From positions 1 to 35,268 of the forward strand of contig JAAYIV010000037.1 of assembly GCA_012523305.1 (NCBI GenBank): a stretch of 35,268 nucleotides of DNA, written 5' to 3'. Below, one piece after another: positions 1-35,268 of the stretch. Positions within the stretch are counted from its first letter, which is position 1. Every line of letters starts with the position of its first letter. The notes under the pieces were generated by a model, which made no database searches, had not been told where the DNA came from, and saw nothing but the letters and a program-made list of their open reading frames with translations. Origin of the DNA: Spirochaetales bacterium. GTDB lineage: Bacteria; Spirochaetota; Spirochaetia; Sphaerochaetales; Sphaerochaetaceae. Both the position numbers and the translations under genes were made by a program.

Positions 1-393
1 CCACGAAGATTCGATGATGACAGAAGATTTGAAGAGCGTCCTCGAAGATTTGACGATCGTCCGTCATGGGATCGTGAACGACCACCGCGAAGATTTGGTG
101 AGAATGAAAATCCCGGTCAAAGGTCCTTTGGCAATGAAAGAAGGCCAAGCAGATATGAAGATCGTTCAAATCAGGACAGGCCTTCAAGACCTTACGGTGA
201 TGAACGCAGGAGATTTGACCGACGTGATGAAGGGTCCCGCAATGCTGACCAGAATCGCCAAGAGCGCGGATCAGAAAGGCGCGGCGGACCAAAACCTTAT
301 GGGTTCGATCAGTTCAAGCCGACCAGAACGCGAGGGAAGGATGAACGACCCTTCTGGCTGGATGATGTAGACAAGAACGAGAAAAAAGATTAA
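1..393 (+). CDS. 3' end of a protein with an Arg/Asp/Phe-rich disordered tail
   Basis: Reading frame 1 is open from the first base to a TAA at 391-393, giving about 130 C-terminal residues; the start is outside the window. The segment is low-complexity and very rich in Arg, Asp, Glu, Gly and Phe. Near its start it has imperfect repeats of the type PRRFDD/RRFEE, and it ends ...FWLDDVDKNEKKD. No folded domain is visible. Tails of this kind occur on RNA-binding enzymes such as Rsu/Rlu pseudouridine synthases and DEAD-box helicases, so an RNA-related protein is plausible, but this is inference from composition. Another frame is open at 14-370; frame 1 is preferred because it has the repeats, enters from the window edge, and ends just before a hairpin. 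Confidence 0.6.
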   Translation, partial: PRRFDDDRRFEERPRRFDDRPSWDRERPPRRFGENENPGQRSFGNERRPSRYEDRSNQDRPSRPYGDERRRFDRRDEGSRNADQNRQERGSERRGGPKPYGFDQFKPTRTRGKDERPFWLDDVDKNEKKD

Positions 394-410
394 CAACGTT
401 TCCTGATATG

Positions 411-443
411 ACATGTCGCCCATTGTCGAGAAGGGCGACATGT
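411..443. terminator. Hairpin between convergent genes, probable bidirectional terminator
   Basis: ACATGTCGCCC at 411-421 pairs perfectly with GGGCGACATGT at 433-443 around an 11-nt loop. It lies 17 nt after the stop of the upstream + strand gene and directly abuts the stop codon of the - strand amidohydrolase gene. The U-tract is weak on both sides, so it may be a modest terminator or a 3'-end stabiliser. Confidence 0.6.
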
Positions 444-1730
444 TCATTTGGTACGCTTCAAGCCCAAGAATTCTAGTGGATTCTTATTCCCGAACAATTC
501 AACAGCGTCATCAGAAAATGGAGAAGTCTCAAAAATTCTCATGTAATTTGTGTAAGATTCCACCTTCGAAAGGTTAACAGAAAAATCACTCCCGAACATC
601 GATCTGTGCAATATTTTATTTGATAGTGGAGCGTTCCCTTGTCCTTCGATGAATGTTTTCAATTGTTCATAAAATTTGTGATCTGCCCCGGTAAAAGAAA
701 AATCAGCATACACATGCTCGTATGTGTCCATTAACGAAATTATTTCATTAAACCAGGGTTCGTTTACAATAGAATTTTCCAATAATTTCTTTAACGAAGG
801 TTTCACCATAGGTTTGTATTGTTTCCCATAGTGGGCAAAATCAATACGCAGTTGCGGATATTGTTCCAATACGATGCGCCATGATGCTGGATCAGTGAAT
901 TTTTGGGCTAGTTTTGCAGTTACTCCCCTGAACCCCTGATCATCGCAATGGGTTATGATGGGAATATCGTAGGCTTCACAGAATGAGTAGATGTATTCGA
1001 CTTTGCTCAGCTTGATCTTGTCAGTTTTTGGCCAAGGATCCATTCCGAGCGGAGGGTATAGTTTTACTCCCCAAAATTGACGTTTCTCATCCCTTTTGCG
1101 AATCCTATAAGGGTAAGAACGATTTTTCCTGATATATGTATCCAACAAGTACTCGATAAAATGTATCGGATGAGCTTCCGGATTTATTCCAAGGAATGGA
1201 AAGAATTCAAGCAATCCCTCAGGGCGTGTTTTTCTGTATTTTTCCATTCCTTCAAGCGTATCCTCAACATAACTCAAGAGCTTATCATGTGAAACCCTTG
1301 TGTAATAACCTTTTCCCCATTCATTGGAAATACTTGAGAAATCCATGACTAACGGGATTAATGCATACTTGTCATATGCTTGGGAACGAAATATAAATTT
1401 GTTATTCGAGATATAAGGAGTCTCCGGATATATGGCGTGAGACGGTTTATTCTTGTGGTCTTCTTCTTGACGGAAAAATTTTCCCGACAGATCATCTTCA
1501 ATCAGAAGAAAAATCTCATCGATGGATCGTTCGAAGACGTTAAATAGATTCATGACCGTGATGAGGCCTTGTTGCCCACGGTTGGCAGGAGTCAATAGAT
1601 ATCCCGGGGACAAGCTTCCGCTTACGACAAATTCAGCAAATCCGTTTGCAACAGAATCTACGAAAGATACAAAATCAGGATGAACGAGATTCATTGCGTG
1701 CATGTGCGTATCGAAAAACATCTTTGTCAT
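444..1730 (-). CDS. Amidohydrolase-fold metal-dependent hydrolase, substrate unknown
   Basis: The protein has about 428 residues from this start. It opens with FDTHMHAMN, the HxH metal-binding motif that begins strand 1 of the amidohydrolase TIM barrel. Later candidates for metal or active-site positions are PIITHCDDQG, IDFAHYG and MFGSDFSV, fitting the His/His/Asp pattern of Amidohydrolase_2-like proteins. There is no signal peptide, so it should be cytoplasmic. The frame extends upstream to 1793, inside the end of glnS, but the residues before the ATG at 1730 look unlike a protein start. A GAGATGGGG stretch lies about 8 nt before 1730, so I use that start. It follows glnS by 29 nt and is probably co-transcribed. 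The substrate cannot be read from sequence. Confidence 0.72.
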   Translation of the reverse strand: MTKMFFDTHMHAMNLVHPDFVSFVDSVANGFAEFVVSGSLSPGYLLTPANRGQQGLITVMNLFNVFERSIDEIFLLIEDDLSGKFFRQEEDHKNKPSHAIYPETPYISNNKFIFRSQAYDKYALIPLVMDFSSISNEWGKGYYTRVSHDKLLSYVEDTLEGMEKYRKTRPEGLLEFFPFLGINPEAHPIHFIEYLLDTYIRKNRSYPYRIRKRDEKRQFWGVKLYPPLGMDPWPKTDKIKLSKVEYIYSFCEAYDIPIITHCDDQGFRGVTAKLAQKFTDPASWRIVLEQYPQLRIDFAHYGKQYKPMVKPSLKKLLENSIVNEPWFNEIISLMDTYEHVYADFSFTGADHKFYEQLKTFIEGQGNAPLSNKILHRSMFGSDFSVNLSKVESYTNYMRIFETSPFSDDAVELFGNKNPLEFLGLKRTK

Positions 1731-1759
1731 AACGATTGCACCCCATCTCAAGAAGATTC

Positions 1760-3463
1760 CTATTGGTGTATCTTCTTCATCTTCTTTGACCACGAATCCT
1801 TAAGTGTCACGGTCCTATTAAATACCGGATGTTCGACACTATGATCCTTCGAATCTGCCATGTAGTATCCATTACGGATGAATTGGAGATATTCACCCGG
1901 TTGTGCATCCTTCAATGAAGGTTCGCATTTCACATGTGAAAGCACTACCAGCGATTCGTGATTCAAATCATCTAGATAGTTTCCGGTAGAAACTCCCGGA
2001 TCTTCTGTTAAAAAGAGCTTGTCATACTGGCGGACTTCACAATCGATGGCCTGCGGTACACTGACCCAATGGCTTGTTCCTTTAACTTTTCTCTGGTCGG
2101 GCGTCGTACCGCCTTTAGATTCAGGATCATACGTACAGCGTACTTCAACGACGTTACCTTGATCATCTTTGATTACTTCATTACATGTGATGTAATAGGC
2201 GTGTTTCAGTCTTATTTCATTGCCTGGGTATAATCTATGATAACCTTTTACGGGTACTTCCATGAAATCTTCTTTCTCGATATAGATTTCACCGGAGAAT
2301 GGAATCAGCCGTGTTCCTCCTTGTGGATTTTCAGGATTGTTCTCGGCATCGAGCCATTCGACCTTATCTTTAGGATAGTTCGTAATCACCACCAGTAATG
2401 GATCGAGGACGGCCATGACCCGTTGGGCACGCTTATTCAAATCTTCCCGGACGCAGAACTCGAGCAGATTGTAATCGACAACGCTCTCAACTTTAGCGAC
2501 TCCGACTCTACTGATAAAGTCTCTTATCGATTCGGGACTGTAGCCTCGGCGACGCATGCCACAGAGAGTAGGCATTCTTGGATCATCCCATCCAAGGACT
2601 AATCGGTGCTTGACCAGATGAAGTAATTTTCGCTTGCTCAACACGAAGTGAGTAATATTCAAACGAGCAAATTCATATTGATGCGGAGTATGATCGATTC
2701 CATCGATACTGGTCGCCCAATCATATACAGGCCTGTGATCTTCAAATTCCAAAGAACACATTGAATGCGTTATCCCTTCGATCGCGTCACTGATAGGGTG
2801 CGTATAATCATACATCGGATAAATACACCATGTATCTCCCGTTCTTGGATGAGTGGCAAATTTAATTCTATAAAGGGCGGGATCACGCATATTGATGTTA
2901 GGACTCGCCATATCAAGCTTTGCCCTGAGTATCAAAGAACCTTCAGCATGCTTGCCTTGGCGCATCTCTTCAAAAAGCCTTAAGTTATCCTCTATCGGCC
3001 GATTTCGATCAGGACTTTCCTTCCCCGGTTCGGTAAGCGTCCCCCTGTATTCTTTCATCTGTTCCGCTGAAAGGCTATCCACGTACGCTTTACCGTCTTT
3101 AATCAGATTTAATGCGATTTCATAGAGTGTCTGATAGTAATCGGAGGCATGATAAAAATAATCATTCCAATCAAATCCAAGCCAATGAATGTCGTCTTGA
3201 ATCGCATTGATGTACTCTTGTTCCTCTTTCTCTGGATTTGTATCGTCCATTCTGAGATGACACCGTCCATTATATTTTTCAGCCATGCCGAAATTGATAC
3301 AAATAGCTTTTGCATGTCCGATATGCAGGTATCCGTTTGGTTCGGGTGGGAATCGGGTAACAATCGTATTGTCCGGTACACGATTATTCGCCAGGTCATC
3401 TTCGATGATCCTCTCAAGAAAATTCATGCTTCGCTCTTCTTTCAGTTCAACTACCGGTTCCAT
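1760..3463 (-). CDS. glnS: Glutamine--tRNA ligase
   Basis: Class I aminoacyl-tRNA synthetase that charges tRNA-Gln with glutamine in the cytoplasm. RFPPEPNGYLHIGHAKA (HIGH at residues 47-50) is the GlnRS-type nucleotide-binding signature, and VLSKRKL is the KMSKS-equivalent loop. The C-terminal half matches the anticodon-binding beta-barrels, and the 567-residue length is close to the E. coli enzyme (554). I chose the ATG at 3463 because it has a good GGAGGTG Shine-Dalgarno; an in-frame ATG at 3502 lies upstream of that and would add 13 unusual residues. It is the first gene of a likely two-gene unit with the amidohydrolase. Its presence suggests direct Gln-tRNA charging rather than only the transamidation route. 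Confidence 0.95.
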   Translation of the reverse strand: MEPVVELKEERSMNFLERIIEDDLANNRVPDNTIVTRFPPEPNGYLHIGHAKAICINFGMAEKYNGRCHLRMDDTNPEKEEQEYINAIQDDIHWLGFDWNDYFYHASDYYQTLYEIALNLIKDGKAYVDSLSAEQMKEYRGTLTEPGKESPDRNRPIEDNLRLFEEMRQGKHAEGSLILRAKLDMASPNINMRDPALYRIKFATHPRTGDTWCIYPMYDYTHPISDAIEGITHSMCSLEFEDHRPVYDWATSIDGIDHTPHQYEFARLNITHFVLSKRKLLHLVKHRLVLGWDDPRMPTLCGMRRRGYSPESIRDFISRVGVAKVESVVDYNLLEFCVREDLNKRAQRVMAVLDPLLVVITNYPKDKVEWLDAENNPENPQGGTRLIPFSGEIYIEKEDFMEVPVKGYHRLYPGNEIRLKHAYYITCNEVIKDDQGNVVEVRCTYDPESKGGTTPDQRKVKGTSHWVSVPQAIDCEVRQYDKLFLTEDPGVSTGNYLDDLNHESLVVLSHVKCEPSLKDAQPGEYLQFIRNGYYMADSKDHSVEHPVFNRTVTLKDSWSKKMKKIHQ

Positions 3464-3509
3464 CTCACACCTCCACCCCTTCCAAAGGGGGTTGTACAGC
3501 AATGTGCCG

Positions 3510-3538
3510 ATTGTAGCATATTACGGTGGTGTCGGCAA
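3510..3538 (-). promoter_or_regulatory. Sigma70-like promoter of glnS
   Basis: On the - strand TTGCCG (3533-3538) is followed after 17 nt by TACAAT (3510-3515), with a TGC extended -10 just upstream. The predicted start is near 3503, giving a leader of about 40 nt that carries the glnS Shine-Dalgarno. Confidence 0.6.
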
Positions 3539-3593
3539 AGGTAGTCAACCAATGATTCTTCATCTGATTAGAACATAGATTTCGTAAAGGTAG

Positions 3594-3622
3594 ATGACTT
3601 TTATAGGGTAAGAGAGTATGCT
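3594..3622 (+). promoter_or_regulatory. Weak promoter candidate of the MATE gene
   Basis: ATGACT (3594-3599), 17 nt, TATGCT (3617-3622), then 9 nt to the ATG at 3632. No Shine-Dalgarno precedes that ATG, so the transcript would have almost no leader. Both hexamers are weak (about 4 of 6). Confidence 0.35.
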
Positions 3623-3631
3623 GATAAAAGT

Positions 3632-4993
3632 ATGAAACTTCAACCTAATAAGTCTATTTTCTCACAATTGATGAAGGTTTCATTACCTATAATGGCATCA
3701 AACCTCCTCCAAACACTTTATAATTTGGTGGATGCCTATTATCTTGGGAAATTAGGCAAAGAAGCGATTTCCGCACCTTCGATAACCATGAATATCTCCA
3801 ACTTCATAATTGTTTTCGGGGTTGGATTCTCTATCGCTGGAACAACGATGATCGCACAGGCTCATGGTGCCGATCGGACAAATCGTAAGCGAGTTGATTT
3901 TCTTGCCTCTCAAGTATTGACGTTGAACATGTTCATGTCGATTGTGGTGTTACTTTTAGGAACTACTCTAACTGTCCCGTTGCTTCGTCTTTTACAAGTT
4001 CCAGAAGGACTTACATTTACGTATGCGAGCCAGTATATGGCTATTACATTCTTGGGAATGCCGTTCTTCTTTGTGGATATGGTGCTCCGCGGGACATTGC
4101 AAGGAATGGGCGACTCGGTTACTCCTCTATATGTCCAAACCACCGCAGTAGTGTTAAATGTGATTCTTGATCCGATATTGATATTCGGGTTCGGTCCGAT
4201 TCCTGCGATGGATGTGGCCGGAGCGGCAATAGCGACGAACATCGCTCGTGCTATCTCGTGCACAGTCTCTCTCTTCATTCTTTTTAGCGGTCGAAAGGGA
4301 GTTCAGGTAAAAGGCCGTTTGATGCGACCGGAAAGAAAGACAGTCGGACTATTGCTCAAGATCGGGCTTCCCGCATCGATTGGACAAGCATTATCGTCAT
4401 TGGGATTTGCGGTCATCCAAGGGGTGGTGAATAGTTTCGGTTCGGCGGTGATAGCAGCTTTCGGAGTTGGCAACAGAGTCACTTCTTTGTTTAATATGCC
4501 GGCTCAGGGAATTAGCCAAGGATGTGCTGTTCTTGCCGGGCGTAAATTAGGACAACGCGAACATGGTCAGGCTGAGCAAGTGATCAGGACAGGATTATGG
4601 ACCATAGGAATTTTCATCAGTATCGGAATGGCTTTGGTCTTCACATTCGGAGACTATCTGGTCAGATTCTTCGTTGATGATCCCGAAGTGGTTTCATACG
4701 GAGTCCAAATGTTCCGTTTTACCACGATCTCCGTAGTATTTTTTGCTCTTTATACGGTTGTTTGCGGGGCATTTCAAGCAGGTGGCAAGACCAAACCTGT
4801 TATGACGATGAACCTTGTGCGGCTGTGGGGATTAAGAGTTCCCTTTTCTTATATTCTCCCTCTCGCTTTTGGCTTGGGTACTCAAGGCATATGGTTGGGA
4901 ATGGCATTAAGCAATATCCTTGTAGCAATCTGGTCCTTCATTTTATTTAAAAGAGGATCTTGGAAAGTCACATTGGAATTTGCTACTTGTTGA
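3632..4993 (+). CDS. MATE-family multidrug/Na+ antiporter
   Basis: A 453-residue integral inner-membrane protein with about 12 hydrophobic segments in two homologous halves, as in MATE exporters. The N-terminus (LPIMASNLLQTLYNLVDAYYLG) is the typical start of the family, and DPILIFGFGPIPAMDVAGAAIAT belongs to the conserved first-half core. MATE proteins export cationic drugs or metabolites in exchange for Na+ or H+; the substrate here is unknown. The start has no Shine-Dalgarno and lies 9 nt after a possible -10. It heads a + strand run with the htrA-like gene and uvrB, which suggests a loose stress-related grouping. Confidence 0.9.
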   Translation: MKLQPNKSIFSQLMKVSLPIMASNLLQTLYNLVDAYYLGKLGKEAISAPSITMNISNFIIVFGVGFSIAGTTMIAQAHGADRTNRKRVDFLASQVLTLNMFMSIVVLLLGTTLTVPLLRLLQVPEGLTFTYASQYMAITFLGMPFFFVDMVLRGTLQGMGDSVTPLYVQTTAVVLNVILDPILIFGFGPIPAMDVAGAAIATNIARAISCTVSLFILFSGRKGVQVKGRLMRPERKTVGLLLKIGLPASIGQALSSLGFAVIQGVVNSFGSAVIAAFGVGNRVTSLFNMPAQGISQGCAVLAGRKLGQREHGQAEQVIRTGLWTIGIFISIGMALVFTFGDYLVRFFVDDPEVVSYGVQMFRFTTISVVFFALYTVVCGAFQAGGKTKPVMTMNLVRLWGLRVPFSYILPLAFGLGTQGIWLGMALSNILVAIWSFILFKRGSWKVTLEFATC

Positions 4994-4996
4994 TGC

Positions 4997-5025
4997 TGTA
5001 CATCATCTTGGTAACACGGTAGAGT
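4997..5025 (+). promoter_or_regulatory. Promoter candidate of the HtrA-like gene, leaderless geometry
   Basis: TGTACA (4997-5002), 17 nt, TAGAGT (5020-5025), then exactly 6 nt before the ATG at 5032. The hexamers are only fair (4 of 6 each). The spacing would place +1 on the A of that ATG. Confidence 0.4.
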
Positions 5026-5031
5026 ATGAAC

Positions 5032-6312
5032 ATGAAAACGCATCCTTTCCTGCGCTTTTTGAAGGTAGTGCTTCTCGTAGTCATCGCAACCGGCGTATTC
5101 TCAGGTATATTCATCTGGACTAGATCCCTACAAAGAAAACAGCAGCATGCTGTTGAGCGGGCAGCTCTTGAAAGAGTTCTTGAAAGGGAAGGTGAAGTAG
5201 GCCTACTCGATTTAGCCGGAATCAAGGTAAATAATATTTTTTATGGTGATGATGGGATCGCGTTGTTCGAAGGCGATATGAGTAGTTATTCTTATAGTGC
5301 CGATGAAATGCAAAACATCAAGATTTATGAGATGGCAAATAAGAGTGTCGTCCATATTACCACCGTTAGCCAATCAAACCCAAACACATTACTCGAAGTA
5401 TTGCCACAGCAAGGTACCGGGTCGGGAATCGTGATATCCGCTGATGGTTATGTGTTGACCAATGCCCATGTGATTTCTGATGCTACGAGTCTGACTGTAC
5501 GACTCTATGATGGGTCGATCTATCAGGCTCGATTGATCGGGGTTGATCTTGAGAACGATTTGGCCGTCTTGAAGATCGATTTGGAAAAGGATGTGGAATT
5601 GGAACCAATAAAATTCGGTACATCAACCACGCTTAAAGTTGGTCAAAAAGTTGTTGCGATCGGCAATCCATTCGGCTATGACCGTACAATGACCATAGGT
5701 ACTATTTCCGGATTGGGCCGTCCTGTAAGAACAGAGACAAATACGGTGATCAATGGAATGATCCAAACCGATGCTGCGATCAATCCAGGTAATTCCGGAG
5801 GACCATTACTTAACGGGCGTGGTGAAATGGTGGGGATTTGTACGACGATTCATACGACGAGCGGAGGATCTCAAGGAATCGGGTTTGCGATTCCGGTTGA
5901 TACGGCAATATCGGTGATTCCAGATTTGATTCGGTTTGGTAAAGTCGTAAGGGGATGGTTTGATATCCGGATGGTGCAACTGGATGCGAGCATAATCGAA
6001 TATGCCTCGTTGAGTGTTTCACAAGGTATTCTGGTATCAGAGGTTCAAAGTGGCGGGAAAGCTGAAAAAGGCGGATTACGAGGTGGAACCCAACGAGTCC
6101 AGTATGGTGCATCGGTTATTCACCTTGGCGGGGATATTATCGTCAAGGTAAATAATCAAGGCATCTCTGATTATTCTGATTTATATGCTGCTTTAAAGAA
6201 TACACACCCCCAAGAGATCGTCGATGTCGAAGTCGTGCGAAAAGGTGAGCGAAAGACACTGAAAATCGAATTGGTACAACGACCAGAAACAGTGGAATGG
6301 GCTGTAAGATGA
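5032..6312 (+). CDS. Membrane-anchored HtrA/DegP-type serine protease
   Basis: A trypsin-like periplasmic quality-control protease with a C-terminal PDZ domain. An N-terminal hydrophobic segment (about residues 8-29) anchors it in the inner membrane. The catalytic triad is visible: His in TNAHVISD (H146), Asp in ENDLAVLKID (D176) and Ser in NPGNSGGPLL (S255). The last 110 or so residues form a PDZ-like region (GGDIIVKVNNQGI). I prefer the second ATG (5032) over 5026 because it fits the 6-nt spacing to a -10-like TAGAGT and gives a cleaner N-terminus; no Shine-Dalgarno serves either. The stop overlaps the uvrB start by ATGA. A single PDZ plus an anchor is closer to DegS or HtrA of Gram-positives than to soluble two-PDZ DegP. 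Confidence 0.92.
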   Translation: MKTHPFLRFLKVVLLVVIATGVFSGIFIWTRSLQRKQQHAVERAALERVLEREGEVGLLDLAGIKVNNIFYGDDGIALFEGDMSSYSYSADEMQNIKIYEMANKSVVHITTVSQSNPNTLLEVLPQQGTGSGIVISADGYVLTNAHVISDATSLTVRLYDGSIYQARLIGVDLENDLAVLKIDLEKDVELEPIKFGTSTTLKVGQKVVAIGNPFGYDRTMTIGTISGLGRPVRTETNTVINGMIQTDAAINPGNSGGPLLNGRGEMVGICTTIHTTSGGSQGIGFAIPVDTAISVIPDLIRFGKVVRGWFDIRMVQLDASIIEYASLSVSQGILVSEVQSGGKAEKGGLRGGTQRVQYGASVIHLGGDIIVKVNNQGISDYSDLYAALKNTHPQEIVDVEVVRKGERKTLKIELVQRPETVEWAVR

Positions 6313-8306
6313 ACGAGCAATTATTTAAAGTCGCTGCCGATTATGAACCTGCAGGGGACCAAGCTGATGCGATAGAATTGTTGGCAGCGGGAATCGAATC
6401 AGGATTTGAACGGCAAACATTAAAAGGCGTAACCGGATCAGGAAAAACTTTTACGATGGCAAAGATCATCGAAAAAGTCCAACGACCGACGTTGATCCTA
6501 TCGCATAACAAAACATTGGCCGCCCAGTTATTCAGGGAATTTAAATCATTCTTTCCCGATAATGCTGTCGGGTATTTTGTATCCACATACGATTATTACC
6601 AACCAGAAGCATATGTCCCGGGTAAAGACCTTTATATCGAAAAAGATGCTGATATCAACGAAGAAATCGATAGATTGCGGCTCTTTGCCTCTTTTGCCCT
6701 GATGGAACGCCGCGATGTCATCATCGTGGCGACAGTCTCATGTATCTTTGGGTTAGGCAATCCTATGTCGCTTAAGGATATGGTAAAAACATTTACTGTC
6801 GGTAATACATTTGATCATAAGGAAGACATCGAACAGCTTGTCAGGATGCAATATGACCGTAACGATGTGATACTGCAACGCGGATCATTCAGATTGCGGG
6901 GTGACGTATTGGAAATCTGCCCTTCATATATGGAAACAGCGGTGAGAATCACTATTTCCTGGGATGAAATCGAAAGCATCACTTGGTTTGATCCAGTATC
7001 AGGCAATACATTATCGATTGAACAATCCTTCACATTATATCCGGCGAAGCAGTTCGTCATGCCACCCGAACAAATCCGTACCGCTATCGATCGGATCAAG
7101 GAAGAAATGAGCCGGCAACATGAGTTTTTCCTTTCCCAAGGGAAATTACTTGAAGCGGAACGTATCAAGACCCGTGTCGAGTATGATGTGGAGATGTTAC
7201 AGGAATTAGGATATTGCTCGGGAATCGAAAACTATTCGAGACCATTGGGAAATAGGATGCCAGGAGAAGCTCCTCCGGTGTTACTCAATTATTTCCCCGA
7301 AGGATTTTTAACCTTTATCGATGAATCCCATGTCACGTTACCTCAGATCGGAGCCATGTACGAAGGGGACCGAAGCAGAAAGCTGAATTTGGTAAATTAT
7401 GGATTTAGGTTGCCTTCTGCTTTAGATAACCGACCATTGAAATATGATGAATTTGATAAAACCTGTGGACAAAGGATTTATGTTTCCGCTACTCCTGGCA
7501 AAAGGGAAATTACGGAATCGGCACAAGTTGTCGAACAGGTAATCCGTCCGACAGGATTACTGGATCCGATAGTGGAAGTCAGACCGACTGTCGGGCAGAT
7601 GGAAGATCTGTATGGTGAGATTCGTACTACCATCGCAAAACATGAACGAGTGTTAGTAACGACATTGACCAAGCGGATGGCCGAAGATCTCAGTGATTAT
7701 CTGGCGAACCTAGGATTGCGGGTCAGGTATCTTCATTCAGAGATCGAGACCATCGAACGTGTCGAATTGTTACGTGATTTGCGCCTTGGGACGTATGATG
7801 TGCTGGTGGGAATCAACTTATTGCGGGAAGGTCTTGATCTGCCGGAAGTCTCGCTCATCGCAATATTGGATGCCGATAAGATTGGTTTCTTACGCTCGGC
7901 CACCAGTCTTATCCAAACGATTGGAAGAGCCGCAAGGAATGTGGACGGAAGGGTAATAATGTATGCCGATCGAATGAGCGATGCGATGACGGAAGCTATC
8001 AGCGAGACAAACAGAAGACGTTCTATTCAGGAAGCATTCAATACGGAGCACGGTATCACTCCAAAGACGATAGTGAAAGCAATACAAGATATCATAACCC
8101 GTGAGAAGCAAGATAAGCAGGAAATCCAGAAGGATGATATCAAAGTACTCAGAAGCAAGTACAATCTGCTCGTTGCCTCCGATAGAAAGAAGTATATTCA
8201 TGATCTTGAGCGTGAAATGCTTGAGCATGCGAAGAATCTCGAATTCGAACAGGCAGCGTTGTTACGTGATGAAATCGATGAGATAAAGAAAAACAACATC
8301 TCGTAG
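6309..8306 (+). CDS. uvrB: UvrABC system protein B
   Basis: DNA-damage recognition helicase of nucleotide excision repair; it receives DNA from UvrA and recruits UvrC. The Walker A motif GVTGSGKT is at residues 40-47. The beta-hairpin region YDYYQPEAYVP follows, FIDESH is the Walker B/DESH box, and conserved helicase motifs include LVGINLLREGLDLPEV and IQTIGRAARN. The C-terminal UVR domain (LEREMLEHAKNLEFEQAALLRDEI, given here only as a motif region) contacts UvrC. The 665-residue length is normal. The start overlaps the protease stop by ATGA, which implies translational coupling. The neighbouring - strand gene begins only 7 nt beyond the stop and no terminator hairpin separates them. Confidence 0.97.
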   Translation: MNEQLFKVAADYEPAGDQADAIELLAAGIESGFERQTLKGVTGSGKTFTMAKIIEKVQRPTLILSHNKTLAAQLFREFKSFFPDNAVGYFVSTYDYYQPEAYVPGKDLYIEKDADINEEIDRLRLFASFALMERRDVIIVATVSCIFGLGNPMSLKDMVKTFTVGNTFDHKEDIEQLVRMQYDRNDVILQRGSFRLRGDVLEICPSYMETAVRITISWDEIESITWFDPVSGNTLSIEQSFTLYPAKQFVMPPEQIRTAIDRIKEEMSRQHEFFLSQGKLLEAERIKTRVEYDVEMLQELGYCSGIENYSRPLGNRMPGEAPPVLLNYFPEGFLTFIDESHVTLPQIGAMYEGDRSRKLNLVNYGFRLPSALDNRPLKYDEFDKTCGQRIYVSATPGKREITESAQVVEQVIRPTGLLDPIVEVRPTVGQMEDLYGEIRTTIAKHERVLVTTLTKRMAEDLSDYLANLGLRVRYLHSEIETIERVELLRDLRLGTYDVLVGINLLREGLDLPEVSLIAILDADKIGFLRSATSLIQTIGRAARNVDGRVIMYADRMSDAMTEAISETNRRRSIQEAFNTEHGITPKTIVKAIQDIITREKQDKQEIQKDDIKVLRSKYNLLVASDRKKYIHDLEREMLEHAKNLEFEQAALLRDEIDEIKKNNIS

Positions 8307-8313
8307 ATAGTGA

Positions 8314-9237
8314 CTAACGACCGAATAACACCATATCAATCGGGCCGTCACCTGTTTGCGGAAGCTGTTTGCCATAATCTAGTTTAAAAAGAATCCTCCG
8401 TGTGTTGTCAAACAAACTCCTCACAGTAATTTTACCGTTGTTCATGGCAGGCATGCTATGTAAAGATCCTAGTGTTCCCGCTACCGTGGTGATTTCCCCA
8501 TCGACTTTTACTTCATCGGTGTGATTATGGTTCCAACCCAAAGCTTCTAGCAGACTGTAAGTAAACTTCCCATGGACATGATTTGTATATGAATCTAATT
8601 CATATGATTTTTGATTCTTAGTCGATGCGGATATGACAAAGAGCGAAGGATCGTATGACTCACGTAGTTGGACGATATTATCCTCAATATCAGGATATTC
8701 GGTTACCGAATTCCCACTGTAGCATGAATCCATGATCAAGACCTTTGATCCTTTTATTTCTTTTATATCTGCAACGAACGAATCGATGGGATAAATAGCA
8801 GAGTTATTAGGAAAGGCGGTAGGATTAACGACCAGGTCTCCTGAGCCATCAACGCCATGCCCCGCGTAATAGACAATGAGGATATCCGTTTCTTTCATCA
8901 ATGATTTGATCTCACTCAATTTGGTTCTTATGTTTTCGATCGTCGGGTAATCAGATGCAAGCGGATCGGCATTTGAGCTTTCTTGTAACAACATATGAGT
9001 GTACAACGTAGCACGGTATTGGTCTGTTAATTCATCGATTGCCTTTGCAAATTCCTTTGCATCACGGATGGTTCCTTCTAAGTGATTTATGGTTGAAGTG
9101 TTCTTATAATCCAAGGAAATGACGAGCAGGTGATATTCGGGAGCTATAGGAGGATCGATGAAGAGTTCACAGGAAGTGAAGGTGATGATAAAAAGAGTTA
9201 TGAGGCTGATGATGCTTATCAGTCTGGTATGTCTCAT
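8314..9237 (-). CDS. Caspase-like (peptidase C14 fold) lipoprotein
   Basis: A 307-residue predicted secreted lipoprotein. It starts with a basic/hydrophobic signal peptide ending at a relaxed lipobox FTSC (C23), which is acceptable for spirochaetes. The mature part has the caspase/metacaspase core: ILIVYYAGHG supplies the catalytic His (H127), and KVLIMDSCYSG supplies the Cys (C172) in the family's DSCYSG context. ISASTKNQKSYE and GKFTYSLLEALG match the later caspase-fold strands. Bacterial caspase-like proteins cleave after basic or acidic residues, but the target here is unknown. The ATG at 9237 overlaps the stop of the barrel gene by ATGA and has a GGGAG Shine-Dalgarno, so the two are coupled. 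An in-frame start at 9276 exists but would bury the signal peptide. Confidence 0.82.
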   Translation of the reverse strand: MRHTRLISIISLITLFIITFTSCELFIDPPIAPEYHLLVISLDYKNTSTINHLEGTIRDAKEFAKAIDELTDQYRATLYTHMLLQESSNADPLASDYPTIENIRTKLSEIKSLMKETDILIVYYAGHGVDGSGDLVVNPTAFPNNSAIYPIDSFVADIKEIKGSKVLIMDSCYSGNSVTEYPDIEDNIVQLRESYDPSLFVISASTKNQKSYELDSYTNHVHGKFTYSLLEALGWNHNHTDEVKVDGEITTVAGTLGSLHSMPAMNNGKITVRSLFDNTRRILFKLDYGKQLPQTGDGPIDMVLFGR

Positions 9238-9866
9238 AGCTGCTCCCTGATAACAGGAATACCGGTCAGTTGCCACTTTAGCCCAACCCCAACGCTGAAC
9301 GAATGATAATCAGGCCTGTAGTAATACCTGATTGGAAGTGTGAGAGATAGGATGTGTTTTTGATCAATCAGATATAATTCTCCGGCCACCGATACCCTTA
9401 ATAAATTGGAAGGACTCAGATACTTCGAATACGAACTCACCATATAAGCGATATTCGTAGCGATCGAAAAATGTTGGTCTAAGCGTATCACCATATCCAA
9501 TCCCGCTCCGATAGCGAAGAATGAACTCCATACCACGTTACCGTAGTCAAATGATTCGGAAACAAAGGCAACATCCAAATCCAAAGAGACTTGGAGGTTG
9601 TCAGAGATTTCGAACGCCACCGGCTGAAAGGTAAAATTCATGCCTGTGTGGCTACGAATGGGTAATTGGTCAAGATGCATTTCATCAGGGATGCTTACGT
9701 ACCAGAACACATCGGTTTTAACTCCCAGGGCATACGGAGTCTCTTGTATCGTTGTTGCTAGCACATGTGGTGTCATAAAGATGAAAATAAGCGTGCTGCA
9801 AGCCACTAGCAATGAATTGAGTCTTGCACATGTCTTATTAAGAACTTGCCAATTGGATTTTCTCAC
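9234..9866 (-). CDS. Predicted outer-membrane beta-barrel protein, unknown function
   Basis: A 210-residue protein with a cleavable-looking signal peptide (hydrophobic stretch followed by VLATT near residue 38). The rest alternates polar and hydrophobic residues in short aromatic-capped strands (VSLDLDVAFVS, FFAIGAGLDMVIRL, FSVGVGLKWQL), the usual look of a small 8-10 strand outer-membrane barrel. I do not recognise a family. The start is GTG with AAAGGTGATG upstream; a nearby ATG is out of frame. The coding end overlaps the caspase-like lipoprotein start, so both are made together and probably act at the same envelope site. Confidence 0.65.
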   Translation of the reverse strand: MRKSNWQVLNKTCARLNSLLVACSTLIFIFMTPHVLATTIQETPYALGVKTDVFWYVSIPDEMHLDQLPIRSHTGMNFTFQPVAFEISDNLQVSLDLDVAFVSESFDYGNVVWSSFFAIGAGLDMVIRLDQHFSIATNIAYMVSSYSKYLSPSNLLRVSVAGELYLIDQKHILSLTLPIRYYYRPDYHSFSVGVGLKWQLTGIPVIREQL

Positions 9867-9905
9867 TAATATTCATCACCTTTCATCCTACTATACCGCA
9901 ATCGG

Positions 9906-9934
9906 AAGTTATTCGCTTCAGCATGGTAAGTCAA
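9906..9934 (-). promoter_or_regulatory. Possible promoter of the barrel/caspase pair
   Basis: On the - strand TTGACT (9929-9934) overlaps the thiQ stop codon and is followed after 17 nt by TAACTT (9906-9911). A TATAGT at 9892-9897 is an alternative -10 but lacks a good -35. No terminator separates thiQ from this gene pair, so read-through is possible. Confidence 0.3.
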
Positions 9935-10998
9935 TGTTTATTGATCACACTATCGATATATTCGGTGAGATCACTCATCCTTACTCCTAAAACAACAGCA
10001 TCACCCAGCGGTTTCATCCGTGCGAATGCTTGTATAGTATACCCGTTCCAGTTGCAAGCGAGTAGGTAGCGGCCGCCTTGATACTCACAGGAAACAACTT
10101 TACATGAATTAAACCTCAAATGGGGGAGAAATTCAGGAAATGCCAATTCAGGATTATCGTGTACGATCACACGTTCAGGACGAAAAAATATCTGCCTGTT
10201 TTCACCACCGCTCCGGAAAACGACTTTATCAGGACCTTTATCGGTAGAGACCAATATCGTAGGAATCACATCATATGGAAGTAATGTTCCTTCTCCCATG
10301 AATTTTGCAGCAAAGACGGTGGAAGGTTTTGCATATACATGTTCCGGTGTATCCAGTTGTTCCATTCTACCGTTATTCATCACCAAAACACGATCACTTA
10401 ATGTGAGGGCTTCTTCTTGGTCGTGAGTGACGTATAACGTGGTGATGCCGGTAGTGTCATGAATATTGCGAATCTCTTGTCTCAGATGCTTGCGTAATTT
10501 AGCATCGAGTGCTGATAACGGTTCATCCAACAGTAGTAATTTTGGCTTGGATGCCAAAGCCCTTGCCAAAGCTACACGTTGTTTCTCGCCACCGCTGAGT
10601 TGGGCGATGTTTCTTTTCGCATACCCTTCGAGACCTACCAATTCCATTAGGCTGCGTGTCGTCTGCAATCGTTCCTTTCTTCCGATGTGTTTGATTTTTA
10701 AGCTGTAAGCAATATTTTGTTCTACATTCAGGTGAGGAAAGAGGGCATAATCCTGAAACACCATCGCTATCTGGCGATCCCATATCGGTACATTGGTAAT
10801 ATCTCTGCCATACAACCTGATAGTGCCTTTTTCACATTTCAGTAACCCTGTGATGAGTTGCAATGTAGTGCTCTTGCCACAACCCGAAGGACCGATAATC
10901 GAAACTAATTCACCTTCTGATATGGAAAAATCCAAACTGAGTGTGAATTCTGGATATGCGACCTCTAAATTGCTACACACTAAAGCACTTTCAGGCAT
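9931..10998 (-). CDS. thiQ: Thiamine ABC transporter, ATP-binding protein
   Basis: Cytoplasmic ATPase that powers thiamine/TPP import with ThiP and ThiB. Walker A GPSGCGKST is at 36-44, the Q-loop at FQDYALF, the signature LSGGE at 134-138, and Walker B LLLLDEP at 154-160 followed by the H-loop in VTHDQEEA. At 355 residues it is longer than E. coli ThiQ and has a C-terminal TOBE-like extension, as in FbpC/PotA-type ATPases. The thiamine assignment comes from context: it is the third gene of a unit headed by a TPP riboswitch and a ThiB-like protein. Its start overlaps the thiP stop by 8 nt and has an AAAGGA Shine-Dalgarno. Confidence 0.88.
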   Translation of the reverse strand: MPESALVCSNLEVAYPEFTLSLDFSISEGELVSIIGPSGCGKSTTLQLITGLLKCEKGTIRLYGRDITNVPIWDRQIAMVFQDYALFPHLNVEQNIAYSLKIKHIGRKERLQTTRSLMELVGLEGYAKRNIAQLSGGEKQRVALARALASKPKLLLLDEPLSALDAKLRKHLRQEIRNIHDTTGITTLYVTHDQEEALTLSDRVLVMNNGRMEQLDTPEHVYAKPSTVFAAKFMGEGTLLPYDVIPTILVSTDKGPDKVVFRSGGENRQIFFRPERVIVHDNPELAFPEFLPHLRFNSCKVVSCEYQGGRYLLACNWNGYTIQAFARMKPLGDAVVLGVRMSDLTEYIDSVINKH

Positions 10999-12706
10999 AT
11001 TTTTTCCTTTTGATTGATTCAGCTATGAAAAATATGATGATATAAAAAAGAATCAAGACCGAGCCTAATGCACAAGCAGCATTATAATTGTACGACCCTA
11101 TAAGGCGATACATGACAATCGGTATGGTGATGACATGTGAATCAGACAAGACGAGAGTCGCGTTAAGTTCACCCATGGAGATGGCAAATGCAAAAGATGC
11201 TCCGGTTACCATCGCTGAACGCAGCAACGGAATCTCAATCTTTCTGAAGGTTTTTGAAACGGTTGCTCCCAAAGTCATCGATGCTTGCATGTATGTTGGC
11301 AGAATACTCCTATAGGTAGGTAAAATTGTTCGTAACACCAAAGGAGAGGCAATGACGACATGAGCCATCACCAATGCAATCATTTTCCAGGATGTCGACC
11401 CATATAGTCTTGAAGAGATTATGTGGTATCCCAACCCGATGATCACAGATGAAACAGCCATCGGCATCATTGCTAGCAATTCGGTCAATAGTCTTCCTCT
11501 TTGCTTTAGCGAGCAGAGGATTGCCGATGTGATGGTACTGGTAATCAACGAAACTAATGCCGTGACAAAAGCGATCGCCGTGCTATAGAGTATCGCGGTT
11601 ATCGCACTGGTAAATAGAAAAGACTGCGAAAATCCAAACAATTGTCGGTACCATTTAAGTGAAAATTCCATCTGGCTCGTTCGTGTTAACGGTGCTTGAA
11701 ACGACCTTACGACAATTGCGATCATCGGGCCCAAAACGAATATCGCCAGAAGCATCGAGTAAACAATGATCAGGAACACGGCAGCAAATGTGGGTTTACG
11801 TAAGCCCATCATCCTTTTTCTAGTACTCAACGGGCTTGTAAACTCTTCCTGGTTACTCATGATGTTCTGCATGTATGAATAGACTGCGACGAAACATAAT
11901 GCTATGACGATTGAAACTACACTTAACGCAGCGGCAGCATTGGTATCGAGCATAATTCGTGCTTCACGGTATATTTCAACTTCCATCGTGGTAAATTGAG
12001 GGCCGCCCCCGAGAACAAGAATGATAGCAAAACTTGAATAGCAGAATAAGAAGACCAGCGTGGAAGCACTGATGATCGCAGGAGTCAACCGGGGTAGCGT
12101 AATTGTCCTGAATGTTGTGAAGCCTCTTGCTCCTAGTGTAGAGGCTGCTTGGTTTGCGCTCACAGGCAAACGTTCCCAATACGATGAGATGAGACCCATC
12201 GCGATCGGTATGTTATAAAAAGCATGGGCCATGATAATGGCTTTGAACGAATAGAGAATGTGTAAAGGTGGTTCGTTCAAGTCGAACAATTGAATCAACA
12301 TCCGATTTACCATCCCGCTGTTACCATAAAATATCACGAATCCCAATACTACAAGAATGGATGGCAATACGAACGGAACCATGCAAAGTGATTTGATCAG
12401 ACGTTTTCCCTTAAATTCAAAATTGGATGTCAGATATGCTCCGGGCAAGGCTACCAATACTGAAACGAACGTGCTCAAAAATGCTTGGAACAATGTGAAG
12501 GCCAATATCCGTATGATATAGGGGTTCGTTACAATCGATGTAATTCTTTGAAAAGTAACAGTGCCAGCGTCATCGACAAAAGCGTTGAACAAAAGTATCG
12601 CAAGAGGAATAATAAAAAGCACGATGAGTATGAGTAATCCAGGAAGACCTATCAATGAATAGAATGAACTGTGTTGATAGACAGATCTGGGAGCACCTTG
12701 TTTCAT
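10991..12706 (-). CDS. thiP: Thiamine ABC transporter, permease
   Basis: A 571-residue inner-membrane permease with about 12 transmembrane segments. It is a fusion of two permease domains, as in ThiP and FbpB. Each half has an EAA-type coupling region: AASTLGARGFTTFRTITLP in the first and ASMTLGATVSKTFRKIEIP in the second. I use the ATG at 12706 because it overlaps the thiB stop by ATGA and has GGAGG upstream. It forms the channel of the riboswitch-controlled thiamine importer. Confidence 0.9.
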   Translation of the reverse strand: MKQGAPRSVYQHSSFYSLIGLPGLLILIVLFIIPLAILLFNAFVDDAGTVTFQRITSIVTNPYIIRILAFTLFQAFLSTFVSVLVALPGAYLTSNFEFKGKRLIKSLCMVPFVLPSILVVLGFVIFYGNSGMVNRMLIQLFDLNEPPLHILYSFKAIIMAHAFYNIPIAMGLISSYWERLPVSANQAASTLGARGFTTFRTITLPRLTPAIISASTLVFLFCYSSFAIILVLGGGPQFTTMEVEIYREARIMLDTNAAAALSVVSIVIALCFVAVYSYMQNIMSNQEEFTSPLSTRKRMMGLRKPTFAAVFLIIVYSMLLAIFVLGPMIAIVVRSFQAPLTRTSQMEFSLKWYRQLFGFSQSFLFTSAITAILYSTAIAFVTALVSLITSTITSAILCSLKQRGRLLTELLAMMPMAVSSVIIGLGYHIISSRLYGSTSWKMIALVMAHVVIASPLVLRTILPTYRSILPTYMQASMTLGATVSKTFRKIEIPLLRSAMVTGASFAFAISMGELNATLVLSDSHVITIPIVMYRLIGSYNYNAACALGSVLILFYIIIFFIAESIKRKKYA

Positions 12707-13731
12707 CTGCTCATTGCCTCCACCCATTCAGTAAGCCATCTATCCTGATTTTTTACAAGGATTTCAAAGTCAATACTCAACAATTTCTTTGGTTGCGCGA
12801 TCACGTCAAAGGCAGGGGGAAGTTCGGTAGTCATATTCGCGGGATACATGACATTTGCAACGGCAATAGTCGATTGGGCATCGGTCAGCAGGTATTCGAT
12901 GAATGCTTTCGCTCCATCTTTGTTTTTTGAACTGGTAAGCATACCGACACCTTCGATTACCAGCGCATTGCCTTCTTCAAATGCCGTGGAAACATAACGG
13001 TCGGTATCTTCCGCCATGATGTGATAAACGGGACTCGTGGTATAACTGATGACTATCGGTGCTTCGCCTTGAGTGAACAATCCATAGCCTGACGACCATG
13101 AATCAGCGATGGTGAGAATATTTGGTTTGAGGGCTGTCCACCAAGAGATATAATTTTCTCCATATACGGCATATGACCATTCAAGAAGTCCCATTCCGAC
13201 ACTCGATGTGCGGGGATCCATGAGGATAATGCTCTTTTTCCATGTGGGGTCAAGCAAATCCTGCATCGAGACAGGTGGCGTATCGATATGATCGGAATCA
13301 TAGATAAACGAGAATACTCCGTAATTGAAAGGGATGAATACGTTATCAGGATCGATATGTAAGAACGGAAAGATTTCATTCATCGCCCGCGGGACATATG
13401 CTTCGAACAATCCTGAATCTCGCATTTGTCCCAACGATCCGTTCGGAATACCAAGAATGATATCGGCTCTCGGATTGTTTCGTTCCAACTGTGCACGACG
13501 CAACAGTTCTGAGGCGTTGCCTACCGAAACCAAATGTACTTTTATCCCCGTACTTTGTTCGAATCCCGCGATTACGGCAGGCCCTGGACCCCATTCAGAT
13601 ACGAAAGAATCATACGCATAAACTGTGATAGCATTGTCCTGTTGGTAGGGTTGTTCTTTTTGTGCCGCGGTAAATATGGGCGACGAGATTAAAAGGATGA
13701 CAACCACCAAACTTAAGAAACGGTGTTTCAT
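12703..13731 (-). CDS. thiB: Thiamine ABC transporter, periplasmic binding protein
   Basis: A 342-residue periplasmic solute-binding protein with an N-terminal signal peptide (cleavage likely after FTAAQ). The first mature segment ITVYAYDSFVSEWGPGP and the following LERNNPRADIILGIPNG resemble the TbpA/ThiB family closely. It captures thiamine or its phosphates for ThiPQ. The gene sits 55 nt downstream of a TPP riboswitch, which independently supports the substrate. It has a strong GGAGGAGGT Shine-Dalgarno a few nt before the ATG. Confidence 0.93.
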   Translation of the reverse strand: MKHRFLSLVVVILLISSPIFTAAQKEQPYQQDNAITVYAYDSFVSEWGPGPAVIAGFEQSTGIKVHLVSVGNASELLRRAQLERNNPRADIILGIPNGSLGQMRDSGLFEAYVPRAMNEIFPFLHIDPDNVFIPFNYGVFSFIYDSDHIDTPPVSMQDLLDPTWKKSIILMDPRTSSVGMGLLEWSYAVYGENYISWWTALKPNILTIADSWSSGYGLFTQGEAPIVISYTTSPVYHIMAEDTDRYVSTAFEEGNALVIEGVGMLTSSKNKDGAKAFIEYLLTDAQSTIAVANVMYPANMTTELPPAFDVIAQPKKLLSIDFEILVKNQDRWLTEWVEAMSR

Positions 13732-13786
13732 GATACACCTCCTCCATTGGTTTGCTGTCGATGGGGATTCATAGCGGAAGAAACAT

Positions 13787-13861
13787 GTCTCCCTTCGCTG
13801 GTATTATCCAGATCAGGTTCAACGGGTTTGATCTCAGGCCTCACATGGCCACCCCATGACA
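13787..13861 (-). promoter_or_regulatory. TPP riboswitch (THI element)
   Basis: Read on the - strand the element begins GTCATGGGGTGGCC, continues with GGCCTGAGATC and ACCCGTTGAACCTGATC, and closes with TAATACCAGCGAAGGGA. These are the conserved THI-box blocks in the right order. It lies upstream of thiBPQ and should shut off expression when TPP is plentiful. I see no hairpin with a U-run between it and thiB, so control of translation by hiding the GGAGGAGGT site is more likely than termination. Confidence 0.95.
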
Positions 13862-13866
13862 CACAA

Positions 13867-13895
13867 ACGGTAATTAAAAAGAATCGATATGTCAA
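13867..13895 (-). promoter_or_regulatory. Promoter of the riboswitch-thiBPQ unit
   Basis: A perfect TTGACA (13890-13895) is followed after 17 nt by a weak TACCGT (13867-13872) on the - strand. The predicted +1 near 13860 coincides with the 5' end of the TPP riboswitch. Confidence 0.6.
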
Positions 13896-13914
13896 GGCTA
13901 TTGTCACAATAGCC
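13896..13914. repeat. 8-bp perfect inverted repeat with a stop codon in its loop
   Basis: GGCTATTG, TCA, CAATAGCC. On the - strand the three loop bases are the TGA stop of the metal-binding protein gene, and the stem ends one base from the thi -35 hexamer. It could be a 3'-end hairpin for the metal-transport mRNA or a protein-binding dyad at the thi promoter. No U-run follows at once. Confidence 0.6.
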
Positions 13915-14680
13915 CGAGCAACTCCATATTATATCTCAATACCTCTAGAATCGATGTTGTTTCACCTTGACCCGGGAAATTGATTAATTGGACATAGGTC
14001 CTGCCAGCTGTCGCGAGAGATTGGCCACTGGCATTATGCCAATTGTCAATAATAATCTGTGGTTGAAGTGCTTCGATTGTCTGTAATTGACCAAGGGTCA
14101 ATTCTTCAGGACCGAACACCGCGACAACATCGTATCCCAGCCATTTGGCTAAACTCTGGTGGTGAAATTGCACCGCAGCTTTTATCTTTCCGGTATTGTG
14201 TAACTTAGTGTTATTCAAAACAGCGAGCTCAAATTCATCAAGCTCCTTTAGCCAATCGTTCAAGTATTCTTCTGTCTTCAACCGGGAAGCCAGATTACTC
14301 ACCGATACTCTGAGTAGGTCCGGAGAATTATTGGTTGAAACCTTAATGATTTTTTCTTCAGGGATTTTTGCAGCTTGAGCCAATTCGTTCATAAAACTCT
14401 CATAACCTGCCCACAAAAGGACATCCGCTTCAGCAGCAGTAATGATGTCTGAAGGTCTGAAATCATACTCTGGTGGATGCCTTAACTCTAGAGGAGCTAA
14501 AATCTTGGTTACGTGCACTCCCGCTGCTTCAGCCATTGCAGATACCCAAGAAGTCGAAGCTATGACAACTTGTGAATCCGCTTCTTCCCGCTGGACTTCG
14601 GTAAAAGCTTGGGTGAACACCGGTACACTGACAATGAACATCAACGTGACGAAGATCATGACAAATACATTTTTTTTCAT
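13904..14680 (-). CDS. ZnuA/TroA-like metal ABC transporter, binding protein
   Basis: A 258-residue periplasmic cluster A-I type metal-binding protein with a signal peptide (residues 1 to about 24). Candidate metal ligands are H68 in RHPPEYDFRPSD, the counterpart of the DPHxYxPxPSD loop of ZnuA; H173/H174 in FHHQSLAKWLGY; and H215 in IIDNWHN. The usual acidic histidine-rich zinc loop is absent, so specificity is open. I use the ATG at 14680 because AGGAG is 9 nt upstream of it but only 3 nt from the first ATG at 14686. It is the last gene of the nikR-like/znuCB-like unit, so the metal is probably the one sensed by that regulator. Confidence 0.8.
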   Translation of the reverse strand: MKKNVFVMIFVTLMFIVSVPVFTQAFTEVQREEADSQVVIASTSWVSAMAEAAGVHVTKILAPLELRHPPEYDFRPSDIITAAEADVLLWAGYESFMNELAQAAKIPEEKIIKVSTNNSPDLLRVSVSNLASRLKTEEYLNDWLKELDEFELAVLNNTKLHNTGKIKAAVQFHHQSLAKWLGYDVVAVFGPEELTLGQLQTIEALQPQIIIDNWHNASGQSLATAGRTYVQLINFPGQGETTSILEVLRYNMELLGLL

Positions 14681-14692
14681 AAACATATGCTC

Positions 14693-15517
14693 CTATTCGA
14701 TGTGATTTACTGTGGTTTTTGGAAATAGTAACGAGACAGCTAGGATAATCGCTGACACCAGTGCAGTGCTTGCCCCTACGGGAAGATCCAATGCCAATGC
14801 GATGAGAAAGCCTCCGATGGAAGAAAGCATGCCAAATGCCGAACTGAGCACTAAGGCTATCGCAAAGTTTCTGGCGATTCTCAATGCGGCAATTGCCGGG
14901 AGCAAAATCAAAGCGTCTACTAGCAAAGCCCCTACAAGTCTTAACGCTGTGGCCACCCCGACACCTAGAAGAATGAACATGATCATGGCAATGGCATCTA
15001 CAGGTACGCCCAAGTTCCTGGCGGTTTCTTTATCAAGCAATACTAATTGGACTTCCCTGTAGGCAATCGAGAAGAAAAGGAGAATGAAAATTCCCAAAGC
15101 AAAAACAAGAATGAGGTCTCCGCTCGTAAGCATCAATATGTTGCCTGCAAAGATATCGAACACGTGCATCGCGGGGACTCCGGATACCGCAAGGATGATA
15201 AAAGCCCCTGCCAATGAACCCGTCATGATCAAACCGCTCGCAGAACTGGTGGAAATCGAACGTTTGTTACTGATCGAAGCCATGAGAACAGAAGAAAGGA
15301 CTACCAGGGTAAAAGCTCCCAATATTGGAGGGTAGGCCAAGGCAGTGGAAACGGCTGCACCCAATAGCCCCGTATGCATCAGTGTGAAACGGATGGCAGT
15401 AAGATTCAATGAGACGATAATGATTCCCAATAGCGATAATGTCCCCCCGGCGATTACCATGCCAATAAAAGCATTCCTGATGATGGGTAGAGAAAAAGCT
15501 TGGATTAATGCGTTCAT
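14693..15517 (-). CDS. ZnuB-like metal ABC transporter, permease
   Basis: A 274-residue inner-membrane protein with about eight hydrophobic segments, typical of the ABC-3 permease family for Zn, Mn or Fe. Conserved features include the segment LVGALLVDALILLPAIAA and the glycine-rich cytoplasmic region DKETARNLGVPVDA. It overlaps the upstream ATPase gene by ATGA at 15514-15517 and is followed by the binding-protein gene after 6 nt, so it is tightly coupled to both. The transported metal is not certain. Confidence 0.88.
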   Translation of the reverse strand: MNALIQAFSLPIIRNAFIGMVIAGGTLSLLGIIIVSLNLTAIRFTLMHTGLLGAAVSTALAYPPILGAFTLVVLSSVLMASISNKRSISTSSASGLIMTGSLAGAFIILAVSGVPAMHVFDIFAGNILMLTSGDLILVFALGIFILLFFSIAYREVQLVLLDKETARNLGVPVDAIAMIMFILLGVGVATALRLVGALLVDALILLPAIAALRIARNFAIALVLSSAFGMLSSIGGFLIALALDLPVGASTALVSAIILAVSLLFPKTTVNHIE

Positions 15518-16203
15518 GCCATTTCTCCATTTAACTCGAATATGTGACCGTCCTCTATTTTCAGCAATCGATCATGTTTCATAAGCGGCATATGTTCATG
15601 TGTGACTGTTATCATCGTGATATGCAATTCTTTATGTAGAGATCGAATCAATTGAATAAATTCATCTTTACTTTCAGGGTCCAGATAAGTGGTCGGCTCA
15701 TCCATCAAAAGCAACGGCGGTTTGCGAACAAGAGCACGAGCGAGAGCTATTCTTTGACGCTGCCCACCTGAAAGTGTCCTAATATCCTTTGTCGCCAGAT
15801 GCTGTGCTCCTATAAGCTCCAAGGTGTCCCATGCAGCTTGATAATCTTCTTTCTTGCATCGGTGCAACCAAGAAAAAGATGATCCCCATCGGCCGATGAG
15901 TACACTTTCAAATACTGATATGGCAATCTTCGGATCCTGTTGGATTTGTGAAAGATATCCGATCTGGATACGTACGCATCTTTTCGCCGCTTCACAGTTC
16001 AACGGCGTGTTAAGTACCGTAACGGTACCCGAAGTTGGAGATAGAGCTCCGCATAATAGTTTCAGTAACGTGCTTTTTCCACCTCCGTTGGGGCCAATTA
16101 TCACAACAAAGGTTCCGCTCTCAACCGAGAAGGAGACATTGTGGATCACAGGATCTTTACCATAGCCGGCTTCCACCTGATCTAATGTGATTATCGAACT
16201 CAT
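15514..16203 (-). CDS. ZnuC-like metal ABC transporter, ATPase
   Basis: A 229-residue ATPase of the ABC-3 metal importer group. Walker A GPNGGGKST is at 37-45, the signature LSGGQ at 144-148 and Walker B LLLMDEP ends at 170, followed by VTHEH. The frame is open far upstream, but the ATG at 16203 overlaps the stop of the NikR-like gene and has AAGGGG about 8 nt before it. The upstream extension would duplicate the NikR coding region in another frame and looks nothing like an ABC protein. It works with the permease and binding protein encoded directly downstream. Confidence 0.9.
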   Translation of the reverse strand: MSSIITLDQVEAGYGKDPVIHNVSFSVESGTFVVIIGPNGGGKSTLLKLLCGALSPTSGTVTVLNTPLNCEAAKRCVRIQIGYLSQIQQDPKIAISVFESVLIGRWGSSFSWLHRCKKEDYQAAWDTLELIGAQHLATKDIRTLSGGQRQRIALARALVRKPPLLLMDEPTTYLDPESKDEFIQLIRSLHKELHITMITVTHEHMPLMKHDRLLKIEDGHIFELNGEMA

Positions 16204-16619
16204 CAATACAACCCCTTGAATACATCTTCGGTAGCGACAAACGTAAGATTTCCGATTACGTGTCGTTGTCCGATAAGTTCTTGGGCCCAGGCTCGAACTT
16301 CTTTGCATACGCCTGAAACTATGAGGATTTTCATGCAGATGTTTTTCTCAAGATGCTGTTGGAGATTGGTGATGAGGCGTAAGGAAGCGTATCGATCGAT
16401 AGGATTCCTTACCAACTGCACAGTATAATGGAAAATCAATTGGACAATTGCCGTCACCTCCGTGTCATCGTCTTGAATGCTGTTGGCTACTAATTCTTTT
16501 CTAACGAGAGAACGAATCGCTTCGCTTCTATTCGCATAATTTTGATTGATGGTGAGTTTGTCCAGTTCTTCAACCAGCTCCTTTTCCATCGAGACTCCGA
16601 ATCGAATGATTTCTGACAT
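16203..16619 (-). CDS. NikR-like ribbon-helix-helix metal regulator
   Basis: A 138-residue protein aligned by eye with NikR. Residues 1-45 are the ribbon-helix-helix DNA-binding domain (IIRFGVSMEKELVEELDKL, NRSEAIRSLVR). The remainder is an ACT-like metal domain ending IGQRHVIGNLTFVATED. Of the four residues that bind nickel in E. coli NikR (H76, H87, H89, C95), H89 and C95 are kept while positions 76 and 87 are Arg and Gln. The sensed metal may therefore not be nickel. It heads a unit with a ZnuCBA-type importer, probably as its repressor, and has an AGGGGG Shine-Dalgarno. Confidence 0.82.
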   Translation of the reverse strand: MSEIIRFGVSMEKELVEELDKLTINQNYANRSEAIRSLVRKELVANSIQDDDTEVTAIVQLIFHYTVQLVRNPIDRYASLRLITNLQQHLEKNICMKILIVSGVCKEVRAWAQELIGQRHVIGNLTFVATEDVFKGLY

Positions 16620-16661
16620 ATTATCCCCCTGATAGGTACTAGATTGTCATACTTTTCATAT

Positions 16662-16691
16662 AGTAACACGAAATAAGATTATTGTGCTACT
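16662..16691. promoter_or_regulatory. Candidate operator for the NikR-like regulator
   Basis: AGTAACAC (16662-16669), 14 nt, GTGCTACT (16684-16691): an inverted repeat with one mismatch. Half-site centres are 22 bp apart, the same as in the E. coli NikR operator (GTATGA-N16-TCATAC). It overlaps a TACTAT -10 candidate for the NikR-like gene on the - strand. A third related half-site, CCAGTAGC, lies at 16728-16735, inside the divergent nnr promoter. Confidence 0.5.
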
Positions 16692-16723
16692 GGATTGAGC
16701 ATGATATATCCGTTACCTCTGCA

Positions 16724-16752
16724 TTGACCAGTAGCGTTGCAGCTATTATCAT
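16724..16752 (+). promoter_or_regulatory. Promoter of nnr, leaderless geometry
   Basis: TTGACC (16724-16729), 17 nt, TATCAT (16747-16752), then exactly 6 nt to the ATG at 16759. Both hexamers match consensus at 5 of 6. There is no Shine-Dalgarno. The CCAGTAGC half-site begins inside the -35. Confidence 0.65.
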
Positions 16753-16758
16753 GACGGT

Positions 16759-18342
16759 ATGGAAGCATTGGTAAGTACCAAGACTATGGAGCAAATTGAT
16801 CGCGACGCCCAACGCCAATGGGGTTTTCCCGAACTTGTTTTAATGGAACAGGCAGGAATCAAGGGCTGGAATGCTTTTCTGGAAAATACCGAAAGGCAAG
16901 AAGTGAAAACGTCCAAATTGTTATTTGTCGCTGGTGGCGGTAACAACGGGGGAGATGCCCTTGTCATGGCTCGGCAAGCTTATTTGGATGATTTCAAGCA
17001 TATCGGTGTGTTGCTTGTCGGTTCTCACATTTCCAATGCCTGTTTGATCCAACGCACGATGATCGCTTCACTGGGACTTACAACGTATGAGCTGTCGGTC
17101 GAAGCCGAAGACATAGAACCGCAGGTACGGACGTTGATCGAACATGCCGATATCATCATCGATGGCCTCGCTGGGACTGGATTGAGGGGAAGTTTGACCG
17201 GAAAAGCTGCCTTTTTAGTCAAACTGTTGAATGGACAACGCGAGCGGGGAGCTCATATCTGGGCTATCGATATACCTTCGGGCTGTTCGGATACGCTTCA
17301 AAGCGTTCATCCTAACATCAATGCAAACATAACCGCGACCATGGGGTTAAAAAAAGCAGCATGCTATCATCCCGGTTCAAGAGAAGCCTGGGGGAAGGTA
17401 ATCGTAGTGAATCCGTCATTTCCACCACAACTGTTGGCTCGTGCGGAGAAGAGTGCTCTGCTTTGTGATGAAAGTGACATTGAAGTGGTTCGCTTGAAAG
17501 AGGATAGTTATAAAAACAAGCGGGGACATATCGGAATCTTTGCTGGGAGCCGACAGTATACGGGAGCTCCGAGATTGGCTGCAAAGGCAGCATTTCATTC
17601 TCGTGCGGGATTGGTTACCATTTGTTGTGACGATGAGATTTCCTCGGTTGTCGCAACGACTTCACCTACAATTATAGTTCGATCAATAATGAAAGGAGAA
17701 ACTATTCTGGCAGATGAGTTAGTTTCAGAATTTTCTTCTTTGGTAGCCGGACCCGGTTGGGGATTTGAACATGAACAGCAATTGTTTGAAATTCTAGCCA
17801 GCGGGATTCCGACGGTATTGGATGCTGATGCGATCACGATCTTTGCGAGTCTTTTTTCAAAAGGAAAACTAGCTAACCTGTCGTTGAATAAGGTCGTACT
17901 GACTCCGCACCCGGGTGAACTGCATCGGATGCTGGAAAGACTTGGCATGCCGTTGTTAGCCCAAGAGACCTCAATCGTAAATAGTTCAAGTGAATCGTTT
18001 ATCGAGTCGATGCATAAAATAGCTGCCATGCTACATGTGGTCTTGGTATACAGGAGCCATGTGGTGTGGTTGTTTGACGGTAACGGAGAATATTCGGTTC
18101 CAATGGTCGTGGACGGTATGAACAATGCCCTCGGAGTCGCTGGAAGCGGTGATGTATTTGCTGGAATTATCGGTGCTATGTTAGCTCAACATGCCGAGCC
18201 GATGATAGCTGCTGTCAATGCAGCGGTAATTCACCAGAAAGCGGGCATGCTCGCAAGAACATCGCACGGGTGGTTTGATTCGGATGAATTGACCGAGTAC
18301 GTAGGCCATGCTTGCAGATTGTTGGAACAAAAAGCCATATGA
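16759..18342 (+). CDS. nnr: Bifunctional NAD(P)HX epimerase/dehydratase
   Basis: Metabolite-repair enzyme that restores hydrated NADH and NADPH. The N-terminal YjeF_N domain epimerises the R form (GGGNNGGDALV at 59-69). The C-terminal ribokinase-like domain dehydrates the S form using ADP. TPHPGEL and the GSGD motif with catalytic D465 mark the second domain. The 527-residue length is normal for the fused bacterial form. It starts with an ATG exactly 6 nt after a -10 and no Shine-Dalgarno, so the mRNA is probably leaderless. It is divergent from the nikR-like unit and overlaps the next gene by ATGA. Confidence 0.94.
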   Translation: MEALVSTKTMEQIDRDAQRQWGFPELVLMEQAGIKGWNAFLENTERQEVKTSKLLFVAGGGNNGGDALVMARQAYLDDFKHIGVLLVGSHISNACLIQRTMIASLGLTTYELSVEAEDIEPQVRTLIEHADIIIDGLAGTGLRGSLTGKAAFLVKLLNGQRERGAHIWAIDIPSGCSDTLQSVHPNINANITATMGLKKAACYHPGSREAWGKVIVVNPSFPPQLLARAEKSALLCDESDIEVVRLKEDSYKNKRGHIGIFAGSRQYTGAPRLAAKAAFHSRAGLVTICCDDEISSVVATTSPTIIVRSIMKGETILADELVSEFSSLVAGPGWGFEHEQQLFEILASGIPTVLDADAITIFASLFSKGKLANLSLNKVVLTPHPGELHRMLERLGMPLLAQETSIVNSSSESFIESMHKIAAMLHVVLVYRSHVVWLFDGNGEYSVPMVVDGMNNALGVAGSGDVFAGIIGAMLAQHAEPMIAAVNAAVIHQKAGMLARTSHGWFDSDELTEYVGHACRLLEQKAI

Positions 18343-18785
18343 TACAAGGATATTTTCTTGCTGTTCTATACATGATATTGGGTTCTGGACTGCTGCTTGT
18401 AGATTATTACGGTGGCAAATTACTGATTTTTATCCGGCTGAAAAATTCATTGCGTACGAACTTTAGGACCCAATTGTTGTTATTATTGGGAGGTCTGGCA
18501 ATCGTAGCGATTAAGATCTTTTTTCCGATTCTTCCCGGCCCGATACTGATTGGTGATTTTATCCCGGTCGTTGTCATATTGCTATTGGTCGTCTACTGTC
18601 TGACTTTCATGGTTCGATTCAAACAGAAAGGAGAACAGGCTGTTAAGGAAGAGGGAAGGCGTTTTGAGAAGGAGATGCTTGAACGAACTGAAAAATTGAT
18701 CGAAAAGAACAAACGTAATCTTGGATTTGTCGTCCTTGCCTGCGCTTTAATGCATTTTTTATTCCCTCAAGCCGTTTTACTATAG
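18339..18785 (+). CDS. Small integral membrane protein, unknown function
   Basis: A 148-residue protein I do not recognise. Hydrophobic segments are near residues 2-24, 45-65, 70-92 and 128-148. The third and fourth are separated by a charged, helical, Glu/Lys-rich stretch (EEGRRFEKEMLERTEKLIEKNKR) likely to lie in the cytoplasm. Its ATG overlaps the nnr stop (ATGA) and it has no Shine-Dalgarno of its own, so translation probably depends on nnr. A longer frame from 18312 would overlap nnr by 31 nt and is less likely. Confidence 0.75.
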   Translation: MIQGYFLAVLYMILGSGLLLVDYYGGKLLIFIRLKNSLRTNFRTQLLLLLGGLAIVAIKIFFPILPGPILIGDFIPVVVILLLVVYCLTFMVRFKQKGEQAVKEEGRRFEKEMLERTEKLIEKNKRNLGFVVLACALMHFLFPQAVLL

Positions 18786-18797
18786 GAGAAAAATCAG

Positions 18798-19211
18798 TTG
18801 GCCTATGAATCGACCAAAGAACGGATAACAACAGCTGGCGTATTGATTGTATCAGGTAGATACTTTGTGGCTCAACGTAGACAAGGAGGAGCTATCGGAG
18901 GCTTGTGGGAATTTCCCGGGGGTAAGCATAGATGGGGAGAAACTCCAGCACAATCATTGGCACGGGAATTCATAGAGGAATTCGGTCTTTCGGTTCATGT
19001 TGGACAATGTTTTCATAAACATGATTTTATCCATCGCGACACATTGTTCCATTTGCATGCGTTTTGGGTCGAAACGAAGGATCCGGTTCGGCTATCCCTC
19101 CATGAACACCAACAAGTGAGATGGGTAAGTCTGAACGATTTGATGGCACTTGAGTTCGTGCCCTCCGATATTCCTGTGCGGGAAGCTGTCTATAAATACT
19201 CATTTGCCTAA
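18798..19211 (+). CDS. MutT-like Nudix hydrolase
   Basis: A 137-residue protein with a full Nudix box at residues 42-64 (G-x5-E-x7-REFIEEFGL). FVAQRRQGGAIGGLWEFPGGK is the MutT/8-oxo-dGTP diphosphatase type of approach to the box. It probably cleans oxidised nucleotides from the pool or hydrolyses other nucleoside diphosphate derivatives. The start is TTG at 18798 with AGGAG 9 nt upstream; no better ATG is in frame before the conserved region. It is the third gene of the nnr unit, consistent with a nucleotide-repair theme. Confidence 0.88.
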   Translation: MAYESTKERITTAGVLIVSGRYFVAQRRQGGAIGGLWEFPGGKHRWGETPAQSLAREFIEEFGLSVHVGQCFHKHDFIHRDTLFHLHAFWVETKDPVRLSLHEHQQVRWVSLNDLMALEFVPSDIPVREAVYKYSFA

Positions 19212-19237
19212 AAAAGCGACGGTATGAACCCGTCGCT
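19209..19237 (-). terminator. Rho-independent terminator of glgAC
   Basis: Stem AGCGACGG (19215-19222) / CCGTCGCT (19230-19237) with a 7-nt loop. On the - strand it is followed by TTTTTT. The U-run overlaps the stop codon of the Nudix gene. It may also act weakly on the + strand. Confidence 0.9.
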
Positions 19238-19262
19238 CGCTGTATAAGTGAATTCAATGAAA

Positions 19263-20558
19263 TCAAAGTATCGTTCCATGAGGAATTACGGCATTTTTAT
19301 GAATTACGATAATACCATCGTGGATTGAATAATTGTTGAAATCACCTTCGTTTCTCTGCATATCATCGATTCCGATGCGGCAGTTATCACCGATTCGGGC
19401 ATTTTGGTCGATGATCGCACGTCTGATAATCGAAGCTCTGCCAATTCCGATGTTCGGTATTTTTTTCTTGGTATTATCACGTTTCTCTTCATCTGTTTCG
19501 TAATATGAAGCTCCCATGCAGTACACTCCATCCAAACTTGCCCCTGATTCGATCAGCGTACGCACACCGATAATCGAATTCACAATATATGCATTGGTAA
19601 TAATCGAGCCTTCACTCGTGAGTGAACTGCTGATAGTACAGAAATTTACCTTGGTGGCCGGCAGATGACGCCTATGGGTGTATATCGGCATCTCTTCGTC
19701 GTAAAAATTAAATGCCGGGGAAATCGAAGCGAGGTCGATATTCGTATCGTAGAAAGCCTTGATGGTTCCGATGTCTTCCCAGAATCCGTCGAACAAAAAT
19801 GTGCTGACTTTGTGGGTCTTGATGACATCGGGAATAATTTCTTTTCCAAAGTCGGTCGATGTATTGGATTGGAGTATCTCTTCCATGACTCTGGCATTGA
19901 AAATATAAATGCCCATCGACGCTAAATATTCGTTCGATTCGTTTACTTTCATGTGCAAGCTGGTCTTCATCAGCTTCTCGGGAATCTTAAAATCCGAGAT
20001 ATCCAGATCGGGTGCGGGTTTTTCATAGAACTTGGTGATATAGCCCTTCTCATCAGCGCCGATGATTCCCAATCCGGTAGCATTTGCCCTTGATACCGGT
20101 TTTGCAGCAATGGTGAGCACTGCCTCACTGGCGATGTGCTGGCGGAGCATTTCTTCAAAATCCATCCGGTACAGCTGGTCTCCGGAAAGAATGATATAAT
20201 AGTCAGGCTGTTGGTCGGCAAAATGCTTCAGATTCTTGCGTACCGCATCTGCGGTTCCTTGATACCAATCATTGTTATGATAGGTTTGTTCCGCAGCCAA
20301 GATTTCAACGAATCCGTTTGAGAACGTATCGAAAATATAGGTATTCGCGATATGGTTGTGTAATGAAGCTGAATTGAATTGAGTCAAAATGTAGATTTGT
20401 TTGATTCCGCTGTTGATACAATTGGAAATAGGAATATCTACAAGTCGATATTTACCGGCAAATGGAACTGCAGGTTTTGAGCGATCTTTTGTAAGTGGGT
20501 AGAGCCGAGTCCCTCTGCCGCCTCCAAGTACGATTGCTATTGCTTTTTTCTTGCCCAT
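19263..20558 (-). CDS. glgC: Glucose-1-phosphate adenylyltransferase
   Basis: Makes ADP-glucose from ATP and glucose-1-phosphate, the committed step of bacterial glycogen synthesis. The N-terminus has the nucleotidyltransferase loop GGGRGTRLYPLTKDRSKPAVPFAG (motif region at residues 12-35), then YRLVDIPISNCINSG. The C-terminal third has left-handed beta-helix hexapeptide repeats (IIDQNARIGDNCRIG). The 431-residue length is normal. GAGGTGAG precedes the ATG and overlaps the glgA stop, so it is coupled to glgA. Confidence 0.97.
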   Translation of the reverse strand: MGKKKAIAIVLGGGRGTRLYPLTKDRSKPAVPFAGKYRLVDIPISNCINSGIKQIYILTQFNSASLHNHIANTYIFDTFSNGFVEILAAEQTYHNNDWYQGTADAVRKNLKHFADQQPDYYIILSGDQLYRMDFEEMLRQHIASEAVLTIAAKPVSRANATGLGIIGADEKGYITKFYEKPAPDLDISDFKIPEKLMKTSLHMKVNESNEYLASMGIYIFNARVMEEILQSNTSTDFGKEIIPDVIKTHKVSTFLFDGFWEDIGTIKAFYDTNIDLASISPAFNFYDEEMPIYTHRRHLPATKVNFCTISSSLTSEGSIITNAYIVNSIIGVRTLIESGASLDGVYCMGASYYETDEEKRDNTKKKIPNIGIGRASIIRRAIIDQNARIGDNCRIGIDDMQRNEGDFNNYSIHDGIIVIHKNAVIPHGTIL

Positions 20559-20562
20559 TGTC

Positions 20563-22014
20563 TCACCTCTTTTTTAACCCTTCATAGATCTTCACATATT
20601 CTTGAGCCGAATGATTCCAAGAAAAATCAACCTTCATCCCCCGCTTGCGCATTTCCAATAGGGTCTCAGGTTCTTCTAAAAACAATTTCATGGCTCGCGT
20701 TACCGCATTAACTATAGCATCTGATGACATTTCTTCAAATACTATCCCGTTGCCTGCTTCTTCATTGTGATCGATATCGATAACCGAATCAGCCAGGCCC
20801 CCTGTTTTTCTCACGATAGGAATCGTACCATATGCCAATGAATACATCTGATTAAGTCCGCATGGTTCATATCTGCTCGGCATGAGGAAGAAATCACTTC
20901 CTGCTTCAACCAAGTGGGCGGCTTCATCGCTGAATATCATGTTTACCGATAAATTCAAGTGTTTTGTCGCCATCTTCTTCAACATGGTTTCATACTGTCT
21001 GTCTCCAGTACCTACGATAATGACCTGGGTGGAAAATGTTTCCAGGATGTGTTCGAGCGCATTCATTTGTCCGAAGAGCAGTTCATCGAATCCCTTCTGC
21101 TGGGCAAGCCGGCTGATGATGCCAATCAGTGCTACCTTGTCATCGATGGGGAGCCCGAAGCGTTTTTGTACACGGCGTTTGATTTCTTGTTTTCCGGAAA
21201 GGTCTTCTGCTGAGAAATGAACCGGTAGGAACTGGTCTGTCGATGGATTCCATTGAGCGGTGTCTATCCCATTCAATATCCCGAATACATGGTGCGATCT
21301 GGATCTTAACAACCCATCGAGATTGCATCCCATTTGTTCTTGTTGGATTTCTTTTGCATAGGTCTTGCTAACAGTGGTGATGACATCAGCCCATTCAAGG
21401 CCTGTTTTCATCATGTTGAATCGTTTCTCGATTCCGTCGCCCATGAAAAACTTCTCATGCGCACCGATTCCCAAAAGCAGCAGATCGAGCCTTGGAAATT
21501 CTCCTTGGTACGCAAGGTTGTGGATGGTAAATACCGATAACGTATCTGAAAAAAACGTAGATCTCTCATGCTTCAGTAGATAGGGGACCAAAGCGGTAGC
21601 CCAATCATGACAGTGGATCACGTCGGGTTTCCAATGGTGTTCTTTACACCATATCAACGCAGCTTTATTCAATAAAGAAAAACGTAACGCATTATCCATA
21701 TACGGTGAGAATGAAGTTTGTCCATAAATTCCTTCGCGTTCGGAATACCACGGATGCTCGATCAGATGCACATGCACTAGGTCAAGCATGGTGTCGAAAC
21801 ATGTCACAAATTGATTTCCATCGGGAAATTCCACATCAAAAGAACGTCCTTTGATCGTGTTTTCTGGCTTAGGGGTAATCCCATATCTGGGAAGTATCAC
21901 ATGGACGTCATGACCGAGTTTGGCCAAAGCTGTCGATAAAGACGAAGAAACATCGGCAAGTCCCCCAGTCTTAGAAAATGGGGTTGCCTCACTCGAGACC
22001 ATCAGTATTCTCAT
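20563..22014 (-). CDS. glgA: Glycogen synthase, ADP-glucose type
   Basis: GT5-family retaining glucosyltransferase that extends alpha-1,4-glucan from ADP-glucose. KTGGLADV near residue 15 is the ADP-glucose-binding motif of bacterial GlgA, and RYEPCGLNQMY contains the catalytic glutamate region of the second Rossmann domain. The 483-residue length is typical. It is the first gene of a two-gene unit with glgC. The ATG sits 6 nt after a TCTAAT -10 and has no Shine-Dalgarno, so the mRNA is probably leaderless, unlike downstream glgC. Confidence 0.97.
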   Translation of the reverse strand: MRILMVSSEATPFSKTGGLADVSSSLSTALAKLGHDVHVILPRYGITPKPENTIKGRSFDVEFPDGNQFVTCFDTMLDLVHVHLIEHPWYSEREGIYGQTSFSPYMDNALRFSLLNKAALIWCKEHHWKPDVIHCHDWATALVPYLLKHERSTFFSDTLSVFTIHNLAYQGEFPRLDLLLLGIGAHEKFFMGDGIEKRFNMMKTGLEWADVITTVSKTYAKEIQQEQMGCNLDGLLRSRSHHVFGILNGIDTAQWNPSTDQFLPVHFSAEDLSGKQEIKRRVQKRFGLPIDDKVALIGIISRLAQQKGFDELLFGQMNALEHILETFSTQVIIVGTGDRQYETMLKKMATKHLNLSVNMIFSDEAAHLVEAGSDFFLMPSRYEPCGLNQMYSLAYGTIPIVRKTGGLADSVIDIDHNEEAGNGIVFEEMSSDAIVNAVTRAMKLFLEEPETLLEMRKRGMKVDFSWNHSAQEYVKIYEGLKKR

Positions 22015-22020
22015 GTCTTA

Positions 22021-22050
22021 ATTAGACCACTGAAATCAGTGAACAGTCAA
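22021..22050 (-). promoter_or_regulatory. glgA promoter with a palindrome in its spacer
   Basis: TTGACT (22045-22050), 18 nt, TCTAAT (22021-22026) on the - strand, both 5 of 6 to consensus, ending 6 nt before the glgA ATG. The spacer holds a perfect palindrome CACTGA-AA-TCAGTG (22028-22041), a strong candidate operator. Farther up, at about 22063-22082, is an imperfect inverted repeat AATTG...CAATT around a CGCTT core. Confidence 0.65.
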
Positions 22051-22094
22051 GACAATTCGGCTGGTAATTGAAACGCTTCCAATTTAATGAATAG

Positions 22095-23045
22095 TTAAAG
22101 ATACGCACGCCCATGCAATGCATCGATATATTCTGCAGCGCTGTGGGCGGCGACGGCACCGTCTGATGCAGCGGTGACGACCTGCCTGAAAGGAGTGTCT
22201 CTCACATCGCCAATCGCATACAAGCCTGGGACTGAAGATTGCATGTGACTGTTGGTTTTGATATATCCACTCTCATCTGTTTCTACAAAAGGCACCAACT
22301 GGGTTCTCGGTAGTGCACCGACAAAAATAAACACCGCATCAAAAGCTTCGTCGTAATCACGATCGTTAGCAATATCATGTAAGTTGACAGAGGTAACATG
22401 TTTCCCATCACCTTCAATACGATTTACGATATGTGAAAGCCTGATTTCGATATGATCATCATGTTCCATAAGGCCGACGATTCCTTTTTGTGCCCTGAAA
22501 CGATCCCTCCTATGTATTATCACTACTTGCCCGGTGAGTTTTGATAAAAACAAGGACTCTCCGCACGCACTGTCACCGCCTCCGACAACGAGGATCTTTT
22601 TATTCTTGAAAAAAGGTCCGTCGCATGTCGCGCAGTAGGATACCCCTTTGCCTTGGTATTCCAGCTCTCCGGGGACTTCCAATTCGCGTCGTTTTGCACC
22701 GGTAGCCATTATCACCACCGGTACATTGAACAACCCTTCGGAAGTTTGCACATCGAACGATCCGTCTTGCTTATGGGTTACCGCATCAACACCGCCGTAA
22801 TGGATCACCGCACCGAACTTTTCAGCTTGATTGGCAAATTTCATCGCAAGGTCAAATCCTGTGATAGGTTCATCGTATCCCGGATAATTTTCCAATTCGT
22901 CTACGATCAAGGTTTGTCCGCCTGGTGCTATTTCTTCGAATACGTGGACCGATAAACCGGCTCTCGCTCCGTATTGTGCCGCTGAAAGGCCCCCAGGGCC
23001 TCCTCCTATGATAATCATGTCGGCCTTTGATGTCTCGGTACTCAT
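22095..23045 (-). CDS. trxB: Thioredoxin-disulfide reductase
   Basis: FAD-dependent enzyme that reduces thioredoxin with NADPH. The FAD-binding GGGPGG is at residues 14-19, the redox-active CATC at 138-141, and a second dinucleotide motif VVGGGDSACGES follows. LYAIGDVRDTPFRQVVTAASDG is the C-terminal FAD motif. The length (316) is that of low-molecular-weight bacterial TrxB. It lies 1 nt after tsaB with an AGGAG Shine-Dalgarno. A thioredoxin gene and a peroxiredoxin gene about 7-8 kb away are likely partners. Confidence 0.96.
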   Translation of the reverse strand: MSTETSKADMIIIGGGPGGLSAAQYGARAGLSVHVFEEIAPGGQTLIVDELENYPGYDEPITGFDLAMKFANQAEKFGAVIHYGGVDAVTHKQDGSFDVQTSEGLFNVPVVIMATGAKRRELEVPGELEYQGKGVSYCATCDGPFFKNKKILVVGGGDSACGESLFLSKLTGQVVIIHRRDRFRAQKGIVGLMEHDDHIEIRLSHIVNRIEGDGKHVTSVNLHDIANDRDYDEAFDAVFIFVGALPRTQLVPFVETDESGYIKTNSHMQSSVPGLYAIGDVRDTPFRQVVTAASDGAVAAHSAAEYIDALHGRAYL

Positions 23046-23046
23046 G

Positions 23047-23751
23047 TTATTCTCCTACCTGTTGAAGTGCGGCTTTCAATTTTTTCTCCAACACCATCTC
23101 CGCATCACTTTTGCGGATGTAGGTCGGTCCTGTTGAAATGTCGTCAGCTCCACGTCTTGCAAATTCTGACAATGCCAATGCCATTAGTCCTTCACAGTAA
23201 TTTCTATGTATCAAAATGTCTATCTGAATATCGATGTCCGGTACGATCGCTGATAATTTCTGCGCAAATTCATTCGCATCGGGTCCTGTGATATAGATTG
23301 ACCTGTATTGCTTGATGAAAGGTACGAATTCAGCTACCGTTGCGTCAAGATCGCCCATAATCTTTCTTCCACACTCAAACAGTGTACAGTAATACCGTTG
23401 TTTTTTTGCATCCAGTGCAACTACAATTGGAATGTTCACATCTTTTACTGGATAATGATAGACATCGAGTGTTCCGATGCTGACTAACGGGATACTGTTT
23501 GCAAAACAAATTCCTTTTGCGGTAGCCATGGCAACCCTGAGAGAGGTAAACGATCCAGGGCCATTCGTACAGGTGACCATTTCGATTTGTTTCATTGTGA
23601 TATCGGCTGCTTCACACACTTCCAGAATTCTTGGAATGATCAATTCACTCGTATGTTGCCCTGTTTGCGCAGCACTAGTCGAAAATGACGAGATAGTTTT
23701 TACAGCGAGCTGCAATGTATTGCCAGCTGCCTCTATTGCCAGAATATTCAT
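23047..23751 (-). CDS. tsaB: tRNA t6A synthesis protein TsaB
   Basis: Non-catalytic ASKHA-fold partner of TsaD in making threonylcarbamoyl-adenosine at position 37 of ANN-decoding tRNAs. The start ILAIEAAGNTLQLAV and the motif TNGPGSFTSLRVAMATAKGI are diagnostic. Length is 234 residues. The ATG overlaps the tsaE stop by ATGA, so two t6A genes are coupled; tsaD and tsaC are not in this window. Confidence 0.93.
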   Translation of the reverse strand: MNILAIEAAGNTLQLAVKTISSFSTSAAQTGQHTSELIIPRILEVCEAADITMKQIEMVTCTNGPGSFTSLRVAMATAKGICFANSIPLVSIGTLDVYHYPVKDVNIPIVVALDAKKQRYYCTLFECGRKIMGDLDATVAEFVPFIKQYRSIYITGPDANEFAQKLSAIVPDIDIQIDILIHRNYCEGLMALALSEFARRGADDISTGPTYIRKSDAEMVLEKKLKAALQQVGE

Positions 23752-24191
23752 AATCGTAAACCCCGGAGCGTGATGGTTCGGCTTTGGTCATCATTGATCG
23801 AAATAGAAATGTTAATTGTATGGGGTGGGAGCAATGCTTCGATTTTCTCGCTCCATTCGATTACCGTGATTCCGTCACCATACAACAACTCTTCACCGCC
23901 GATACTCTCAAATTCCTCTTGTCCTTCGAGACGATACAAGTCCATATGGTGTAACCGTCGGGTACCACAATATTCCTGTACCAAAGTGAATGTGGGACTC
24001 ACGATAGGTTCATCGATGTTCAGCGCGACGGCGATACCCTTGGCCAACACCGTTTTCCCCGATCCGAGTGGGCCCTGCAAAGAAATGACAGAGCCTGAAG
24101 GACTCGCTTCGCCGATTTTTATACCCAAGGCAAACGTATCGTCGACGGAAATGCAATGGAACACGCGTGCTTCAGGCATCGATGACATCAT
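23748..24191 (-). CDS. tsaE: tRNA t6A synthesis ATPase TsaE
   Basis: Small P-loop ATPase needed for turnover of the TsaBD complex in t6A synthesis. Walker A GPLGSGKT is at residues 40-47, followed by the family motifs SPTFTLVQEY, LHHMDLYRLE and VIEWSEK. Length 147 is normal. GGGGAGGA precedes two tandem ATGs (24191 and 24188), and either could be used. The start overlaps the end of the TPR gene by 20 nt. Confidence 0.93.
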   Translation of the reverse strand: MMSSMPEARVFHCISVDDTFALGIKIGEASPSGSVISLQGPLGSGKTVLAKGIAVALNIDEPIVSPTFTLVQEYCGTRRLHHMDLYRLEGQEEFESIGGEELLYGDGITVIEWSEKIEALLPPHTINISISINDDQSRTITLRGLRL

Positions 24192-25341
24192 CGTCCTCCC
24201 CGAAGTCGATTCGTTTCTTTAATTCGGAACCGAGGTGCTGAACCAAAAGATCGTTGGGATCTATTGACGTTGCCCTGGTATATAATTCATGAGCTGTCTC
24301 ATATGATTCGTCTCTTAAGCAGATAAAAGCAAGATTTGTTAAGAGTTTCACATTATCAGGTTCAAGTTCGACAGCGATCTCCATATAATCCTTCGCAAGT
24401 TCGTGCTGCTCCAATCCGGCCATACACAATGAAAGTTCGTTATAAATATCGGCGTTTTTTTCTCCGAGTTCGAGACATCGGATAAAAGCTTCACCGGCTT
24501 CTTCAAATCGCTGTTGGGTACGTAGTGCCCATCCCTTGATAAAATATCCGTTCCATGAATTTCGCTGGTGCTCGATAAAGGATTCGACAAGGCGTAACGC
24601 TTGATCGCTGTTACCTAACTGCATCTCATCGAATGCAGCGAATAGGGTAGTGTCGTCCTCAATTTTCCTGGAAATTTCGGCAGCTCGTTTGGCAATCGAT
24701 TTTTGTTTTTCAGAAGGTGTTGCGATAGTCAGGTAACGGTTAAGATAATCCAGAGCGATTTCCTCATTACCCAGAAACAGATGGAGCATTCCCAATTCCG
24801 ACAACAACAATTCTGAATTTTGATTATTTTCCAAACCATCGGTGAGAACGGTAACTTGCTTTTGCGTGTAATAATCAAATCCCGTTCCATCGTGATGTTC
24901 TCGGCTATTCTGGGCTTGCTCTCCATAGAGGATCGAAAGATTCACATACAGTTCTTCCGCTGACGGATTGATTGAACTAGCTGCCAGAAAGAGTTCTTCG
25001 GCAAATTCATAATCTTTCTGCTTAGCTTTTGCGATCGCAGCCAGTTGGAGTTCTTGCTCGACATCCGGTTGCATCGCCAGAAGCATGCTACGGTAATACG
25101 AAATGTGTTCATGATGTGGTCTATATGCAAGCAGCTTGATGATTGCTGCCGCTATTGATTCGATGCTGATGCCGGTCTGAGTATCAATAGATGTGGCTCC
25201 GGGTGGCAGCTGGACCGGAATCGGTGTTGACAAATCAAACGGGAAATTCAAACCATCTTTTTTAAAATCCGAAGGTAAGGTGATATACACGATATCGGTC
25301 AAGATGTCCCGATATTTGGAATGTGATTGCTTTTGTGCCAT
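24172..25341 (-). CDS. TPR-repeat protein, unknown role
   Basis: A 389-residue protein with tetratricopeptide repeats through the second half (for example ELSLCMAGLEQHELAKDYMEIAVELEPDNV and the repeat after it). The N-terminal 100 residues are not recognised. TPR domains mediate protein-protein contacts; no catalytic motif or signal peptide is seen. The frame stays open to 25536, but the ATG at 25341 has TAGGA 8 nt before it, and the upstream part overlaps the 6S RNA. It precedes tsaE with a 20-nt overlap, so it is in the same unit as tsaE-tsaB-trxB. Confidence 0.8.
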   Translation of the reverse strand: MAQKQSHSKYRDILTDIVYITLPSDFKKDGLNFPFDLSTPIPVQLPPGATSIDTQTGISIESIAAAIIKLLAYRPHHEHISYYRSMLLAMQPDVEQELQLAAIAKAKQKDYEFAEELFLAASSINPSAEELYVNLSILYGEQAQNSREHHDGTGFDYYTQKQVTVLTDGLENNQNSELLLSELGMLHLFLGNEEIALDYLNRYLTIATPSEKQKSIAKRAAEISRKIEDDTTLFAAFDEMQLGNSDQALRLVESFIEHQRNSWNGYFIKGWALRTQQRFEEAGEAFIRCLELGEKNADIYNELSLCMAGLEQHELAKDYMEIAVELEPDNVKLLTNLAFICLRDESYETAHELYTRATSIDPNDLLVQHLGSELKKRIDFGEDDDVIDA

Positions 25342-25358
25342 TGGAATTCCTATAAAAT

Positions 25359-25544
25359 GACCTGCGGTGCAGTTCGGAGGATATCTCTTGAACCTAAGGT
25401 TCAAGGGGGAAACTAGTTGCCTGGCATTCTGTTCCTGCTCAAAGAGGCAGACCTCTCCGCCGGAGCAATGCAACCAGACTATGCCGTCTCCCATGGTTGT
25501 AGTTTGAGCCAAGAGAATTGTCTCTTTACCAAACACCGCAGGCC
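25359..25544 (-). ncRNA. ssrS: 6S RNA
   Basis: The - strand transcript would be about 185 nt. Its ends pair: CCTGCGGTG (25534-25542) with CACCGCAGG (25361-25369), extended by two more pairs. Near the 3' end is CCTTGAACC-TTA-GGTTCAAG, almost the same as the conserved 3' hairpin of E. coli 6S RNA (CCUUGAACC...GGUUCAAGG). Between the two is a long imperfect rod with an internal bubble. 6S RNA mimics an open promoter and holds sigma70 RNA polymerase in stationary phase. It lies downstream of a ZapB-like gene, as 6S lies downstream of zapA in gammaproteobacteria. I see no convincing promoter just upstream. Confidence 0.88.
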
Positions 25545-25577
25545 TATCATGTCTGTCTTACATGCTATCACAGTAAG

Positions 25578-25606
25578 AAAAAAAACGGAACCATCTTAGG
25601 TTCCGT
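25578..25606 (-). terminator. Rho-independent terminator after the infC-rplT-zapB unit
   Basis: ACGGAACC (25585-25592) / GGTTCCGT (25599-25606) with a 6-nt loop, followed on the - strand by eight T residues. It separates the ribosomal operon from 6S RNA. Confidence 0.95.
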
Positions 25607-25627
25607 TCGGGAGCATTGTAAAAGTCC

Positions 25628-25975
25628 TCACTTGACAAGATCGTCCAAGGATACCTCATTAATCGATATCCCGCTGCCAGCGGTAAACCTATCTGCTTCT
25701 TCCAAATCCTGTGAAGCGGTTGCATCAAGCAATTCGACATCATCAAGTCCTTCAATAGTAGAAAGTTGGTCAAGAGCATTATTGATGCTCTCTTCGATAA
25801 GTTTGCTATCGGCATTGAAGCTGTCAGCATATTGCTGCAACTCTTCATTGTGGACGGAGAGGACTTTCACCTCATCCTCCAACTCCTCAATCTTCTTTTC
25901 GAGATTGTGGATATAAACAGTTGCTTTTACAATCCTTTGTTCGAGAAGTTGGACTTTGTCCAGTGTAGACATCAT
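25628..25975 (-). CDS. ZapB-like coiled-coil protein
   Basis: A 115-residue acidic protein. Residues about 5-75 form a heptad coiled coil (VQLLEQRIVKATVYIHNLEKKIEELEDEV in the centre), followed by an acidic tail with no evident fold. The coiled-coil part resembles the cell-division factor ZapB, a Z-ring stabiliser, but ZapB is shorter and similarity between coiled coils is weak evidence. AGGAGGGG precedes tandem ATGs. It is the last gene after rplT and is followed by a terminator and 6S RNA. Confidence 0.65.
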   Translation of the reverse strand: MMSTLDKVQLLEQRIVKATVYIHNLEKKIEELEDEVKVLSVHNEELQQYADSFNADSKLIEESINNALDQLSTIEGLDDVELLDATASQDLEEADRFTAGSGISINEVSLDDLVK

Positions 25976-25989
25976 ATACCCCTCCTTGT

Positions 25990-26346
25990 TTAGTTCAAGA
26001 CGGTCTTAACTTGTGCAACAAGCTGAGAGAAGGCAACCTTGTCCTCAATAGCCATGTTGGACAAAGCTTTGCGGTTGATCTCAATGTTCGCAAGCTTCAA
26101 ACCGTGCATGAATTGAGAGTAATTCAAACCTTCCGCCTGAACACCAGCAGAAATTCTGGCGATCCAAAGCTGTCTGAAATCTCTTTTTCTCCGTTTGCGG
26201 TCGCGGTATGCATACTGACCAGCTTTGGTCACCGCATCCTTGGCGATACGATAATTGGTACTTCTGCGTCCCCAGTAACCTTTCGCCTGATCAAGAATTT
26301 TTTTTCTTCGGTCCTTGTGTTTTGTTCCGTCAACTGCTCGTGGCAT
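25990..26346 (-). CDS. rplT: 50S ribosomal protein L20
   Basis: 118 residues with the L20 signature [26 protein letters not shown] and [24 protein letters not shown]. It binds 23S rRNA early in 50S assembly and in many bacteria represses the infC-rpmI-rplT mRNA. A good AAGGAGGGTG Shine-Dalgarno precedes the ATG. It lies 12 nt after rpmI. Confidence 0.98.
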
Positions 26347-26358
26347 TGTTCACCCTCC

Positions 26359-26559
26359 TTAGAATTCGTACGGAAGCAGGACCTTCACGGTCTGTACTTC
26401 TGATGCGTCAAGAACACCGCTGTGCCGCAAATCTCGTTTGCGTTTGGAGCTCTTCTTCGTAAGGATGTGCCGCAGTCCCATTTTCTTGTAACGGACTTTG
26501 CCTGACCCTGTGACCTTGAACCGCTTTGCTGCGGATTTTCTTGTTTTCATTTTAGGCAT
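26359..26559 (-). CDS. rpmI: 50S ribosomal protein L35
   Basis: 66 residues starting [20 protein letters not shown], the standard L35 N-terminus; ends [14 protein letters not shown]...LLPYEF. The start at 26559 has GAGGT just upstream; an in-frame ATG at 26619 would add 20 hydrophobic residues foreign to L35. It sits between infC and rplT in the widely conserved order. Confidence 0.97.
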
Positions 26560-26638
26560 GACTACCTCTTTCGCGCTCACAAGGAACAAGAACCCTTGGA
26601 GCAGCAGTAAAATATTCAACCCCTACGGGATGATTTTG

Positions 26639-27169
26639 CTAACGTTTCGTTTTCGCAGGGCTGACAATAATGGACATCATTCGTCCTTCCATCACAGCAC
26701 TGCGATCAAGATTGTATGCTACTCCATTTTGTGTAAGAAGTTCAAGTATGTTATCAAGAACCGCTTTGCCCAATTCGGGGTGAGCCATTTCTCGACCTCT
26801 GAATCTAACAGAAATCTTGACCTTGTTCCCTTCACCCAAAAATTCGGTGATGAATTTTGTCTTGAACTCAAGATCGTGTTTTTCAATCTTGGGTTGCATC
26901 CTGATTTCTTTAACTTTTATGATTGTCTGATTCTTTTTAGCCTCACGGACCCGCTTTTCTTGCTCATACCTCAACTTGCCAAAATCAAGGATTTTACATA
27001 CGGGAGGATTGGTATTGGGTGAAACCTCGACCAAATCAAGTCCCGACTGCTCTGCCAGTTCTATTGCGTCATAGAGGTTCATCACACCCTTTTGTTCGCC
27101 ATCGGCGTCGATAACCAATACTTCTCTTGCCCTGATCTGTCTGTTGATCCGTAAATCCTTGGTAGCCAA
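26639..27169 (-). CDS. infC: Translation initiation factor IF-3
   Basis: A 176-residue IF-3: an N-terminal domain with INRQIRAREVLVIDADGEQKG and NPPVCKILDFGKLRYE, a lysine-rich linker, and a C-terminal domain ending MMSIIVSPAK. IF-3 blocks premature subunit joining and discriminates against non-AUG starts. The start is most likely TTG at 27169, because GAGGAG is 5 nt before it; a GTG at 27175 directly touches the GAGGAG and is poorly placed. A rare start in infC is the basis of autocontrol in E. coli (AUU), so a TTG here would fit. It heads the infC-rpmI-rplT-zapB-like unit. Confidence 0.95.
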   Translation of the reverse strand: MATKDLRINRQIRAREVLVIDADGEQKGVMNLYDAIELAEQSGLDLVEVSPNTNPPVCKILDFGKLRYEQEKRVREAKKNQTIIKVKEIRMQPKIEKHDLEFKTKFITEFLGEGNKVKISVRFRGREMAHPELGKAVLDNILELLTQNGVAYNLDRSAVMEGRMMSIIVSPAKTKR

Positions 27170-27240
27170 TCGCACTCCTCTTGTCTCAATGAAACAACAT
27201 TGATAATTAGATTACTATGCATTATCCCTGCACGAAGGCA

Positions 27241-27269
27241 ACTATACCATAATGGATATTGCTCGTCAA
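27241..27269 (-). promoter_or_regulatory. Promoter of the infC operon
   Basis: TTGACG (27264-27269), 17 nt, TATAGT (27241-27246) on the - strand, each 5 of 6 to consensus. Predicted +1 is near 27234, giving a leader of about 65 nt before infC. Confidence 0.8.
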
Positions 27270-27310
27270 AGGGGAATGTGCTGTAGTTAAAGCCATTTTA
27301 TTCACAAATG

Positions 27311-27343
27311 TAAAACAAGGCTGAACATATGATTCAACCTTGT
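27311..27343 (-). terminator. Terminator of fba
   Basis: ACAAGGCTGAA (27315-27325) pairs with TTCAACCTTGT (27333-27343) with one wobble and a 7-nt loop; on the - strand TTTTAC follows. It lies 8 nt after the fba stop. Confidence 0.85.
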
Positions 27344-27351
27344 CGTAATTC

Positions 27352-28353
27352 TTATGCGATATTGACTCGGTCTGCGGAACCGAGAACATTGATATTCTTG
27401 TGTTTATACATGTCCCGCAAAGCATCTCTCGCCGGGCCAAGATATTTTCGAGGGTCGAATTCCGAGGGTTTGGTAGCAAGAGTTTTCCTGATCAGTGCTG
27501 TCATCGCAAGGCGACCGTCACTATCGATGTTAATCTTGCACACGGCTGATTTAGCAGCCCGGCGCAATTGCTCTTCAGGAATCCCTACGGAATCTTTAAG
27601 ATTACCGCCATATTCGTTGATCATTTTCACATACTGTTGCGGAACCGAAGAAGAACCGTGAAGGACTATGGGGAATCCGGGAAGTTTTTTCTCAATTTCC
27701 TCAAGAATGTCAAATCGAAGCGGGGGGGGAATAAGAATGCCCTCTGCATTGCGAGTACATTGTTCGGGTTTGAACTTGTTGGCTCCGTGGCTTGTTCCGA
27801 TTGAGATTGCCAGGGAGTCGACTCCTGTCTTTGAAACAAAGTCAAACACTTCTGACGGCTGTGTATAGGTTGAATGCTCGGCAGAGACCTCATCTTCGAT
27901 TCCAGCCAGCACGCCGAGTTCTCCTTCGACGGTCACATCGAATTTATGCGCATAATCAACAACTTTCTTCGTCAGTGCAATGTTCTCGTCATAACTAAAA
28001 TGGGATCCGTCAATCATCACCGATGAAAACCCGTTGTCGATGCATTCCTTGCAGGTTTCGAAACTGTCTCCATGATCCAGATGGAGGACGATCGGAATCT
28101 CACATCCAAGTTCCTTGGCATATTCGGATGCGCCTTTGGCCATATTCCTGAGCAAATTTATATTGGCATAATCTCTCGCCCCTTTCGATACTTGAAGAAT
28201 TACCGGGGAACGAGTTTCGACACATGCCTGGATTATTGCCTGGAGCTGCTCCATGTTATTGAAATTGTATGCAGGAATCGCATACTTACCTTTGAAGGCC
28301 TTCGCGAACATATCTCTGGTGTTCACCAAGCCAAGTTCCTTGTAGGAAACCAT
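27352..28353 (-). CDS. fba: Fructose-bisphosphate aldolase, class II
   Basis: Zinc-dependent glycolytic enzyme that cleaves fructose-1,6-bisphosphate into two triose phosphates. The N-terminus FAKAFKGKYAIPAYNFNNMEQLQ, the catalytic Asp/metal His in VLHLDHGDSF, the histidines in IGTSHGANKF and VLHGSSSVP mark the class II family. The 333-residue length matches the class IIB type found in many bacteria. AAGGAG precedes the ATG. It forms a single-gene unit with its own promoter and terminator. Confidence 0.96.
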   Translation of the reverse strand: MVSYKELGLVNTRDMFAKAFKGKYAIPAYNFNNMEQLQAIIQACVETRSPVILQVSKGARDYANINLLRNMAKGASEYAKELGCEIPIVLHLDHGDSFETCKECIDNGFSSVMIDGSHFSYDENIALTKKVVDYAHKFDVTVEGELGVLAGIEDEVSAEHSTYTQPSEVFDFVSKTGVDSLAISIGTSHGANKFKPEQCTRNAEGILIPPPLRFDILEEIEKKLPGFPIVLHGSSSVPQQYVKMINEYGGNLKDSVGIPEEQLRRAAKSAVCKINIDSDGRLAMTALIRKTLATKPSEFDPRKYLGPARDALRDMYKHKNINVLGSADRVNIA

Positions 28354-28398
28354 ATCTATCCTCTCCTTATTCGTTAAGTGGATGTTGTATCATGTAAA

Positions 28399-28428
28399 AC
28401 TCTATCGCTTTTGTACGCAATTGGTCAA
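28399..28428 (-). promoter_or_regulatory. Promoter of fba
   Basis: TTGACC (28423-28428), 18 nt, TAGAGT (28399-28404) on the - strand. Predicted start near 28392 gives a 40-nt leader with a Shine-Dalgarno. Confidence 0.55.
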
Positions 28429-28475
28429 CCGTATCGAACACATCTATTTCTCGGAAAAAACGTTGTGACAAGCTG

Positions 28476-28504
28476 TTGACCGCTTCGAGCCGGACGAGTA
28501 GAGT
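28476..28504 (+). promoter_or_regulatory. Promoter of the 28511 gene, leaderless geometry
   Basis: TTGACC (28476-28481), 17 nt, TAGAGT (28499-28504), then exactly 6 nt to the ATG at 28511. No Shine-Dalgarno is present. Confidence 0.6.
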
Positions 28505-28510
28505 ACGTAT

Positions 28511-29410
28511 ATGTCATCTCGATTTATTCGCTTAGTTGCATCAATAATCATTGCGTTTGCCTTCATATGCGGTGTTTTGACCCTGGTCTATTTCAGTTTG
28601 CCGACAGTCGTTTTGTTCACGGACCGATATTACTTGGATATGAATTTCGACCGATCGACGCTGTTAAGTGAAAAAGCAAGATATGTATTGAAAGGAAAAC
28701 GTTTTGTCATCGATGAAATAAGCTATGTGCAATTGTCTGATACGAAATCTTTACATGATTATTTGGCCAAGCGGGTTGCACAGCTACATCCGCAGATCAC
28801 GGTGTTCAGTCCGCTTGTTACCCTGATAAGCTCGAACGATGAGCAACTGCTTGGCGCGCATCCTTCTGTGATGGTCGGAATTGGCATGTCACCCGATAAA
28901 GGAACTCTGTTCGATGTGGTATTGAATACCTTGCCCGATGATGAAGGATGGTTGGCTGCGGTAACACATGTAAACGAAAAATTGTCGTATGTCACACACC
29001 CGGTAGCTATTCTGTACGATCAAAATGATATACATGCTTATGAGATAGTCGAAACCATCACCGCCGGGTTAGAAGACAGTAATCCGATCTTGATCGAACA
29101 AAATCCGCAGATGACCAAAAGTGTCGCTTTGCAACATGTCCAAAAAATGCATTCGCTGCAAGTTATCACCGTTCTGGCCCCTTCAGCCCGTTATATTGAT
29201 GAGTACATAAACAATTCGTATCCGATGGGACTCATGTGGATTGTTGAGGCACAGAATAAACCGATCATACCGAACGATGTATTGGAAGGGTGGGTCGCTG
29301 ATGATGTGTTGTTATCGCTGGATCCGATTTTTGATGTGGGAATACATTTTGATAAGACAGCGCCTGTTATCGAACTCCCGTTACGGCGTGTTTTCCATAG
29401 CAACCGGTAA
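28511..29410 (+). CDS. Membrane-anchored protein of unknown function
   Basis: A 299-residue protein not recognised. One N-terminal transmembrane helix (about residues 7-30) should anchor a large extracytoplasmic domain. The segments HPVAILYDQNDIHAYEIVETITAGLED and HSLQVITVLAPSARYIDEYINNSY (each a motif region) alternate strands and helices like a type I periplasmic-binding fold, but this is inference from pattern only. No SD; the ATG is 6 nt after a -10-like hexamer. The last 44 nt overlap the 3' end of tatD on the other strand. It is divergent from fba. Confidence 0.7.
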   Translation: MSSRFIRLVASIIIAFAFICGVLTLVYFSLPTVVLFTDRYYLDMNFDRSTLLSEKARYVLKGKRFVIDEISYVQLSDTKSLHDYLAKRVAQLHPQITVFSPLVTLISSNDEQLLGAHPSVMVGIGMSPDKGTLFDVVLNTLPDDEGWLAAVTHVNEKLSYVTHPVAILYDQNDIHAYEIVETITAGLEDSNPILIEQNPQMTKSVALQHVQKMHSLQVITVLAPSARYIDEYINNSYPMGLMWIVEAQNKPIIPNDVLEGWVADDVLLSLDPIFDVGIHFDKTAPVIELPLRRVFHSNR

Positions 29411-30185
29411 GTCGTTCAAAATTGGCCTTCACGGTCTTGGCTAACAGCTCTGTTTCAATGCCCAGCAAATTAGCGCAATAGTGATACGTATGCACTATAT
29501 GTTCACACGTATTGGTTTTACCTCTTAATGGTTCGGGTGAAAGATACGGACTGTCGGTTTCAAGAAGTATCGATGATAAGGGAATCGAACAAAATACATC
29601 ACGCAGAGGTCCGTTATTCCGGTAGGTGATATTTCCAGCGAAGGATACGTAGAGCCCTTTGTCGCACGCTTTACGGGCAATCTTGAGATGTGATGAAAAA
29701 CAATGGAGTATTCCACCGAAAGGGAATTCCCTTGAGTCCAGAACTGCCTTTAACTGCTCATCAGCGTCACGCATGTGAATGCTCACCGGTAGGTGTAATT
29801 CATTGGCGATGTCGAGTTGGTAAAGAAATAATTGCATTTGTCGTTCTACCGTACCGTACTTCCAATAATTGTCCAAACCAATCTCGCCGATACAATCAAT
29901 CGGAACATGCTCCCATGTCGCAGCAGATGTTCGCACAAGTGAGATGATATCGTTATCTCCTTGAGCTCCCCAAGGTCCTATCCCGGCGGCAATTTTGATT
30001 GAGGGATGACCTTGTACCAACAACAGGCGCTCTTGCACATCGCAACAACCGGACCCGATATCCATCCCGCCAGAAAAGCCAAGCTGTTCAATCTGTTCCA
30101 AGAGCGATGAACAATCTACACCCCGTTTTGCCATCTCCAAGAGGTGGAAATGGGTGTCGACCATGTATCCCATAGTGTCGTTCAT
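29367..30185 (-). CDS. tatD: TatD-family metal-dependent deoxyribonuclease
   Basis: A 272-residue TIM-barrel hydrolase. The metal-binding HxH is in MVDTHFHLLEM (H12, H14), IGEIGLDNYW has the conserved Glu, and LETDSPYLSPEPLRG is the signature Asp region. The final NFERLTG matches the family C-terminus. TatD enzymes act as 3'-5' exonucleases on DNA and RNA in repair or turnover. The ATG at 30185 lies 6 nt after a -10-like TAGGAT and has no Shine-Dalgarno. Its 3' end overlaps the convergent 28511 gene. Confidence 0.92.
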   Translation of the reverse strand: MNDTMGYMVDTHFHLLEMAKRGVDCSSLLEQIEQLGFSGGMDIGSGCCDVQERLLLVQGHPSIKIAAGIGPWGAQGDNDIISLVRTSAATWEHVPIDCIGEIGLDNYWKYGTVERQMQLFLYQLDIANELHLPVSIHMRDADEQLKAVLDSREFPFGGILHCFSSHLKIARKACDKGLYVSFAGNITYRNNGPLRDVFCSIPLSSILLETDSPYLSPEPLRGKTNTCEHIVHTYHYCANLLGIETELLAKTVKANFERLTGCYGKHAVTGVR

Positions 30186-30191
30186 GGGAGC

Positions 30192-30220
30192 ATCCTAGCC
30201 GTTATATAAACAGGATGCAA
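30192..30220 (-). promoter_or_regulatory. tatD promoter candidate, leaderless geometry
   Basis: TTGCAT (30215-30220), 17 nt, TAGGAT (30192-30197) on the - strand, then exactly 6 nt to the ATG. The -35 is weak (3 of 6) and is inside the hairpin arm of the prx 3' end. Confidence 0.4.
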
Positions 30221-30261
30221 GTAAGACAGGCCGAAATTGAGCCGCCCGCATACTTGCATCC
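30213..30261 (-). terminator. Long inverted repeat downstream of prx, possible terminator
   Basis: GGATGCAAGTA (30213-30223) pairs perfectly over 11 bp with TACTTGCATCC (30251-30261) around a 27-nt GC-rich insert. On the - strand it follows the peroxiredoxin stop by 7 nt and is followed by TGTTTAT, a poor U-tract. It may end or stabilise the prx mRNA. Confidence 0.5.
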
Positions 30262-30268
30262 ACTATGT

Positions 30269-30952
30269 TTAGTGTTTCTTCTGTCCTTCACGCTTGAAAC
30301 AAAGGAACCAGTCGAGACAATACATGTCATCGTTCTGTTGCTCCATCCGTTCTTTCGCAACTCCGCATGAACCTGCGGTCGGGACAATCACATCATCGCC
30401 CGGGCGCCAATCGGCAGGGGTTGCCACATGGTCCTTGTCGGCTTTTTGCAAAGCAAGGATAATTCTCTTTATCTCATCAAAGTTCCTACCGGTCGAAAGG
30501 GGGTAGTAGAGGATGGTCCTGATCACTCCCTTCGGGTCGATGACAAAGACAGCCCTAACGGCTTGGGTGTTCGATGCCCCGGGTTGGATCATGCCGTACT
30601 TTTTGGCAACATCCATCCGGATGTCTTCGATCAAGGGGAATGTCACTTCAACATCCTTCATACCGTTATATTCGATTTCCTTGATCTTTCTTAACCATGC
30701 GATGTGGGCATACAGCGAGTCGACAGAAAGTCCGACCAATTCGGTATTCAGAGCTTTGAAATCATCCATCATCGTGGCAAATGTCATGAATTCGGTGGTA
30801 CACACTGGGGTGAAGTCCGCCGGATGTGAAAAAAGGATGACCCATTTCCCTTTGTAATCATTGGGGAAATTTATCATCCCCTGAGTGGTAACCGCGGTGA
30901 ATGCGGGAGCTAGTTCTCCGATGAGCGGCATCTGGTAACGTGTCTCTTCCAT
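30269..30952 (-). CDS. Peroxiredoxin, Prx6-type with C-terminal extension
   Basis: A 227-residue thiol peroxidase that reduces H2O2 and organic peroxides. The peroxidatic Cys is C51 in DFTPVCTTEF; YPLSTGRNFDEI is the Prx6-group active-site Arg motif. The C-terminal extension carries C196, C212 and C218 (YCLDWFLCFK), a layout like the archaeal 2-Cys Prx6 enzymes such as the Aeropyrum thioredoxin peroxidase. That suggests a thiol-recycled enzyme, with the divergent thioredoxin gene and trxB as likely electron donors. AAGGAG precedes the ATG. Confidence 0.93.
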   Translation of the reverse strand: MEETRYQMPLIGELAPAFTAVTTQGMINFPNDYKGKWVILFSHPADFTPVCTTEFMTFATMMDDFKALNTELVGLSVDSLYAHIAWLRKIKEIEYNGMKDVEVTFPLIEDIRMDVAKKYGMIQPGASNTQAVRAVFVIDPKGVIRTILYYPLSTGRNFDEIKRIILALQKADKDHVATPADWRPGDDVIVPTAGSCGVAKERMEQQNDDMYCLDWFLCFKREGQKKH

Positions 30953-31006
30953 AATTAATTCTCCTTATAGAAATAATATTTTGATCAGAAAATCTGAATT
31001 GATTAC

Positions 31007-31035
31007 AATATATCATATATTTGGAATTATTACAA
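31007..31035 (-). promoter_or_regulatory. Promoter of prx
   Basis: TTGTAA (31030-31035), 17 nt, TATATT (31007-31012) on the - strand, in a strongly AT-rich region. Predicted start is near 31000. The leader contains a palindrome TCAGA-AAA-TCTGA (30985-30997). Confidence 0.6.
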
Positions 31036-31044
31036 AATATATTG

Positions 31045-31057
31045 GTGACTTGGTCAC
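31045..31057. promoter_or_regulatory. Palindrome between prx and trx, candidate Crp/Fnr-type operator
   Basis: GTGAC-TTG-GTCAC is a perfect 5-3-5 dyad in the 162-bp divergent region. Its GTGA-N5-TCAC core resembles a CRP site with one base less spacing. It lies 10 bp upstream of the prx -35. The Crp/Fnr gene just beyond trx is the obvious candidate to bind it; that is inference. I found no convincing promoter for trx in this region. Confidence 0.4.
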
Positions 31058-31114
31058 TGTCATTTCATTTCAATTGTCGCATCATGTGAAAAAATAAAAA
31101 TGTGGAGATATATT

Positions 31115-31429
31115 ATGATAAAACATGTAACCGAAGCTTCATTTGAAAACGATGTATTGAATTCCAAAGTCCCGGTCCTGGTAGATTTTTGGGCAGCATG
31201 GTGCGGACCATGCAAAATCCAAGGTGAAATTCTTGATGCGTTTGACAAAACCTTGAAAGCAGAAGAAGCCAGTATTTGCAAGGTAGATGTCGATAACGAA
31301 CAGGAATTGGCAATGAAGTATCAAGTAATGAGCATCCCAACCATGATAGTGTTCAAAGAAGGAAAGGCCGTTGGCAAACAGGTCGGAGTACGAAACGAAG
31401 CGATGCTTCGCACGATGCTGGGAATCTGA
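31115..31429 (+). CDS. Thioredoxin-like protein
   Basis: A 104-residue thioredoxin fold with WCGPC at residues 29-33 and the cis-Pro loop SIPTMIVF. It probably passes electrons from TrxB to the divergent peroxiredoxin. The ATG at 31115 has GGAG 9 nt upstream; an earlier ATG at 31100 would precede that Shine-Dalgarno. Unusually, the residues after the active site read KIQGEIL where most thioredoxins have a KMIAPIL-type sequence, so the helix-kinking proline (Pro40 of E. coli) is Glu. This may change its redox potential or partner. It ends 6 nt from the convergent Crp/Fnr gene. Confidence 0.9.
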   Translation: MIKHVTEASFENDVLNSKVPVLVDFWAAWCGPCKIQGEILDAFDKTLKAEEASICKVDVDNEQELAMKYQVMSIPTMIVFKEGKAVGKQVGVRNEAMLRTMLGI

Positions 31430-31435
31430 AAATAA

Positions 31436-32131
31436 TCAGGTGAGCTTGTAAAGACCGTCTCTGTCTCGGAGGGTGATCGTCCCTCGGGAGACGGTCACCA
31501 AGTTCTCTTCCTGAAACCGATTGAGCATCCTTGTAATGACTTCTCGGGCACTGCCCAGGTCCCGCGCGATAGCTTCATGGGTAGTGTTGAACGTATCGCT
31601 ATCGCTCATCGCTGCCATCTCAAGCAAATACATGGCCAAGCGCCTGTCGATACTCATGAATACTACTTGCTCGACTACCCACATCACATCCGAAAAACGC
31701 GACGAGACCAATTGATTGGTAAAGTCCTGAACCCTCGAATCATTTTCTGCAAGCTTCTGATAAGCATCCGTGGCTATTCGCAGGACAGTCGTATCTGTTT
31801 CAGCTTGGACATACACATCAAATGTGATGTTCCTGATCAGACACGAAGCGGAAAGGATGCATACATCCCTTTCGAAAAGCCGATACAATGTGATCTCTTT
31901 GCCGCCATCCGAAACGATATACACACGCAGCCGGCCATGTAATACCATGACCAATCCGGTACACTCAGACCTGTCTTGATGTAGCAGGCTCCACCGGTTA
32001 TAAGAAAACCGCGCGGTCGAAGCCAATAATGTTTCTTTTTGTTGACCGGAGAGCACTTTCCAAAAAGGAAGGTTTTCTTCAAGGGCTACCAATGCTTCTT
32101 GATCAAGAGTCGTCCGCTGTTTCTGTTCCAT
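31436..32131 (-). CDS. Crp/Fnr-family transcription regulator
   Basis: A 231-residue regulator: an N-terminal cNMP-binding-like barrel (LVMVLHGRLRVYIVSDGGKEITLYRLFERDVC as region) and a C-terminal winged helix (THEAIARDLGSAREVITRMLNRFQ as region). No N-terminal FNR-type Cys cluster is present; the barrel has CILSASC. The effector is unknown. The frame is open from 32218, but the ATG at 32131 is preferred: it lies 7 nt after TATCAT, while the longer form would overlap the FeoB-associated gene. Its place beside prx and trx suggests a redox or oxygen role. Confidence 0.85.
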   Translation of the reverse strand: MEQKQRTTLDQEALVALEENLPFWKVLSGQQKETLLASTARFSYNRWSLLHQDRSECTGLVMVLHGRLRVYIVSDGGKEITLYRLFERDVCILSASCLIRNITFDVYVQAETDTTVLRIATDAYQKLAENDSRVQDFTNQLVSSRFSDVMWVVEQVVFMSIDRRLAMYLLEMAAMSDSDTFNTTHEAIARDLGSAREVITRMLNRFQEENLVTVSRGTITLRDRDGLYKLT

Positions 32132-32138
32132 CGCTCTT

Positions 32139-32167
32139 ATGATAAACAAATGCGCCGATCTCAACAA
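32139..32167 (-). promoter_or_regulatory. Promoter candidate of the Crp/Fnr gene, near-leaderless
   Basis: TTGTTG (32162-32167), 17 nt, TATCAT (32139-32144) on the - strand, then 7 nt to the ATG. The -35 is weak and the -10 is 5 of 6. No Shine-Dalgarno is seen. Confidence 0.45.
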
Positions 32168-32180
32168 GCTATCAGGTAAG

Positions 32181-32324
32181 TCAATGACGTTTTTCGCAAG
32201 AAAAAGGACAAGAACCACATGAACTTGAACAGCCGTCTGTATTTTTCTTGCGTGCCCGTATCATCGAGAACACGATGGATCCGACGACGATTATCACTAT
32301 GGTACCAACGATAACATTTGCCAT
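32181..32324 (-). CDS. FeoB-associated Cys-rich membrane protein
   Basis: A 47-residue protein: MANVIVGTIV starts one transmembrane helix of about 20 residues, then RARKK, then a short cysteine-rich tail with C32, C36, C39 and C43 (CSSSCGSCPFSC). This is the layout of the small FeoB-associated family (PF12669), which sits after feoB in many bacteria and may deliver or sense Fe2+ at the FeoB pore. The ATG has TAAGG upstream and lies 8 nt after the feoB stop, so it is the fourth gene of the feo operon. Confidence 0.85.
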   Translation of the reverse strand: MANVIVGTIVIIVVGSIVFSMIRARKKNTDGCSSSCGSCPFSCEKRH

Positions 32325-32332
32325 GTGAAACC

Positions 32333-34327
32333 TTACCTAATCAATAATGAGCCGAATTGAAAAACAAACAGTGCCATTATATATGCCACCGAGGTTTGAA
32401 ACAGCACCGCTGCAAAGGTCCATCGTTTACTTTTCATCTCATTGTATGTCGCTCCGATCGCTGCGATGCACGGAGCAGCGAGTAAAATGAAGATCATGAA
32501 CGCGTATGCGCTTAACGGGCTAAACACATCATGCAATCCGATAATATCCGCTCCGTTTGTTCCCAGAACGATTTGCAAGGTCGAAACGACAGTTTCTTTT
32601 GCCATCAATCCCGTGATGATGGCTACCGTGGCTTGCCAGGTACCGAATCCGAGGGGTACGAACAGCGGTGCCAAGATCTTTCCAACCGAAGCGAGAATAC
32701 TTTGGCTCGGGTCGGCCGATGCGAACGTCCAATCGATAGATTGTGCGATCCAGATAAGTACCGAAGCCAAAGCAATGATTGTCCCGGCTTTTTTGATGAA
32801 CATCTTGCTTCGCTCCCACATGTGGATAGCCACCTGTTTTATACGGGGCATGTGGTAGGACGGCAGTTCCATTACGAACGGGGCAGACTCCCCGGCAAAG
32901 GCCTTGGTACGTTTCAAGACAATTCCAGATATGATTACCATGATTATTCCTATCAGATACATCGACGAGGCGACCCAAGCGCTCCCGGAGAAGAATGAAG
33001 CCGTAAGTAGGGCAAATACCGGCAACTTCGCTCCACACGGGATGAATGGTACCAGCATGACGGTCATTCTACGGTCTCTGAGGTTTTCGATTGTCCTGCT
33101 AGCCATGATCGCCGGTACCGAGCATCCGGTTCCGATCAGCATCGGGATGAACGATTTCCCGCTAAGACCGAATTTTCTAAACACGCGATCCATGATGAAT
33201 GCGACCCTAGCCATGTATCCGCTGTCTTCCATGAGAGAAAGGAAAAAGAACAGGATCATCATCTGGGGAACGAACGAAAGAACCGATCCGACTCCGCCGA
33301 TGAGCCCTTCGACTACCAAATTGGTCAGCCAAGCCGATGTTCCAGCCGATTCGAGCAATAATCGGATATTGGCTCCGATGAAATCGGCGAACAACCATTC
33401 CATCCAACCGATGGTGAGCTCTCCGATACCTTGTATCGCGATATAATAGATACCCCACATGACAACAAAGAAGATGGGAATGGCTATCCACCTGTTTGTC
33501 ACCACCTTATCGATCTTATCACTTGAAGTGAGCTTTCCCTGGATCTTGGCTTGTATACTGCATTGGCTGACGATGTTCGAGATAGCAAAATACCTGTCGT
33601 TGGTGATGATTCCTTCACTGGTATCGTCAAGAGACGCTTCGGTGGTAGCGATGATATGTTCAATTTTATTTTTTACCTCATCTGAAAGTTGCATCCGAAT
33701 CAAAACGTTTTGGTCTCTTTCAAACAACTTTATCGCATGCCAACGTCTTGCATGTTGTGCGATGGCATCCGGAAGCAATGCTGTAATTCCGGATAACGCC
33801 GATTCGACTTCCGGTGAATATTCGAATTGTTTCGATGCTGTCACATGTTCGTCCGCGATGGTATTCACAAGGTTTTCCAGACCGGTGCCTTTGACAGCGG
33901 ATGTTTCAATTACGGGCATGCCTAACAGTAACGATAACTTATCACTGTCAATTGAAGCCCCGGATCTTTTAACCGCATCGATCATATTCAACGCGATGAT
34001 GACCGGAGTTCCGGTTTCCATCAGTTGGCTGGTCAGGTAGAGATTTCTTTCAAGATTGGTGCCGTCGACAATATTGACTATAAGATCGACTTCCTTGCTT
34101 ACCAGATAATCTCGCGTTACGATTTCTTCTGGAGAATAGGGTGACAGTGAATAGACCCCGGGAAGATCAACCAATTTGATGTGCTTGTTTTTCCTGAGAG
34201 TTCCCTCTTTCTTTTCTATCGTAACTCCAGGCCAATTACCCACATATTGGGTACTTCCGGTCAACTCGTTGAATATCGAAGTCTTACCGGAATTCGGATT
34301 TCCGACAAGGGCGATAGTGCGTTTCAT
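32333..34327 (-). CDS. feoB: Ferrous iron transporter FeoB
   Basis: A 664-residue inner-membrane Fe2+ transporter. The N-terminal G domain has GNPNSGKTS (G1, near residue 9), VTIEKKEG (G2), DLPG (G3) and NMID (G4). A helical GDI-like linker follows, then the transmembrane gate domains; GTGCSVPAIMASR and LVPFIPCGAKLPV are the two conserved cysteine gate motifs. The ATG has GGAG 7 nt upstream. A TTAG-N6-CTAA palindrome sits in the 34-nt gap before it. Confidence 0.97.
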   Translation of the reverse strand: MKRTIALVGNPNSGKTSIFNELTGSTQYVGNWPGVTIEKKEGTLRKNKHIKLVDLPGVYSLSPYSPEEIVTRDYLVSKEVDLIVNIVDGTNLERNLYLTSQLMETGTPVIIALNMIDAVKRSGASIDSDKLSLLLGMPVIETSAVKGTGLENLVNTIADEHVTASKQFEYSPEVESALSGITALLPDAIAQHARRWHAIKLFERDQNVLIRMQLSDEVKNKIEHIIATTEASLDDTSEGIITNDRYFAISNIVSQCSIQAKIQGKLTSSDKIDKVVTNRWIAIPIFFVVMWGIYYIAIQGIGELTIGWMEWLFADFIGANIRLLLESAGTSAWLTNLVVEGLIGGVGSVLSFVPQMMILFFFLSLMEDSGYMARVAFIMDRVFRKFGLSGKSFIPMLIGTGCSVPAIMASRTIENLRDRRMTVMLVPFIPCGAKLPVFALLTASFFSGSAWVASSMYLIGIIMVIISGIVLKRTKAFAGESAPFVMELPSYHMPRIKQVAIHMWERSKMFIKKAGTIIALASVLIWIAQSIDWTFASADPSQSILASVGKILAPLFVPLGFGTWQATVAIITGLMAKETVVSTLQIVLGTNGADIIGLHDVFSPLSAYAFMIFILLAAPCIAAIGATYNEMKSKRWTFAAVLFQTSVAYIMALFVFQFGSLLIR

Positions 34328-34343
34328 ACGTATCTCCGTTTCG

Positions 34344-34357
34344 TTAGCAGATGCTAA
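34344..34357. promoter_or_regulatory. TTAG-N6-CTAA palindrome between feoA and feoB
   Basis: TTAGC-AGAT-GCTAA, the same TTAG-N6-CTAA core as the palindrome in the feo promoter. It could be a second iron-regulator (DtxR/IdeR-like) site, or a small RNA hairpin before feoB. Confidence 0.45.
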
Positions 34358-34361
34358 TTTA

Positions 34362-34583
34362 TTAATGTACCAATACCTGACTGGCTTCAGATTTTCTCAG
34401 TGTGAGTTCGTACCCTCTCACAGTGACTTCAATCGGATCGCCCAATGGAGCTATCTTCTTTACAGTAACGGCTGTTCCCTTGGTGATTCCCATTTCCATG
34501 ATTCTTCTCATAGTTGAGCTTTCTCCGGAAACCTTTATGACGATCACTGTTTCGTCTGGTCTGATATCTGATAAATTTTTCAT
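34362..34583 (-). CDS. feoA: Ferrous iron transport protein FeoA (second copy)
   Basis: A 73-residue SH3-like FeoA protein (SSTMRRIMEMGITKGTAVTVKKIAPLGDPIEVTVRGYELTLRKSEA as a region). It is the direct neighbour of feoB and probably modulates its cytoplasmic G domain. AGGT lies about 10 nt before the ATG. It differs clearly from the upstream FeoA, so the pair is not a recent duplicate. Confidence 0.92.
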   Translation of the reverse strand: MKNLSDIRPDETVIVIKVSGESSTMRRIMEMGITKGTAVTVKKIAPLGDPIEVTVRGYELTLRKSEASQVLVH

Positions 34584-34605
34584 ATGTCACGTACCTGTTT
34601 ATTAA

Positions 34606-34824
34606 TTATTTACAAATGACTTGAATTCTGTTCGCCAAGGTTTTGTCCAATGCGATCCGGGCATTTTTTACCGATAGGATCATATTTCCTGCCAAATCTG
34701 CCACAACAGTAATTGATTGACCTTGTGAGAAACCGAGGTCCCCAAGAAAGCGTCGGGTTTCGTCTTTTCCTGTAATTGCCCTGATGCAAGCAGTTTCCCC
34801 TACCTTTACGAATGTCAATGGCAT
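34606..34824 (-). CDS. feoA: Ferrous iron transport protein FeoA (first copy)
   Basis: A 72-residue FeoA-domain protein (ETRRFLGDLGFSQGQSITVV, then NARIALDKTLANRIQV). It is the first gene of the feo operon. The ATG at 34824 has AGGAG 6 nt upstream; an in-frame TTG at 34830 is too close to that site. Two unlike FeoA proteins ahead of FeoB are known from other Gram-positive and spirochaete-like operons. Confidence 0.9.
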   Translation of the reverse strand: MPLTFVKVGETACIRAITGKDETRRFLGDLGFSQGQSITVVADLAGNMILSVKNARIALDKTLANRIQVICK

Positions 34825-34842
34825 GCTCAACTCCTGAAATAT

Positions 34843-34888
34843 AAGTTAGCGATAACTAACTTAACCATGGTTTTATCACATGTGTCAA
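34843..34888 (-). promoter_or_regulatory. feo promoter with overlapping iron-box-like operator
   Basis: A perfect TTGACA (34883-34888) on the - strand, then a weak -10 (GTTAAG or TTAAGT, 17-18 nt away) that overlaps a palindrome AAGTTAG-N6-CTAACTT (34843-34862). Its arms resemble the TTAGG/CCTAA halves of DtxR/IdeR boxes rather than the E. coli Fur box. Repression by an iron-dependent DtxR-type regulator is plausible. Confidence 0.6.
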
Positions 34889-35028
34889 TCTCTCAGTCGC
34901 AACATTTTCATGAATTCGTGAAGACCGATAGAGCGATATCCGCAGATACAAACTGGAAAAACAAAAGAAATAGATCATCCACTATATGAATCAACACAAA
35001 AGAGCCAAAGTTTTTATATGGTAGGGCG
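34889..35028. other. Intergenic region between feo and tRNA-Leu
   Basis: About 140 nt with no gene seen. It contains a near-perfect 16-bp palindrome TTCATGAATTCGTGAA at 34907-34922, with one mismatched pair, of unknown meaning. Confidence 0.4.
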
Positions 35029-35057
35029 TTGACGAACCAAGCTCCAATAGTTAGTAT
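35029..35057 (+). promoter_or_regulatory. Promoter of tRNA-Leu
   Basis: TTGACG (35029-35034), 17 nt, TAGTAT (35052-35057). Predicted +1 at about 35064, 3 nt before the tRNA. Confidence 0.75.
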
Positions 35058-35066
35058 GACAATGGC

Positions 35067-35151
35067 GCCGAAGTGGTGGAATTGGTAGACACAAGGGACT
35101 TAAAATCCCTCGCCCTTATAAGGCGTGACAGTTCAAGTCTGTTCTTCGGCA
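35067..35151 (+). tRNA. tRNA-Leu (anticodon UAA)
   Basis: Acceptor arms GCCGAAG / CTTCGGC pair perfectly. The anticodon loop CTTAAAA sits in a GGGA/TCCC stem and gives anticodon TAA. A long variable arm (GCCCTTATAAGGCG) marks a class II tRNA, and GTTCAAGTC is the T-loop. Length 85 nt with discriminator A; the CCA end is not encoded. Confidence 0.97.
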
Positions 35152-35161
35152 GCTAAGGAAG

Positions 35162-35188
35162 AGGATGATCGATCGGTCATCCTTTTTT
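35162..35188 (+). terminator. Terminator of tRNA-Leu
   Basis: AGGATGA (35162-35168) / TCATCCT (35177-35183) with an 8-nt loop, followed by a run of T residues to 35188. It ends the single-gene tRNA unit. Confidence 0.93.
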
Positions 35189-35268
35189 GTAGGTATGAAG
35201 GGCACGGTGATTATGATAGGATGTGAAATTCCATTGTGACGGCTTCAATCCTAATCAATAGCTGAGAA

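Follow-up and report, generated by a model that had tools for sequence, protein, structure and literature searches.

A NikR-derived regulator with an apparently replaced nickel site heads an ABC-3 metal-importer unit in Sphaerochaetaceae

The gene unit and its regulator

In this work we have analysed a window of 35,268 nt, contig JAAYIV010000037.1 of assembly GCA_012523305.1, from a Spirochaetales bacterium (Sphaerochaetaceae) whose genome (G000) comprises 187 contigs and 2.56 Mb. The unit of interest consists of four packed genes, which read from the 5' end as regulator, ATPase, permease and binding protein (Table 1). The TGA of the regulator gene and the ATG of the ATPase gene have one base in common, the ATPase and permease genes overlap by 4 nt, and 6 nt separate the permease gene from that of the binding protein. 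The predicted operator lies 44-71 nt 5' of the regulator start codon. The same gene order was found again in other genera of the window's family and in two other families of the class (G486 and G457), so the unit is not a matter of chance. Beyond the binding-protein gene, thiB opens another unit, since a TPP riboswitch stands before it, and for this reason we rejected the downstream thiamine genes as targets of the same regulator. A 6S RNA (RF00013, 48.7 bits) lies elsewhere in the window, at 25355-25547 on the reverse strand.

Table 1. Features of the metal-importer unit and its neighbours in the window
Feature	Position	Strand	Remarks
NikR-derived regulator	16203..16619	-	138 aa, RHH and ACT-like domain; R76/Q87/H89/C95, K97
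Predicted operator GTAGCACAATAATCTTATTTCGTGTTAC	16663..16690	-	palindrome GTARCAC-N14-GTGYTAC
ABC transporter ATPase	15514..16203	-	PF00005 116.9 bits; best NCBIfam match AztA, below cut-off
ABC-3 family permease	14693..15517	-	PF00950 124.6 bits, cut-off 20.1
Short cluster A-I metal-binding protein without His-rich loop	13904..14686	-	from alignment and predicted fold
TPP riboswitch	13774..13866	-	heads separate thiamine transporter unit; end of metal operon
thiB	12703-13731		next gene after the binding-protein gene
NAD(P)H-hydrate repair gene	16759-18342		divergent neighbour of the regulator gene

The original prediction for this DNA had placed a NikR-like RHH/ACT gene first in an ABC-3 unit, and the domain matches bear this out. 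The RHH domain of the regulator scored 29.3 bits against Pfam RHH_1 (PF01402, cut-off 20.5) and its C-terminal ACT-like domain 24.1 bits against NikR_C (PF08753, cut-off 22), the latter over profile positions 31-69 of 77 only; this is the one NikR_C match in the window's genome. Five NCBIfam NikR models, three equivalogs and two subfamilies, all matched the regulator and none did so at its cut-off (96.2 bits with a cut-off of 105, 70.3 with 119, 65.1 with 83, 58 with 175 and 50.1 with 111). Its closest sequence relatives in the PDB are NikR chains, and all 50 Foldseek matches listed for the predicted model (pLDDT 89) are NikR. Residues 65-80 are modelled without a helix; it is presumably here that the NikR helix carrying H76 would fall. 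Short NikR_C matches at three other loci (L054, L057 and L060) were dropped. They lie beside genes which by eye are HydE/F/G-like (the two that were scanned are radical SAM genes), and we take these short proteins to resemble the TM1266 ACT protein.

Replacement of the nickel site

In E. coli NikR, nickel is bound by H87, H89 and C95 of one subunit together with H76 of its neighbour, as set out in PMC7055735. The alignments gave R76, Q87, H89 and C95 for the window's regulator, exactly the residues which had been assigned by eye, and no alignment restored the square-planar set of H87, H89, C95 and H76. We scanned 84,980 species genomes (genome_contigs) with a clade alignment seeded on the motif RFGVSM[DE]x[EQ] and kept the best 80 of 97 loci. 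These 80 fall into two residue sets with no intermediates: a clade of 23 loci (L073-L095), in which His is absent at positions 76 and 87, and 57 canonical loci (L096-L152) with H, H, H and C, a sample of those canonical NikRs which carry the seed motif. In the tree a branch with support 100/99 sets all 29 clade rows apart from the rest, making the clade monophyletic; some loci are repeated among these rows, having been drawn from two sources.

Residues were counted over 25 clade rows, which are 25 different sequences, and the 57 canonical rows from the best 80 of 97 loci. Position 76, His in 57/57 canonical rows, varies in the clade (P 8, D 6, A 4, R 3, S 2, E 1, C 1), and position 87, likewise His in 57/57, has become Q in 24 rows and T in one. 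H89 is present in every row of both sets. C95, invariant in the canonical rows (57/57), is kept in 17 of the 25 and missing in eight (V 6, A 1, L 1). Newly fixed in 25/25 clade rows are S79 and N85, the latter being T, S, A or M in canonical NikRs; K97 stands in 25/25 rows where all 57 sampled canonical NikRs have E, and W111 in 24/25 where canonical proteins mostly have L or I. Most clade rows have three residues fewer ahead of position 76, and P73 and P78 each occur in 22/25; unlike them, L055/L093 has three residues more than the canonical proteins. Judging from these alignments, the nickel site of the clade is not decayed but replaced by a new conserved set, S79, N85, Q87, H89, K97 and W111, because replacement residues found in 25/25 rows (S79, N85, H89 and K97) show the same strict conservation as the original set. 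Since H89 is kept throughout and C95 in most rows, metal may still be bound at the old place.

The operator

A palindrome GTARCAC-N13/14-GTGYTAC, searched with a spacer of 13 or 14 over the 23 clade and 57 canonical loci (from the best 80 of 97), was found within 200 bases upstream at no more than one mismatch in 16/23 clade loci (19 with two mismatches) as against 1/57 canonical loci (2/57 at two mismatches); the p value of 1.4e-10 for 16/23 versus 1/57 is too small because of near-copies among the clade loci. No operator at up to two mismatches was found before the regulator gene at L079, L084, L094 and L095; at L084 it stands before fecB instead. The window's own promoter carries the palindrome with 0 mismatches, and only 32 of 20,000 first-order Markov resamples of this one promoter reached even two mismatches. 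In the window's genome the operator is the sole place at no more than one mismatch, where the backward-pattern control also found one place, and we therefore rejected a wider regulon in this genome. The 11 genomes scanned with the pattern together gave 19 such places and 24 for the control. One-mismatch places are thus not meaningful by their number alone, and we put weight on the perfect sites and on the recurrence of the operator before fecB.

The E. coli NikR operator, GTATGA-N16-TCATAC, is 28 bp long (PMC7055735). The NikR signal GTGTTAC-N13/14-GTAACAC has been reported with its half-sites in reversed order for D. psychrophila and D. vulgaris nikK (PMC545781). The clade operator has the half-sites of this NikR signal in reversed order, and its total length is 28 bp as in E. 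coli. From these two matches it appears that DNA recognition stayed NikR-like. NikR family members have palindromic operators of 27-28 bp at the promoters of importers, and one of this kind is predicted here from the sequence. In several loci a TACTAT was noticed by eye 3' of the right half-site. This could be a -10 box, and would then fit repression; a sigma-70 promoter scan at the operator called no promoter.

Linkage to importers

Within the window's family, which comprises the same 139 genomes as its order, the regulator was found in 11; an ABC-3 unit follows it in 8 of them. In two others (G094 and G112) a Peripla_BP_2 binding protein and a FecCD permease come after it, and in G094 also an ATPase (Pfam was run on G094 only). 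In the remaining genome, G088, the contig stops 225 bases downstream of the regulator, and no ATPase homology was found in that stretch. Among the best 80 of 97 loci, ABC-3 homology is present in 18/23 clade loci versus 3/57 canonical ones (Fisher p 1e-10, a value too small because of near-copies among the 23, such as L075/L076, L091/L092 and L078/L081, while L085 and L090 share an isolate name). An absence of this linkage in relatives would have spoken against the original prediction; it is conserved instead. Of the five clade loci without ABC-3 homology, L084 has FecBCD genes, L088 and L090 stop at a contig edge, and L079 and L094, which have ample flanks, showed no homolog of the importers searched. 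By record label, all clade loci among the best 80 of 97 are from spirochaetes except one Clostridiales MAG (L095).

The binding protein

The binding protein of the window scored 23.5 bits against Pfam ZnuA (PF01297), below the cut-off of 29, and no His-rich loop occurs in its sequence, as had been noted before. Its AlphaFold2 model (pLDDT 88) is predicted with a clear cluster A-I metal-binding fold; MntC, PsaA and a metal ABC protein of Listeria match it at Z about 20, and ZnuA is the top Foldseek match. Thirteen clade binding proteins could be aligned, and H70, E73, Y74, D80, E96, D214, H217 and the NFPG at 236-239 are invariant in all of them, while E67 and W216 are kept in 11 and H175 in 12. 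Three binding proteins encoded near a canonical NikR (L062, L108 and L120) have C70 and H73 instead of H70 and E73, that is, a motif C-P-x-H-[YF] as against H-x-x-E-Y in 13/13 clade proteins (H-P-P-E-Y in 11). Residues 70 and 73 are presumably ligands, an assumption we base on where PsaA and ZnuA have their H-E-Y motif, so the likely ligand pair probably differs between the clade and the NikR-adjacent binding proteins. At L062 (4979-8867), in another family of the phylum, a canonical NikR lies close to an ABC-3 unit in convergent orientation, and the binding protein of that unit carries an NFP motif; by eye, the locus also has one gene that is receptor-like and a short one that is TonB-like.

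ABC-3 importers are usually controlled by Zur or DtxR. The window's unit is like ZnuABC, MntABC and AztABC in its PF00950 permease, its ATPase and the cluster A-I fold of its binding protein, but differs from them in that this protein is short, lacks the His loop and falls below the Pfam ZnuA cut-off, and in having a NikR-type regulator and operator.

A FecBCD importer with the same operator

In four carrier genomes the operator was also found at a FecBCD importer. G088 has a perfect operator upstream of it and two mismatches at the regulator's own site; G123 has a one-mismatch site upstream of the same FecBCD type and a perfect operator at the regulator; in G112 and G094 the operator stands directly before fecB. 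Close FecB homologs (63-100% identity) occur in only these 4 of the 139 genomes, all of them regulator carriers, and all four fecB genes are preceded by the operator (0, 0, 1 and 0 mismatches). For comparison, 26 distant FecB loci were fetched and 25 measured, and the best site in their 320 nt upstream had five mismatches; these control stretches are not always promoters, because fecB is not the first gene in some operons. The same regulator type thus appears to act on two unrelated importers, a point in favour of one shared substrate, and the ABC-3 and FecBCD importers probably serve the same need and would be interchangeable. In G094 and G123 the regulator/FecBCD unit has FeoB as its neighbour (TIGR00437, 615 and 494 bits, cut-off 316), and G112 has a FeoB fragment at a contig start, which brings the adjacency to three of the four FecBCD genomes; we regard it as a weak sign of iron. 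The gene after FecBCD in G123 (L209:2049-2660) and that in G094 (L022:1177-1716) have no Pfam match and look alike by eye.

Which transporters are the relatives of this importer? Of the 21 FecB matches that rank next (E down to 2.4e-22), 13 have a LarC match no more than about 4 kb away. Three of these 13 places, L204, L205 and L206, were looked at in detail and have fecB, fecC and fecE together with genes of the FmdE, larE, larB and larC types; at L204, FmdE, LarE and LarC were confirmed by models and LarB by an AIRC match and its position. From this context the lar-linked FecBCD systems are candidate nickel importers, which might supply nickel for the nickel-pincer cofactor; the literature searched offered nothing useful on FmdE/LarC. 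The regulator-linked FecC is 42-45% identical to the FecC of the lar clusters, 39-40% to that of genus g21 and 32-35% to three others. The FecC tree places regulator-linked, lar-linked and g21 proteins together against the three others (93/96, below the star of the tree tool) and the lar-linked group with g21 (81/85), so that the regulator-linked FecC is not joined to the lar ones alone. The second importer is, then, a relative of NiuBDE/FecBCD-type systems and of the lar-linked FecBCD of Sphaerochaetaceae, but differs from the latter in that none of its four loci has lar genes, no carrier has LarC and FeoB adjoins it in three of four.

Which metal?

Five kinds of enzyme were searched for in the 139 genomes of the window's family. 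[NiFe]-hydrogenase and CbiC were found in 0/139, and the latter result led us to reject cobalt for corrin synthesis. LarC was found in 22/139 genomes but in none of the 11 regulator carriers. No match to CODH exceeded the cut-off in any of the 139; weak matches (21-39 bits against a cut-off of 478) occurred in 35 genomes, including 9 of the 11 carriers, and the one checked, in the window's genome, is a hybrid cluster protein (TIGR01703, 670 bits, cut-off 360.8). The urease alpha model matched in 14/139 genomes with 20-29 bits over 35-53 of its 121 positions, seven of them above the cut-off of 23. The carriers with such a match (G122, G123 and G124) are all below it, the one checked (G122) is an amidohydrolase, and the window's genome has no match. 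Nickel for [NiFe]-hydrogenase, LarC, CODH or urease was therefore rejected, as none was found in the carriers by these searches. An older survey (PMC2667541) lists no nickel enzymes for 8 genomes of spirochaetes.

A zinc importer under a NikR-like switch was also rejected, because another contig of the window's genome (C160) has a separate set of ZnuA, ZnuC and ZnuB genes along with one of the FUR family, and because that ZnuA carries a His-rich loop which the binding protein studied here lacks. In two Bipolaricaulota loci (L108:7001-10322 and L120:1919-5291), a canonical NikR with H, H, H and C is followed by an NFPG binding protein of the cluster A-I type, related to the clade binding proteins, an FmdE-family protein, an ATPase and an ABC-3 permease. 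Since a canonical NikR precedes these genes, a nickel importer of the ABC-3 family is plausible in Bipolaricaulota. Work on nickel in cable bacteria (PMC11247825) had no bearing on this system.

Discussion

The regulator is like NikR of E. coli, H. pylori and P. horikoshii in domain order, fold, 28-bp palindromic operator and control of an ABC metal importer. It differs from them in that the clade has neither H76 nor H87 in any of 25 rows, no Cys95 in eight and Lys for Glu97, and in that the window's regulator has no H76 helix in its model and stays below the cut-offs of all five NikR models. The clade, the replacement of its site, the linkage, the operator and the absence of the searched nickel enzymes are all read from the sequences themselves. 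The original prediction offered two readings, a NikR retuned to another metal or nickel or cobalt import through a ZnuABC-type system. The site change turned out larger than it had supposed, and the predicted loss of the H76 helix, the E97K exchange and the new conserved residues favour retuning; nickel import by such a system seems plausible in relatives (L108 and L120).

We consider it somewhat more probable than otherwise that retuning has moved the unit from nickel to a different, non-zinc metal, with Fe(II) or Mn(II) as leading candidates and Co(II) next; nickel sensed differently is a further candidate. The regulator, a descendant of NikR, would bind as RHH dimers to the 28-bp palindrome at its own promoter and would act as an autorepressor. 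Nickel would no longer be sensed through the NikR site, and another conserved pocket, made up of the six residues named above, would take its place. Regulator, ATPase, permease and binding protein would together form a self-controlled metal uptake unit which metal shortage would derepress, and in some genomes the clade would have put the same operator on a FecBCD importer. The change from C-P-x-H-[YF] to H-x-x-E-Y suggests that the binding protein may have changed in parallel with the regulator. Several observations stand against retuning: the FecBCD kin in larE-larB-larC operons and the binding-protein kin beside canonical NikR point back to nickel, H89 is kept in 25/25 rows and C95 in 17/25, L079 and L094 have none of the importers searched, at L079, L084, L094 and L095 the operator is missing ahead of the regulator gene at up to two mismatches, and the enzyme searches covered one family and five kinds of enzyme.

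Could the unit still serve nickel, or nickel and cobalt, with sensing through other ligands (H89, C95 where present and the new residues) or of a nickel chelate? The 42-45% identity of the FecC under the same operator to that of the larE-larB-larC operons speaks for this, as do the canonical NikRs of L108 and L120 beside a related binding protein and ABC-3 unit; moreover, NiuBDE of H. pylori, an importer of the FecCD type, takes up nickel and cobalt (PMC5140060). Against it stand the loss of H76 and H87 in 25/25 rows and of C95 in 8/25, E97K in 25/25 and the lack of any searched nickel enzyme in the carriers, and we hold continued nickel sensing to be unlikely, if a serious alternative. The charge reversal of E97K, the gain of S79, N85, Q87 and W111 (each kept in 24 or 25 of 25 rows) and the predicted loss of the H76 helix would suit a regulator in which the former metal pocket responds to a ligand that is anionic or not a metal, such as a carboxylate or metal chelate. 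Such a ligand would fit the chelates that FecCD importers usually transport and the small molecules that are often bound by ACT domains, whereas bare metal ions are the known substrates of ABC-3 importers with a binding protein of cluster A-I. With H89 invariant and the binding protein predicted to have just this fold, we think this improbable. It could also be that the protein is a constitutive or decayed NikR which binds the promoter only and has no effector, given that the canonical site is lost and C95 varies, but the strictness with which S79, N85, H89 and K97 are kept makes this very improbable indeed.

To return to the retuned unit, it is conceivable, albeit rather doubtful, that the new pocket (S79, N85-x-Q87-x-H89, K97 and W111) senses not the bare nickel ion but possibly an anionic metal chelate, and that the ABC-3 and FecBCD importers were retargeted alongside. 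If true, this would give a second ligand class to the only metal-sensing RHH family; PMC7055735 describes NikR as the sole metal-regulated member of the RHH family. We found no paper on the NikR-derived clade in the literature searched, which mostly excludes subscription journals. The clade appears to keep the DNA signal and the importer control while swapping the sensing pocket, and perhaps represents a metal sensor changing its ligand while the regulon stays; one regulator and one 28-bp operator make a compact two-part test of such a change. It also draws attention to unassigned importers of the ABC-3 and FecBCD types. Family models either match these weakly or label them as transporters of zinc, manganese or iron, and in relatives some of them likely import nickel.

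Further features of the operons

A few of the operons examined have features of their own. In a Geobacter MAG (L098:4255-7423), a ZnuABC-like operon with a His-rich binding protein is directly followed by a canonical NikR. In some of the spirochaete operons a TM1506/DUF1893 domain (PF08973) is fused to the ATPase or encoded just before it (L053:5778-6878 and L083:7408-7857); the literature searched offered nothing useful on this domain. In another MAG (L092:5314-6062), the permease (105 aa) and the binding protein (an ORF of 192 aa) are apparently shortened by internal deletions, and the regulator and operator of this locus are intact despite the shortened importer genes.

Follow-up and report, generated by a model that had tools for sequence, protein, structure and literature searches.

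The nnr promoter and similar arrangements in the window

The stretch of DNA analyzed here (35,268 nucleotides, hereafter called the window) carries on its forward strand the nnr gene, coding for an NAD(P)HX epimerase/dehydratase (16759..18342). Upstream of its ATG at 16759, a -35 hexamer TTGACC (16724..16729) is followed after 17 nucleotides by a -10 hexamer TATCAT (16747..16752), and the latter is separated from the start codon by the 6-nt gap gacggt (16753..16758), which ends with a pyrimidine at position -1. The arrangement TTGACC-N17-TATCAT-N6-ATG reported at this place by the first-pass annotation was recovered exactly (16724-16761), together with the absence of a Shine-Dalgarno sequence (SD; SD score of 0). 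The predicted transcription start (+1) is A16759, the first base of the start codon. On the opposite strand, a NikR-like regulator gene (16203-16619), which adjoins an ABC transporter ATPase gene, is transcribed divergently from nnr, the two starts lying 139 nt apart.

The same 6-nt gap had been noted at four other genes, and the full arrangement was found at all of them. On the reverse strand, glgA has a -35 hexamer TTGACT (22045..22050), an 18-nt spacer and a -10 hexamer TCTAAT (22021..22026), 6 nt before the ATG at 22014. On the forward strand, the gene at 28511-29410 is preceded by TTGACC (28476..28481), an N17 spacer and TAGAGT (28499..28504), again with a 6-nt gap; this promoter is among the strongest leaderless candidates of the window, and the 299-residue product had no match in Pfam or NCBIfam. 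For tatD (reverse strand), the elements are TTGCAT (30215..30220), an N17 spacer and TAGGAT (30192..30197), 6 nt before the ATG at 30185. This gene was dropped by a simple SD filter because its -10 hexamer resembles an SD sequence. Finally, the HtrA-like gene (forward strand) shows TGTACA (4997..5002), an N17 spacer and TAGAGT (5020..5025), and here the 6-nt gap fits only the second in-frame ATG (5032), not the first ATG of the open reading frame (5026).

These sites were scored with a matrix derived from 23 genes located outside the window and compared with 43,872 decoy ATGs. The P values were 0.0006 for nnr, 0.0008 for glgA, 0.0002 for the 28511 gene, 0.0001 for tatD and 0.0002 for the HtrA-like gene (ATG 5032), so that all five rank within the top 0.1% when set against the decoys. 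With its 9-nt gap, the MATE gene had been mentioned beside these genes; it scored like a random ATG (P = 0.54) and was rejected. For the Crp/Fnr gene on the reverse strand, the gene identity, the possible -10 hexamer TATCAT (32139..32144) and the 7-nt gap before the ATG at 32131 were as annotated (TTGTTG-N17-TATCAT-N7), but a purine (G) is found at -1 and the start codon is uncertain, so that its leaderless status is doubtful.

As to the other contents of the window, a caspase-like domain protein is encoded on the reverse strand at 8314-9276 (PF00656, E 5e-14), and terminator-like hairpins are about twice as numerous within positions 1-20000 as in shuffled DNA (34 vs 15.6).

Positional enrichment of the -10 motif in the genome

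When the window was scanned for sigma-70 promoters irrespective of gene starts, 34 sites were found against 43 expected in shuffled sequences. As the plain scan thus gives fewer sites than shuffled DNA, a single site has no meaning and the test must be positional: the signal lies solely in where a site stands with respect to the ATG. The positional test was carried out on 1.06 Mb (42%) of the window's own genome (2.56 Mb in 187 contigs). Genes were called with a home-made dicodon model, in which starts were picked without upstream information, and the test set consisted of the 176 SD-less genes that are first in their transcription unit and whose free upstream DNA measures 40 nt or more.

The first-pass annotation had proposed to look for TANNNT at -12 to -7 before SD-less ATGs over the whole genome, and the enrichment was found. 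The motif starts at -12 in 24 of the 176 genes, where 4.6 were expected (P = 1.6e-10); the expected value is the mean over positions -60 to -21, at which the maximum count was 10. At the flanking positions, the motif is far rarer (11 genes at -13 and 9 at -11). Removal of the window left the result standing (23/168 vs 4.45, P = 4.5e-10), and among the genes with an unambiguous start, 7 of 16 carry the motif at -12 (P = 5e-7). SD-led genes showed no peak at -12 (3/266), and the signal was weak in SD-less genes located inside operons (3/68 vs 0.9 with the simple motif; 4/68 with the matrix). The enrichment is a statistical one: roughly one in five of the genes with TANNNT at -12 would be expected by chance.

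Position -12 is in frame with the start codon, and upstream stop codons could therefore mimic TANNNT. AT-rich upstream DNA, combined with in-frame stops near the first ATG, might in this way yield the peak by composition alone, and 7 of the 24 hexamers do begin with TAA or TAG. When only TA[CT]NNT was counted, however, the peak at -12 persisted (17 vs 3.1, P = 3e-8), and the stop-codon artefact was rejected. Furthermore, only 1.3% of 43,806 other ATGs, used as decoys, carry the motif, and no peak was obtained when 250 kb of E. coli MG1655 were passed through the identical pipeline (1/58 vs 1.1).

The 24 genes were picked on three positions only (T at -12, A at -11 and T at -7), and several features that played no part in this selection were found to accompany the motif. 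TTG lies exactly at -35 in 11 of the 24 genes, as against 2 of the 152 other SD-less genes (P = 2e-9). A pyrimidine occupies position -1 in all 24 (P = 2e-7), and all 24 start with ATG, compared with 112 of the 152 others (P = 0.003). In addition, T is found at -35 in 20 genes and G at -14 in 15. Read from the sequence, these features add up to a full sigma-70 promoter, from which transcription would naturally start, with a purine at +1 preceded by a pyrimidine at -1, on the A of the ATG. This co-occurrence of the -35 and -1 features, together with the conservation of the layout across genera described below, refutes the explanation by chance or base composition, to which we leave next to no probability.

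The frequency of the arrangement was estimated with the matrix by two-fold cross-validation at a decoy rate of 1%. Among the SD-less unit-first genes, 32 of 176 (about 18%) scored as leaderless against 1.8 expected, and 22 of these 32 have a gap of 6 nt. When all genes were considered, 42 of 790 scored as leaderless, about 8 being expected from the decoy rate, which corresponds to about 4-5% of genes. The leaderless layout is strongly supported, but the suggestion that many genes share it has to be scaled down to these proportions, and it is not the dominant mode. A Pfam scan of nineteen of the leaderless hits located outside the window gave EPSP synthase, RsgA, DprA, NIF3, a GntR regulator, transporters and others; no obvious common theme was seen among these ordinary genes.

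Conservation in the family and the class

At nnr, 10 other family genomes keep TTGACC-N17, and TTGACC-N17-TANNNT-N6-ATG also precedes the gene in genomes whose Nnr is only 40-58% identical to that of the window. In those relatives the spacers have diverged and the N-termini are kept. With weaker -35 boxes counted, TANNNT-N6-ATG is present at nnr in 16 of the 17 family genomes examined, the sole exception (G022) having a 7-nt gap. Similar footprints were observed at other genes of the window. The glgA orthologue in the relative G017 is preceded by TTGACG-N18-TCTAAT-N6-ATG, in which even the unusual N18 spacer and TCTAAT are kept; the tatD orthologue of the same genome has TAGGAT-N6-ATG, and the HtrA orthologue in G003 also shows the N6 layout.

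Real promoters at these places might nevertheless serve translation from a downstream in-frame start, in which case the mRNA would carry a short leader, the annotation of the upstream ATG as the start being mistaken. The ambiguity between the ATGs at 5026 and 5032 of the HtrA-like gene illustrates how this could arise. At nnr, on the other hand, the start is backed by N-terminal conservation (ME.LVST..M..ID), which extends from the first Met on across eight genera, and the alignment of the NIF3 homologue with its Pfam family begins at residue 1. The genes concerned have no SD, and the selected starts are invariably ATG. We thus consider a downstream start highly improbable.

The leaderless status of individual genes was compared between reciprocal-best orthologues. 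Between the window's genome and G003, 6 pairs were leaderless in both, 2 and 2 in one genome only and 56 in neither (P = 8e-6, odds ratio 84); with G017, the corresponding numbers were 6, 5 and 4, and 60 (P = 4e-4, odds ratio 18). The -12 peak itself was found in G003 (14/84 vs 1.3, P = 1e-10) and in G017 (5/36 vs 0.5). It was absent from 200 kb of G022 (0/44), whose lineage may have come to rely less on leaderless genes.

To extend the comparison to the class, occurrences of TTGAC-N18-TANNNT-gap-ATG were counted in 61 whole genomes, independently of gene calls. The totals were 749 for a gap of 6, 449 for a gap of 7 and 258 for a gap of 9, gap 6 being about three times as frequent as gap 9. 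Gap 6 was more frequent than gap 9 in 33 of the 37 genomes from the family and in 22 of the 24 from other families. Over the whole of the window's own genome, the full pattern occurred 11 times with a gap of 6, the remaining gap lengths between 3 and 24 averaging 3.7 occurrences (P = 0.0015). Two Clostridia showed no gap-6 excess. As for the origin of the DNA, the best PDB matches of the ribosomal proteins uS3 and uL22 were both to 8fmw, the 70S ribosome of Borreliella burgdorferi (for uL22, 122 bits vs 97 for the next match). For glgA, the matches were confined to distant Chlamydiota and Clostridia, and the genome yielded no match to 16S rRNA. With its closest ribosomal proteins spirochaetal, the genome most likely belongs to a spirochaete.

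Probable leaderless initiation and its relation to known systems

Taken together, these observations make it very probable that leaderless genes exist in this genome. The short distance between promoter and coding sequence would place their transcription start at the A of the ATG, or no more than about 1-3 nt away. The promoters are of the housekeeping, sigma-70 type, with TTGAC. at -35, TANNNT at -10 and often a G two bases upstream of the -10 hexamer. Judging from the sequence pattern, which does not separate a leader of 0 nt from one of 1-3 nt, RNA polymerase would start at the A of the ATG. The resulting mRNA would then be devoid of both leader and SD, and the ribosome would have to begin on a 5'-terminal AUG, presumably by 70S/5'-AUG initiation as in other bacteria. 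Leaderless initiation would be a minority mode that coexists with SD-led initiation and mostly concerns single genes or the first genes of units.

Several promoters per gene are common. The main transcript could come from a promoter located further upstream, and be leadered and SD-less (translated, for example, in an S1-dependent manner), the proximal promoter being secondary. No observation in favour of this was found. The fixed 6-nt gap, the pyrimidine at -1 and the conservation between orthologues show that the proximal promoter is itself under selection, and we regard an upstream main promoter as very unlikely; the start of transcription at or next to the ATG remains the preferred reading. 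It is conceivable, though rather doubtful, that leaderlessness is selected at particular genes (nnr, glgA, tatD, htrA and others) throughout the family, which would make them a regulatory class rather than the product of neutral promoter placement. If this were true, the members of such a class could, for example, continue to be translated under conditions that compromise SD-led initiation.

Zheng et al. (2011, PMC3160421) recognized leaderless genes by a TA-like signal located about 10 bp upstream of the start codon; of 18 spirochaete genomes, 6 were predicted to contain such genes, at 1.8-6.9% of genes. The TA-led genes of that study and those reported here are alike in the distance of about 10 bp between a -10-like signal and the start codon, in the lack of an SD and in their share of the genome (1.8-6.9% vs 4-5%); to these properties, the present genome (G000) adds a matching -35 element, the pyrimidine at -1, cross-genus footprints and orthologue tests. 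In Leptospira interrogans, differential RNA-seq placed primary starts less than 10 nt from the start codon for about 440 genes, of which 170-184 have a primary start exactly at the start codon, and no motif besides sigma-54 was reported for its starts (PMC5243855). Both organisms belong to one phylum, but the 5' ends are experimental in Leptospira and sequence-predicted here. Moreover, a clear sigma-70-type box at fixed spacing is seen in the present genome, whereas the Leptospira study reported the sigma-54 motif only.

The gene finder GeneMarkS-2 models a leaderless class, which it predicted for 21.6% of bacterial species and for which Mycobacterium, with as many as 40% of transcripts, serves as the example (as described in PMC9581028). 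The present genome resembles this class in combining leaderless and SD-led genes, and differs from Mycobacterium in proportion (about 4-5% of genes vs up to 40% of transcripts). The remark in the first-pass annotation that leaderless genes had not been described for this type of organism is therefore wrong at the phylum level, in view of the predictions in spirochaetes (PMC3160421) and the mapping in Leptospira interrogans (PMC5243855). A literature search combining leaderless genes and Sphaerochaeta found no report; for this spirochaete class, no mapped leaderless transcripts were found in the literature, and the spirochaete mapping found was that of Leptospira. The kind of gene being already known, the genome studied here is a well-supported new instance, not a new phenomenon.

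TTGAC.-N17-TANNNT-N6-ATG offers a clean sequence signature for leaderless genes in this class of spirochaetes. As the leaderless state of single genes is inherited across genera, the evolution of leaderless promoters becomes testable with cultivable relatives. Gene callers that expect an SD may misplace the starts of leaderless genes in these genomes.

Initiation factor IF-3 acts against leaderless mRNAs. Its gene, infC, is itself in the window (26639-27175, reverse strand); it is preceded by an SD and starts with TTG or GTG, which agrees with the atypical start codons for which infC is known.
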